Positions 1-64,000 of a stretch of 64,000 bases of DNA are shown here, piece by piece. Position 1 is the first letter of the stretch, and each line of letters begins with the position of its first letter. Position numbers and translations under genes: made by a program. The DNA comes from Loxodes magnus (taxonomy: Eukaryota; Ciliophora; Karyorelictea; Loxodida; Loxodidae). Location: the NCBI GenBank assembly GCA_946699065.1, contig CAMPDV010000911.1, forward strand, positions 101,941-165,940, in the 5' to 3' direction. The notes under the pieces are model-generated. The model did no database searches. It saw only the letters and a program-made list of their open reading frames with translations, and had not been told where the DNA came from.

Positions 1-1706
1 CCTTATTTCGTTGTAGACCCTTTTAAATGATAAATAATATATTACCATTTTTTTAATGCTATTGTTATTAATTATTGTTTTTCACTTACATTTAATCAAA
101 AAAAATGATTTCTTTAAGCTTTTTACTAATTAAAAGAATTAAATAAAATTGAGTTTCTTATTAATTAGTTTGAATAGAGATTAAAAAATATCAAATTATT
201 TAAAACAAAGTATTTTTAGAATTTATAAGATAAACTCTTTTAATTGCCCATTTTCTTACGACTATTTCATTAAAACTTTTTATTTATAAAAGGTCTCTCT
301 TAAAATAATAAACTAATATAATTTATTTTAATGTTGATTCTAAGCAAAATAGGTTATATAAATGTAATAAATATAAGTAGTAGAAAGTAAATATTTAAAC
401 TAACTAGAAATGGTGTATCACTAATTATATCTTACAATTATTAAATAGTAATATTTAATTATATTATTAAAATAAGCTTTAATATGTTTAATTATGTCTA
501 TTAAATACTTAAAGCTTTATCCCCTTTAGCTTTATTAGTTATTAATTAATTTCTCTTTAATTAATAAAGATATTAGATTAGTTATAATTAATACATTTAG
601 ATAACTTTCTCTTTTTATAGTAAACTAATATTATATTTATTATTTATGTTATTTTTTGTAATTATCATTTCAAATTAATAATACCTAAATTATTCTAGAT
701 TATTTAAAGATAAAAACTTAAATCTATTATTCTATACAAATCTAAAAAACATAGTTATCACTATTAATACTCTCTTTCTTAAAATAAGTTGTTTGCTATT
801 AAGAAAATTATAAGATTTTAAGAAAGAAAATATATTTATAATATCTTCTATTATTATTTTCTGAATTAATTGAAAGAGTAAACTTAACATAATATGTTTA
901 TTTGTAATAAGTATGAGATAATATAAGTATTAGATTAGCCAATATAAGCTATTTAAAACTAATTTAACAGATTATTATTTACTCTTAATACATTTTATTA
1001 GTCTACTATTATTCTATATCTTTCTGTTTTTAATCAACAATTCTCTATGTTTTGCTTAAGCACATCATCGTTTATTAATCTTATTACAAAAGATTAAAAC
1101 ATAAAAAGATGATATAGATAGTTATAGAATTATTTGAAACTTAGGCATTAAAATAAGTTTGAATTTTAGATTATTTATAATTTTCATAAATTTAAATTAT
1201 ATTTATATATTCCTTTTTATTAACTATCTTTTCTAATTAACTTTCGTTTGAAAAACTGGTAAAAAGATACATTTTGTAAAATATTTAGTCTTAATTTATC
1301 TAAGTTTAAAAATTGTAGTGATTATAAGAATATATTAAATTTAAAGTATTAATGATACTAGTTCTATAAAGCATTTAGGTAATTATATGTACTAAAATAA
1401 ATAGTAAAGAGAAAACATTATTCTTTTATATAATTAAATCAAGAAAACCTAGCTTAAATCTTCTATAGAGTCAATTATTCATATATCTAAAATCCTCTAT
1501 TTATCTTAAAATAAAGTGTTTAATATATTATAGCCTCCTTTACTAACTCATTAATAATATTAATTCATAAAAACTTAAAAGAAAATTCCTTTTTACTTTA
1601 ACTGTACTTGGAAATATTCTAAGTACTTTAACTAGTTAAAGATAGGTTTAATTAGATACTAATAAGAAATTTTCTTATCCTCTAGATAAAAAACAAATAA
1701 AACTTT
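1..1706. other. AT-rich spacer, no gene seen
   Basis: No motif, family signature or GC-richer coding block was found on either strand. The sequence is short A/T runs with scattered TAA, TAG and TGA. It ends where the first copy of the 1.3 kb direct repeat begins. Confidence 0.5.
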
Positions 1707-3002
1707 GATTGCATTTCTTATTAATGAAGAATAATATTTTAAATTAAAATAAGGAAAAGTTAATATTTTTCTTTTTGTTTAATAAAAATTTAAAATAATT
1801 TATTATAAAATCTCTTAATATTTTATAAAAAACCAAAGTAAATGCAAAAAATTAATTAAATATAATTTTAAAAATATTAAGAAAATTTATAATTCTAAAT
1901 GATATTATAAATAAATATCTTAAATATTTTATTAATTTTTAGATAAAACATATAATAAATTATGTAATCTATATTTTAACCTTAGAAATATAGTAATATA
2001 TTTTTAAAAGTTAAATGAAAAATTATAAGGAAAACTTAAGCAATTAAATTTTTCTATAAAAAATGAATATAAAATTTACTAATTATTTAATTGACACTAT
2101 CAACTTCTATTAAATTATTTAAAAATATTATTAAAGAAAAATAAAGTATAAATTAATTAATTTAAAAAATTTAAAAAATTAAATTTTAAAATTTAATATT
2201 TAACAATATTTGTGATAAAGATAAATATTAAAGAATAAACATTTTATTAATCTAGCATTGATTGACTTTTTAAATAAAGAAATTCAACAAAAAATTATAA
2301 AAAAAAAAATGTAAAAAATGATAAAAAATTCTCTAACTCTCAGATTTTTATAATCAGCCTATTCGAAGAGTGTTTATTTTTACTATTTTTCACTGATTAT
2401 GGATGTATATATGATAAAAGTACTAATTATTTTACTAGTCTAAAATTTTAAGTTCAGCTTAAATGAAAACTTTTAAATATTTGAATAAATAAGTAAACAA
2501 ATTATTTAATTTTTTATTTTCTAAGCTTAATATGAAATCCCGTAAAATGTTTTTAAAAATAATTTGATTATATCAATATTAGCATTCTAACTTTAAATAT
2601 TAAGTAAAGTAGCAAAATAAATTAAAATTTTGAATTAAAAGCTTATTTATTTTTTAATTTTATTGATTAAAATATGCCTATAAACAAAAAAATATGAAAT
2701 TAGGAGCAATTTTTTTAAAAGGAGAGTTAAAGATTGTCTAAGAACAATAGATATACAAATAAAATAAGATTACATTTTTTAATTTGTATTAAGAAAATAA
2801 AATATAAATTATAGTAAATTTGAATATTATTCTTGCTTATTTAAAAATTTAATATTATTTAAATATTTTAATTAAAATAAAAATTTCTGGTAATTAAATT
2901 TTATAAAACTTACTCATTTATGATTACGAATTATAAGCTAAAATAATATTATTATAATAATAGTATTTATAATTTATTTACGTATCTTATATTTATTATT
3001 TT
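1707..3002. repeat. 1.3 kb dispersed direct repeat, copy 1
   Basis: This segment matches 10,910-12,220 in the same orientation over its whole length, with scattered substitutions and small indels. Both copies begin in TTCTTATTAATGAAGAATAA and end near GTATCTTATATTTATTATTT. Flanking sequences are unrelated, so this looks like two insertions of one element and not a segmental duplication. I see no convincing terminal inverted repeat, target-site duplication or coding region, so it may be non-autonomous or a fragment. The family is unknown. Confidence 0.8.
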
Positions 3003-3158
3003 GAAACAGTTGATCAATTACTAAAAGCTGGTAAATTATGTAATGAATAAGGTGTTAATATGTTTAAAAATTTAGCTAATTTCTTGTAATTTCCGGTATT
3101 TTACTTAATTAGTATTATCATATTGTTAAATATTTTTAATAGTTTAAATTTTCCTATT

Positions 3159-3749
3159 TCAGTTGATCCTAATGGAAGAAGTATGTATTAGATATTTTGC
3201 TTTGCAAAATTAAATAAATTAAATTGCTAACTTTTAATTTATTTATAGTTGAATATCTATAATTTCTAATATTTTAAGTTTAACTTTATTTTTTTATTTT
3301 TCATTTTCTAGTCTTTTTTCTGAATTTATAAGCTAATTTTGTTGGATAATGCTTATTGCTTATTAATTCTGTATTAAATATTTAAAATGCATCTTCATTG
3401 TCACTTTCCGTAGAATTATTTCTTTTAAATATACAGTCAGTATCTTCTTAATGTCACAGGTTTATATAAAAAGGAGTTAATTTTAGCAATTTTAGGTAAA
3501 AGATTTTTGTTTATACTTTTTGAATCTAAAAAAGTAACTTATAAGATTACCATTTCCTAAACTTTTAGTTCTTATAGTAATTACTTTTTTTCCTATACTA
3601 AATAATAGAATCAATTCATAACAAGTTATATTTTTTTAATTCTTTGCTACTACTCTCAAATAAATGATTCGGAGTAAAGTTTGTTTAGGGTCATATGCAA
3701 AAAATATCGTAATTTATCTTCGAAAAGTAATGTTTATTATTAATATCTT
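3159..3749 (-). CDS. Unnamed TGA-free ORF, doubtful
   Basis: If TAA/TAG are Gln, the minus strand is open for about 196 codons between TGA at 3,750-3,752 and TGA at 3,159-3,161. There is no clear ATG start near the upstream end. The product would be basic, and no family is recognised. A second minus-strand frame over 3,280-3,600 also looks protein-like, with an acidic stretch containing STESDNEDAF, so the frame choice is uncertain. An open frame of this length has perhaps a one in ten chance of arising at random in DNA this AT-rich. Confidence 0.25.
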
Positions 3750-6700
3750 TCAAATTAATAAATATTATTAGATTAGATTAATTTTTATTAAATTTAGATT
3801 TTCGTTATTTATCTCGACTTAGTTTTACATCTAATGAGAACATTTGCAAATTATGCTACTTTCCAAACTTTTCAAAATTTCTAAAATTTTGTATTTCTCA
3901 AAAAAGGATTAATTCAAATATATTTTAATTTACTATTCTACGTTATAAGAGTTTTAATAAATATCTATTTACAAAATCCCTTACAATCCATTATTTTTAG
4001 CTTTACTTTTGCTATGTTTTTGTTTTATACTTTAGTAAATTATTAATATCTAATACAAGCTAAGCATCCTAATTGGTTATTCATAATTGAAGTTAAGGTT
4101 TCATAAATGGCAATATAAATTTATCATTCCGTCAGGATTTTATAATTGCCTTTTAATAAAAAAGCCAATTTCTTATATCTTAACATATAATCTTAATTTG
4201 CGGTTCAGTATTTTTGCTATTTTTATCGACTTTCCTTTTTAATTTGTTGGTTTATTTAGTTTTTATTTAATGTTAGCTGCATTAGTGTAAAATGATATTA
4301 ATTATAATTCTAATTAGTTTGATTAATTTAATTTTTTTAACACTAATAATGATGTTTTATTTTAGCTAAAATTAAAGTATTATTCTCTAATGTAGCTGTT
4401 TATACTTATATATAATTAATATGATTAATGATATAAAATGTATTATGTAATATATGCTTCATACTTATAATTCAAATCTAAATTAATCTTTATTATAATT
4501 TAGTGAAGAGAAAGTTCCCTATAATTCTCTATTAAAGTAACTAGTTTTGCTATTTTACTAACTACTACTTAATTTATTACATATCCCTTTTACATAATCT
4601 AGATATTTTCATCTATTTTTAGTTATTTTTAAACTAAATTACTTAAATAAAATAAATCTCATTTATTAAAGCTAAAATTAATAGAATAGCTTCTATAATT
4701 TATTACTTTAAAACTATTATTAAATTACAATACTTTAAAACCTTAAACTTTGCTAGATAAGAAAGGAAAATAACCTATTATGGATATAATAGATTAGATA
4801 TAAGGATAAATTTTTAATTTATTGCCAATAAGTTTAATTCGAAAAGATAATTGACAATCTCATTAGTATCCACAGTACAAGAAATATTCCATTATAAGTC
4901 TTGCCTTACGTTACTATATTAACTTTGAGTAAGTTTCATTAAAGCATAAAATAAACATAGCTACAGACCTAAAGACAACCATATTAAGAATCTCTCTTAG
5001 AGCATAGATTTATTTCCTCCTAGGTATGAATTTAATCTTTTTAAGGATTTTAGGAGATTATTTAGTATACTAAGATTGAGAGAAACACATAATGATACTC
5101 CTACAGACTTTTTATTTTATACTTAAGCACTTTTTTAATTTTCTTTGTAATTGAATATTCTTTTTAATAATCTAAGTTATAATGAAACTTAGAGCTATTG
5201 AAATCCCTAATAATTTTAACTAAATAATTTTAGAATGCTGTTACAAATGTTAAATGATATAGGAATTAAAAATAGAAATAGTATTTAGTTTATAAAAGGA
5301 TATAGTAATTAAAATTAATGTTAAATAGATTATAATAAGTAATTGTATGATATAATAATAATACTTTAGTTATTATTAGTAAATCATATAATTATACTCA
5401 ATCTATCATACTTTTCATTTATTTTCAATTACCATTAATCTTACATAAGTTGAACCTATATAATAATAAGCCAGGGTTAAATTAAGGCATCAAGAATAAC
5501 TTTTTGGGCCTAGATAATTAGTTCTAAACAGAAATTATAAAAACAATATATATTAAAGTCTATAAAATTAATTTAACACTTTATAAAGTAAGCTATTAAC
5601 ATTAGAGTTTAAAATATCTTAGGTAAAATAATTATAACAAAGAGAAATAATAGTATTCTCATATATTCATTTGATTATCCAATAATAAACCATGTAATAT
5701 AATATTTTACTTAAAAAGCACATAGTTAAAATAGATACCTCAAGTGGATTAAGATTTGTCAAATAATAAATAATTATAATTTAACTTTAAGATAGTCAAG
5801 CATAGTTATATCAACAATCAGTCCTTTAATTAAAATAATTTATTCACTTGATAAATCTTTCAGCTACTTAGTGAATTATCTTAGTTATAATAATCCTTCT
5901 TAAATTTTTAAGGCTTTTTATCCTTATGATCTTTAAATAAGAAACTTCAGTGGTAATTCATTTTTTCTCTTTATTTTTAAATTCTGGAAACAATTTTTTC
6001 TTTCTAGCTTGATATCCAGTTAAATCTTAAATATTGCCTTTAATTTTCAATTGTTTTTTCTGGATATTTCAAAGATTTCAAATAAAAACTTAATTGGTTT
6101 AAGTCTTTTCGTTTTTCAATTATCTAGATAGCCCTTTCAAAGCATTCTAAATTTTACTTGTTTTTCAAGTAATTTATAAGCAATCTCCTTCTTTATGAGT
6201 TTTTATATTCTTATTATTTATATATAAGTGAGAATCAATATATGATACTTTACTATGATAAGAGAATTATCTAAATAACATATTAAATTGTTAATTTATG
6301 AGCATTTAAAACATTTTTCTAACTTTGATACTATTATTAAGTTTCATACCTAAAACTTAGCAAGACTGTTTACTATGACTAATCAGTAATTATTTCAATT
6401 TTCAAATTAAGAGCTTATTTTGATGTTAAAATATTTTTAATTTGATTTACTTTAATCTTAAATAAAAGTATGCTATCACTTTATTAATTTATTTGTCATA
6501 TTTAAGTTTACCAAATATTTATTCTTATGCTCATAATACCTATTTTTCCTATATTAAATAATAATTTGATTAGGAAAAGATTAATATATTATCTATTAAT
6601 ATTCTATTTTCTAGAATATCTTTGCTATGTTTAAATTACTTACTCTAAATTTATAATGTTTATTACATTTTATAGTTTAAAATAGTATGTTTACTATAAT

Positions 6701-8077
6701 TTATAATTATTTAAAATTATTATTTAAACAGATACTTTACTAAATGGAGAGAATGTATAGTTTCATTAGTTAAATATCTATTAGTATAATATAGATAGTT
6801 TTGTTATTTATAAGAATTAAATAATAAAAGTTAATTTTTTATTAAGTTTATTCTGCACATTGTTAGAATTAAAAAATAGATCTTTTGATGATTAAGATTT
6901 AAAGCATATAACATAAATAAAAAATCTAAAATAATAAGTTTGATATATTTACTGACATTATTTAAAATTAAACATTATACAGAAACTAAAACTTTTATGT
7001 ATGAGCAAAATTAATAAATATATTATAATCTTTATAAAAATGTCAAAATAATAATAAAGCAAATAACTTGTAAAATTAATTAACTATGATTAACAAATTG
7101 TACTATATTAAATTAAATAAAAAATTGGAATTTAAACAATCTAAAAAAGTAAATAAATTCTTATAAGCAATAGAAAGAGATATAAGCACTCTTCAAATAA
7201 TATTAAAAAGAGAATTAATTTTAATTTCTATTTAAATATAAATTTATTAAACTAATAAAAAGAACTACAAAAATAAAATAATTCAACCTTAATTATAAAA
7301 TGACAATTCCTGAGATAATTAAGTTTTAATCTTAAAGAGAATAATGTTTTCTTTAAGGAAGTCTCTTTTGTGAATTTTTCTTTAGATAGTTTATTTCTCG
7401 ATATTTTAGATTTGATCCTTTACTTATTTTACAATAAAATTTTAATGTAAATTAAAGTCAAATTTTTTGTGTTTAAAGCTTAAGTTTAGAAATCAATTTT
7501 CCTTAAGTCTCGAAATTATCTGCAAATGATACAGATTCACTTCAAGGTTTTTGGTAAAAGTTTCTCAAGTTTTCCATTAGTTTTTTTATCATATAATCAA
7601 AATCGTAATTAGCAAAAATATTAAGTACTTTCTCATTAATTCATAATCTTAAAGTAATTCCTAATTAGATTTAATATCTTGAAGAGAACGCATCCAAAAA
7701 ATTGCAAGTGGAATTTCAATTTTATAATATGAATTTTACATAGAAGTTTGTATTTGCGTAAAATGCCTTGCAATATATCCTTGTTGAATTATTAAGAGAC
7801 AAGTTAAAAGCATAACGATTAATAGTTATACTTTTCAAGTTTCCTAATCTAAAAATTATATCTTTTTTTAAATTATACATATTTATTTTTCCATCTGAAT
7901 TAATATAAAAATTATTAATAAATTGAAGTTTCTTAAGAATTTTAAATGTTTAAATTTTATTTTTATTTTGACTAATTCTACTAGATTTTAGCTTTAATTA
8001 TTTTTATTACTGTAAATTAGATAAATTATTATCATTATAAAATTAAGTTTTTTTTAAATAATTTAATTATTAAGTAA
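3750..8077. other. AT-rich spacer, no assignable gene
   Basis: No domain or RNA signature was recognised. A slightly GC-richer stretch at 7,330-7,800 has long minus-strand frames broken by TGA and could hold an unrecognised gene or remnant. Elsewhere the sequence is short A/T runs. No tRNA-like GGTTCGA block was seen. Confidence 0.4.
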
Positions 8078-8180
8078 AATCATTTTAATATAAAGAAATT
8101 CTTACTTTTTTATCTAGATATTAATTTTTTTGGCGTTAAGAATATTATGTTTAATGAAATTCTTTAATTTTAAAGATTTT
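8078..8180. repeat. Short dispersed direct repeat, copy 1
   Basis: About 100 bp beginning AAAATCATTTTAATATAAAG recurs in the same orientation at 9,699-9,800. Roughly four bases in five match, including a shared core TTTTATCTAGATATTAA. No coding role is apparent. It may be the remnant of a longer, eroded duplication. Confidence 0.6.
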
Positions 8181-9698
8181 TTTATTCTATAAATTTTTTA
8201 ACTTTTTTATTAAATTTTTACCATTTTTCTTATTTATATGTAACCGATTAAGAAATAGTTAAATTTTTTAAAATTTTAGAAAATAGCTTATTTTACTTTC
8301 TTAAACTATAATTATGTATAGATATCCTAAATTTGCTTAAGTATTTTTATAATATAATAATAATAACTCGTATATCAGATCTTTAATCATAAAATTTAAA
8401 AATTAATTTAATAGTTTATTTTTTAATCATTTTTTACTTACTATCTTACTAAAATTGCAAATTATTTAATATATTAGGATTATAGCTAAAGATTTAATTT
8501 GCATTTTTTATAACTAGATATTGATAGTAATGCTTTTTAGTAAACTATGGATAATTGGAAAAAATTTATCGAATGAATGAAAAAATATTTAGAAGCAATA
8601 GTGATTTAGAATTATTAAGTTATTGATGCTTAAATTTTTAGATTTAATACAGATTTGTTTATTATTTAAAAAACTAAATGCGAATTAAAAAACAATTTAA
8701 AATGTTTTTAATTTAAATAGGTGCTATAATTTAAAGAAATTGAACAAAAAACTTTGAAGCTTACAGCAAATAAAATAAAATAATTTTATAAATTCAATAT
8801 TTTAAAGTTCAAATCTTAAAAAAACTTAAAATTAAAATTTTATATTATTCATACATAAAAATTAGTTTACAAAGGAAAATAAAATTATTTCTTTAGTTTA
8901 AACAGTAAAATTATTTATTTCCCAAATAAGAAAAAATTTTAAATTACGAAAATTATAACTTTCAAATAAATATTTTTACTATTTTTCATCGTAATTCAAA
9001 TAATTAATATAATTTAAATGGTTTAAGTATATTTTAAGAAATGTTGGATACTGTAAAAAAGATACAAGAAAAGTAACTTGTTTATGTTTTAATATTTTAA
9101 TCTCTATAAAGGATAAGTTTTATTCAAAATAAAAATAGTATCCCAAAGAAATTGATATTTCTTTATATTTTACCACATATTATAAGAATTTAATTTTTTA
9201 GCCTCTAAATTATTCTTAGTTCATAACATATTAAAAAATAATATCATGATAGTTTAAATTCATAAGTCTGAAAATTATAATTTAATTGTAAATTATTTTC
9301 AACTTAAAAAAATAATAAATAAAACATAATGTAAAAATAAACTAAAAAATTTAATTAACAATGTAAAATAAAATATTATTTTATTATTTAATTAAAGATA
9401 TATAATTAAAAATGCTAAATAAAAAAGAAAATCATTTTATAAGAATATTTTCATTAATTTCTCTTAAATATAGCATCTTAAAAAAAATTTCGTTTAAAGA
9501 AATAAAATAAAAAGATTGTACTTTTATAATTTACGATTTGAAAAATAAAAATATTTCTTTAATCAGAATTGGAAATATAAAATTAAGAACAATTTTTAAC
9601 CATGTATGACTAAGTACAAAATTATTGTAAAGATAAAAATAAAATATTGTTCTTTTATAATTATTAAATATCTCTTACATTTTTTAAATTTATTAAAA

Positions 9699-9800
9699 TA
9701 AAATCATTTTAATATAAAGAATTGCTTACTTTTTATCTAGATATTAAGTATTTGAGCAATAAAATTATTATATTTAATGAAATTCTGTAATTTTTCAGAT
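9699..9800. repeat. Short dispersed direct repeat, copy 2
   Basis: Second copy of the roughly 100 bp repeat at 8,078-8,180, in the same orientation. Both are followed by a T-rich stretch. Between 9,800 and 10,130 the minus strand is somewhat GC-richer and frame-like, but nothing could be assigned there. Confidence 0.6.
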
Positions 9801-10512
9801 TTTTTTTGTTTTTATTCAATGAATTTTTAAATCCTTAATTCTTTAGAATTTTGTCAAGCTTCTCGAATTTTCTATCATATACTGTTTTTAACAAAAGAAT
9901 TAATCTTTTAAAAATCTTCTAAAATAATTTAGTTTACTTCCTTTAATCTTTAATTGTAAAAGAATCACAGATTTAATCCGGTTTTTTTTAATTTTAATAA
10001 TTCTTTATTCAAATTTTTAATAGTAAAATAACTTCTCTTGATGATATTGCTGTTTGTACTAACTAATCTCGGAAGTCCAAAATCCAGAGCTTTTTAGCAA
10101 ATTATATTTTCATTAATTCATAATTTCTTTTAATTAAGCGTTATTTTTATTTTTCATTTTTGAAAAGTAAAATTTATAATAAAAGTTAGTATATTATTTT
10201 TAATTTTGTAAATAATTTTATAGTAAAAAAATTATATATCCATACTCAAATATTAATAGTTTAAAAATAAAAGTAAAAAGAATTTAAAGTTTATATTTTT
10301 TATTCATTATGAAAATTTTGACTGTTGCTAAGCTAAAATTATTTTAGATTGCTTTATATCTTTTAAGGTATTAATTTAAATTTAAATGAATTTCGTTTTT
10401 TAAATTCATATTTCAAACTTACTTCATAATCGATATTTTCTTGATGATTTCACTCGCCACTATTTTCTCAAAACTACAAATTACTATTTGAATGTAAGAT
10501 GTCTATTGTAAT

Positions 10513-10909
10513 TCACTCTAAATTCATTCCTATTTATATTTAAATTATATACTTAACCATCTTTAAGATCTTGTAATAATTTTGAATATTTCACTTTCTT
10601 ATCTATTTCTCTTATCCTCCTGATATTACTCCTTTTATATCTCTAGTCAGCACTAATTCGTAAATTTCTCCCTAATGTACTCGTAATAATATTAACCTTT
10701 CATCTGTTTAGAAATTCCAGATTTTTATAATGTGTCATATTATCCAGATATTATAAACTTATTGCTAGTTGTTATTAGTAATATTCTCACTAAATTTGTA
10801 TGACCTTCTAAAGTTCGTATGCTTTATTTTGTTGGAAAGTTTCATATTTTGATTGTTTTGTCATAACCTCCAAATATTATGAGTTTTTTTCATGATTAAA
10901 TTCTGCAGT
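10513..10909 (-). CDS. WD40-repeat protein, 3' part only
   Basis: WD40 repeats fold into beta-propellers that hold protein complexes together. Three consecutive repeats are visible on the minus strand. The first ends FGGYDKTIKI-x-N (x = TGA, 10,842-10,844) and is followed by TLEGHTNLV. The second ends KIWNF with TGG at 10,717-10,719. The third runs VHQGEIYELVLTRDIKGVIS to IRK-x-NI (x = TGA, 10,591-10,593). The motif tryptophans lie 125 and 126 nt apart, or 42 codons, the normal WD40 period; the missing base marks a -1 frame slip near 10,727. Another -1 slip sits in a run of seven A at about 10,887. The next in-frame TGA (10,513-10,515) may be the real stop. The N-terminal repeats are missing because a dispersed repeat begins at about 10,910. 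The family call is firm; which propeller protein it is cannot be said. Confidence 0.75.
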
Positions 10910-12220
10910 GATTGTATTTCTTATTAATGAAGAATAATATTTTAAATTAAAATAAGCAAAGTTAATATTTTTCTTTTTGTTTAATAAAAATTTAAAATAA
11001 TTTATTATATAATCTCTTAATATTTTATAAAAAACCAAAGAAAATGTAAAAACATTAATTAAATATAATTTAAAAATATTAAAAAAATATATAATTCTAA
11101 ATGATATTATAAATAAATATTTAAAATATTTAATAATGTTTAGATAAAACATATAATAAATTATGTAATCTCTATTTTAACCTTAGAAATTTAGTAAAAT
11201 ATTTTTAAAAGTTAAATTAAAAATTATAAGGAAAACTTAAGAAATTAAATTTTTCTATAGAAAATGAATATAAAATTTACTAATTATTTAATTGACACTA
11301 TCATCTTCTATTAAATTATTTAAAAATATTACTAAAATAAAAATAAAGTATAAATTAATTAATCTAAAAAATTTAAAAATATTATATTTCTAAATTTTAT
11401 ATTTAGCAATAATTGTGATAAAGATAAATATTAAAGAATATTAAAAATCTTACAGATCTAGCATTGATTGACTTTTTAAATAAAGAAATTCAACAAAAAA
11501 AATATAAAAAATTAAAAATGTTAAAAATGTTAAAAAATTCTGTAACTCTCAGATTTTTATAATCAGCCTATTCGAATATAGTTTACTTTTACTACTTTTT
11601 ATCAATTATGGATGTATATATGATAAAAGTACTAATTATTTTACTAATCTAAAATTTTAAGTTCAGCTTAAATGAAAACTTTTAAATATTTGAATAAATA
11701 AGTAAACAAATTATTTAATTTTTTATTTTCTAAACTTAATATGAAATCCCGTAAAATGTTTTTGAAAAATAATTTGATCCATATCAATATTAGCATTCTA
11801 ACTTTAAATATTAAGTAAAGTAGAAATTTAATTAAAATTTTGAATTAAATACATATTTATTTTTTTAATTTTATTGATTAAAATATGCCTATAAACAAAA
11901 AAATATGAAACTAGGACCATTTTCTATTAAAAGAAGATTTAAAGTTTATTTAAGAATAATAGAAATACAAATAAAATAAGATTAAATTTTTTGATAAATT
12001 TCTAATTAAAAAAATAAATTATAAATTATAGTAAATTTGAATATCATTCTTGATTATTTAAAATTTAATATTATTTAAATATTTTGAATCTAAAACTAAA
12101 TTTTTTTGTTATTAAATTTTATAAAACTTACTCATTTATAATTACAAATTATAAGCTAAAATAATATTATTATAATAATAGTATTTATAATTTATTTATG
12201 TATCTTATATTTATTATTTT
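10910..12220. repeat. 1.3 kb dispersed direct repeat, copy 2
   Basis: Same element as 1,707-3,002, same orientation. Its left edge abuts the WD40 coding sequence, so on the minus strand the gene's upstream part is replaced by this repeat. That indicates insertion into, or a break within, a formerly longer gene. An open frame under the standard code runs through the edge (10,877-11,152, -), but its upstream half is only repeat sequence. Confidence 0.8.
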
Positions 12221-15097
12221 TATAAATTTAATTTCATAGAAAAATAATTAGTAATAATTAGTATTTAATAATTAATGCAATTATTTCTAATTTATAATTA
12301 AAATCAAAGTTGTCTAATTATAGAGAGATTGGAAAATGCTATTTTTTTACTTAAAGTAGATAATTAAAATTGTATAAGAAAAAATAATTAATTTATAAAA
12401 TAAATTATATCAATAGAGTATAAATCCCTTCTTATTTTTAGTTTCAAATATCCCTTTCTATTAAAAATCATTTTTTAAACATTTTCTACGAAACTAATTA
12501 TAAAGGTATCTTTTGTAATCAATTAAAAACTCTATCAAGTTGATAAGTAATATTTATACTTTTATTGAAGAGAATTTTTTTCTAACTATATTATAGCAAG
12601 TGGTTATCATACTTTCAAATATATATAAAAATTAAAATATAAATGACTAGCATTTAAAGCCTTTGCATTATAAAAAAATGTATTTTATAGAAATTAATTT
12701 AAACAATAAACTATAAAGTAAATAAATAATATAATAAATAATTTTGCATCATGAATGGATTCTTTTTATCTATTATAAAAATCTTTAATGTCTTATTATA
12801 TATTAAAATAATATATTTTTATATTTTACAAAATAGTTTTAATTAATTTTTCATTAAACTTTAGCTAAATCTTTATAAATTAAAAAATATTTAGATATAA
12901 AATTTAAAATATTTAATTTGTAAAATTATTAAAAATTTAATTAAAATATCATATGATTTTAGATATAATTATAAATAAAAGAAAGTATAAAATTTATGTA
13001 TCCTATTTAAAAATGATAGTTAGTTCTTACTTGATTTTAAACTAGAATTTACAATAACTGCTAATTTTTTATTATTATAATTATCTATATTATAAAATAA
13101 ATATAAATTATATTAGCTTTATTATATTAATAAAAATACAAAAAAATGAGTGAGGAAATAAAGTAAATCTTAGTATTAAAAAATAAGATACTAATAAGAT
13201 TTAAATTATTATATTTAATTAATTTTAATTTTATATTACTTTATTATAGTATAAATATATAAAATTAATTCTTTTTACCATGAAAGATAATTAACTTTAA
13301 TTTTTAACTATATGCAATATATCACAAATATTATATATATATACACTTTATATTCATAAACAAAAATAATTTATTTAAAAATTATAGTTTATAAATGTTA
13401 TAATACTTTATCACTTTTAATTATATTATATTTAAAATACAATGTTTCATAGATTAAATGGAATGTAAATTTAATAATCATTCATATAATTTGCCTTTTT
13501 ATTTAAAAGTAAAAGTTTATTTGTTAATTTAATTATTTACCCTCCTAACTGTTTTACCTGTCTTATAGTTAATCTTTCAACTTATTTCTTTCTCCAAATT
13601 TATTTAAAGATTAATGAAAGAAAAAATAAATATGTTAGTATATAAAAATTATTCTATATTATTTGATTATTATGCTAAAACATAGATACTTAACCTAGAA
13701 ATAATATATTGCTTTATATTATATGATAATTAAATTATAGTCAGATTTAATTAATTTTACATTTAAAAAAATTAACACTTTATTAATTTAGACTCATAAC
13801 TTTAAAATTAAAAATCTTTATAGCTTTATAATATTAGCAATTTGGTATAAAGTTGTAATGTATTTATATAAAATGTAGATTTTAGTTAAAAAGTTATAAA
13901 TTAAAATAAAAGATAAAAGACTAATTCTGATTAATTAGTTATCTATCTTGTTATTAATTAAACTACTAATAAAATATATTAATAGAACTAGTAACTTTCT
14001 TATAAATAATTAATATTTATATAATAATTCTATAATTTTTAAACCGCAATTTATAATATCTTTTGAACGAATTAAAGTAATTAAATATTATATTATAAAT
14101 GATTTAAATATAATATCAAACCATAAAATACTTTTATAAATATTAAAAGTAAATATTAATATTTTTCAACTTTTAATTATTTTAAATGCTCACTAGCTTT
14201 ATTTTTTTATTTTCTTTATTTATTCTATCATCTTGTTAAAAGGCTTAAGTTATCTTTTTTTATATTTTAATTAATTATCTCTACTTTTTATAAGATAAGA
14301 GAAATTTGAGTGATATATCTTAACTAAATATATTGATTAAAATTAAGTAGAATAGAACTTAATACTTTTAACAAATTTGAAAATTTAATTTTTTTGATTT
14401 TGCAAAAATGAATTTAATCCTTTCCTCTTCTAATTACTTATTTGCTCAATTTAACCTGTATTTTCGACTAGGATTAATAGTTCATTTTTGAGATTATAGG
14501 CAGATTTGACTGACAATTCGCTTATTTAAAGTTTTTTATTATTTTTTATATAAAAAATCTTACAATTTTTGTTCAATTAAGTCAAAAATTTTAAATTTAT
14601 ATCCTAGAGACAGTCATAACATCAATTTCACTTTCTTATCCTCAAAATTATTGTGATTTAATTTATCTTTCTTATCCATCTCTGATAACAATCTAATTTA
14701 CCGAATTCATTTATTTACATCAAAATTGATCTTCATTCAAGCTTTGCTTAATTCTAAAAAAGATAATTTCTATAAGAACTGAGATATAAATAACTTATTA
14801 TGATCTAAGCAATCATTACCCTCAAGAACTTCCTTCATTTACTATTTTAAATGTTTTTCTAATTTCATTAAGCCAATTTGATTTTTAATTTGAGCTCAGT
14901 ATACTACTCAAGAAATGTGAATAATAAAACATAAAAATATCTGTAAGCTGCTTCAAAACTTACACAGTCTTTTCTGCTTATAAAATATTTCGATTATGGA
15001 AAGAGATTGTATTATGGTGTATTAGTGACTATAGCAATTTATTATTAAATAACAAAAAAATTTGATTCATTTTGCCTTATAATAGCATCTGGATTGA
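12221..15097. other. AT-rich spacer with a coding-like stretch at the right end
   Basis: 12,221-14,400 holds nothing recognisable. From about 14,500 the plus strand becomes less AT-rich and has long frames that run into the ORF at 15,098 through a frame change at a run of eight T near 15,107. It may be the upstream part of the same unknown gene. Confidence 0.4.
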
Positions 15098-15583
15098 AAA
15101 ACAAAGGTTTTTTTTCAAATCCATGAGATCAACTTATCTTATTTAAAATTTAAGGTTAAATCTCTAGAAATTGACCTCTAAAGGAAAAATTTGTCTAACT
15201 TATTTCTACTTTTCTTCAAATTGAAAATGCAAGAAATAAACTTTAGGCAGGAAATCTAATAGAACGGCATTCTATTTTGCAATAAATCGGTTTTAACGCA
15301 ATTAAGTGCCTATTTAGGTAAAAAACTCTATGATATCTTATCAGACTAATAATCTAAAAAATGTAATTAAAACTTAGAATGGGTTAATTAGAGCAGCTTC
15401 AAAATTAGACTCACTTTTCATTAAAGGTTGTTAAATCTGTAAAATTAATCAGCTAAAACGGCTAAAAGGAACCGATAAAAGCTGTAATCACAAGAAAATT
15501 CGATTCTTTACTTAAAAAATTTTTCTTGTAATAAAATAGGAAACCTAAAGCAAGAATAAATGATGAATTTTTAAAGACTATGA
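15098..15583 (+). CDS. Unnamed TGA-free ORF
   Basis: About 161 codons lie between TGA at 15,095-15,097 and TGA at 15,581-15,583, reading TAA/TAG as Gln. The frame continues sensibly on both sides if TGA is also read through. The product would be basic, Gln- and Lys-rich, with a hydrophobic patch LSNLFLLFFKLKM near its start. No family is recognised. Composition is richer in G+C than the flanks, which favours coding, but open length alone is weak evidence here. Confidence 0.35.
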
Positions 15584-17357
15584 TATGCGGATCTGAGAGA
15601 AAGAGGTATATTATGAGATGTACGTACTTAAAGACAAGGCTCAAACTTAGAAAGGAAAAATTATCTGATTTTTACAGCCATTTTATCTTAATTATTTTAA
15701 AAGAGTAATACAATCAATGCGTAAGATATGTTACTCAATTAAATCATATAATATATTAATAAACTCTATATCTAATTTAGATAAAGCTTTCAAAAAGCCA
15801 TAAAATATTAAAGCTATGTAAATAAATAAACTTAAGCTTAATATAATCCCGCCTAAATTAATTCCTGTCATCATGATTAATAGTTTTTAAATTTAAAATA
15901 ATATTATTAACTAAACTAAGCTTTTTTAACTATTTTTCCATCCTTTTATATCTACTTTAACACTTAATTGTCAAGTTTCTGATTTTTTTTAAGTAAAACA
16001 TTCTTTCTGTTAAATGTAAAATTCTTAGACAATTTTAAGGAATAGATTCTTAAATATATTTTTATCCCAATTCTCTATTTATTCAATCTGATTATTCATT
16101 ACAATTAAGTAGCAATGATTTACTTTAATATGTTAGTATGTTTAGTGAAAAGATTTAAAGTGAATAATAAAGAATAGGGATTAGAGAGTTATATATAGGT
16201 GTGATACAGATGATAAGTGTATGCTAACCTTTTAGTAATAATTAAAAGGTATGAAAATGGATATTGAGCTGTGTACTATATTACTTTAAATCATTCTTTA
16301 TCATACTAACATTTTTATATCATTTTTGCCCTTTAACTTAAGCTCATCTAATTATCTAATAATTATTCTAAGAAAAGTGGAAATAAACTAGTTTTTGGCT
16401 GTAATGGTTGCCTAATAAAAGAAAGTTTAGAATAATATTGTAACTTAAGTTTTAGTTAATAGATATATAGAGATAATTAATTACTTTTTATTAATTCTAT
16501 TATATAGCATTATAATTCTAAACATCATTACTTATACTCATTACTTTCGTTATTTATCAACTTACCATTTTATCTATTATTACTATCATCTACTAAGATA
16601 TTTTCCTTCTATCTCATTCAGCTTCTAAGTTTCTATATATTAAACTCTAAGTTATTCTAAAGTAAATAAAAACTAATTTAATCTACCTAATAAGCACTAT
16701 TTCTTATAGCTTATGAACTAGTACATTATTAAATTTAATATATCTACTACCAATCATCTACAATCCTACTTCTTTCAATCTATTTATCATTTCTGTATTA
16801 TCAACGTTTTAACTATACCCTTTAATAATAAATTTATTAATTATCATATTTAAGCTTTCAATCAGCATTCTCTTATATTAATTTACTATAAATAAAATTA
16901 TTTTTAAGCATTGTTATAAAGATGCTATAAACATTCTTATTAATCATTCTTATTTTCTCTTACATTTTAAAATTTCTTTCTCTTTAATTTACATTTCCTA
17001 AGTTAATCCAATACTCTTTTTACTTTATATTAACTCTAGTTTTAAAATATAAGAGACTCCTTTTAAAATTATCAAATTAGGAGTTAATATTTGTAATTAT
17101 ATCCTATTAATCATTGAGACTAGAACTCACTTCCTAGCAGCATTCGAGAAATTTTCTTAGAGAGTAATTAGATTAAACTCTGCTCTACTAAGATTCCTTA
17201 AAATCTTGAGGTGCTTTAACTCAGAATAACAAGTTAACTTTTATTCTTCTAATAAGTTTGATTTAAGACTCACTTATTAGGCTGTAAATGAACTTAATCT
17301 GATTTATTTATTTAGACAAAGCCCATTAATTTTGAAAGTTTTAAGAGCCGTATCTCG
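15584..17357. other. AT-rich spacer with a small inverted repeat
   Basis: No gene is recognised. An imperfect inverted repeat pairs TTAGTATG near 16,132 with CATACTAA near 16,302, together with flanking TTTAAAGTGAA/TACTTTAAAT blocks, around a core of about 100 bp. It could form a cruciform or be a small mobile-element relic. Confidence 0.35.
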
Positions 17358-19230
17358 GCTATAATTTAAAGTGATAACTAGATAGACCAGCTCAAAAACT
17401 TTAGTCAGAGGAAGTTATTTAATGAATTGCAATTGTTTAAGTAGTAAAGAGAGCATATCCTAATTATTACCAAGACTAGATAATTTAGAGATTTTAATAT
17501 AAATTGGAATTAACTGTCTTAGCTTAAACTGCCTAAGGCTTTAGTCTTAAAATTTTGATTAAACAATGTGAGCCATCTGGAGTTTTAGTAAAAGGCTATA
17601 GATCTTACTGTCCAATCTGAGAAGGAGAATTGCTTGAAGAAGATGAACTGAATAGGAAATATCACAAACCTATTAAGTACAAACTTAATAGAAGATTAAT
17701 ATAATAGATAGATAATACCTGTTCATTATTTTAGTAGACAGCAAAGGTAAAACTATCGCATATCTGAATATATGAGATAGATATCTAATACTTCTAATTT
17801 CTAAATTTGCAGAATCTCAACTTAAATCAAAGTCACATCCAAGATTTCCCATTATCAACTCCAAGAAGCTGATAAAACTGATAGTTAGACAAAACTAAAT
17901 CTTTAAAGTTGTCAGAAATTGAATTTTCCTTAAACTAATTAAAAATTCTGAAAAATCTGGATAGTTATACTTAGTTGTAGCGCTTAAAGTTTCATATTAT
18001 AAAAGTGAATCTTAAGAGAAAATGCCCATTAAGATGTAAAGTTTGACTTTCCTGAAAAGATATACTTACGATAAAATCAATTTGATTGTAAGTATTACCA
18101 ATTTTAAAGTAGACGCTAAAGCTCTTAAAACAGAAAGCCAGTTAAGAGACAGTAAAATTAGAAAAGTATGAGTAACAGAATAAAAATTAGAGCTTTAATC
18201 AATCTAGTTTAAGAACAAGTTAGAGTAACTAAATTATAATATAGTATGAAAGGATTAAAACCTTAAATTAGGATTAAGTAAATGAAAAGAAAAACAAGAA
18301 CTTAAATATAAGGCTGGAAATCTTGCTGATCTACTAAGTGAGAAAATTAAAATAGCAAGCTATTAAGAAAATTCTTAGTAAAAGTTAAATAGCTTAAAGT
18401 ATGCTAATTAGTAGCTTTTAAAAGGCTAATATCACTTATAGCTGAAAATTAGACTAATTCCAAGAGATGGGTAAGATTCTTTTAAATCCTTTTAGAAAGC
18501 TAAGATCCGTTTCACCTATGGAGATCTTCATTTCATAAATACTTATTAAGAAATTAAAAAGACTCAGGATTTTTAAAGCTTCATGGTTATCAAAATTTAA
18601 CACTATCATAACTGAAAGCATAATTGAACAGGCTTAAGATTAGAATGAAATAGCAGCTCTAAAATATAAAGAAGAACTCAATGAAATAAAGCTAAATTAC
18701 ATTAGATATTTGTTTAAAAGCATCAAAGAGACATATTCAGAAAAATCTAAGTCTTATTCTCAACAAGCAAGTTAGAATACTATTGGCATTTAATGTGATG
18801 CAGCTTGATCATCAAATATATAAACTGAAGATTTACAACTTAAGTTTATCACTAGGAAGATTTTCTAACATTTTTTCAACAGAGCAATTTAAGAATAAAT
18901 AAGGTTTAACCAATCTTGAAAGATAAAATTAAACTAATGAGTAGATATAGAAAAAGTTAGTGAGGTAAAGCAGCTAGATATAGACAAATTAAGCTCTGCT
19001 ATCCCGGAAGAACTAAGTAAAAGAAAATTTTTTAAATTTTTAAAATTTACGAGTTTCAAAATAATTAAACTAAAAAGAGTAATAATAGAAAAGTAGTCAA
19101 CATTTGTAATTAGAAGCCTTATGATGATAAGACAGAAAATTTTTAAATTTTTCTTTACTATCTCCAGATCTACTTGGAGATATTAATTAAAGTAAAGTAA
19201 TAAATTTAGAAAATAATAATGATAATCAAA
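17358..19230 (+). CDS. Coding-like block, fragmented, unnamed
   Basis: The plus strand carries long frames under a TAA/TAG = Gln code, interrupted by about a dozen TGA codons and at least one frame change near 18,575. Readable segments include KQCEPSGVLVKGYRSYCPI followed by TGA and EGELLEEDELNRKYH at 17,570-17,670, a Lys/Glu/Gln-rich coiled-coil-like run at 18,280-18,450, and SSAIPEELSKRKFFKFLKF at about 19,000. I do not recognise the family. It is either a gene in which TGA is read through or a decayed gene, possibly from a mobile element. In parts two frames look equally plausible, so exact boundaries and frame are uncertain. Confidence 0.35.
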
Positions 19231-20539
19231 ATATAAGCGACAGGTTGAATAGTAAAAGGAGCTATGATAAAAAATAATAAAATTTAAATAATCAAAAAGT
19301 TATGTTGCTTCACGAGTTTTTCAGTAATAAGCTCTCAGATTCAGTTAAATTTAGAAAGCCATTTAAATTCTTATTTACAAAACAGATATACTAGTATAAA
19401 AAACTCCTTAAGTTTTATAAAGCCTATAACAATATTAGAGCGAAAAGGGATTCAATTTATGCTATATGATTAAATAGTTCAGAAAAAATCAGTCTATTCT
19501 ATTAACTTAAGCTAAACATCCAAGAAGTTAGGGATATATAGAAAGTTAACGAATGCTAAGATAAAAGAAATGATAATAAGAAAGAGGTAAAGAAGCATAC
19601 TTTGGCTTAAGGATACAATATCAATAAGAATGTCTTGTATGAAAAGTTTCTCCTCTACCTTGTTCAAATAGAACCTTGAAAAAAAAGCTAAAAAGTAATA
19701 GCAAATGACTTTAAAAGAAACTTCAGTATCTAGAAAAAATATCAAAGTATATTGGTTGAATTAAAAAAGTAAGGATTTATGCATAAAATACTAAGAAAAT
19801 CTAAAATTATCAAAGTAAAATAATAAATAGCTGTTTATTAAAGAAAGAAAATCGAGATACCTACTAAGGAAAAAAGGAAATAAAAGGAAAAAGAGCTTTC
19901 TAGATTGTAGAGATATATGAAGTAGAAGTTTAAATTCACAGATCATTAGATTATTGATTTAGCACTTTAAGATGTTCTAAACTGTTTGAAATAAAAATAG
20001 ATTGATGAGTACTAAAAGCTAATTTGTTTAGATAAAAAGAGCCTAAAAAGTTTTTAAATTCAGAGAAGGTCTTGAATAAAGATACTAATTGTTAAGAAAT
20101 GAAGTGATAGTCATCAAGCACGATCAAATAGTAGATTTACTCGTCTAATTAAAAGAACTAAAGTAGACATATTTTCTGAATCAAAATATGTTTACATTAC
20201 AAGATAAATTTCTGCCTTTAAAAGATTTAGAAGTGAAGCAATATAAATTGAACAGTAGATAACTCACAGGCAAAGACTTTATACATATTCTCTTTCAATA
20301 ATTTTTTCAATCGAGCTGTTAAAGCTTGCTGAGAATTAACATCATTTTGGTATGTATGGTAAATTTTTTATATGTAGGATTAAGAAATTATAAGAACTTT
20401 GATTTCTTTATCAACGATATCACCAAGAAAGTTTTAAATATGAGTAATTTAATATTTTATTGTATAGGTAAAATAGCAAAGAATTGAATGATACTCAGTC
20501 TTTAAAGTATTTAATTATAAAAAAAGCTTAGCAGGGTAA
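19231..20539. other. Continuation of AT-rich, partly coding-like sequence
   Basis: Short plus-strand frames continue from the block on the left, but no motif was seen. The minus-strand open frame of 77 codons at 19,512-19,745 in the standard code looks like an antisense shadow of the plus-strand material. Confidence 0.3.
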
Positions 20540-21000
20540 TAAAAGCTTACACCTATAAATTATATGAACTGATTAACATAAACGCTAACTGAATTTTGCT
20601 TCTGTTCACGAAAATTTCAGAATATTTGAGCAAATAATAAACTCTTAATATGGATTCAACGTTTCACGGAAGCCCCTTGTGCTACGATAGCTTAAAGCAA
20701 ATTAAGGAATCAATTATAGCAGAAAGACATAAACCTAAACTAATTTTCTTTGGCAAAGGAATAGTAAATTCTTTCATTGAAGTATTTACTAGATAATCTT
20801 GCCTGGAAACATGAGAAAATGAACTACTAAGCTTCAATAATTGTAAAGAGAAGAAATATATAAACTTCATTGAGAAAAACTTTCTTCCAGGCTGCTAAAT
20901 CTATTTTCTTTCCAACAAAGAGAGTTAACTCAGTTTTCTATTCTTAAATCTGATTAGCATGGCAAGCTCTAAACAAATGGACATTCTTCTTATATATCAG
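20540..21000 (-). CDS. Coding-like block, unnamed
   Basis: GC content rises and two overlapping minus-strand frames both read as plausible protein. One starts at ATG 20,870 (MKFIYFFSLQLLKLSSSFSH...) and continues past TAG codons as SLICFKLSQHKGLP, then TGA and NVESILRVYYLLKY. The other contains VGKKIDLAAWKKVFLNEVY. I cannot decide between them and recognise no family. If real, the gene is convergent with the block to its left. Confidence 0.3.
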
Positions 21001-22759
21001 CTTAAGCACTTTCTATAATACTCTTCTTTTTAATGGGTTTAAAATAATTAAATTATCTTCATATGTTTATAATTTATTTGTCAAATAAGGTTCTGACTTG
21101 TCCTCAGTCGCTTTCTTAGGATAAAGATAAATTAAAAGGAAAAAATTTTAATTTTTATGGGATTGCCAGTTACTCAAGTAAGGGTTAATCAAGATAAACA
21201 ACCTTGAAGTGAAAATGTTTTTAAGTTCTAGAGTAGTGCATAGGCCTTTTTACTAAAGTAAAGCATTCTCTTAGTTTATTGAACTAGAATTATGAGACAA
21301 TTAGTAGTGCTTGAATAACTTGTATTTTTTGAGTATCATCTAATGATTAAATTTCTTCTTTTTATTTACTTAATATTAATACAGCTTTATCATAGTTAAG
21401 ACACCCTAGGTTTAAGTATAGATATTAGCTATCTGATTACTATTGAATATTAAAATAAGAAGTAATAAAAATTGCTGATTATTAGTATCCTACTAATAAC
21501 TGTAATATAACTGAAATAAGCTTTATACTAGTAATTGATAAGCTAATAATTAGCATCTACTTTGAACATCTAGCTTTAAATATTGATAAGCTTACTAAAA
21601 GAATGTACATTTAGATTTTAAATTAAACAAATAAAGGCATAAGTTATTAGTGTCCTAGTTATTACTTATATTTATATAATATCTTTTAGATAATTTTTCA
21701 ATCTATTATTTCAAAGTATCTTTAGCTAATTAATGTAACAATTTTAGACTTATAAAAGCTAATTAAATTCCATAAGAGAAGCATACAAAGATACTAAACT
21801 ATTACATTCAAGCTTTCAAAAGGGAATAGTATTTCTCTTGGTGTTTTGCTTAAATGAATTAGAACATTAGAAGGATTAATAATTTACTCATTCACTATTC
21901 TTAAAATATTCCTTTAGTTATTTACTAACATATAATAACTAACCCATCAAGCACTGCCAACATTATAAACAAGTTTCAGTAAGCAACGTTTCTATTAAGC
22001 ATAACTGTCTTTTAAAAAGATTATATTATGGGAGATCTTAAGATAAACATATCTAAGGAGATTGAGAATATAAAATAGATTTTTTAGAGCTTGAGATTAA
22101 ATAACTAAATACTAATATTAGTATTACTAGATTAGCTATAAGAACAATCTTTAAATTGTAGTCCTAACACTATTAATATTAACCTTACTTACTATAAAGC
22201 TATTTAATCCTAATAATACTTCTATTGCTTATTAATATTTTACCTATAATATCATTCTTTTATATTTAACATTAAATATATACCAGTCTAAGTTTTTACT
22301 CTCATTTCAATAGTAATCAATCAAGCTTCTAACAAACTTACACAAAAAGGCTAAACTCTAATCTAAATTTTTACCTGCTTTTGAAGACTATTACAAAGAA
22401 AATAAATCTTAATAGTAAAGTAAAGTGTCTAAGATAATTGCTGAAACTAAATTAACTAATGTTATTTAAATAAAGCTTCAAAACTTTATTTTAAGACTAA
22501 AGATCTTAGATTAAATTCAGTCCCTCTATGATACAAAAAATGTATAATAAGTAGAATAAATACATTAAAAAGGATTAAATAGAAGTTGATAGAAAGTTGA
22601 AGCTTTGTAGTGTAAAGTAGATTCAATTAGATAACTGCTAGAGAGTCAAAAGATGGGAGTGATTAAGATTATAAATAAATCTAAAACCTTAGTATTAAAC
22701 TGTAGTTAAATAAGAGATTTATTTTTGGAGAGCGGAGGGTCTTAAAAGGTATATATTTA
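21001..22759. other. AT-rich spacer, no gene seen
   Basis: No family signature or RNA gene was recognised. The interval separates two minus-strand coding blocks. Confidence 0.4.
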
Positions 22760-25220
22760 TCAAATAAGGTAATATGACTAAATTATACTCTTATAAACAG
22801 TATTTTAGGTCTAGTATATTGAACTGCCTTACTCTACTCCTGTAATTTTAGTAAATATGCGATGATAAAAGACGAGAACTCCATCGCTCATTTTAGCAAT
22901 AGTATCTCCAAACTGAGCCTTATTGCTATTGAACGTAGAGTTGTGGATTTCAGTGTAATTGATTTGTTATAATATAATAGCACCACCATATTAAGTGGTA
23001 CTTGTACCTTTACTACCAAGTACGAGTTCTTTACTATAAAGCTAACTTATTTGTTCTTAGTTTGTATGCAAGCTGCACTAATCGCGCTGTTATCTGAACA
23101 ATATAGGTTTTCTATTAGAATAGTGTTGAATGAGTCTAAATAGATCCCAGCAGATATTTAATTTACTTTATTGCTTTAAATTGTGGTATTACCAAAGATA
23201 ATATTCAAGGCTTAATCACTAAAAACGCAACAAAAATACAACCATTTCCAGAGTAAATTTAAGCTCGTCCTCTATCAAATTGATTGAATCCGTTTCCAGA
23301 AACCACCTCCCTTATTGTTAAGGATTTAGCAGCGATATAAAAAGATTACGGGAGTAACTTTTCTTTGACTAAATTAAATATCCATTGCATATACGATACT
23401 TCCTAAATCCTGAGAAGAGACTATAATATTATTCTAAAATTCGCTGTTCATCAAGCATAAGAAAGTGAAACCCTGCATTCCTTCTACATTTATCAGATAA
23501 ACTCTTTACTGAAACTATTTTTTATTACCTTTAAAGGTTACTTTATCAAAGATCAGAACACCTTTATGAGACAGATTGAGTAAATACTAACTATAGTTAA
23601 TATAGCTAATTATCGTATTTTTAAGGATCACCTTTGAAATTTAATTAGCTATTTCTTTAGATTTGGTCGATTTACTATCTGAAGTCGTTTAATTGTAATC
23701 TGTTATAATATGTTAGTCAACTTCAAGAAACTGCTATAAGAGTCATTGAAGATCCAGCTATTTATTACCAGGTAAGTCAACTAGATATTGTTATCCATGC
23801 TAGATAAGAAGATTAGCCTTCCTTTAATTAACCAGTTCAAGTTGAAAAAAGAATTGACCATTTAAATATTTTTATTAGTTTGAGTTTAATTTAGAGTCAG
23901 TAAAGAGAGAATGCCAGCTTCTGATGCTTAATATTTAACTAGGGTTGGCAATGATATAGAAGGTATCTATAAGTACATTGTCATTAGTTGCAAATATTAT
24001 AGCTTAATATTCATCTGTATTACTAGAAAAAATAGAATTGAAAATACTGAGAGAAATGCCAAAGTCTAGTTAAATAATGAACCTTAGCCAATGCTTGAAT
24101 GTCAGAGAATATAGTAATTTATATAATAACACTTTTAAAATATTGGAGATATAGTAATGAAGCATTATTCTGATAGCCATTTATATAATTTTGGGAGAAT
24201 TAGCTTTCCTTTATATATGTAGTATGCTAGGAGTTGATTATCAAAAGGAGAACACATTTTGAGAATTTTATTATTATTAAGGCTAATTATTATCAAAGTA
24301 TCAAAGTCTTGAGAGGTAAAGACATACAATCATATAACTCCTAAGAAAATCTTGTTATCGCCATAGAGAGAAGTTCAGTTACAAGTCTATTTCCAACGCT
24401 AGATTCTAGATATCTCTGATTTAAAAAGAAGAAAGCTCGTTTTCTGAGAGATGGTATAAGAAATATTAATTACCATCTGGCTAGTAGTTTAATGAGACTC
24501 CAAAATTTTAAGTTTCGAAGTAAGAATTACCCTTGGATTTTACCTGAAGTAGAGATATTTACAAGTAGTTTTCAATGCTGATAACTGTGGAGCATAAGTT
24601 GGAAATAAAGTTAGCATTCTGAATGAGTAACTTTTTATCTAAGTTAAATTTAGATCAGGAATCATCTTTCCACTTACCTCCTTATTGATTATTTTACTAT
24701 TATGAAAATCCGAACAGAAGAATATAACTAATGTTTTGGATTTAATTCGTTTACTACATGAAGCAAGTGTTTTCCTCGAAGGTCGAGTTCTTTATATTAA
24801 CATTTGGAATAATAGAGTCTGAACTAGTTTATAAGGAAATAATGTATCTTGAGCTCTGATCTTTATATACACCGAAATTATTAGTAAATTAACAATTCTC
24901 GACATTTACAGTCAGATCTAAAGTTTGCTTTGTAAGAACGTACTAATAAATATAATCTCCCCGTTCCATGCCAAGTTACTACTAAAGATACAATCCTTGA
25001 ATAATATTCTAGTTACATAATATAAATAAATAAAAGCTTGATCACTACAACATTAATCATTTTAGAAGCAATTTACGATCTTATTTTTATCAAAAGTTAC
25101 TTAGGAGATAGTAATATCATTAGCAAAATAAGTGAAAAGAAAGCCATTTTAAGATAGTAGAAGGCTCTAATTCTTTTAGGTATTAAGGTTGTAATCTTAT
25201 GATTTGCGTTATAAACCATT
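22760..25220 (-). CDS. Beta-helix surface-type protein, frame-broken
   Basis: Several minus-strand segments share the F/S-x-x-N and GGAI pattern of right-handed beta-helix proteins, like the polymorphic outer membrane protein repeat also found in ciliate surface proteins. From 5' to 3': ITISQVTFDKNKIVNCF and LFKDCIFSSNLAWNG (near 25,000-25,130), NIKNSTFEENTC (near 24,790), NANFISNLCSTVISIENYL (near 24,600), FGNTTIQSNKV (near 23,180) and QYGGAIILQQINYTEIHNST, then FNSNKAQFGDTI (near 22,900-22,990). The last frame ends at TGA 22,760-22,762. Segments sit in different frames; the best-resolved junction, near 23,020, is a one-base (-1) slip. No signal peptide or ATG could be fixed, and the true 5' end may be farther upstream. 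The gene is divergent from the RING/Ubl gene at 25,502. The beta-helix call is an inference from repeat pattern. Confidence 0.5.
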
Positions 25221-25448
25221 AAAAAAATTAAGTTCAGTTACTGTTCCTTAGTATCATTAAAAGGTTTATATTTTTTTTTACTTTTTAATATAGTTTGCAG
25301 TTAAAAGCACATTAAAATTTATTATTTTTTTTAAATTAAATTTCATATTTTATTAAATTTAATTTTAAAATTATATTTATTTAAAATAATTCTATAAAAA
25401 TAATTATATTATAATATTTTTTTATTTTATTATTATTATTATTATTTA

Positions 25449-25462
25449 ACGTATATATACGT
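25449..25462. promoter_or_regulatory. 14-bp perfect palindrome upstream of RING/Ubl gene
   Basis: ACGTATATATACGT is a perfect palindrome with a TATA-rich core, about 40 bp before the ATG at 25,502 and within the intergenic gap shared with the divergent beta-helix gene. It is the only palindrome of note in this gap. A promoter role is inferred from position only. Confidence 0.3.
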
Positions 25463-25501
25463 GGATTTTGTTTAAAAGGAAAAGTTTTTTAAAAAATAAT
25501 A

Positions 25502-27673
25502 ATGTAATCTGAAATGTCCTAGACTGCTAAATGTCTTTAGTGTCAAGGAGATTTTAATGGGTAGATGTAAATCCCAATGTTGTTACCTTGCAATCACAGC
25601 ATATGCTTTACCTGCGTCACTGATTAGTATTAGAAAAATTAGGCGATCAAATGTGTATTCTAAAATTGCTAAAAAATACATAAGGTTCATCCTATAAAAC
25701 TTCAGGAAGACACTTAGTTACTCAAGCGTCTTGAACAAAAGAACCTCATGGGAAATATATCGATGTTAGTGATTCAATCGTCAAGAGTTCGTAAAGCTTA
25801 AACTTAATTGTCCAAGGTCTACAGTCTTTTTATCTAGTAGTTGATAAAGCACGTGAATACTTATTTGTTTAAGGAGAATATCAGCTTACAAAGACAGTTG
25901 ATTTAGTAGGATAAGTAAATCTAATAATAGTTGAAGTTTTTCAAACTCTAGAAATAGATGATGGATAAAAAAGGGAGTAGCTAGTAGTAGATCATTTGTT
26001 AAGAATTTCCATAGAGTGAGCAATAAGTTTCCAAGTTGATAGCTGATGTTTAAAAAATCATCTAGAAGAGCAATCAGGTATCGGTTAAAGTTTTTGAGGA
26101 GCTAGACTCTTGCAAGTTTAATCTAACTTAAGTGACATAGGAAAATAGTTACTTAAAGAATGAGATATAAAACTTGAGTAGTTAAATCTAAAATCAATAA
26201 TAGCAGTTATCATCTCTGCAAGTTAAGTAAATTGAATAGTAACAAGTAAAGCCTTAAGTGATATAGCCTAAACAAATTCAATAACCTCAAAATATCCCTA
26301 CTAAGCTTTAGGACATCTAGATAACTATTGTATCGCCAAACAATAGAACGGTATCGTTATCAGTAAAATAAGAGACTACTATCGGTTAGATAAAGCAATA
26401 AATCGAATCATAAACTTATTTATTGTCTAACGGTTTGAGTATCGTTAGGAATAAGGTTATATTGGATGACGGTTAAACAGTAGCGAGTTAGAAGTTGTTG
26501 AATGGTGAGAGGTTGCAAATGGAATTTAGTAAGTTCAAATTTAATTTTCTTACAATAATATAGACGGTAAATAGATTTTATAACTTTAATAAAGAGAAAG
26601 GTGAGTTTAAGATTTACTATATTTAAAAGGATGTAAGTCTTAAATAATATTTCAATAATAGGGAGTAAGGATTAATTATAATATTTAGATGGTAAGTTAG
26701 TATTTAATAATGATTTAGAATGTAAGTTTCATTTTAAATGTTTCGCAATAAGGGTGTAAGTTTCATTTTAAATGTTTCGTAATAAGATTGTAAGTTTCAT
26801 CTTAATAATTATTACTTAATTTAGGTAAGTTTCATTTTAATAATTAACACTTAAGATGGTAAGTTAAAGTTTAAGGTGAAAATGAAGAATGTAAGTTAAA
26901 GTTTAAGGTTAAAATGAAGATAGTAAGTTAAAGTTTAAGGTGAAAATGAAGGGAGTAAGTTAAAGTTTAAGGTGAAAATGAAGGGAGTAAGTTAAAGTTT
27001 AAGGTGAAAATGAAGATCGTAAGTTAAAGTTTAAGGTGAAAATGAAGCATGTAAGTTAAAGTTTAAGGTGAAAATGAAGGGAGTAAGTTAAAGTTTAAGG
27101 TGAAAATGAAGCATGTAAGTTAAAGTTTAAGGTGAAAATGAAGTGAGTAAGTTAAAGTTTAAGGTGAAAATGAAGGGAGTAAGTTAAAGTTTAAGGTGAA
27201 AATGAAGATTGTAAGTTAAAGTTTAAGGTGAAAATGAAGAATGTAAGTTAAAGGTTAAGGTGAAAATGAAGGGAGTAAGTTAAAGTTTAAGGTGAAAATG
27301 AAGGGAGTAAGTTAAAGTTTAAGGTGAAAATGAAGTTGGTAAGTTAAAGTTTAAGGTGAAAATGAAGATTGTAAGTTAAAGTTTAAGGTGAAAATGAAGA
27401 TCGTATGTTAAAGTTTAAGGTGAAAATGAAGAAGGTAAGTTAAAGTTTAAGGTTACATTTAGATCGTAATGGACTATTTTAGGTTGTAAGTATTTTTTTT
27501 TATAGTTCATTTTTCAGATCGTAATGTGTTTAATATTGATTTAGGTGGTAAGTGTGATTTTATTGTTATTATAGAATGTAGGTTATTTTAACATTATAAG
27601 GGGGTAATGAGGTTTTTTAAATAAATATTTAGGATGTAAGGGAATAATGCAATGTTATGTAGTGATGAAATGA
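25502..27673 (+). CDS. RING finger / ubiquitin-like protein with a microexon-encoded tail
   Basis: Likely a ubiquitin-pathway protein. Exon 1 (25,502-26,528) gives 342 residues plus one base, with TAA/TAG as Gln and no TGA. A RING-type zinc site is at residues 11-56 (C11, C14, C30, H32, C35, C38, C51, C56); the last pair is four residues apart instead of the usual two. A Gln-rich coiled coil spans about 110-260. A ubiquitin-like fold spans about 272-342, with DIQITIVSPNNRTVSLSV and VILDDGQTVASQKLLNGE aligning to both halves of ubiquitin; it lacks a terminal Gly-Gly, so it is a domain and not a conjugated modifier. The rest (26,529-27,662) is cut by about 36 tiny introns around 3-nt exons, adding 38 residues that begin NEKGWNEWYYEYRR and end YREWGLMK before TGA 27,671-27,673. 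Total is about 380 residues. The start was chosen as the first ATG after an AT-rich leader. Exon 1 is firm; the tail rests on splice logic. A second in-frame TGA follows two codons later. Confidence 0.85.
26529..27662 (+). other. Array of ~36 tiny introns separated by 3-nt exons
   Basis: Introns begin GTAAG (variants GTGAG, GTATG, GTAAT, GTAGG, GTAAA) and end TAG, AAG or CAG. Lengths are 35, 28, 29, 29, 24, 27, 31, 31, 35 and 31 nt, then eighteen of 29, then 28, 17, 32, 24, 27, 23, 29 and 27. Three-nt exons start at 26,564, 26,630, 26,662, 26,689, 26,719, 26,753, 26,787, then 26,856 and every 32 bp to 27,432, then 27,463, 27,483, 27,518, 27,545, 27,575, 27,601 and 27,633. The last exon starts at 27,663. 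One exon is 6 nt (26,595-26,600) if the AG at 26,593-26,594 is used; introns 9 and 10 abut at 26,824/26,825 with no exon. Exon 1 ends in phase 1, so every codon from 343 on spans an exon junction. Joined in that phase the codons are open to TGA; in phase 0 the TGA exon at 27,144 would be a stop. Non-repetitive introns at both ends keep the same GT...AG plus 3-nt rule although their interiors are unrelated, which a plain minisatellite would not explain. Confidence 0.8.
26859..27434 (+). repeat. 32-bp tandem array: 29-nt intron plus 3-nt variable exon, 18 units
   Basis: Eighteen head-to-tail units each hold a near-invariant 29-mer running from GTAAGTTAAAG to AAAATGAAG, followed by three variable bases. 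Only a handful of substitutions occur in the 29-mers (near 26,910, 27,254 and 27,406), while the triplets differ widely (GGA, ATC, CAT, TGA, ATT, AAT, TTG, AAG and others). The 29-mers contain no cytosine, so C appears only in the variable triplets. The array sits inside the coding gene and explains the middle of the microexon tail. Confidence 0.95.
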
Positions 27674-28280
27674 GAGTGAAGGACATTACGAACTTATTAA
27701 AACTTTACTTAATTAAGAATTAAAAAATATCTATATTTATAATTATAATTTTCTAATATACTATAGAGTAGGTATTAATAAGTTTACTCAATAAGTATAT
27801 GCTTTTTAAGTGATAATCATTTATATAATATTACTAGTGTTAGATAGTTTCTAAGTATTTGGATATTATGTTATTATATATTAGTTTAAAATCCAGAAGT
27901 AGGTTTAATCTTAAGAGGTTGTAAAAGAGTAGTTTGAGAGTTAGAGTAATAAATAAAAATTGTTTAATGACTGTGTTGTGGGTGAGTATAGGTGGATAAA
28001 GTTTGAATTAGAATCTTATTAAAAGGTTATATTTTATGTTTTTTAAATTTATTTATTAGGTTTTAGTTTGTAAGTATGCAATATGTAGATAATTTTAGTT
28101 TGAATAATTTTAGTTAGAAGTATTTTGATTTTTTAATAATGTGGATATTAAAGTAAAATTAATATTAGAAGAGTTTTAAGAGTTTCGCAGAATTTAATTT
28201 TAAAAGAGTGTTGGGGAGTATTAGGCATATAAAAATTTATTTTTTACTTTTTTGTAAGTTACTTAATTTTGAATTTTAAG
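27674..28280. other. 3' flank of the RING/Ubl gene, no gene seen
   Basis: G+T-rich on the plus strand and poor in C, like the intron array, but without its periodic GT...AG plus 3-nt pattern. Isolated GTAAGT strings occur (for example near 28,070) without matching microexons. No poly(A) signal could be fixed with confidence. Confidence 0.4.
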
Positions 28281-28284
28281 AAAT

Positions 28285-28430
28285 GAAGTTTTTTTTTTTA
28301 GTTTTTTTTTTAGATTTTTTTTTAGATTTTTTTTTAGATTTTTTTTAGATTTTTTTTTTAGATTTTTTTTTTAGATTTTTTTTTTAGATTTTTTTTAGAT
28401 TTTTTTTAGATTTTTTTTAGAAGTAAGTTT
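28285..28430 (+). repeat. Low-complexity array of T8-10 plus AGA
   Basis: About twelve short units of eight to ten T followed by AGA, with a period of 11-13 bp. Each unit looks like a polypyrimidine tract plus AG splice acceptor. Slippage of a simple repeat is the simplest explanation. Confidence 0.85.
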
Positions 28431-28675
28431 AAATTTTTTTTTATGAATTAAGTTTGATTTTTTTTTAAGTTATTTAGAATTTTTTTTTTTAGATTTTGCT
28501 CTATTAGAATATTTTTTTAATCAAAGTAACATGTTAAAAAATAAAAAGTAAATTTGTTTAGTATTTTTTTTTTTAGTATTATGTTAGTTTTTTGGTATTA
28601 TGTTAATTTTTTTTTAATTGTATTTGTTTCTTTTATTATTTTTATTCTTTGAATTTGTATTTTAAGTATCCAAAA

Positions 28676-29640
28676 TTTCAAAAATTTTATTTTTGTTTTT
28701 TTGCTCAGCGTTTTGCACTACAAGAGATTTTTTGTGACGGACCAACCTTTTGTGAATTGGGATAATTTTTTGAATGGTAACCAGGGAAATTAAAAAAATA
28801 AAAGTGTATGATTGGTGATAAATTTAGAATAAGGACTGAAAAATGAAAAATGGATTTTAATTTAAAAAGTTTTTTTCAAAAGGAAAAACGGAATAAAAGT
28901 CATTTTAGAGATTTTTTTAGAAAAAGTTTTTAAAGTTTTAATTTTTTTTTATACAAAATTTTTTTTTCGAAAGAGAATTTAGAAATGGATTTTTTTTTAA
29001 TAATCGGTTAAAATTTCCGCAAATTTTTGTTTTGTTTTTAATTTCATTTTTTTCGATTTTTTTTTAACACGAACATTTTTTTCGGATTTTTAAAATTAAA
29101 AAATTTTTATTTTTTTGGTCATAAATTCAAAAAGGATATAAGTTAAAAAAAGCAAAAATTTTATTTTTGTTTTTTTGCTCAGCGTTTTACACTGCAAGAG
29201 ATTTTCGGGACGGAACAAACTTGCGTGAATCGGGATAAAATTTTTGGAATGTGAATAAGGGCAATGTAAAAAGTAAAAAGGTATTTTTATTGATATTTTT
29301 TAATAAGAACTGAATAATGTGTAAATGAATTTTTTTATTTAAATAGTTTTTCAAAAGGAAAAACGGAATAAAAGTTATTTTAGGATAAAAGTTCTAGAAA
29401 AAAGTTTTTATAAGCAGCTCAAAATTTAAAAAAGGTCCAATTTAAAATTTTTTTTTTTTTGGATTCAGTCTATTTTTTTTCAATACAAAGCTATTTTTTT
29501 TCGGATTTATATAAAAAGCAAAACTTAATTTTTTGTCATAAATTCAAAAAGGATATAAGTTAAAAAAGCAAAAATTTTATTTTTGTTTTTTTGCTCAGCT
29601 TTTTACACTGCAAGAGATTTTCGGGACGGAATAAATCTTT
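28676..29640 (+). repeat. Degenerate tandem repeat, about 2.5 copies of 415-475 bp
   Basis: A block starting near 28,680 recurs at about 29,153 and, truncated, at about 29,570. The best-kept part is TTTTTTTGCTCAGC followed by a TTTT, CACT and CAAGAGATTTT run and a GGACGGAA-like element (near 28,700-28,745, 29,173-29,218 and 29,590-29,632). A second shared part, TCAAAAGGAAAAACGGAATA, closes copies 1 and 2. No open frame explains the conserved blocks, and they stand out against an otherwise AT-only background. Confidence 0.8.
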
Positions 29641-32600
29641 TTCAAAAATTTTTATGTTTGCAAATATTCTTATCTAAGAAAATTTTTTAAAATTTAAATT
29701 TTTTTTTAACGTTTTAAATTTCTTACTTGTATTTTTTTACAAACAACTTAAAAGACAAAAAAAATATTTAGAAGGTTGATAAATATTAAAAAAAATGCAA
29801 TTTTTAGCATAATCATCTTAAAAATATCTAGAATTGTTTTCAATGAGTTTTAAATTTACATAAAATATATTTTGCTTACCTAATTTTAAAAAGAATTCGA
29901 ATGAGAAATAATAATATTCTTAGATTTTTTATTTATTTTTTTAAATAAATTAAGATCTAGTTTAAAAAAAATACGCACTCTGTTTTTGAAAATAAAAAAA
30001 AAAAAAAATTTATAAATTTTAAAAGATTTAATAATTAAGTAAATAGAAAAAAACTGTATCTGAAAAATAAATTAAAAACTAAAGCATAAAAAATCTGAAT
30101 CTATCTAAAATAAAAATATTGCTCTTACTTAATTTAAATTGAAAATATTCAGAACTAAATACAAAAAGAACTTTATATCGAAAATAAAAAATAAAACAAA
30201 ATTAGAATCTTAGTTGAAGTAAAAATAAAGACATTAGTTGTTATATATATAGCTATTTAAAAATAAGATTTTGTTAATCTTTAAAAACGCTTAGAACATT
30301 TTAGATATAGTTACTTTAAAAAAATAGTTTATTAAATTCGTCATAAAAAAATTAACATTAACTATAAACCACTAAGTTAAAGGTAAAAAATCTAAACGCC
30401 CTGAATTTAATTGAAATTTTTCATTAAAATATAATGTATCTTAATTAAATCTATTATATCTAATATATTATAAAACATCGTTAAAGATTTAAATTTACTT
30501 AATTCTCAAAACAAATAAATTACTTAATAAAATGTTCTAAGTTTCTTATAATGGACTTAGATGAGAGTAACATATTAAAAATCCTAAATGTAATAGAAAC
30601 TATTGATTTAATCATAGTTTAAGCATAAAATTATTCTAATTTAATCTTTCATAAAAAATAATATATCTATTTTTGATAAAGGTAGATTAATAGAAGAAAA
30701 TTAGTTCACAGTTAAATTCTCTAAGGTAAATATTTAATAATCTTTTTATCTTTTAATCAAGATTCTTATGTACTAAATTTTTACAATTTAAATATTTGAC
30801 TGAAATATAAATTCCAATTTATTTATAAAAGTCTTACTCTACTACTGTAATGTTTTAAAACTTAATAGAGACATATAATTAAAAAAATTATCAAATAAAA
30901 TCTTTAAATGCATTATAAAACTTTAAACTATAATTAAAAAAGAGGCAATTAATGAATATTCATAGGAAATTTTATTAGCATTTAATTAATCAGAAGTACA
31001 TTTTTTATAATAATCATTTATGTATTCTTTTTATAGAATAGTATTACAGAAATATTAATAATGAAAACATAACCTCGAAAAGTATTTTCTCATATTAATT
31101 TTATAAATTTATTTAAAGAAGCTATAAATAAATATTATTAAATCATAAATAAAACATTTAATTAATACTATCTAAAATATTATTAAACTCTATTTAAATA
31201 AATTTAATAATAGTAAAAACAAATAATATAAAAGTGGTCTCTAAATAAATAGAAATTAAAAATAATTTTCGAACTAAATTCATCAAAATTAAATGAAATT
31301 ATAAAAAAAGAGTATTTAACAAAATTTTGATAAATTATTAAAAAATAAATTATATCTTGATCAGAATTTATAGAATTAATTTTAAGTAAAACTAAGATCA
31401 ATTTTTATTTAAATCTATAACTGAAAATCTTAATCTAATTTAAAACTTCGTTTTAATATATAAACTAATTTAATAAAAAAAGAAAAAATCTTTATTGCAA
31501 ATAATAAGAATTAAATTATTCTAATTATTTAATAAACTGATGATCGAAAATAATTTTCTTTATCTTAGATAAGAAAAATAAATTTCGAAAAAAATTAGTA
31601 TCTAAAATTAGTTGAAGAAGATAAAAAAAAGTAAACGAAAAAAAAATAATTAGCAAAAAAAATTACATAAATTTAATAAAATTTTCCTTTGCGTATGTAC
31701 TTTTTTTTAATTGTAATAAAATACTGCTATTTTTTCTAAATAAATTATTTTTGACATGCTTGTATCTTTTAAATTTTCAAAATATTATTAAAACATTTTA
31801 ATAATTTTTAATTTTTTTCTAAATAGGTAAATTTTAGACGTACTTCCTCTTTCACTTTTTAGATATTTGTAAAAATGTTTAAAGATTAAAATAAACATTT
31901 TTGTTCTGCTTTCTATTTAAACAGTTTATCTAAAGATCAATTTAAAATTAAAAAAATTATTACATCATAATTTTTCTTCTGAAATTAGTCTATAAATAAT
32001 CAAACTTCTTAATTAATAAAGAAAATATCGACATCAAGTATATTTTTTTTAAATAATATAGAAAAGGAGCAATAAGAATTATTTGTTTTTATTTGTTACT
32101 GAAAAGGAAAAAAAATAGGCTAAGAGTTAAAAAAACTGTAAAAGCATACAAAATTATAATTTTTTTTTTTTTTTTATTGTAAAAAATGTAATAAAAAAAT
32201 TTTCAAATTCTTGAGAAAGTAAGAATAGTTTGCTTTTAAGTTTATTTTTAAGTTTTAGTCCTAAAGATAGCAGAATACTATTTTAGGGACATTAATTTAT
32301 AAAATATTTTGTTTGAGTCTTATTAGCTCATATTATTTATTCAAACTAGCAAATTCTTCTTGCAAAGAAAATATAAATATAAATGTTTTCGAAGATATTC
32401 AAAATATCAGAGATATTAAATGAATTTAAAAAATTACATTTGAAGTAAACGCGGTAATTTTTTTTTCTGGGACACAACACCCAGTTTTTAAAGCAAAGTA
32501 AAAATGATATAAATGTTTTAAAAATGAAACATTTATTACAATGTTTATCTGTTTAACATAAAAAAAGTTATAAATAAATTATTTGAATAAATCTATTAGC

Positions 32601-34900
32601 AAATCTAAACTTAGTTGAATTAGATAAATAGTAAAAGTTATACTTTTTCTTGAGAACGGAGCCAAAAACAAAGTCTCAGATTTTCTCATAAAAATTTAAA
32701 ATTTTATCTTTTTATTGTAACTTTAAATTATTTTAAAAATTAAATTTATTTATAATAAATATTTTAATATCATTTAAGATTCTTATTTACACTTTATTTA
32801 AACTTAAAATGAGAAAAAGCATTTTTATCTTTGATAGTAACAAAAATTCTAATAGGTAATTCTTAATCTCTTTTTTCATCTTGAGAAATTAATAAATTTA
32901 GAAAAAAACTATTTTAAAAAATAAATGCTTCCTAATTTTTATTTGATATAAATGCAAAATTATTTGTATAAAATTTCTTGTATTTTGATAAATTATTTCT
33001 TTAATTATCGAACTTTTAAATTAAAAAATACAGTAAATAAAATTAATGAATTACTTTTATTTAAATCCAATTAAAAGAGATTTTAAATAACTTAAATTCA
33101 AAGAATAAAAATTTTATTTTTTTAAACAAATAAATACATTATTTTCACAATATTTTTATGTAATAAAAAACATATTAATATTTATAAATAATAAGAAAAG
33201 TATTTTTTAAACAAACTATTACAAATGTTTAACAAAATCTTAAATATGGAATAACAAAAAAGTTTATCTTAGTTTAATTATTTATAAATCTTTTTCCAAT
33301 TTTTATAAAATTTGAAAAACATATTTAAAATGTGAAATTTTTTAAATTTAAAGAAAAATAATCATCATTTTAATTTTTATTAAATTATTTTTAATGATTA
33401 AAGAAATCTTATTAAGCAATAATTACATAAATTATAATTTATCACTAAGATAGAAAAATACTGAAAATTCAAAAAAGCATTTAAAAAGATTAAAAAAACA
33501 TAAAAATTTATAGATAAAAATGTAAGAAAATATTGAAGGATGAATATTTTAGCCTGAATATTCTTTAGTTATTTTTATAAAATTTATAAGCAAAAGATAT
33601 TTCATAAAATAATTATGAAGGTAGCGTAATTTTCAAATTTAAATGCCAATAATTATACAATTATTTCTCAATATTTAAAATATTTAATCTCTTATATGTT
33701 TTTTATTATTACTTATTTTTTAAACTTTTAAACTTTGAATAAGAGTATAAAATTATTAATTTTAAAAAATTAAAATAATTTATTTTAATAATTGCTATTT
33801 ATTTTGTTATTTTTAATTTAAATATATGTATTTTCTTATAAATGTGTATATATAAGTAATAAAAGAGATTGAAAAAAACATTGACTTTTAGTATTTATAA
33901 TATTAAAGAATTGTTTTAGTTAAAATATGTTTTTAAATAAAAGAAATAAAGTAATTTAATTATAGTGAAATATTTTATGTAAGTATAATTTTCTTATTAT
34001 TACAAATTATTAATAAAATATCTTTAACTGGCAATGATAAAATAATTCATTTTACATAATTATAATTATAATAAGTTTAATTAAATTTTTATATTTAAAT
34101 TAATAATTTATACTCAACTTTAAAATATATTATAAGTAAGTTAAGATTATTATTATAATTGCTTATATTATTTGGAACTAAAAGTTATACATTAATTAAA
34201 TTTATAAATATTTATAATTCTTTATTAGATTTATTTTATACAGTTTTTTCTGAAGATATGTTTCACTATATTTACTTTTTATTTCACGAAATTATTGTTT
34301 TAATTATTGTAGTCATTAATTATTAAATGTGAACCTTTTTATTTTTATAATATAGTAATCAAATGCTTATTGTTAACCAATTATTAAAAATTCATATCAA
34401 AATTATGAAAAGCTTCCTTTTTATTAATTTTTAATTGATAAAAAGATATTTAATACTAGCTAAACACATAATTATTATATAATTTTATATTTTTGATATA
34501 GTATTTTTAATATTAATATCTTACTATTATAAAGTATTATTTTAACTATATTTTGCTATCATTTAGAATTTTATATTATTAAAGCCATAAAGCTAATGTT
34601 TCGTTTGCTTTACTTAGTACTAAAATTTCTTTAAAGTATTTCTTCCTTTATATTCTTCGTGTTTTATTAATTAAAGTTAAATAAAGAGTTCTTTAAATGA
34701 ATTCGTTAGCAATTTAAATAGTTTTTAGAACTTAAATTTTAATATTTATTTATAAAATAAAGGGTATAAATTAAAGCTATTTAGTAATAATATTTCACTT
34801 TAATAAAATAGTTATTGTAAGAAACTGTTTATTTATTTATTTTTAAATTTAAATTTAAATTTAAAATAAAAAACATCTATAACTGTAAGAATTGCTTCCT
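29641..34900. other. AT desert, no gene seen
   Basis: More than 5 kb of nearly pure A/T with homopolymer runs. No coding-like GC shift, family motif or RNA signature was seen on either strand. The 65-codon frame at 31,204-31,401 is what chance would give. Confidence 0.55.
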
Positions 34901-36000
34901 TCAATGAGACTCTAATAAATGTTTTTAATGTTTTTTAATAATAATCTTGATCTCATCAATTTTCAATTTTTCTTGTTTCAGTCTCTCTTTTATGTCTTCC
35001 TTTTTTACTTTTTCCATTTCATATAAATCTAAACTTTTTGACAAATGAAAACAATTTTTAAGGATAAAAGGAGGTTTATAAGTTTTTGTAGGAGTTGTAT
35101 GTGGAATTTCTGATCGGAAAAGGCAGAAATGGGAGGAGTAGGCAATGACAAGAGAAAACAATTTTTAGTTTTAAAATATTTCATCAAGATTAAGGTTTTT
35201 TTATTGAAGTATGTTTCTTTTTTTCACGCCTTTTAATTTTTTAATTTTCGAATTTTTTCAATTACATATTCAGATTTTTTTAATTTTTTTTTTCTTATAA
35301 TACTGTCTCATATCTCTTGCAGCTTACTTTCAACATATTTTTTTAGCCCTTTATTTTTTTTATTGGCTTTGTTTTCTTATTAGTTTTTTTATAAATTTTT
35401 CCGATTTTAAAACTTTTAAGACATATAGCTTTTTTTGATTTTAAATTTTTTCTCTTTGTGTTTTTAAGCGCTAATGAGTAAGTACTTCTTTTCTTTAAAG
35501 TAATTAATTTATTTATTTGAGTACTAACTTTTTTTTTAATTTTAAATCGATTTCTCTCTTCCTTCGTGACTACTGAAATAACTTTTATTTAAATACATTT
35601 TAGGGTTTTACTTCTATTTCTTCTTCGTTTTTTTTATCTTTCTCTGTTCATTTAATGTTTATCTTTTTTATTAAATCCTTTATCGCAGAAACTTTTCTTT
35701 TTTTTCTCAGTTGCCTTTTTTTCCTCCTTATTCTTATGTTATTTTTCTTTTTCTTTTGTACTTATTTGATCATAGAATTTTTGCAGTTTCTTCACTCAGA
35801 TTTCTTTCGAATCGCGAAAGTATCATTTCTTCACTTTTTTTTCGTTTTATCTTCTTTTTCTTTTACTTATTTTTTTTATAGAATGTTACTTTCTACGCTT
35901 GTCTAGATTCTTTTTAGTTTTTCCAGTCTATTTTTTTGATCTATTTTTTTAGCTAGTTATTTTTTTCGGAATTTTTTATTATGTTTTTTAATTTTTTTTC
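34901..36000 (-). CDS. Lys/Glu-rich coiled-coil region, likely 3' part of NACHT gene
   Basis: The minus strand is purine-rich and codes for runs of Lys, Glu, Arg and Asn. The clearest parts are EVRKLRKDNEKRMVKLSLAE near 36,030-36,090 and MEKVKKEDIKERLKQEKLK near 34,980-35,020. The last frame passes one TAA (Gln) and ends at TGA 34,901-34,903, exactly where the AT desert begins, which suits a real gene end. The middle (35,200-35,990) has ambiguous frames. It lies directly downstream of the NACHT coding sequence with no obvious intergenic gap, so I read it as that protein's tail; a separate small gene is possible. The plus-strand 83-codon frame at 35,655-35,906 is its antisense shadow. Confidence 0.45.
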
Positions 36001-36122
36001 ATGATGGTCTTAGTTCTCTTTCTCAAGTCATAAGATCAATTTTATTCCTTCCGCTAGGCTGAGTTTTACCATTCGCTTCTCATTATCTTTTCTCAGTTTC
36101 CTAACCTCTGCTTGGTGGTTTA

Positions 36123-38757
36123 TCACTATTTAATCAGCCACTCCAAGCTCATCTGGCTAGAATTTTTAATTTCGGACACACATATACCCGATAGATTCAA
36201 AGACGTAAATTAGTAATCCATCCAATTCAATATCGTTATATTATTAGTTGCCGCTATTTATAAAGAAACATTAGTACTGGATATTCTCACTATCTCCAAT
36301 AGATTTTATTACACACTTGAATTATTATTTGCAGAATTTGAATTATAAATCTCTCTCACAAACTATAGTATCTCCAGATTGTCCACTATCAAAAATTTAT
36401 TTATATTGTGAACCTCTATTGCTTATGCCTTAGCAGATGAAACTAAATCTATAATATTCTTTGCCACATAATAATCTCTTACCGACGCATGAATAAACTC
36501 AAACCTCTTTTTATTATTCTATTCCTTTGTCTATATCAGACACCCTATATGGTTTTAATCGTCCGTAAACTACTCTATCCACTTTTGATTCACTTCATCA
36601 AAGCTTGATATCTCCACCGAATCCTGTAACATCTCCCATGTCGCATTCTTTTAAATACTTTCAAACAACTTTATTTACTAGTTGAGCACCTTACTTTTTA
36701 AACCCTGATTTTACAATTTTTCTTAGGTTCTTTTGTTTCACTAAACTATGAAAATCTCATATATTCTAGACTTTTAAACTACTTAACCACTTTTTAAATA
36801 ATCTAATATCTCTTCCTCACTCAAACAAATATATAGCAGAAAGGGATTACTGATAATTTCTTTCAGACCAGGTATTCTCTATATTAATGCCATCATCTCT
36901 TATATTTAAGATGCTTCCACTTGACTTGAAACTTGACTTACACTTTATTATTACTGGTTCTTCTTAACTAGGACTTTTTCTATATATTTTTCTATCTAAA
37001 CGATATCGAATGGCTTTATATGCAGTTCCTATAACTCTTATAATTAGACTCTTTCGCTACTGTATGGTGCAAAATAATGTTGGTAATTTTTTCTTTTAAT
37101 GCATAATTTACTCTACATGTTATTATATATTTTGCCTGAGGATACTTTTGCTTTAATTTATTACTACTGATAATAGCCTTGCATTCTCCCAACTCATCAT
37201 ACACGTCAAATAAGAACAGAATCTTTCTAAATTTCAATGTCTCATTTCTTTCTATTTAATAATTATCTAAAGCAGATTCTATTAATTTTTCTTTTAATGC
37301 TTTTATAGTTGGGAGATACACATATATGGATAAGTATTCATGTTTCTAGTCTAGATATTTTAAGGCTAAAATATTCAGGAACAAGGACTTTCCAGAACCG
37401 GAATCTCCCAGAAGTAATAATCCTGTCTTAGTATCTTTTCTAAAAATTTCAAAATTTCAAGGTCAAGATCATCCTCAGCTTATGAATTAGGATTAGGAGC
37501 GCAAAGTAAGCTTACGTAATATTCTTGCTTCTCCGAAACCTCTTCTTTTAAAGTCCTTATCATATTTTAATATATACTACTGCTAATGCCCTTAAGTGCC
37601 AACCAATTCTCTTCTATTGTTTAAGTAAATAAAACAAAATGCTCTGGATCCATTAATAATTCTAGAATTATCTAACGCTCTTTTACATTCTTGCTTAAGT
37701 TCTCTTTTTTAACTTAAATATTCTTTCCTTATAAGTGCAAGCTATTTGGTTCTTTTCTAAGGTCAATTCCAAAAATGTCTTCATTGCATAGTACCTTATC
37801 TACCAATCCTTGTCGTCACATAGTTTTTCTAAAAACTTACATGAGTCTTCTACCAATTCTGCACTAGCTTACGGGTTTTTTATCATGTGTTTTAGAAGAT
37901 AGCATGCTCTAAATCTTAAGTCTATTTTTTCTTTCAAAACAATATCTCAAAATTGATAAAATTTTTATTTTGAGTATTGTCTCACTAAATCACATGCAAG
38001 AGCATCTAAGACTCGTAATCTAATAATCTTTTTATAGTTGAGCTTCTAATTTACCCAACCTTTTCCTCATAAGAAAAACTCCTTTATAATAGAGATCGCT
38101 TCTGACCCAAAAACTCCAACTCAAAACGTCAAGGCAATTATTCATTAAGCAACTTTTAAAATCTTACATAGAATTCCAAAATATTCGGTTTCTTTGCTAT
38201 CTGGAATATTCTCCAGAATCATCAAACTAAATCTTAAGTAAAAATCTAGTTCTGGACCTCCAATCCTATTTTTATTTTTATTTACTAACTTTAAGCTTAT
38301 CTTTTATTTTTAAAATGAGCTCTTCTTTTGTTTTTTCATTTATAAAGGAGTTTTACTCGTTCTTCTAAAGCAACATAGCCAATAACTCAGGAAGATTTCG
38401 TACAAGCTACTCTTTCAAAAGCAAAGACTATCCTTCAGCATACTTATGGGAAATAATTTCAATGAATTTATTTATAAGAACTAATGGATCATTGATATTG
38501 CCAAACTTATTCTTTTGAATTGTTTGAATTCCTTGTAGAACTTTATCCATCTTTTATTCATTCAAACCTTCTTTTAAGAGCTATAATCCTTCTTGATAAA
38601 TCTTTTGTTCCTTATTACCAAAAACTTGTTCATCTTATGAATCTAGGAAAGTTTAACTCTCTTTATGATTCTTGTATTCATATTCATTCATTTAATTATT
38701 TGTAGTTTAGCGTTCATCCCTTTCTAGTGTCTTTTGATTGTTATTAATAGTTTTCAT
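36123..38757 (-). CDS. HEAT-like/NACHT P-loop NTPase, STAND-type
   Basis: A large intracellular switch or scaffold protein of the STAND class. Starting at ATG 38,757-38,755, a polar N-terminus leads into helical repeats resembling HEAT/ARM (IIRLRVLDALACDLVRQ, DKDWYIRYYAMKTFLELTL). A P-loop follows, LLLLGDSGSGKSLFL (37,377-37,425), then Walker B ILFLFDVYDELGE (near 37,170-37,215), the NACHT-type ELHIKPFDIVQIEKYI (near 37,000), and IPGLKEIISNPFLLYICLSE near 36,810-36,870. Next is IYEIFIVQ-TGA-NKRTQEKL, where relatives usually have Trp at the TGA. The C-terminal part includes KRFEFIHASVRDYYVAKN. The frame ends at TGA 36,123-36,125, though a frame change there could join the Lys-rich tail. The reading frame slips by -1 near 37,765 and 37,440 (both TTAGAAAAG) and near 37,055, and passes four further TGA codons in the repeats. 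It is either a decayed gene, or a live one with TGA = Trp and single-base assembly losses. The domain call is secure. Confidence 0.8.
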
Positions 38758-40643
38758 AAAGAAAGGAGAACCAAATCGGATTAAAAGAACATGTGACTTT
38801 AAGAATTCATTTGTCTAGTTTTATTACTGAAAGCCTTGATAGTTTCTCAGAACTTAACTGAAAAGATAGCAATTCGAATTGCAAATTTCAGTAAACATTT
38901 TTTTATCTTAAAGACTAAATTCTCTTAAATACCTTAAATTATATAAAACATTAAATAAAATCAATTAATATTAGCTTTATCTTCTATAACTGTAAAAGCT
39001 AATTGTCTAAATAATTAATAATTAAATCATTTTATACTCTAACTCTATAAACCTAAAACTAATTAAAATCAGCTAGCTTTAAATTAAGTCTATTAAATAG
39101 ATATAATTCTTAAATATAGAAAAAAGAAAAAGAATCTAATGAATCACAATTAAAAAGCTAATAAATAGATAAATAGCAAAGTATCAAATGTTAAAAACAG
39201 CTAATTTATACATGGTAAGCATTAAATTTATTAATTTTAATAGGTTTTGCTGATATCATCTTACTTGGTATCCAAGTAACTTATAAAATAGCCAGATATT
39301 TGCTTATTTTTGACATAGCTTAAAATAAATCTAATAATTAAGTCTAAAAGCTTTTATTTTCTATTTAACTGAGAGTATTTTAAGTTTCTAACTGAAAAAT
39401 ATAATTAAGATACTAATTGTAATACTAATTGAAGAGATTCTACATAATTAAAAATAAATTATTAGTTTCAAAACAAATTCTTCCCTAAAAAAAGAAAAAT
39501 CTGAAGAAGACAGTCTTTTATTAAGCTAAAAAAATAGATTTAAACTAAAAAAGTTTTTTATTAGTTAAATAAGGAAAATGATTACTATTTAATATATTAT
39601 TTTCACTAAAATTTCTTAATAATAAAAATTAAATAAATAAGCAAAAGAAACTTATTATTCTAATAAAATAAGCTTTTAAATAAAGGTTTTAATAATAGTA
39701 GAATCATATATCTAATATAATAAAATATAATAATTTCTATAATTAAGGTAATAATAATTAAGATTATATATATTATATTTAATAAAAAGTAAAGCATAAG
39801 ATAAAAGAAAAACTTATTTTAACTAGTTAACTTTATTTAAATTATATTAGATGTATTATCTAATTTCTACTATTCAGATACTCACTAAATTTAGCAATTA
39901 TAATAAAATGTCTTAATGAACTAAAGAAAAATTAAGTTTCTAATTATTTTAATAAATCTATTTGAAACTAAAATTAAGACAAGCTCTAATAACTATAAAG
40001 AAGCTAGCTTATATAATAAGAATAAAATAAAGCTAAACATTTATTAATCAAAAATGTTATAATTTATCTTAATTAATTATAAGCCTTTAGCTTTACTTAG
40101 TTACATGTCTTTAGGATTTTAAGACTAAGAATTATCTTTATTTATAAGGTATTTTAGTAGATAAAATTAAGGCTAATTTTTAATAATGCTAGATGTTGCT
40201 GTTAGAAAATAAAATTGAAGCTAGTTAAAATTATTAAAGATAAGCTAGCATGACTAATATGATTAAAACTAGATGATAATCTTAAATCATAAAATCTAAT
40301 AAAATGAGGAATTCATTAAATAGAACAAAATAAATTATACCTAGAAAATTCAAGCAAAGTTATAAATATTTAAGTTAAAGCTGAAATTCCAGAATGCAAT
40401 TCTGAAGAAGATTCCTTCAAGGGCTGAGAAGTTATATGAAGAAACTAGTTAATAATTAAATTTTAGGAAAGATAAATAGCATAGAATTAAAATATTACAT
40501 GAGAGGGACAACAATAACGAAAATAATAATTTAGAGATATTAAGTTGCTACAAAATTAAAAGAATGCATAAATCTATTTAAAAAGTTATTCTGTGTAATT
40601 TTTTTGCTAGATATCGGTGCTAAAAGAAGAAAGAAATTTAAAA
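38758..40643. other. AT-rich spacer, no gene seen
   Basis: Upstream of the NACHT start the same frame stays open for some codons without an ATG that improves the start. No other gene was recognised to 40.6 kb. Confidence 0.45.
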
Positions 40644-40663
40644 CATGCTTAATATTAAGCATG
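40644..40663. repeat. 20-bp perfect palindrome
   Basis: CATGCTTAATATTAAGCATG reads the same on both strands with no spacer. It lies about 65 bp upstream of the ORF that starts at 40,728 and could be a dimer-protein binding site or chance. No second copy was noticed in the window. Confidence 0.7.
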
Positions 40664-40727
40664 ACTAGGATCAGAAAACTAGATAAAAAGGCTGAAAAAT
40701 CTCAAAATCAAATGATACAAGTTTAAA

Positions 40728-41513
40728 ATGAGTAGAATTAGCATTCATTATATTGCTGTAGAAATTCGCAGGAAATATATTAGCGCAGGAATTAGCTCTA
40801 TTTGCGTCTCCCAAAGAAGTTATGATAATTTCGGATGTGGTTCTTTGGTTTATTTAAGCTTTTAACGTTTTTTCAAACCTAAATTTTAATTTTATTTTTG
40901 CCTTTATTTATTCAAAAAAGCTGATTACATTTCTTTATTTCTTAGTGTTTCCCATTCTAATTTGTGCATTTTCATAGCTCTTCTATTTCTAAAAATTATA
41001 AGTTTGCTTAAAAAACTCCAACAGCTGAGAAATATAATATATTAGAATAGCTCTTAAGATATTAATATTTGTAGGCCAATGAAGACTAACTTATATAAAT
41101 AGGTTATTATCTTCTATTATCTTCCAGTACCTATAGATATTTATTTACTTACTTAAAATTTTGAAAATTCAGTTTTCTCTGATTTATTATAAACTTTAAT
41201 CTCTTTATTATAACTTTCCTAAATTGATGGATTCTTAAATCTTACTACCTTAGTAATTAAGATTCTTATAGGTTTATGCTTCTAATTTTTCTAAATTTAT
41301 AAATACTTACTCTTTTATTTGAAGAATCGTGCTATATAGATTGTCTTTTGTCTTGCTTACACTTTTTATATTGTTCCATCTTTCATGAATTTGATTCTTC
41401 ATTTTAGCTCTAATAGGATATTTCTATAGGAATGTTTAGTTGTATATGTAAATATTCAGGCTACATTTTTTTGGAAAATAAAGTGTTAAAATATCTATTT
41501 TCTACTTACTTGA
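40728..41513 (+). CDS. Putative multi-pass membrane protein
   Basis: From ATG 40,728 the frame is open for 261 codons to TGA 41,511-41,513, with TAA/TAG as Gln; an in-frame TGA at 40,713-40,715 bounds it upstream. The first part is GC-richer and soluble-looking (IHYIAVEIRRKYISAGISSI). The rest carries hydrophobic stretches that could span membranes: around IFIALLFLKIISLL, VIKILIGLCFQFF and IVFCLAYTFYIVPSF. No family is recognised. T-rich DNA naturally encodes hydrophobic residues, so the membrane prediction is weak. The open length is a few-percent event by chance. Confidence 0.4.
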
Positions 41514-42429
41514 AAAGCTTAAACCACCCCATTAAATTTGTAATAAATGAAGATTTCACTGTAATAAAGGTTACTTATGAACTGTTTTCCTAAGCTCTAT
41601 TTTAATAAATAGACACTTACATTTGTTTAATTTTTAAATTAAATTAATTAAAAAAGGAAAAGCTGAACATTAACTTATTAAAGCAAATAATTATCTTCTT
41701 AATAAAACTTACTAAACAATTCCATAGTTGTAGAGATTAAATCTTATTATAGGAGAGCTATAGAATCAGTTAAGTCTTCTATTTTTTTGATACTATATTC
41801 ACAAGTTGTGACAGTTAGTATATAAGATTGAAAAAAGAGATTTAATTCTTAATAGAATAATATAAACATTAAAAGTAACAAGTCAAGATTAAGATAACAA
41901 CACTTTAATATCCTTAATATATACATTTATAACCTAATTCAAATGCAACTTAAAGGTGTGATATTCAAGCTCCACTTAAAATTTTATATCCTATCTGCTG
42001 AGACATCGACCCTTAAAAAATGTTCTGGACTTAATTTAAAGAAATAATTTTTAAACAGCAATGAAGATTCCAGAAAAGATGCTTAAAAATATCGAAGTTA
42101 AATGAAGAGATAATCTGAAAGTTTTAAATTAAATTCAAGGATTTTCTAGAAGTGAAACCTCAATAATGCGGAACATCAAGAACTAAAAAATTAAAAATAA
42201 CTAAGAGGCAGTAGAGGTGGAAAAAGGAATAGTTTAAGATCATAATATAGATAGGAATAATGTCTTAAGCTTACAAGTTAAATTTGATTTATCTAATAAT
42301 TTTTAACTTATTGAATTATTTAGAATAAGATCATTAGCTTGCTTGATTATCTTTCAAACATTATTTAAATTTTAATCTTCTAGTTATAAGCATTAAACCA
42401 AAATAATAGAATCATATTATATAAATAAG
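41514..42429. other. AT-rich spacer, no gene seen
   Basis: No recognisable feature. It ends at the outer edge of the left arm of the large inverted repeat. Confidence 0.4.
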
Positions 42430-45400
42430 AGGGTTATTAAAATAATAATAATGAGACTAAAGTTTAGATAAAGAGAGTTAGTACTATTTAAAGAATAAGG
42501 AAAATAATAATTAGTAGATTATTTAACTAAAAGTATTTCTATTAATTAATATATTAATATATCTTTAATATACATCTTAATTAAATTAAACAAAACTTAC
42601 TTCTTCACTTTAATTCAACAATAGAACATTTAACTGGGACCAATCAAACTTCCAATGCCTTAGAAATTTTAATTCAAACTTTATCTGCGTCTAAACTAAC
42701 TAAGAAACTATTCCAAAATTAGAATTGGAGACTTAGCTTATTAAATAAGAATGATTATGATAATTTACAAATAAGAAAGTTTAAGTCATAATCTAAAAGA
42801 AATTAACAGATATTACTAAATTAAAATCTTAAGATTTTAAGAATTTACTGAAGCTATTAGAAACTATTTTTATTTGAAAGAGAAAAGCATTTAATTGGGC
42901 AGAATAAGTATAAAGTACTTTAAAATATTCGCTGAAAGTAAAATCAAGAAATATAAAATAAAAAAGAAGAAAGAAGAAAGTATTATAATCAGATTAAATT
43001 TCATTTAGAGACTCAGAAAAATCTTCAAAAAAAGAAAGGAATGCCTCATTAAATAACAAAATTGACTAAAAATTGATATAGAAAAATAATTTAAGACCAT
43101 AAAAATGAGCTACAGCTTTCAATTCTATAAATGGAAAGAGAAAAATAGAATTAAGAGAGATATTTATTGTAATAAAAGATAAGAAATAAGACATAGATAA
43201 AGACAACTAATATGAAATCAATCTAGAGAGCCAATTTTAATTTTCTCTAGTAAAATTTTGTTAATCTGTACTGATAGAAAGCGAATGAGGGATTTTTAGC
43301 AGCTATTTCACAACATTTTTTAAGATATCTTAAGTTTAAATTAGGATTATAAAACTTACCTTTGTATCTTGCAAAAACTGAAGAAATGTAAAAAAGATAA
43401 ATGCCAGAATATAAATTTTTAATTTAACTATATTTAATTATTATTCTTAGCAATCTTTAAAATATAAACTTTATAAATAATAGATAGAAACACTAAAATA
43501 ATCTATAACTACTAGATACATTTAATTATAAGGAAATGTCTATAGCTAAAATAATAAAGTATTATAACTAAATAAAGGAAATTAATAATAAAATTAAAGT
43601 TAAAAATAATAGCATTAGTAAGCTTATATATAATTTAACTAAGGCTAAATAACTAATACTAAGAAGCTTAGTAATTTAAAATTAACTAATAAATTAAATA
43701 TTCCTTTCTTAAGTTAATCTTAATCAATAGATATCTTATATTACTATCATTACTATTTATTTTGTTAGCATATTATATTTTACTTATAAACTATATTTCC
43801 ATTAAAATAATTGAATGAACTATATTAGCTGAAAACTATCTTAAAATATTAGAAAGATATTAAAGATTTTAAAATAAAATATATGAAATACTATGCATGT
43901 GCAAGTTAGAATAATTTAATATAAGATTATAGATATAATTACTAATATAACAAACTATTATAAATTCTTTTACCTCAAGTATTTAAATAGAGTCTTAATT
44001 TTGGATATAAGATTTATTAATAGAATCTACAGTTAAGTCTTAATTATTTATGTGGTTAGCTCATAAGAAAGAACTTAAATAAAAATAAGAAATACTTATA
44101 AATTTAGAATAACAAACACAAAAATAAAACTTAGAATATTAAAACTAGAATGGTAATTATTATTTCTATAGAGCTAAGATTTTTCTTTAATTTTAAGATT
44201 CTTTGTTATTTAAATATATTGATATATTTAAATAACTTTAATTATCTCTTAACTTTAATTCTACTCTAAAAATTTGTTTTAGATGTAATCTAGCTTAATA
44301 ACTTTTTTAATTCTAGTTAATTTTAAAATTTGAAATAAAATAAAATGGATAATATTCAAATTACAACATAGAAATACTAATATATATCAAAAAATAAAGA
44401 TTAGCAACCAATTAGAAAATAAAGAAGGGATGAAAGATTGATCTTTCTATTTAAAATAACTAAATTGATAGAAGATTCTTATTCTATAGCCTATCTGATA
44501 CTTTTACACTGAAAAAATACTAGGAAAGTTTAATCTAAGTTAAAGAGCAAAAGTTAAAATAGAATTAGGAAATCTAGAGACTTCTTCAGTGTATTTTTTT
44601 CTAATTGATCAAAGACTAAGTTAGCTTTGATCTCCAAGAAAAAAAGGCATCTCCTTAAAAGTATATTATTTATAGTATTAAAGATTAGGAAAGCAAATAG
44701 ATTGGAACTATCTTTCGATCAAAAAATACTTAAAGGCAAAAGGTGATAAGGCCTGAAAATTTTAATAGGAGTAGAATTAAGTTAAGGACTTTAAGATGAG
44801 TTAATCTTAGCAAACATTGAAAGAGTCAAAGGTTTTGTCAAACTTTGAGACATTTTAGAAGAGTCTGGATTTTCCATAGCAATTAAAATTCTGAAAACCA
44901 CTAAAACTTCCTGTTGATACTAAATTAAACCGAATCTCATTAAGTTCATAAAAAGTAGAGTTTATGCATATCTTATAGCAAATAAAGAATACTGTAAGTA
45001 TTATTTATTTAGATGCTTCTTGAACTTGCCAAGCTTTTTGATCTTAAAAGTTAAAGAGGCTTAGTTTTATAAAAGCTGAAAAAATAGCAGTTATAAAATC
45101 TAAAAAGCAATTAAGAGCTGAAAACGGATTCTAAGAGATAATTTGTAGCTTAGAAGCAAAATTTAAATAAATTTAAAGAGATATTAGAAAAGCAATTTTT
45201 GTTTTAACAAGCTAGACTTCAAGTGTTCTTAATTCCTCACAAGTAGTTTTGGAATTTTTAAGATAATTTATAAAGTACAGATCTAATTAATAAAGTAGAG
45301 AAAGCCTAGTAAAGATAGAGATATTAAAGCTTGGCAGGAAAAATTGTAAGCGCAAGTGAAACTTGTAAGTTTCTTTGTAAATTCTAGAGAATTAAGAAAA

Positions 45401-46430
45401 GCAGATTCTTGAGTCTGAGTGCGAGGGATAGAATTGATAGGTTGTAATTACTTTAGAACATTTGCCGAATGTAAATATTCCCTTTATAAATAAGAAGAAG
45501 AAAACTCTGTTGTTTCTTTAATAAGCTTTAGAAAAATCAGGATTATGTATTTAGTATAAAAAATAAAATTTCACTTGTAAAAATATGGAATAGTCAGTAG
45601 CTTTAAAAAAGCACCCGAAGATTAAATTAAACTAAATTGGAGCTTTTAACATTCAAACTCAAACGTGCGCTAATTTTATGCAAGTTAATTCTAAGAAATT
45701 TTGATTGACATTCCATAGAAATAAAAGTACAAAAAAAGAAAGCAATTGATTACTCTAAATAATTTAGTAGGGCTTGAGAGCTTATATATTAAAAGATATC
45801 TGAAGTTTTACTCAAAAATGACATAAATAACAAAAAATTTCACTAAGAGGAAAGTGTATGGTTTCTAGCATATCCTGCTAGAAAATCTAAGCAAGTGCTC
45901 AGTTTACTATAAGAATATTATAGCATTATAAATGATGACAATTAGGACAAATTTAATAAAGGCTGCAGAAAAAAACTACTTATCAAAAAATTTAGAAACG
46001 ACAAATTGAGAGATTTTTAAATGACTGCAACTAAAATAGAGACCTAATTACTAGGAGTGGAAAAAAATTAGCCGCTAACTTTATAAAATATTTGAAGAAC
46101 TCAAGAAGATTAGTAGTCATTAAATCCAATCAAAAGCGTAAAAAATAAATCCTATAAAATAATAAAATCAATTATCCTGGCGCTTCGGTTTTTATAGGGA
46201 ACTCAGGAATACTTTAGAAAAATTTTTCAAGAAATTAACGAAGCGTAGTATTTAATCAAATAGATCTTATCAAATATTTTGATTATTTCAACCTAGCTTA
46301 AAATAAATCAAGGGCTGAAAACTGCAAAATTAGCTTATCATTTTGATTGGATAAAGCAAAAGTTTATAAAAGAAATAGTAATCATATAAAATTCTAAAAA
46401 ACAATTTTTAAAGTTGCTTGAGAATTTCTC
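42430..46430 (+). repeat. Left arm of a large inverted repeat (~4 kb)
   Basis: The reverse complement of 55,490-59,470 matches this arm along its length at an estimated three to four bases in five. Clear anchors are the outer end near 42,430 with 59,460, 44,343-44,375 with 57,590-57,620, and 46,330 with 55,580. The arm contains coding-like plus-strand frames: a Gln/Ser/Leu-rich stretch IEHLTGTNQTSNALEILIQT near 42,625-42,690 and MDNIQITTQKYQYISKNKDQ at 44,345. Frames are broken by TGA and frame changes. No family could be named; a gene-bearing mobile element is the most likely origin. Confidence 0.75.
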
Positions 46431-49400
46431 AAAAGAGTCATTGAAAGGAATTTTTGGCTTTTGCTAACATTTAGAATCAATTTCTGGATAAATTAATACG
46501 AGTATATCAAAACAAATAATAAAATCTTGACTAGCTATTAATGATAAATGAATAATTCTATCTTTGCTTATTATTTAAGCTAAATTATTACATAATTTTA
46601 AATTATAGACTGATTGAGTTATAATAGATGGGTTATATTTGGTTATTTGATTAGTTAAATATTAGTTAATTGGTAGATTTAAAGTATTTCTATTAATGAT
46701 TTGTGATAATAAAAATAAAGTTAATATTTAGTTAATTACTTCTAACTATGACTAAGATTGCTTATTAATGTATGTACTAAATTAGATTCTAAACATAGAA
46801 GTCTATAACTATTTTACTTACTGATTTAATTAAAGTTATTCATATAAATCTAAGATTTATTTGATATTAGTAGCTTTATCTTGGTATTTAAATAATTCCA
46901 GTCTAATATTAAAGATATAATTGGTATATTTGTAAGATAATTTCTAGTTAGTAAGATAAATTAACTTAAGATATTATAAAGCTACTTATCAAATATACCT
47001 TAAAAGAAATAACTATAATAATAACTAACTACTAAAATACTACAGTCATTCTTTTAAATTTATCTATTATCTTCCTAATACAAACATACCCTTTTTATAC
47101 TATATTTAAGCAGTTAATCAATTAGATTTATAATAGTATCTTTATAGCTTTAACTAGAAAAAGCTTTTCTTAAGTTTGTATGTAAATTCTATATCATAAA
47201 AAAGTAAATGATCTTTAGTATTATTTAATTTAGATTCTAAAAAATAATCCTAAAATCAGAAAATTTTCGTCAAGCTAAGATTAAAAAATCAATGATGCTA
47301 AAGCGAATAATTTGAACATTTGTAAACAAAAAAGATGTGAATTAGTTACTAAAATTAATAGATTATAAAGCAAAAGAAAGAATGATTCACTAAAAATGGT
47401 TATAGTTTATTAGTCTTAAATTCCATTCTACTTTATGCTTAAAAATAGAAGCTAAATGGATATAAGAAATTTTAGAAATAGGGAATAATAAATGTTAGCA
47501 AAAAGAGTTGAATTAGATGAAGAGTAGATAGGAGAGTATTATTCTTTTGGAATTAATGAAAATTGATTAAGATTAAAGAATAAATAAAGAGGTGTATTAT
47601 GATAAAGGTATATTTAGGTTTATTTATGGTAATAAATTAGAATATCTATCTATTTAATAATATCCTATCTTGTATAGCTTATAAACTGTTGATAAGAATT
47701 AAATATTAATCTGCTTATAAGATACAAATAAATGATGAATTAATCTTAAAGTCTACAGCTATTTGATTTAAGGGGAATTTTAGAAAGCACTACAATATAG
47801 TAGGTTTGTATTGATTAAAGATAATGAATAATAAAATAGTTGTTAATGATATTAGCTGTTTAACTATTTCCCCTTGATCTTTTGATTTTTGTTTAAGGTA
47901 ATATTTAATTTAAATAACATGCTAATAGAAGATAATTTTTAACTTAAGTAACTTCTTTCTTGTTAATATTAATCCTTCATTATAGCTTTATTACTTCTTA
48001 ACTTCTCCTCAAATTTCTAAGATTAAGATTTATTAATATAAGTGCTAAATTCTTTAGAATCATCCTTAATTTACTTCAAACAAATCTAGATAAACTTTTA
48101 TTTGTTTCCAAGATATTACAAAGCATGCTTAATAGAAAAGAATTAATAATTATTAAGGGCGAAAATAATAAAATAGTCGATGGATATAAAAGTTATAATA
48201 GGTAATATGCAATTATCTTTGTGGATTTATAAACCAAACTAGAAATTACAACCTAAACATTGTAAGTCCATTTTATTACATTCTATTTAAGATTCTAGTA
48301 TTCTCACAATAATACTAGTAAATTTGCATCTATTTGACTAAGACTTTGACTCTTATCTTTCTCTAATAATATTGTGATATTGATATTTTCTTAAAAGGTT
48401 AGTAAATATTTTCTTTATACAATAGTATTTTTAATGTAAGTTATTGCTATTAATTAATTTTAAATAATCTTATAGTTTGCTTAGTATTAATTTTAGATAA
48501 AACTTATTAAAATTTTACTAATTATATAGATCCTCTACATAATATTATTAACTCTTTTATATCTAACAATCATATTATATAAAAGCCATATAACTAGTTA
48601 TTAAATCAACAGCGCTAATCAATTTATTATTATTATATCAACATATCTTTATTCTAGTATACTTTAATCTATCCAATTTTATTTATTCTCTAATTATTCC
48701 ATAACTTCCAGCTATATCAACTATACCAATTATTCAAATTATCTTCAAAACTAAATCTATATGGCTTATTAATAATGCTTCTTAATTATACTTATAACAA
48801 CATTACAGTTCATCATTTACTAGTCTCTATTTATTATACATATTTATTCCTTATTTCAATCATTACTTCCTAACTAACCTTACTCAAACTAACCTTAACA
48901 CTCAAATTTCCACTTCTAACTACTATTATTACTACCTTTTTAATCTCTTTTTAAATTATAAAAACAAACTTATTTTATGCGAGTTGTAAAGAAATATCAT
49001 AAATATATGAAAAAATTCAACTCTATGATTAATTTTATTGTATAGCAAACGTTTATTATTAAGAATTAGCATATAACAGACTCTTGTTACATAATTTATA
49101 TATAAGAACTAGTTAAAAAGAGGTAAACTACAAGGGAATATTTATCAAAAATGCTATTGCTATATTTATTAGAAGGTTTCAGGTTGATCTAAGGAAATAA
49201 CTGGAGAGCTAACCATTTAGAAATTAGAAATTTTACTTCAAGACTAGTGCTAATAATATAGAAATCAAGAAATTTGGAAAATCTTAAAGCTTTAATAAGC
49301 GTTTATTGGCTGCATTTATCTGATAAAGTGTAGAAATTTCAGTATTCATTCTGGCTTTTAATTTCCTAATAATAGGAAATCAATCTTTTGCATTCTAACC

Positions 49401-49638
49401 ACTAATAAAATTATCAAGTATATTTATAGGTGAGTTTTGAATGCATTAAGCTTTTTCGCAAATCTAAATTTATTTCTTGGAATAGCTTAGATTTATTTTA
49501 GCTGAATTTTTTCAAAAAGGATTACGATAATCCAAAATTTAAGCCTCTTTTATTATTTCCTTCAAGAACTCTTTACTATTAAAACTTTATGTTACAGTTA
49601 TTTTACCTAAAAGCTTTCTTACTAAATATGGCTCTTCA
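46431..49638. other. Inverted-repeat middle, AT-rich, no gene seen
   Basis: Mostly AT-rich with short TAGATATA-like strings. Slight GC rises occur, but nothing interpretable was found on either strand. Confidence 0.35.
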
Positions 49639-50106
49639 TCTAAGCTTTTTAATCTTTATTCCAGCTAGGATTTTTAAAAAAGAAAAAGATAATTCCGTAG
49701 TGTTAATGTCAAAATTTCTCTTTGATTATAGAATTCTTCTACCATACTTAAGATAGATAACAGTCAAACAAATCTAACTAATTTTATAGATCAGCAGGCA
49801 GAAGTCTTATTATAAAATGTAGAGCTGAATGGCAAGTTTACTGGTAATTTTTTAACTTCTAATGCATTTAGTTTTGTTAAACGGAATATTTCTTCTCTTT
49901 TTGTTATTAAGCTAAAATAGTTTCTATTATTTGGTGAATTCACTAATCAGTGAATTCTTCAAGGCGGTTTCTTCTACCCAGTTACATTGTTAGAAACTTA
50001 CTTCACAACAGGATAAGCAAAGCGACATTTAGAGTAGTATTGCTTCAAGACAGCGACCTCTTTCTATGTCTTCTACGTCTCTTTACACGCCAGATAAAAA
50101 GCAAAC
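49639..50106 (-). CDS. Unnamed coding-like ORF
   Basis: The minus strand is open for 156 codons between TGA at 50,107-50,109 and TGA at 49,636-49,638. The first third is clearly GC-richer than the surroundings and contains RDVEDIERGRCLEAILLQM. An overlapping minus-strand frame over 49,960-50,200 also reads well (KEDSVEFAFYLACKETQKTQ), with one internal TGA. One of the two is probably a real or formerly real gene. No family is recognised. The 60-codon plus-strand frame at 49,950-50,132 is a shadow. Confidence 0.35.
49936..49957. repeat. 22-bp hairpin: 9-bp inverted repeat with 4-nt loop
   Basis: GAATTCACT and AGTGAATTC are perfect reverse complements around AATC. It lies inside the coding-like block at 49.6-50.2 kb. 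It may simply follow from the coding sequence. Confidence 0.6.
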
Positions 50107-53100
50107 TCAACAGAGTCTTCTTTCCCTGCTGATCATACCAAGTTCGTTCCCTTGGCCGATTGAGACACTTTAAATTTCTTGCATATTCTTACTAATAAAT
50201 CTAAGCTAAAATAATAAAAGCTCTTAACGCTTCTTAGTATTCTAAAATATTTGGACTTCTATCAAAGAACCTAAAAGAGCTAGCAGTTGATCATATATTA
50301 GATTTTTATTATTAGATTGAGTCAATTCAAATTTCTTTTAGAGCTTAAATATTTCCAATTTAAAGTAGTAATTAGCAAGAATACCTTTGATCACTTTATA
50401 GCATATTGTTACAGAAAGACTAGATTTTCTCTAAACTTCATCTTTAAGTAAAAATTTAGAAGCTTCTAGAGTAAGCTGAGATTATTCCTTTTTAGTTACC
50501 AAACTTCTACATTAATTAGAAACCATTTTAGCTTACCTAAACTTACTATTATATGTTTAGACTATTTTAAAATTAATTAGAATCTTTCTTTATCCAAAAT
50601 CCTTATTGTAAAGAATCCTTTTATAAGAAAATAATTTTCTATTTTATTTGGAATAAGAGAAACTAAGCAACAGTTAATCAAAGGCTTGAGAAACTTAAAA
50701 TGAAGATACTTGCTTATTAATTCTATTGCTATTTCCGTTTCTATTCTGTAGCATGACATATCACTTTTTTATTTCAGAAGAAAAAATCCCAGATAACTCT
50801 TGTCCAAAGTTTTTTAGAGTCTAGAAATCTATTAATTCTAATGATTTAATCTTCTCTTCTCTTGCACTTCTAAGCATTTACCAAGTATTTAGTATATCTG
50901 TATAAAGATTTTTTTAGGCTTAAGTTGATATTTCAATTTATTTAGTTACAATTTAAAAATTAGCTTTAATTTTTAGTAGCGTTTTGCTTAATACCTTCAC
51001 TAATAGTCATTAAATTAATAAATTAAAAAAGTAGCTACATAGTAAATAATTTGAACACATTGAGTTAAGAATTTTAAATAGATTTAGCATATATAGATAT
51101 ATAATACTACCTATAACTAAACACAGTACTTAACTAATTAAATTATTACTTAATTCCTTAATATCTTTATACATACACCCTTCTTATTACATTATTATAT
51201 ACTACTATATTCCAAATTACAATCTATCATAAACTTAAGATTAACATATCTTTATTATACTACTCTCATTATCATCTAGAATCTTACCAATACATTATAA
51301 ATCTCTAAGTCTTCAAGATGACATCTATTAAAATATTAAAAGGTATAGATAGTTTAATTATTGTAAGCTTACTATTATGAAGCTATTATTTTGCTTATTT
51401 ACATTTCTTTCTAAAATTAAGATTTCTATTTATGCTTTTAGTTCAACTTATTTCATTAAGATTTATATCTCTTCGTAGTATAGAGAGATTACCTACTAAG
51501 ATAATTCTAGATTGTATATCATAGTGATAGAATGTCTTAATGATAGATTAAGAAAGAAATTTGCCTAGTTTTAGGTAAAAACTATCTTCATTTAATGAGG
51601 TAATTATAAAGAAGATAAAAGAAACGTGTCAATTCCTTAGATCTATCATTACGTTATAAGGATAATAAATTCTAGTATGAATATTCCTTGAACTTAAAGT
51701 AAGTTCTTATCTCGGCTACAGAAAATAAGACTATGTTAAAGTGAACTTAAATATAATGTGTAATAATTTAACTGGAGTTTCTAAAGAAATACAGACTAAT
51801 TACTAAAACATAGTAAATCCATCTAATGTCTTTATAAAGCCGTCAGTTATTTCTAATTCAAATTAGTAAATTATCATTTTTTGATAGAACAGTCCTGTCC
51901 ATATTTGATAAACTGCTTCCTTCTTTGGCACTACTTTATTAATATAAGATAATGCTTAAATACATGAGTGAGGAAACTACTAAATATTCATTACCGAAAT
52001 AAAAAAAGTGATTAAATAAACAGATTAAGTATTTATTCTTGTTAAAGAACTAGGCCATTTTAAAACTTAATAGAGAGATCTCAAAAATGATAAACACTAG
52101 ACACTTTATTACTTTAAAGTATGACATTTTTATTTAGAAGGATATTATCCCTTTAAATATCAATTTTTATACTTATTAGCATTCAATCTAAATTCACTTA
52201 TAATAAGATAAGAAAGTGTAGCATTAAATAATATTCACTGAACTTTATAAATCCTACACTTTAAAAAGTTTATCGACTCATTTTTTGAAAAATCAGATTG
52301 TCTTTATAAAGTTTATTTTTTCAGATGATTGATATGAGACCTTAAAATAAAAATAAACTAATATGACATTATAATTATTTTCTAAGGAATATAGCTTCTT
52401 AAGTAACTACTAAATTAGGAAAAATAGGAAAATAAATTATGTATTTTTAATAGGACACATTTGCAAAACTAGTCAATTTAGAATTAGCTTTGTATTAATC
52501 CAAAATGAACATTATCATCTTAAAAGTTTAAAAAATTGAGTAAAAGTTTAGAAGATCTTTTTAAGACTCTGGAATTGAGGAAAAGATAAATCAGTACTCA
52601 TAGAATAGAAAGGATGAAATACACAAGCTGAGCAAATAAATTAGCATCTTAAAACGTAAAAAATAAAAGTTTATACAAATTATCTAGGACTAAATTCTTT
52701 ACATCATTTCAATAAAGTACACTTCTTAAAAGATCTTCTTAAAATGGAATTCCACTTATAGGATTTTTGCCACGACAAGAACCTTTGAGTAGCCTTTATA
52801 AGTTAAAAAATATTAAAAATATTTAGAACGCTTAATAAATGTGGATAAAACCTTTTAATTGCTAGAAAAATGCGATTCTAATTAACGATGAATTTAGAGA
52901 AAAGAATAAATTCTAAAAAGCAACTCGCAGACATTATGGGGAGAACTTTAATTATATATCAATAATACGCTACTCTGATACTAAACTGAATATTGAATCA
53001 AATGATGGCTCAAATTCTTTTAAGAGCTGATTAATGAAGCTGAAAATAATAGAGATATATGATTAACAAGACTCCGAAAATTATTTTTTTCTAGCTGTAA

Positions 53101-53767
53101 AAGAGGAGTGATGATATACCAACCCATATTGCAAATATTTCAAGTGCAAATTATAGAAACTTTTCCCTATTCTAAAGCAGAAAGGGCAACCTTTAATAAT
53201 ATTAGCAAAACTTTCTAAATCCTTAGAAGAAGAGCTAATTTTCATCAAAATTTATTTTACAAATAGAAAGAAAATTTTCAGGGAAATAAATAGATTATTT
53301 TAGGATTATAATAACATTTTTTGATCGTATTGCTAAAGAATGTAACCTAATGCATTCTCTCCTTAAGGTAACAAGAAACAAATCAACGTAATTCAAAATA
53401 AAACCTTAATAAGTCAAAGTCTTACAATAGCGAAGGAATTGAAGAATTAAGGAAAAACAAACTTACTTAGAAAGAACATTTAAAGTAATCCTCTACAAAT
53501 ATCTTCAAATTATCCTTACTCGGAATTAACTAATCATAAGCGAGAAAAAGATATTTACTAAAAAAATGCCATCAGAATAAGAGAATCCGTAATTACTCTT
53601 TATGAAGTCAGGACAATTGTAAAATCTAATCTTGGCAATCTTTATCACCAAGCATAAAGCATTCACCCTTTGAATAATTATTTTAGACTCAATTAAATAA
53701 GATTCTTTTAGGAAGAAAAGAATATAGAAGGTTATAATCAATTCCAATAGATTTCTCTTAATACGAC
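50107..53767. other. Inverted-repeat middle, mixed AT-rich and coding-like
   Basis: Coding-like frames continue on the minus strand to about 50.9 kb. An AT-rich gap follows, then plus-strand frames from about 52.4 kb lead into the ORF at 53,768. Nothing could be named. Standard-code frames at 50,577-50,759 and 53,526-53,747 lack support. Confidence 0.3.
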
Positions 53768-54274
53768 ATGCAACTAGATTCAGATACTACTGAGATCTTT
53801 AGTGACGAATTAGTAATTTCATACATTATAGCCTATTTTAAACTAGGCTATTAGTAAACTTGAACGAGGTCTTGCTTATGGGATACTTAAGAAATTGAAA
53901 TTTATCGTAGCAGCTAAATATAGTGTAAAGAGTATTTTAAATGTCTAGAAGAAAAAGAAGGTAACTTGTCTAATAATAAGATTTTCCAAACTATCTTTTG
54001 TGCTGTGAAAATGATAAAGTACAAGGAAGCGGGGAAATGATTAGAGTCTTGCTGAAATAAATCAAATACTCTTAAAGAAACAGAAGCACTTCAAGAAATA
54101 GCTATTTGTATTCTACAAAGTAGCTAAATAAATCTAGCATTTAAATTTCTTCAGATAAAGAAAAAGAGTGAATATTACGGTAGAGACGACCTAAAGAGTA
54201 AACTTTCTTTATTTTTCTTATTCATTTTATAAAATCGATTAAAGATATTCTCCAACTAAAATTGTTAAACATGA
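53768..54274 (+). CDS. Unnamed ORF with three internal TGA codons
   Basis: From ATG 53,768 (MQLDSDTTEIFSDELVISYI...) one frame runs 168 codons to TGA 54,272-54,274, passing TGA at 53,861, 54,038 and 54,053 in the same frame. The segments between read as coherent protein, for example KMIKYKEAGK then TGA, LESC, TGA, NKSNTLKETEALQEIAI. If TGA is stop, only the first 31 codons would be made and the rest is a remnant; if TGA can be Trp, this is one protein. No family is recognised. A second plus-strand frame over 54,050-54,370 is also open, so the frame is not certain. Confidence 0.35.
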
Positions 54275-55489
54275 AAAGACACTATAATAAAATAAGTTTA
54301 GAGGATTTGAAGTGACTAACTTTAACTAAATTCGTATCAAAAGTATCTTATGTCGTTACACCTTAACTGTGAAGATTCTTTAATATTTTATTTAAATTTA
54401 ATAGTATTTGTCTTATTATTGAATTATATTACTTAGTAATTTTTCTAACTTTAATATCTTCGATATTAACTCTTCATTTAGTTAAGTATTTTAACTTGTC
54501 CTATAGTTAGATTTCATTTTTACAATAAAATAATTCATTATCATTTAACTGTCATTAATACATAATAAAATAAGTAAATCACTTTAAATAAAAAGATCTA
54601 AGCGACGCTTTATGTATTTAGGACTGGTTTCACATAATTAATTTCTCTATTATACTCTTAAATAATTAAAAAGTATTTTATTTATAAAATAGACACTTAA
54701 GTATATTAAAACCTATTTTCAATGAAGAGATCTTTAATTTATCTTAGTGTTATTAATATCCGTCTTGTGTATGTTTAATAATAATCTACTTATTTAAAAA
54801 GCTTTATAAAGTTATCTTTCATATATTAGTATTTATTAACTTAATAGCTTCTATTATATAATTAAACTAAATCTTATCTTATTAACATTTACAGCTTGTA
54901 GATTTATGATCATTATTTATAGATATTCATTATCAATATTTTGCTTATCAAGTAATTATACAGCTGTTTTTTATAAATTGATATCATCTTTAAACAAAAT
55001 ATTACTTCTCTAACCTTCTTCAATTGCTAGCCTAAAAAATCAATATTCTATCATCTAAATTGAAATACCTTAAGGTATTAAGACTATCAATTTAACTACC
55101 TTAGACTTTTCTTTCAGATTCGATAGAAGGTTGTAAATATAAGATATAATGAGTAGTGTGATATATTAATTAATATGTTCTGCTATTGGTATTGAAACTG
55201 GTAAATATGCTGCAATTTAAATACTAAAAGTTTTTAAACATAAGATACATGCTAAGAAGCTCTTAAAAGTAGAAAGATATTAAGATTTATTAAGTATAGA
55301 AACATATTAGTAATATTCTGATATTAAACTATCTTAAGACAAGGAATTAGCAGATTTCTATCTATTAATGTTTTAGTTAACTTAGTGAGAATAGATATAG
55401 ATTATTATTAATCATGATAACTAGCCAATAATTGATTATAATAATTTGATATTCTCGTGATGTTATCAAAAGGAATTAGTCCTAAAGTT
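54275..55489. other. AT-rich spacer, no gene seen
   Basis: Nothing recognised. It ends at the inner edge of the right arm of the large inverted repeat. Confidence 0.4.
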
Positions 55490-58400
55490 TTAAAGCCAAT
55501 AGATGTTCTCAAGCAACTTTAAAGATTTTATTTAGGAATTTTTGGCATGATATTATATCTTTTAAAGCTTTTGCTTTATTCAATTAAAATGATAAACTTA
55601 ATTTTATATTCTTCACCCCTTGATTAATTTAAGTTATGACTTAAATTAAATCAAGATATTTTCTAAGGTCTATTTAATTAAGTGACTATATCTCCTTATT
55701 TTTTTTGAAGAACTTTTTCAAAAATATCCCTGAGTTCTCATAAGTAACTAGGCACTAATAATTAAAAAATCTTATTATTTCATGTGATTTGTTTTTTTCT
55801 CTTGTTTATTATATTTATTTATTTCTAATATTCTTGAATCCTCCAAATATTTTAAGGAGTTGGTGTCTAATTTTTTTCAATTCCTACCAATTTAGTCTTT
55901 ATTTTAGTTGCAGTCGTTTAAAAATCGCTAAAATAGTTTATTATTATTTTTTTGTTTCAATTTAGCAAATTTTTCTGCAATACTTATTAAATTTGCACTA
56001 ATTGGCACGCATCCACCTAGCCAGAATATTCTTATAGTAAGCTGAGTATTTGTTTTAGATTTTTTAGCAAGATATATTAGGAACTGTGAATTTTTCTTTA
56101 AGTGAAATTTTGTAGATATTTATGTCTCTTCCTAATATAGTTTCAGATATCTTTTATCAGATTAACTCCCAAGCCCAACTAAGTTATTTAAAGTAGTTTT
56201 CTACAATTTTCTTAATTTTATTTCTCAATAATCTGAAATCAAAGCTTCTAAGAATTGCATAAACTTAACTTTCATTTAAGTTTGAATCCTAAAAGTTCCA
56301 ATTCAGTCTACTTTAATTTTTGGGTGCTCAATTAGAGCTATTGATTACTCAATATTATTCAGGAGAAGTTAATTTTTATGCTAAATAAATAATCCAGATG
56401 CTTCTAAAGTTTATTTAGGAAACTATAGGGTCTTCTTCATATTTATATAAGGACTATTTCAGTCGGTAAATGTTCTAAAGTAATCAATCTAACTTTTTAA
56501 AAACTATCGCTATTCTTTCTAGAACTCAGTTCCGTGAATCTGCTTTTTTAATTCTTCAGAATTGACTAAGAAACTTATGATTTTCACTTAAGCTTATAAT
56601 TTTCCTTTCAAGCATTACTATCTCTAGTACTTGCTAAGCTTCTCTCTTTTATTAATTAGAGCTGGACTCTATATATTATCTTACAAATTCTAAAATTAAT
56701 TGTGAGGAATTAAGAACACTTGAAGTCGAGCCTGTTAAAAGAAAAAGCTTCATTTCTAATATCTATTTATAGATACTTAAAATTTAGCTGCCAAGTAATA
56801 TTTATCTCTTAGAATCTGCTTTAAAGTTCGTAATTGCTTTTTAGATTGAATAGCTGCTATTTTTTTCAGCTTGCTATAGAGCTAAGTCATTTGAACTTTT
56901 AAGATCTAAAAGCTTGGCATGTTCTATAATAAAAAGGGATTTTTCTAGCGTCTAAATAAATAATACTTACAGTATTCTTTTGTTATAAGATATGCATAAA
57001 CTCTACTTTTAAGAACTAAATGTGACTCAGTTTAATTTAGTATTGTGAGAAACCTTAGTTTTTTTTCGAAATTTTGACTGTTATGAAAAATCCAGACTCT
57101 TCTAAAAATGTCTCAAAGCTTGATAAAATTTTAGGCATTTTCAATGTTTGCTAAGATTAACTCATCTTTTTGTCACTGAACTATTTCTGCTCATATTAGA
57201 AGTTTCAGATCTTATCCTTTTTACCTATTCTTATTTTTTGATTGAAATATAGTTCCAGAATTAATGTCTTTTGCTACTCTTTATTACTATAAATATTATA
57301 ATTTTAAGGAGATTCCTTTTTTTCTTGGAGATAAAAGCTAATTTAATCTTTTATTAATCAGAAGCAAATACGCTGAAGATATCTCTTGATTTCCTAATTC
57401 TATTTTAGCTCCAGCTCTTTTTACTTAGATTGGGGTCTTTCTAATATATTTAATTGCAAAACTACCAGATGGACTATAGAATAAGAATCCTCTATCAATT
57501 TAGTTATTTTAAATAGAAAGATTAATCTTTCATCTCTCTTTATTTGCTAAATATTTGCTAGTCTTTATTTTTTCTGTGGATTAGTGTTTCTATGTTGTAA
57601 TTTGAATAATATCCATTTTATTTGATTTTCGAATTTTAAAATTAACTCAAACTAAAAAAATTATTAAGCTAGATAACATCTAAAGCAAATTTTTAGAGTA
57701 ATATTAAAGTTAAGAGATAATTAAAGTTATTTAGTTGAATTACTATATATTTGAATAAAAAAGAATCTTAAAATTAAAGGAAGATCTTAGCTTTATAGAA
57801 ATAATAATCACCAATCTAGTTTTAATATTCTAAGTTTTATTTTTGTGTTGTTATTCTAAATTTATTAGTATTTCTTATTTTTATTTAAGTCTTTCTTATG
57901 AGTCAACCACATAAATAATTAGGCTTAACTGTAGATTCTATTAATCAATCTTATATCCGAATTTAAGACACTATTTAAATACTTGAGGTAATAAATTTTC
58001 GTTGTTTGTTTATTAGTAATTATATCTATCATTATTTCATTTAATTATTCTAATTGTGTATCAAGCATAGTGTTTCATATATTTTATTTTAAAATCTTTA
58101 GTATCTTTCTAATATTTTAAGATATTTATCAGCTAATGTAGTTCATTCAATTATTTTAATGGAAATATAGTTTATAAGTAAAATATAATATGCTAATAAA
58201 ATAAATAGTAATAATAGTAATATATATCTATTGATTAAGATTAACTTAAGAAAGGAATATTTAATTTATTAGTTACTTTTAAAATACTAAGCTTCTTAAT
58301 AATAGTTATTTAGTTTTAGCTAAATTACATATATAAGCTTACCTAATGCTATTATTTTTAACTTTCATTTTATTATTTAATTTCCTTTATTTAGTTATAA

Positions 58401-59470
58401 TACTTTATTATTTAAGCCATAGACATTTCCTTATAATTAAATGTATCTAGTAGTTATAGATTATTTAGTACTTCTTTTATCTATTATTTATAAAGTTTAT
58501 ATTTTAAAGATTGGTAAGAATAATAATTTAAATATAGTTAAATTAAAAATTTATATTCTGGCATTTATCTTTTTACATTTCTTCAGTTTTTGCAAGATCC
58601 AAAGGTAATTTTTATAATTTCCTAATTTAAACTTAAGATATCTTAAATAATTTAGTGAAATCATTGTTAAAAATCCTTCAGTCACTTTCTATGAGTAGAT
58701 GCTAACAGAATTTTACTAGAGAAAATTAAAATTGGCTTTCTAGATTGATTTCATTTAGCTGTCTTTTTCTATGTCTTATTTCCTATATTTTTTCTTACAT
58801 TAAATATCTTTCTTTAAATTCTATTTTTCTTTCTATTTATAAAATTGAAGGTTTAGTTCATTTTATGGTCTTAAGTTAGCTTAATTTATTAATTTTTGCT
58901 AATTTTTTAAATTATTTAATGAATTATTTCTTTTCTTTTTATGATGATTCTTTGGATCTCTAATTAAAATTCAAAATATTTGTAACACTTTCTATTTGTT
59001 TATTTATACATCTTAGATTTTGCTTTTATCGAATATTTTTAGTGCTTTATATTTATTCTGCTCAATTAATTCCTTTTTTCTTTCAAATTAAAATACCTTC
59101 CAATACCTTCAGTAAATCCTTAAAGTCTTAAGATTTTAACTTTCTAATATCTATTAATTTCTTTTAGCTTTATGACTTAAACTTTCTTTTTCCGAATAGT
59201 TTCTCAGTTAGTTTAGATGCAAATAAGATTTTAATTAAAATTTCTAAGATATTAAAACTTAGATTACTCCGAATTAATGATTTGTAATTAAAGTAAAATA
59301 GTAAGTTTAGTTTAATTTAATTAAGATATATATTAAATTAAAGATATATTAATATTCTAATAATAGAAATACTTTTAGTTTAATAGTCTACTAATTATTA
59401 TCTTCTTTATTATTTAATAATACTAACTCTCTTTATCTAAACTTAAGTCTCATTATTATTATTTTAATCA
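55490..59470 (-). repeat. Right arm of a large inverted repeat (~4 kb)
   Basis: Reverse-complement partner of 42,430-46,430. Its coding-like strand is minus, mirroring the plus frames of the left arm. A minus frame at about 56,950-57,100 includes GFSQYQIKLSHIQFLKVEFM and IIYLDARKIPFYYRTCQAF, and another at about 56,560-56,850 includes LFLLTGSTSSVLNSSQLILE. Each is ended or shifted by TGA and small indels. The arms share these blocks but differ in where frames break, as expected for two aged copies of one gene-bearing element. A smaller hairpin (CTTGATTAATTTAAG with its complement) sits near 55,619-55,654. Confidence 0.75.
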
Positions 59471-60652
59471 AACCTTTATTTTTAAATATATCTTTATTTA
59501 AAATACTTCAACAAAGATACAGAACAATATCAAAAATTAGAACATTACAATTATAATGAAACAATGAGCAAGCATTAAAGAGTAATTATGGATAAGTTAC
59601 GAAATTTTAAGATCTTTAAAATATTTGAAGGTTATATAGTATTTGTTTAGTCAATCTGCGACTAATAATAAATTTTTAATGTTTTAGAAATGTGTTAAAC
59701 ATATTTTTAATCCCTGTATTTTTAGTAATCTTCTATAGCACTTTAGTTTGAAAAGATCTTGAATTGTAAAAAATCCCTATATAAACATAAACTATGAAAG
59801 ACAAATTTTAAATATCAACTCGTTGTTAAGGGTATAAATTCTTCGCAAAGGTTTATAAATCTTTTTTTATATAAGTCTTTTCTAAAATATGAGGTTCAAT
59901 TTTCAGAACAATGTACTTGCACAATGTAAAGTTTTAGATTTGTATAGACAATAATAACAATTTTTATTAATATAATTTATTTATAAATATTATTTCTTAT
60001 TCTTCATTTGTGGGTAATCCATATACTTTTGGCTAGTTTAACTTCGTTCTTTTACTTTTAAAAATAAATAATTTAATTTTAAACTTCTAGATAGCACTTA
60101 TTCCCTTTATATATTATATGTAGTATTTTCAATACTGTTATCATATAATCTATATTTTAGATAAATGTCTAGTCATTGTTTATTAATAATCCTTTTATAA
60201 AAAATAACTTCTGCCTTATTTTATACATTATTCAAACTTTTATTGTCGTTATAACTTTAAAAATTTGATCTCAAACTACTTCTGTATCAATAGATTAATT
60301 TGAGATTACTTTATTAATATCTTGCATTCAATTAAATGGGTACTAAGAGCAAGCTGCTTTTATTGCAGAGCCTATACAAATGAAAAAAGTAAAGTGCTAA
60401 TGAGTTATATTATAGCTAATTTTCAATCATATTTTTAAATTAGCTTTAACTAGTTAAGATTATCTTTCAGAGGATTAATAGCTTACTAGAACTTTGTCTT
60501 AAATTATTTGATGTATTTATCTTTGCTCTTATTAAATATCTATGTATTCACAGATTTTAAACCAAATTTATGTATTGATCCTTTTATAATAATAATATTA
60601 ATTTTAAGTTTTCCGTTTTAGGGATTTCCAACCCCGTCAGGAAGACAGCAAT
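59471..60652. other. AT-rich spacer; possible alternative gene tail at right end
   Basis: Nothing recognised up to about 60.4 kb. A second minus-strand frame of the locus to the right stays open from 61,064 to TGA 60,423-60,425 and includes PGKIRVPNLAKIGRPELFYL, so part of 60,423-60,652 may be coding. Confidence 0.35.
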
Positions 60653-61158
60653 TCATACTCCCTGCTGTTAAATAAAAGAGTTCGGGTCGCCCAATTTTAG
60701 CAAGATTGGGAACTCTGATTTTTCCAGGTTTTCCCTTCTTTTAACTCGCCTTGGTTCCATCTTAATCTTGTATATTGAACCATCCGGGTTGCAATACATT
60801 CTTTTCATTCTTGCTTCTTCTTTTTTCTTCTTTTGTTGTTCTTTAATCCAATAGTTTCTTTATTTCTATTAGAATTTCTAACACTTCCGATAAAAATATC
60901 ATACGCTTCCACAGCAGAAACATTTCTTTTTTATTTTGAATTATTTTCCTTAATTTTTTTGCTCTTTCTAGGCTTCGATTTCCATTTGTATAGCTCCAGT
61001 TTCGCTTTACTCTTTCTTAAAAGTTTACAATTTCTCTTCTGCTTTTACGAGTCTGTTATCCAGTTCAGTCTGTTTTCTAAAGCTAGTTTTAGGATTCGTT
61101 AATCTAACTTTGTGAGATATTCCAAAAGGCGTTAAGATCTCTTTCCTTATTGCTCCTT
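60653..61158 (-). pseudogene. Coiled-coil, Cys-rich gene remnant, possible zinc knuckle
   Basis: A minus-strand frame starting in GAIRKEILTPFGISHKVRL and continuing through a charged coiled coil (TELDNRLVKAEEKLQTFKKE) reaches KKKCFCCGSV-TGA-YFYRKC, then a Lys/Glu-rich stretch and MYCNPDGSIYKIKMEPRR, ending at TGA 60,653-60,655. The Cys spacing resembles a CCHC zinc knuckle (C-x2-C-x4-H-x4-C) in which His is Tyr and the preceding residue is the TGA at 60,899-60,901. Knuckles of this kind are common in retroelement and RNA-binding proteins, but the altered ligand makes a working site unlikely. No ATG was found; the upstream AAATAAAAG could be a splice acceptor. A competing frame (61,064-60,423) is longer but less motif-bearing. 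The plus-strand 89-codon frame at 60,833-61,102 is a shadow. Confidence 0.45.
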
Positions 61159-64000
61159 TTATTTAATATTTTTTACATATTTTTTTATTTATAACTTTAA
61201 CATTAAGTTTATTAAATAGCTTAAAATGTTTTCTTGATCTAGCATATAAATAGCAATAGATTCATGTATTTTAGTTATTTTTATAATTTCCTTGCTAATA
61301 AGTTTTTCTTTTGTATAAAACGAATTAGCATCTTTATAATATCAATCACTTAACTTTATTATGTTAATTTATCTTTAGTATCTTAAAGGTAATCACTATT
61401 TAATAGATTTTTTATTAAAATTGTATATATTAATAATAATAAAAAATAGCGATAAACTATTTTTATCCTTGCCTTTACTTTTAAAATAACTAAAATGATT
61501 GAATTATACTTTAATTGCTTGATTAAGATTAACCCTTCTTAAAAGAATTAGGATAGCTTTATTATTAATGCCTATCAATTATAAGTAAGTAATTACTTAT
61601 AGATATTTTTATTCTAAATGGTTGCTTTTTAATATATCTTTCTATAGCTGTCTATTAAGCTATTTTTGATTTAATCTTTTTCTCTAACATAATATTTAGT
61701 TGCTTTTAGGTGGCTAAACACAATGCTTTCTTTCACCTAAAACTTTTATCTTCTATTTTCCAAATTTATAGCTTTAATTTCCTTCCAAATTATACAACTT
61801 AAATTTTAAAATAATGATATTTCATTAGCATAAACATAGAAGCCTCTTTTTATAGACAAATTAAAAGAAATAGCTTCTTTTATTAAGATAAATGCATATT
61901 TATTATGAATATAGTAACTTGAAAGGTTTGTATAATAATACTTATTAAGCTTTCAATTATAATTTAGGTAGTTTAATCAATTACTTTTACAATCTCTTAA
62001 TTGAATTTAAGAGTTATAAGCAATTAGATCTTTAGTAAACTTAGACTCTTTACTAAGGTTATTTCTGTCTATAGAACTATAAATTGCTTTTAATTTTAAA
62101 ATGCTTATGGTGTTTACTACTCAAAGACATTTAATTATCTAGTTCAAAATAGTAGAATCATGTCTTTACTATGAGATTATGGGTTAATAATATTCACATA
62201 GAGTAGTCCTTAATAAAAAATCGGATATATAGATACTGAGTTGTCTTAAGTGAATGAGATCAAATCATTATTGAAGCAAGAGGAATTGATCTGAGTTAGA
62301 ATTTGGATATATAAAGAAATAACCCTTCAAGCAGAAGATTTATATCATCATATAAAGAAATCGTTTTAGTTTAATACTTAAATCTCTAGCTTTGCTTCCT
62401 TAAGTAGTTTTTGGCTTGCTTTCAGAGTGAACAACAAATGAATTAAAGGAAAATTTGAGAATCAAATACGTAAAGCATAATATTTCTAGGCATTAAGAGA
62501 TTTGTCTTAGCTAAAATACTAAGTTAGAGATAATAAGACAAATCAGATCTTAAGTAAATTTTGAATGAGAATAATTTTAGAAGTTATAAGTCAGTCTATG
62601 AGATTTTAAACTTAAATCAGCAAAAACAAAATCACTACCAGAACTTTTTAATTAGATTAAAAATGTTTGAGCGGATTTAAAAGGAGAAATAGGGATTTAA
62701 GTTCTAGTAACAGTAATTTGAAGTAATTTGAAGTGCAAAATTAAGAAGGATAAATTTTATCTAGCAGAGTTAAAAGAAGTTTGACATAGGTAGGCATTTT
62801 ATAAAAATTAGCCAATTTATTTATCAATTTATTTGCATTTCTGCCTGCTAAATCTTCTAATAACTAGAGTAAGAAGAAATAACTCTTTAGATCTATTTAT
62901 AAAAACAGAGATAGGTTTTAAGAATCTCCTCAGGCTTGCTTGAATTAATTGAAAATCTAGAAGATAACTTACTGAAGAAATGATAAAAAACATATGAAAA
63001 TGTAGAATTAAGTTCTTTAAGGAAAGAGAGTATTCACACTTAAAACTATGAGTTTTTTACATAGTATCTTATATACCTTCTGACAATTATCAGAAATTAA
63101 AATATTAAGAGATAAAGGAAAGCACTTAATAAAATGAAAAAGAGTAATTCTTCAGAATAATAGCTTCAATGAACATTTTAAGAATGAGAATGTTCTTAAG
63201 AACAAGATTCTAAAGCTACTTCAAATTAAAGAAATTTCTAGTCATAAGATAAAAAATGAAGCTAAAAAATCTTAGCTATTTTTAGAAAATTGAAGCTAGC
63301 ATTTTAAAAGCTAATGCATTTTAAAGAATTCAGCTTTGTAACATCATAAGCAAACTTTTGAGTAATTAGACAGCAAATCTGCCATTTCTATTACCAAGTA
63401 ATCAGAAAAATTGGATATGAAGTTAAATTTTAAAAAATTAGTCAAAAAAGTGGAGCTAGTATAAGCTTAATAAAGGTTATTAAGTTATTCAACTTATCTT
63501 GTTTTATCTATCTCCCTTCACTACTTTTTAACGAAATTCTTTATTCTGCTTCAAAAATTATCGTCACTTTCTTATCTTTAACTACAAATCTTTTTAGCTA
63601 ATAGAATTAAGGCTTATGGTCTATACTTTTCATTACTTACTATAATAAAATTTCATTTTCTTTTTGATTTTATTTCTCTGCTTCATTAAATAAGCAAGAG
63701 TTTGGTGTATAAGCTCTATTTTTTATAGTTTCTGCTTTTAATAATCAACTAATAATATCATAGAGCTTTTCATAATTTTTAAAAATATAATCATTTTGGA
63801 AATTTTGTAAGAATTAGCTTTCTTTTCTATCTTAACAGAAATTTAGCAACACCAAGATTTTAGTTTCTACAGCTATAGTTTTTTGATTTCCAAGAGAAGA
63901 TAATAGATTTTTAGCTTAGTAAAGAAAATAAAGATTTGATTTATTTAATATTAATAACTCTTTAAACAGTCAATAAACTTGTTAAAATAATAATATACTA
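61159..64000. other. AT-rich spacer with weak coding-like stretch
   Basis: 61.2-62.2 kb shows nothing. From about 62.25 to 63.45 kb the plus strand is Lys/Glu/Gln-rich in its best frames (for example AEDLYHHIKKSFQ and KNKILKLLQIKEISSHKIKN) with scattered TGA. It resembles the unnamed blocks at 17-19 kb and in the inverted repeat, but I could not show they are copies of each other. Confidence 0.3.

Follow-up and report, generated by a model that had tools for sequence, protein, structure and literature searches.

A dispersed gene family in Loxodes magnus with C-terminal tails probably encoded by chains of one-codon exons

In a 64,000-nucleotide stretch of the genome of the ciliate Loxodes magnus (hereafter the window), one large exon is followed by a chain of very short putative introns that are separated almost throughout by three bases. 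The explanation that we favour, and consider probable from the sequence, is that this gene belongs to a dispersed family encoding RING/coiled-coil/ubiquitin-like proteins, and that the C-terminal tail would be assembled from a chain of one-codon exons spliced by intron definition and shuffled via near-identical introns. The features of the gene are collected in Table 1.

Table 1. Predicted features of the gene and its surroundings (positions in the window)
Feature	Positions	Strand	Basis or remark
Exon 1, RING - coiled coil - ubiquitin-like protein	25502-26528	+	Pfam; NCBI code 6
RING finger region, residues 11-51	25532-25654	+	Pfam zf-RING_UBOX, E=4.3e-5 (23.9 bits, slightly under the curated cut-off of 25.2)
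Ubiquitin-like domain, residues 274-340	26321-26521	+	Pfam PF00240 (ubiquitin), E=1.2e-4 (22.2 bits; cut-off 25.4); adjoins array start
5' anchor	26529-26858	+	10 introns, 24-35 nt
Zero-length exon (AG/GTAAG), recursive-splice-like junction	26824-26825	+	Parse
Hypervariable core	26859-27434	+	18 units: 29-nt intron + variable 3-nt exon
3' anchor	27435-27662	+	8 introns, 17-32 nt
Terminal coding exon, TG/ATG/AAA/TGA stop	27663-27673	+	Parse
Stretch of similarity among copies	22048-32263	.	Extent observed in the copies fetched

A preliminary description of this DNA had proposed an end-to-end chain of GT...AG segments spaced by single triplets, and the layout bears this out. Thirty-six such segments of 17-35 nt can be parsed across the array, and 33 of the 35 internal exons in this parse are exactly 3 nt long; the two exceptions are AGAAAG (6 nt, 26595-26600) and the zero-length exon. 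The preceding exon has 1027 nt, that is, 342 codons and one base as had been stated, which places the array introns in phase 1 and splits each triplet across two codons. Read in this phase, the triplets yield the 38 open codons described earlier, with five Trp, five Tyr and six Arg; the tail reads NEKGWNEWYYEYRRNPWTLRNQWRIDYQDRYREWGLMK and stops at TGA 27671-27673, while the remaining two phases through the window triplets contain stops. The exons of the 5´ anchor are, in order, ACG, AGAAAG, GAT, GGA, ATG, AAT, GGT, ATT, the zero-length exon and ATG, and those of the 3´ anchor ATC, GTT, ATC, GTG, AAT, GGG and GAT. Between them lies a core that forms a regular 32-nt tandem repeat with the intron consensus GTAAGTTAAAGTTTAAGGTGAAAATGAAG. 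The terminal introns had been said to obey the three-base rule while sharing nothing but GT...AG. The rule holds at both ends, but four 5´ introns (26722-26855) are related to each other and form a second intron family beginning GTAAGTTTCAT. The segments resemble U2-type introns, with GT donors, AG acceptors and consensus bases: 13 of the 19 listed window introns begin with the spliceosomal GTAAG, and all 19 end in AG (TAG 11, AAG 7, CAG 1). The exons between them would count as microexons, being coding, within about 30 nt and frame-keeping.

This regularity exceeds what is expected by chance. In each of the two less repetitive ends (26529-26858 and 27463-27665) the longest chain with 3-nt exons has seven introns, against at most four per chain in 3000 dinucleotide shuffles of each end. 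The spacing is also seen independently of any parse: the motif AG-N(k)-GT[AG] occurs eight times in each end at k=3, and at other values of k from 0 to 20 only 0-2 times in one end and 0-3 times in the other. Among the 18 core units, the triplets have a pairwise diversity of 0.70 and the introns one of 0.011, and variation is restricted to 3 of 32 positions. A codon-order test on the window gene was weak (P=0.03 for synonymous usage, P=0.59 for full codon usage), and RNA structure in six units was nothing special (z=-0.96). Further chains in the window, e.g. one of three introns with 3-nt exons on the minus strand (48217-48307), are at the level of the shuffles and were set aside.

A search for more such chains, which had been suggested at the outset, returned many. 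Across the 705.7-Mb assembly, a generic pattern that requires three donors in succession at 3-nt exon spacing matches 39,628 times, compared to 673 for the reversed pattern, a control that checks composition and not spacing. As judged from the assembly, the pattern is genome-wide and the gene is a member of a dispersed family. All 27 family loci fetched (L031-L057) have the architecture of the window gene. Three others (L058-L060) have a like architecture with different core introns; these were picked through a 3-nt pattern, so that their spacing was preselected. The end of a gene upstream of the array, where visible, resembles the same family (L031-L058 and L060); L059 has none in view. Altogether, a parser that favours 3 nt assigns this length to 872 of 918 exons, and at least one 0-nt exon, at no constant position, is found in 26 of 28 parsed arrays. 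The median dN/dS of exon 1 is 0.36 (153 pairs). Among 25 exon-1 sequences, seven have a truncation, a frameshift or no ATG, and in five of 28 arrays (L031, L032, L035, L047 and L052) reading in phase does not lead to the terminal TGA; some copies are thus probably dead or carry sequencing errors.

Comparison of the copies supports the interpretation of the triplets as coding exons on three counts: the anchors, the open phase and the phase of the last exon. First, all 24 arrays compared have the AAT and GGG of the 3´ anchor unchanged, next to introns that differ by 7-12%, and the GAT that follows is present in 22 of 24; these last three triplets differ by 0, 0 and 5% versus 7-18% for their introns. 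The four inner exons of this anchor vary as much as their introns or more (13-34% versus 5-14%), so the conservation argument rests on nine bases. In the 5´ anchor, GAT is present in 23 of 23 arrays, as is GGA or GGG (counts that omit L031 and L049). Second, the exon-1 phase is free of stops in 25 of 28 arrays, compared to 8 and 1 for the other phases, and it is open through to the terminal TGA in 23 of 28. At 335 core junctions, phase 1 has no stops, phase 0 has 44 and phase 2 has 27. Third, the final exon contributes 5 or 8 nt before the same TGA, leaving the phase unchanged, in all 27 arrays parsed to the 3´ end. The resulting tails have a common start (GW), a common end (WGL) and a gene-specific middle.

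The body of the protein is encoded by exon 1, where 52 of 342 codons are in-frame TAA or TAG, read as Gln, with TGA as the stop. This is NCBI code 6, as found in ciliates; the code is not confined to them and is used by other groups as well. The RING region shows C3HC4 zinc-binding spacing, judged by eye, and its PDB matches are the RINGs of TRIM23 and TRIM32 (E=0.005-0.02). A structure model of exon 1 alone has a long helix and a beta-grasp-like end at low confidence (mean pLDDT 47.7). No protein relatives of exon 1 were found, and the tail gave no solid relative in the PDB (matches at E=0.65-1.4 only). Our guess is that the proteins could be E3 ubiquitin ligases, in which the tail would be a surface for recognition under selection for diversity.

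How the tails came to differ is a separate question. The 29-nt core introns are nearly unchanged between copies (1.6%, a figure that covers only introns with at most 4 mismatches to the consensus), and the core exon strings are distinct in 27 of 27 arrays. In the favoured explanation, each 17-35-nt intron would be recognised individually by intron definition, and each splice would leave 3 nt and restore the next donor (AG/NNN/GTAAG), which is close to recursive splicing. The near-identical core introns could provide the homology for duplication and unequal exchange. A crossover within an intron would then gain, drop or swap whole 3-nt cassettes, so that the frame would not be lost, and since two codons share each cassette, new neighbours would make new amino acids. 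One wider possibility, to which we give an even chance, is that this amounts to a genome-wide codon-by-codon diversity system, in which germline recombination through the introns, acting as spacers, shuffles cassettes of an intron and a 3-nt exon. About ten triplet types would then give 19 amino acids and no stop, and the hypervariable tail on the ubiquitin-ligase-like frame would differ from copy to copy.

The strongest competitor, less probable but a serious contender, accepts the coding triplets and ascribes their diversity to mutation: the exons may be targeted, or selection or copying from intron RNA may keep the introns uniform. In its favour, the order of core exons is random even when compared with the nearest of the copies read, whose exon 1 is 95% identical, and divergence is higher in the gene region than in the flanks (medians of 7-16% and 2-5%). 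Moreover, recombination by itself leaves the origin of new triplets unexplained. Against it stand a limited set of triplets and the longer exon blocks that recur between and within arrays, both of which point to exchange of ready-made units. The core uses 20 kinds of triplet, nine of which account for 355 of 380. Different arrays have 21 exon 4-mers and 6 exon 5-mers in common, against 5.4 and 0.5, and within arrays 17 4-mers and 12 5-mers are repeated, against 0.9 and 0.1; the order is otherwise random between arrays. Exon triples in common are at chance level (P=0.09), and exon pairs in common are fewer than expected (359 versus 440). Internal GT and AG are avoided in the core exons, as are starts with GA; avoidance extends to starts with TA, CG or CT and to ends in GG or TA, for which splicing and frame give no reason. 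A small founder set would account for the avoided dinucleotides.

Removal could also take place at the level of DNA: the units would then be internal eliminated sequences of very small size, and the tail would be one continuous exon in the expressed genome. We regard this as unlikely. The anchors and the open phase show that the units are absent from the coding message and not at which level they are lost, and the neighbourhood looks germline-like, with repeats and a broken NACHT gene; the scanned stretches contain few other domains. However, the unit boundaries follow the spliceosomal consensus at varied lengths, as would fit removal from RNA by the spliceosome. An intronless copy, sought through the 5´ spliced-junction pattern in the whole assembly (about 705.7 Mb), was not found, but a purely germline assembly would not contain one. 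The unexplained dinucleotide avoidance and the inner 3´ anchor exons, which are no better conserved than introns, take slightly from our trust in the favoured explanation and add slightly to that in DNA elimination.

Upstream similarity among copies runs to the edge of the fetched sequence in 16 of 23 loci and ends at about 25.26-25.40 kb in the other 7. Outside exon 1, the repeat shows no codon periodicity at p<0.05. No protein relatives of the NACHT piece were found. The Tetrahymena chromosome breakage sequence has four matches in the window at up to 3 mismatches, which is chance level, and scanning the window for Rfam families and tRNAs gave no hits. The 29-mer was not found in viral contigs, a search from which records of the organism's own genome were possibly left out. 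Weak Pfam matches in read-through frames (E 0.013-0.04) were taken as chance, and simple coding scores were of no use as a gene finder here.

Very improbable, as the regular fate of the transcript, is skipping of the whole array as one 1134-nt intron (26529-27662), which would join exon 1 to M-M-K. This segment begins with GTAAG, ends with TAG and is a multiple of three, so that the terminal TGA stays in frame; omission of any of the 3-nt exons is likewise frame-neutral. Constant skipping would free the 3-nt exons, yet the last anchors are conserved and one phase is open. Skipping may nevertheless occur as an isoform. Least likely of all is an untranslated minisatellite in the 3´ region, with a protein of 403 residues ending where the unspliced frame from exon 1 meets TGA 26711-26713: it fits the regular repeat of the core, but in a plain minisatellite variation is spread over the unit and blind to frame, and it fails to predict the exact 3-nt spacing among unlike introns at both ends, the confinement of variation to so few positions, the open phase or a last exon whose changes in length keep the frame.

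If confirmed, the one-codon exon chain would break an assumed limit on the chaining of small exons, by dozens, one codon each, in many gene copies, and it would be a natural test case for intron definition and recursive-like splicing. The introns would act as frame-safe recombination spacers, giving exon shuffling in miniature with one codon as the unit. The combination of a ubiquitin-ligase-like frame with a hypervariable tail suggests that a single-celled eukaryote has a repertoire for recognition. Such tails would escape gene finders with the usual exon limits.

Several known systems share elements with this array. Ultra-short introns are described in other ciliates, at 15-100 nt (median 24) in Paramecium bursaria (PMC12862383) and 21-29 nt with GTA...TAG in Nyctotherus ovalis (PMC2633312); lengths are similar, and the parts of these reports available to us mention neither chains of one-codon exons nor identical introns. 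In plants, APC11 and VPS55 demonstrate that splicing of 1-nt exons is possible, in VPS55 from GTRAGT donors, and the longest run of microexons in the available part of that report is two neighbours (5 and 12 nt), compared to dozens here (PMC8831610). Introner elements in Amoebophrya and Micromonas supply many repeated introns per genome (PMC7789003); in the present array, a single gene has its introns in head-to-tail order at intervals of 3 nt. The terminal inverted repeat and target-site duplication of introners were absent from the 29-nt unit by eye, and neighbouring triplets mostly differ. In the micro-exon genes (MEGs) of schistosomes, the coding region consists mostly of very small symmetrical exons, and pools of variant proteins have been proposed (PMC4350168). 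Exons are symmetrical in both systems, whereas the array has 3-nt exons, 17-35-nt introns that are near-identical in the core, chains of dozens, and observed variation that lies between gene copies; moreover, 342 of about 380 codons of the window gene lie in one large exon. Tetrahymena LRR genes have tandem 90-bp exons in one intron phase, introns with length peaks near 257 or 122 bp, and a history of clonal expansion and ectopic recombination (PMC6564038). Their exons are bounded by phase-2 introns and encode LRRs; the Loxodes array has 3-nt exons and phase-1 introns, with no LRR match in exon 1, and its conservation lies in the intron, next to exons of a single codon.

Directly after the ubiquitin-like domain of the window gene lies an array of 36 GT...AG segments of 17–35 nt (26529–27662), with 33 of the 35 internal exons being exactly 3 nt, one 6 nt and one 0 nt. 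This agrees with the preliminary description, which had claimed about 36 such segments with three bases between almost every pair, triplets that stay open to a TGA in the phase set by exon 1 (phase 1), and a 3-nt rule that extends to both less repetitive ends. The latter two claims were also borne out. In phase 1, the array reads NEKGWNEWYYEYRRNPWTLRNQWRIDYQDRYREWGLMK up to a stop TGA at 27671–27673, and the other two phases contain stops. Each less repetitive end holds a chain of 7 introns separated by 3-nt exons, compared to at most 4 in 3000 dinucleotide shuffles of each, and a parse-free count of AG-N(k)-GT[AG] finds 8 occurrences per end at k=3, with 0–2 or 0–3 at all other k (0–20). In the rest of the window, the longest chain is 3 for any exon length of 0–12. 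The 18 units of the core hardly differ from one another at their 29 intron positions (mean pairwise diversity 0.011) but differ strongly at their 3 exon positions (0.70), a contrast that plain duplication with evenly spread later mutation cannot produce.

Exon 1 (see table) includes 52 TAA or TAG codons. In a single-sequence structure model of poor quality (mean pLDDT 47.7), two small beta domains flank a long helix. Taken by itself, the window gene gives a weak result in the codon-order test (P=0.03 for synonymous usage and P=0.59 for full codon usage). On the substitutions between copies, exon 1 is under purifying selection, with a median dN/dS of 0.36 and a median dS of 0.19 over 153 pairs. 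Exon 1 is intact with an ATG in 18 of 25 copies; the pairs leave out seven (L031 is truncated, L032, L041, L042 and L047 are frameshifted, and L036 and L049 start with ATA). Codon periodicity of variable sites is confined to exon 1 (one 300-nt bin, p=0.003). Based on the domains, our guess is that the array might encode the recognition tail of a putative E3 ligase. G-over-C skew on the gene's strand is strong at 26001–29000 (0.37–0.77 per kb) and extends more than 1 kb beyond the stop codon.

Features of the window gene and its surroundings
Feature	Position	Strand	Details
Exon 1	25502–26528	+	single open exon, 342 codons + 1 base, NCBI code 6
RING finger	exon 1 residues 11–51		Pfam E=4.3e-5, slightly under curated cut-off
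Ubiquitin domain	exon 1 residues 274–340		Pfam E=1.2e-4, slightly under curated cut-off
Broken NACHT-type NTPase gene	36500–39200	−	PF05729 E=0.0015 in read-through frame, below curated cut-off; several frame changes
Direct repeats	1738–3014 and 10940–12232		~9.2 kb apart, 73–92% alike; resemble retroelement long terminal repeats
Long inverted arms, in pieces	42420–46145 and 55793–59484		71–100% complementary, inner ends 9.6 kb apart

The gene belongs to a family. In the assembly (705.7 Mb, 7843 contigs), a two-intron query found at least 175 matching places (435 candidates, 40 scored), and with exon 1 as query 40 of 402 first-look candidates were scored, all 40, window gene included, matching at 92–100% identity. 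We collected 27 further loci (L031–L057), namely the 24 distinct places among the two-intron matches listed and, of the copies scored, the three with the most similar exon 1. An array is present in all 28 family loci. A script parse, which misses the first two introns of the window gene (34 instead of 36), gives 24–62 introns per array except in L031 (locus 78–7505, minus strand, near the end of contig C469), which has the longest array seen (222 introns) and a less clean parse. Its exons include 26 that are 2 nt long and 11 that are 6 nt long, so it may be decayed or contain sequencing errors; AAT accounts for 72 of its 149 core triplets. Chains of GTAAG introns and 3-nt exons, suggested earlier as something to seek elsewhere, are frequent: a generic pattern of three GTAAG donors and two 3-nt exons has 39,628 matches in the assembly, and its reversed form, a control of composition rather than spacing, has 673. 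The former is not a gene number, as one array can contribute several overlapping matches.

The reading phase is retained across the family. Phase 1 is free of stops in 25 of 28 arrays (window, L032–L058), compared to 8 for phase 0 and 1 for phase 2. Among the window gene and L031–L057, 23 of 28 arrays can be read through in this phase to the terminal TGA (all but L031, L032, L035, L047 and L052), and in the 27 arrays whose parse extends to the 3´ end, the last exon has 8 or 5 nt before that TGA, which is the same phase. The 335 core junctions contain no phase-1 stop, compared to 44 phase-0 stops (TGA triplets) and 27 in phase 2. Just 20 triplets occur among 380 core exons (27 arrays), nine of which make up 355. 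Core exons rarely start with GA (3 vs 27.8 expected), AG (1 vs 54.9) or GT (1 vs 26.5), or end with AG (4 vs 23.6) or GT (0 vs 47.2). Since starts with TA, CG and CT (0, 0 and 1 vs 25, 18 and 19) and ends with TA and GG (5 and 1 vs 49 and 22) are also rare without a splicing or frame reason, a small founder set would suffice to explain part of this avoidance. The core junction codons (24 arrays) comprise 28 codons and 19 amino acids, with no Cys.

The two ends of the array and its core behave in opposite ways. In the 5´ anchor, GAT is found in 23/23 arrays and GGA or GGG in 23/23 (L031 and L049 omitted). Of the last three triplets in the 3´ anchor, AAT and GGG never vary and GAT occurs in 22 of 24 arrays (L031 omitted), with adjoining introns differing by 7–18%; the four inner 3´ anchor exons break this trend, differing by 13–34% and their own introns by 5–14%. 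The core reverses the relation: 496 of 573 introns, counting only those within 4 mismatches of the consensus, are identical to it, and the difference between arrays is 1.6%. All 27 core exon strings are distinct, with 3–44 core exons each (median 12), and triplet order is not common between arrays (over 300 pairs from the 25 arrays that have 6 or more core exons, z averages −0.04 and exceeds 3 in one pair). Even the closest copy among those scored, with an exon 1 95% identical to that of the window gene, has a random-like core order (7 in-order shared vs 7.6 expected). The 23 tails that stay open throughout all finish in WGL plus 1–3 residues, 14 of them with YREWGL, and 22 are parsed with GW at their start; the exception is L049, whose parsed tail sets in further along.

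Comparison of copies demonstrates the spacing, the phase, the outer anchors, the unshared middle and the constant introns. Splicing would take place by intron definition and remove the introns in succession, with every step creating AG/NNN/GTAAG for use as the next donor. At least one 0-nt exon, which we take to be exactly a recursive-splice junction, is found in 26 of 28 arrays. The core could diversify by exchange and duplication inside its identical introns. A core cassette with its 3-nt exon is 32 nt, so that any such event within introns preserves the frame. Exon blocks repeated inside arrays exceed expectation (4-mers 17 vs 0.9; 5-mers 12 vs 0.1), as do those common to several arrays (4-mers 21 vs 5.4; 5-mers 6 vs 0.5); exon triples common between arrays are at chance level (66 vs 54, P=0.09) and pairs below it (359 vs 440). 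In L055, the core holds one unit with an intron of the second family (31 nt, GTAAGTTTCAT...), as if a whole unit had moved. Exchange and duplication leave unexplained the origin of new triplets and why exon 1 differs more than the flanks.

Three places with other core introns (L058–L060) were picked from the generic-pattern matches listed. L058 belongs to the family but has diverged: a ubiquitin-like domain of the same kind closes its upstream reading, and its tail still has GW..Y and WGLM although its 28-nt core intron is quite unlike that of the window. The upstream reading of L060 ends in a similar LQMKW. In L059 the introns are 24 nt long, and the stretch in view contains no upstream gene. 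Counted without parsing, GTAAG-N(10–30)-AG-N(k)-GTAAG occurs 52 times at k=3 in these three, with 3, 2 and 0 at k=0, 1 and 2 and none at k=4–12, and in the window and L032–L057 650 times at k=3, 41 at k=0, 10 at k=6 and at most 7 elsewhere; as the loci were found through 3-nt spacing, the peak in L032–L060 is partly built in, a bias from which the counts in the ends of the window array are free. Under one common architecture, the core intron seems to be specific to each subfamily.

Likeness to the window extends beyond the gene. Upstream it reaches the fetched limit (window 22.0–23.6 kb) in 16 of 23 loci (L032–L054) and ends at ~25.26–25.40 kb, shortly before the start codon, in seven (L039, L040, L041, L049, L050, L053 and L054); ~25260–25400 is possibly the edge of a unit that moves with the gene. 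Downstream likeness extends up to 32.3 kb. Median divergence between copies is 2–5% in the flanks and 7–16% in the gene region at 25.5–29.5 kb (up to 22 loci, L049 omitted), and synonymous divergence in exon 1 is several times that of the flanks; the gene region may thus have a greater age, a higher rate of change, or a history of exchange among copies. Immediately past the 3´ end of the gene, 28291–28497 holds ~17 copies of TTTTTTTTTAGA, resembling repeated acceptor sites, and comparison of family copies shows more gaps in their 500-nt bin than in any other. Pfam searches of 15.4–25, 35.2–39.2, 44–58 and 59.2–64 kb gave no clear hint beyond the window gene and the broken NACHT gene. The window also contains long repeats, of which the inverted arms possibly represent a large mobile element, and reads like germline-limited ciliate DNA.

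Among the papers listed by searches of the open literature, a scope that excludes most papers of subscription journals and bioRxiv preprints, none describes chains of one-codon exons in its title or the start of its abstract. Related work covers introners (PMC7789003) and the germline genome (PMC5182062) and transcriptome (PMC3274533) of Tetrahymena. Both Paramecium and Nyctotherus have tiny introns (PMC12862383, PMC2633312), and 1-nt microexons in plants show that exons this small can be spliced (PMC8831610). One study judged Tetrahymena introns of 22–44 nt to be probable annotation artefacts (PMC5014332), which calls for caution with the tiny introns of the window array. The systems closest to the arrays by principle are the micro-exon genes of schistosomes (PMC4350168) and the LRR genes of Tetrahymena, in which arrays of 90-bp exons share one intron phase and undergo ectopic recombination (PMC6564038).
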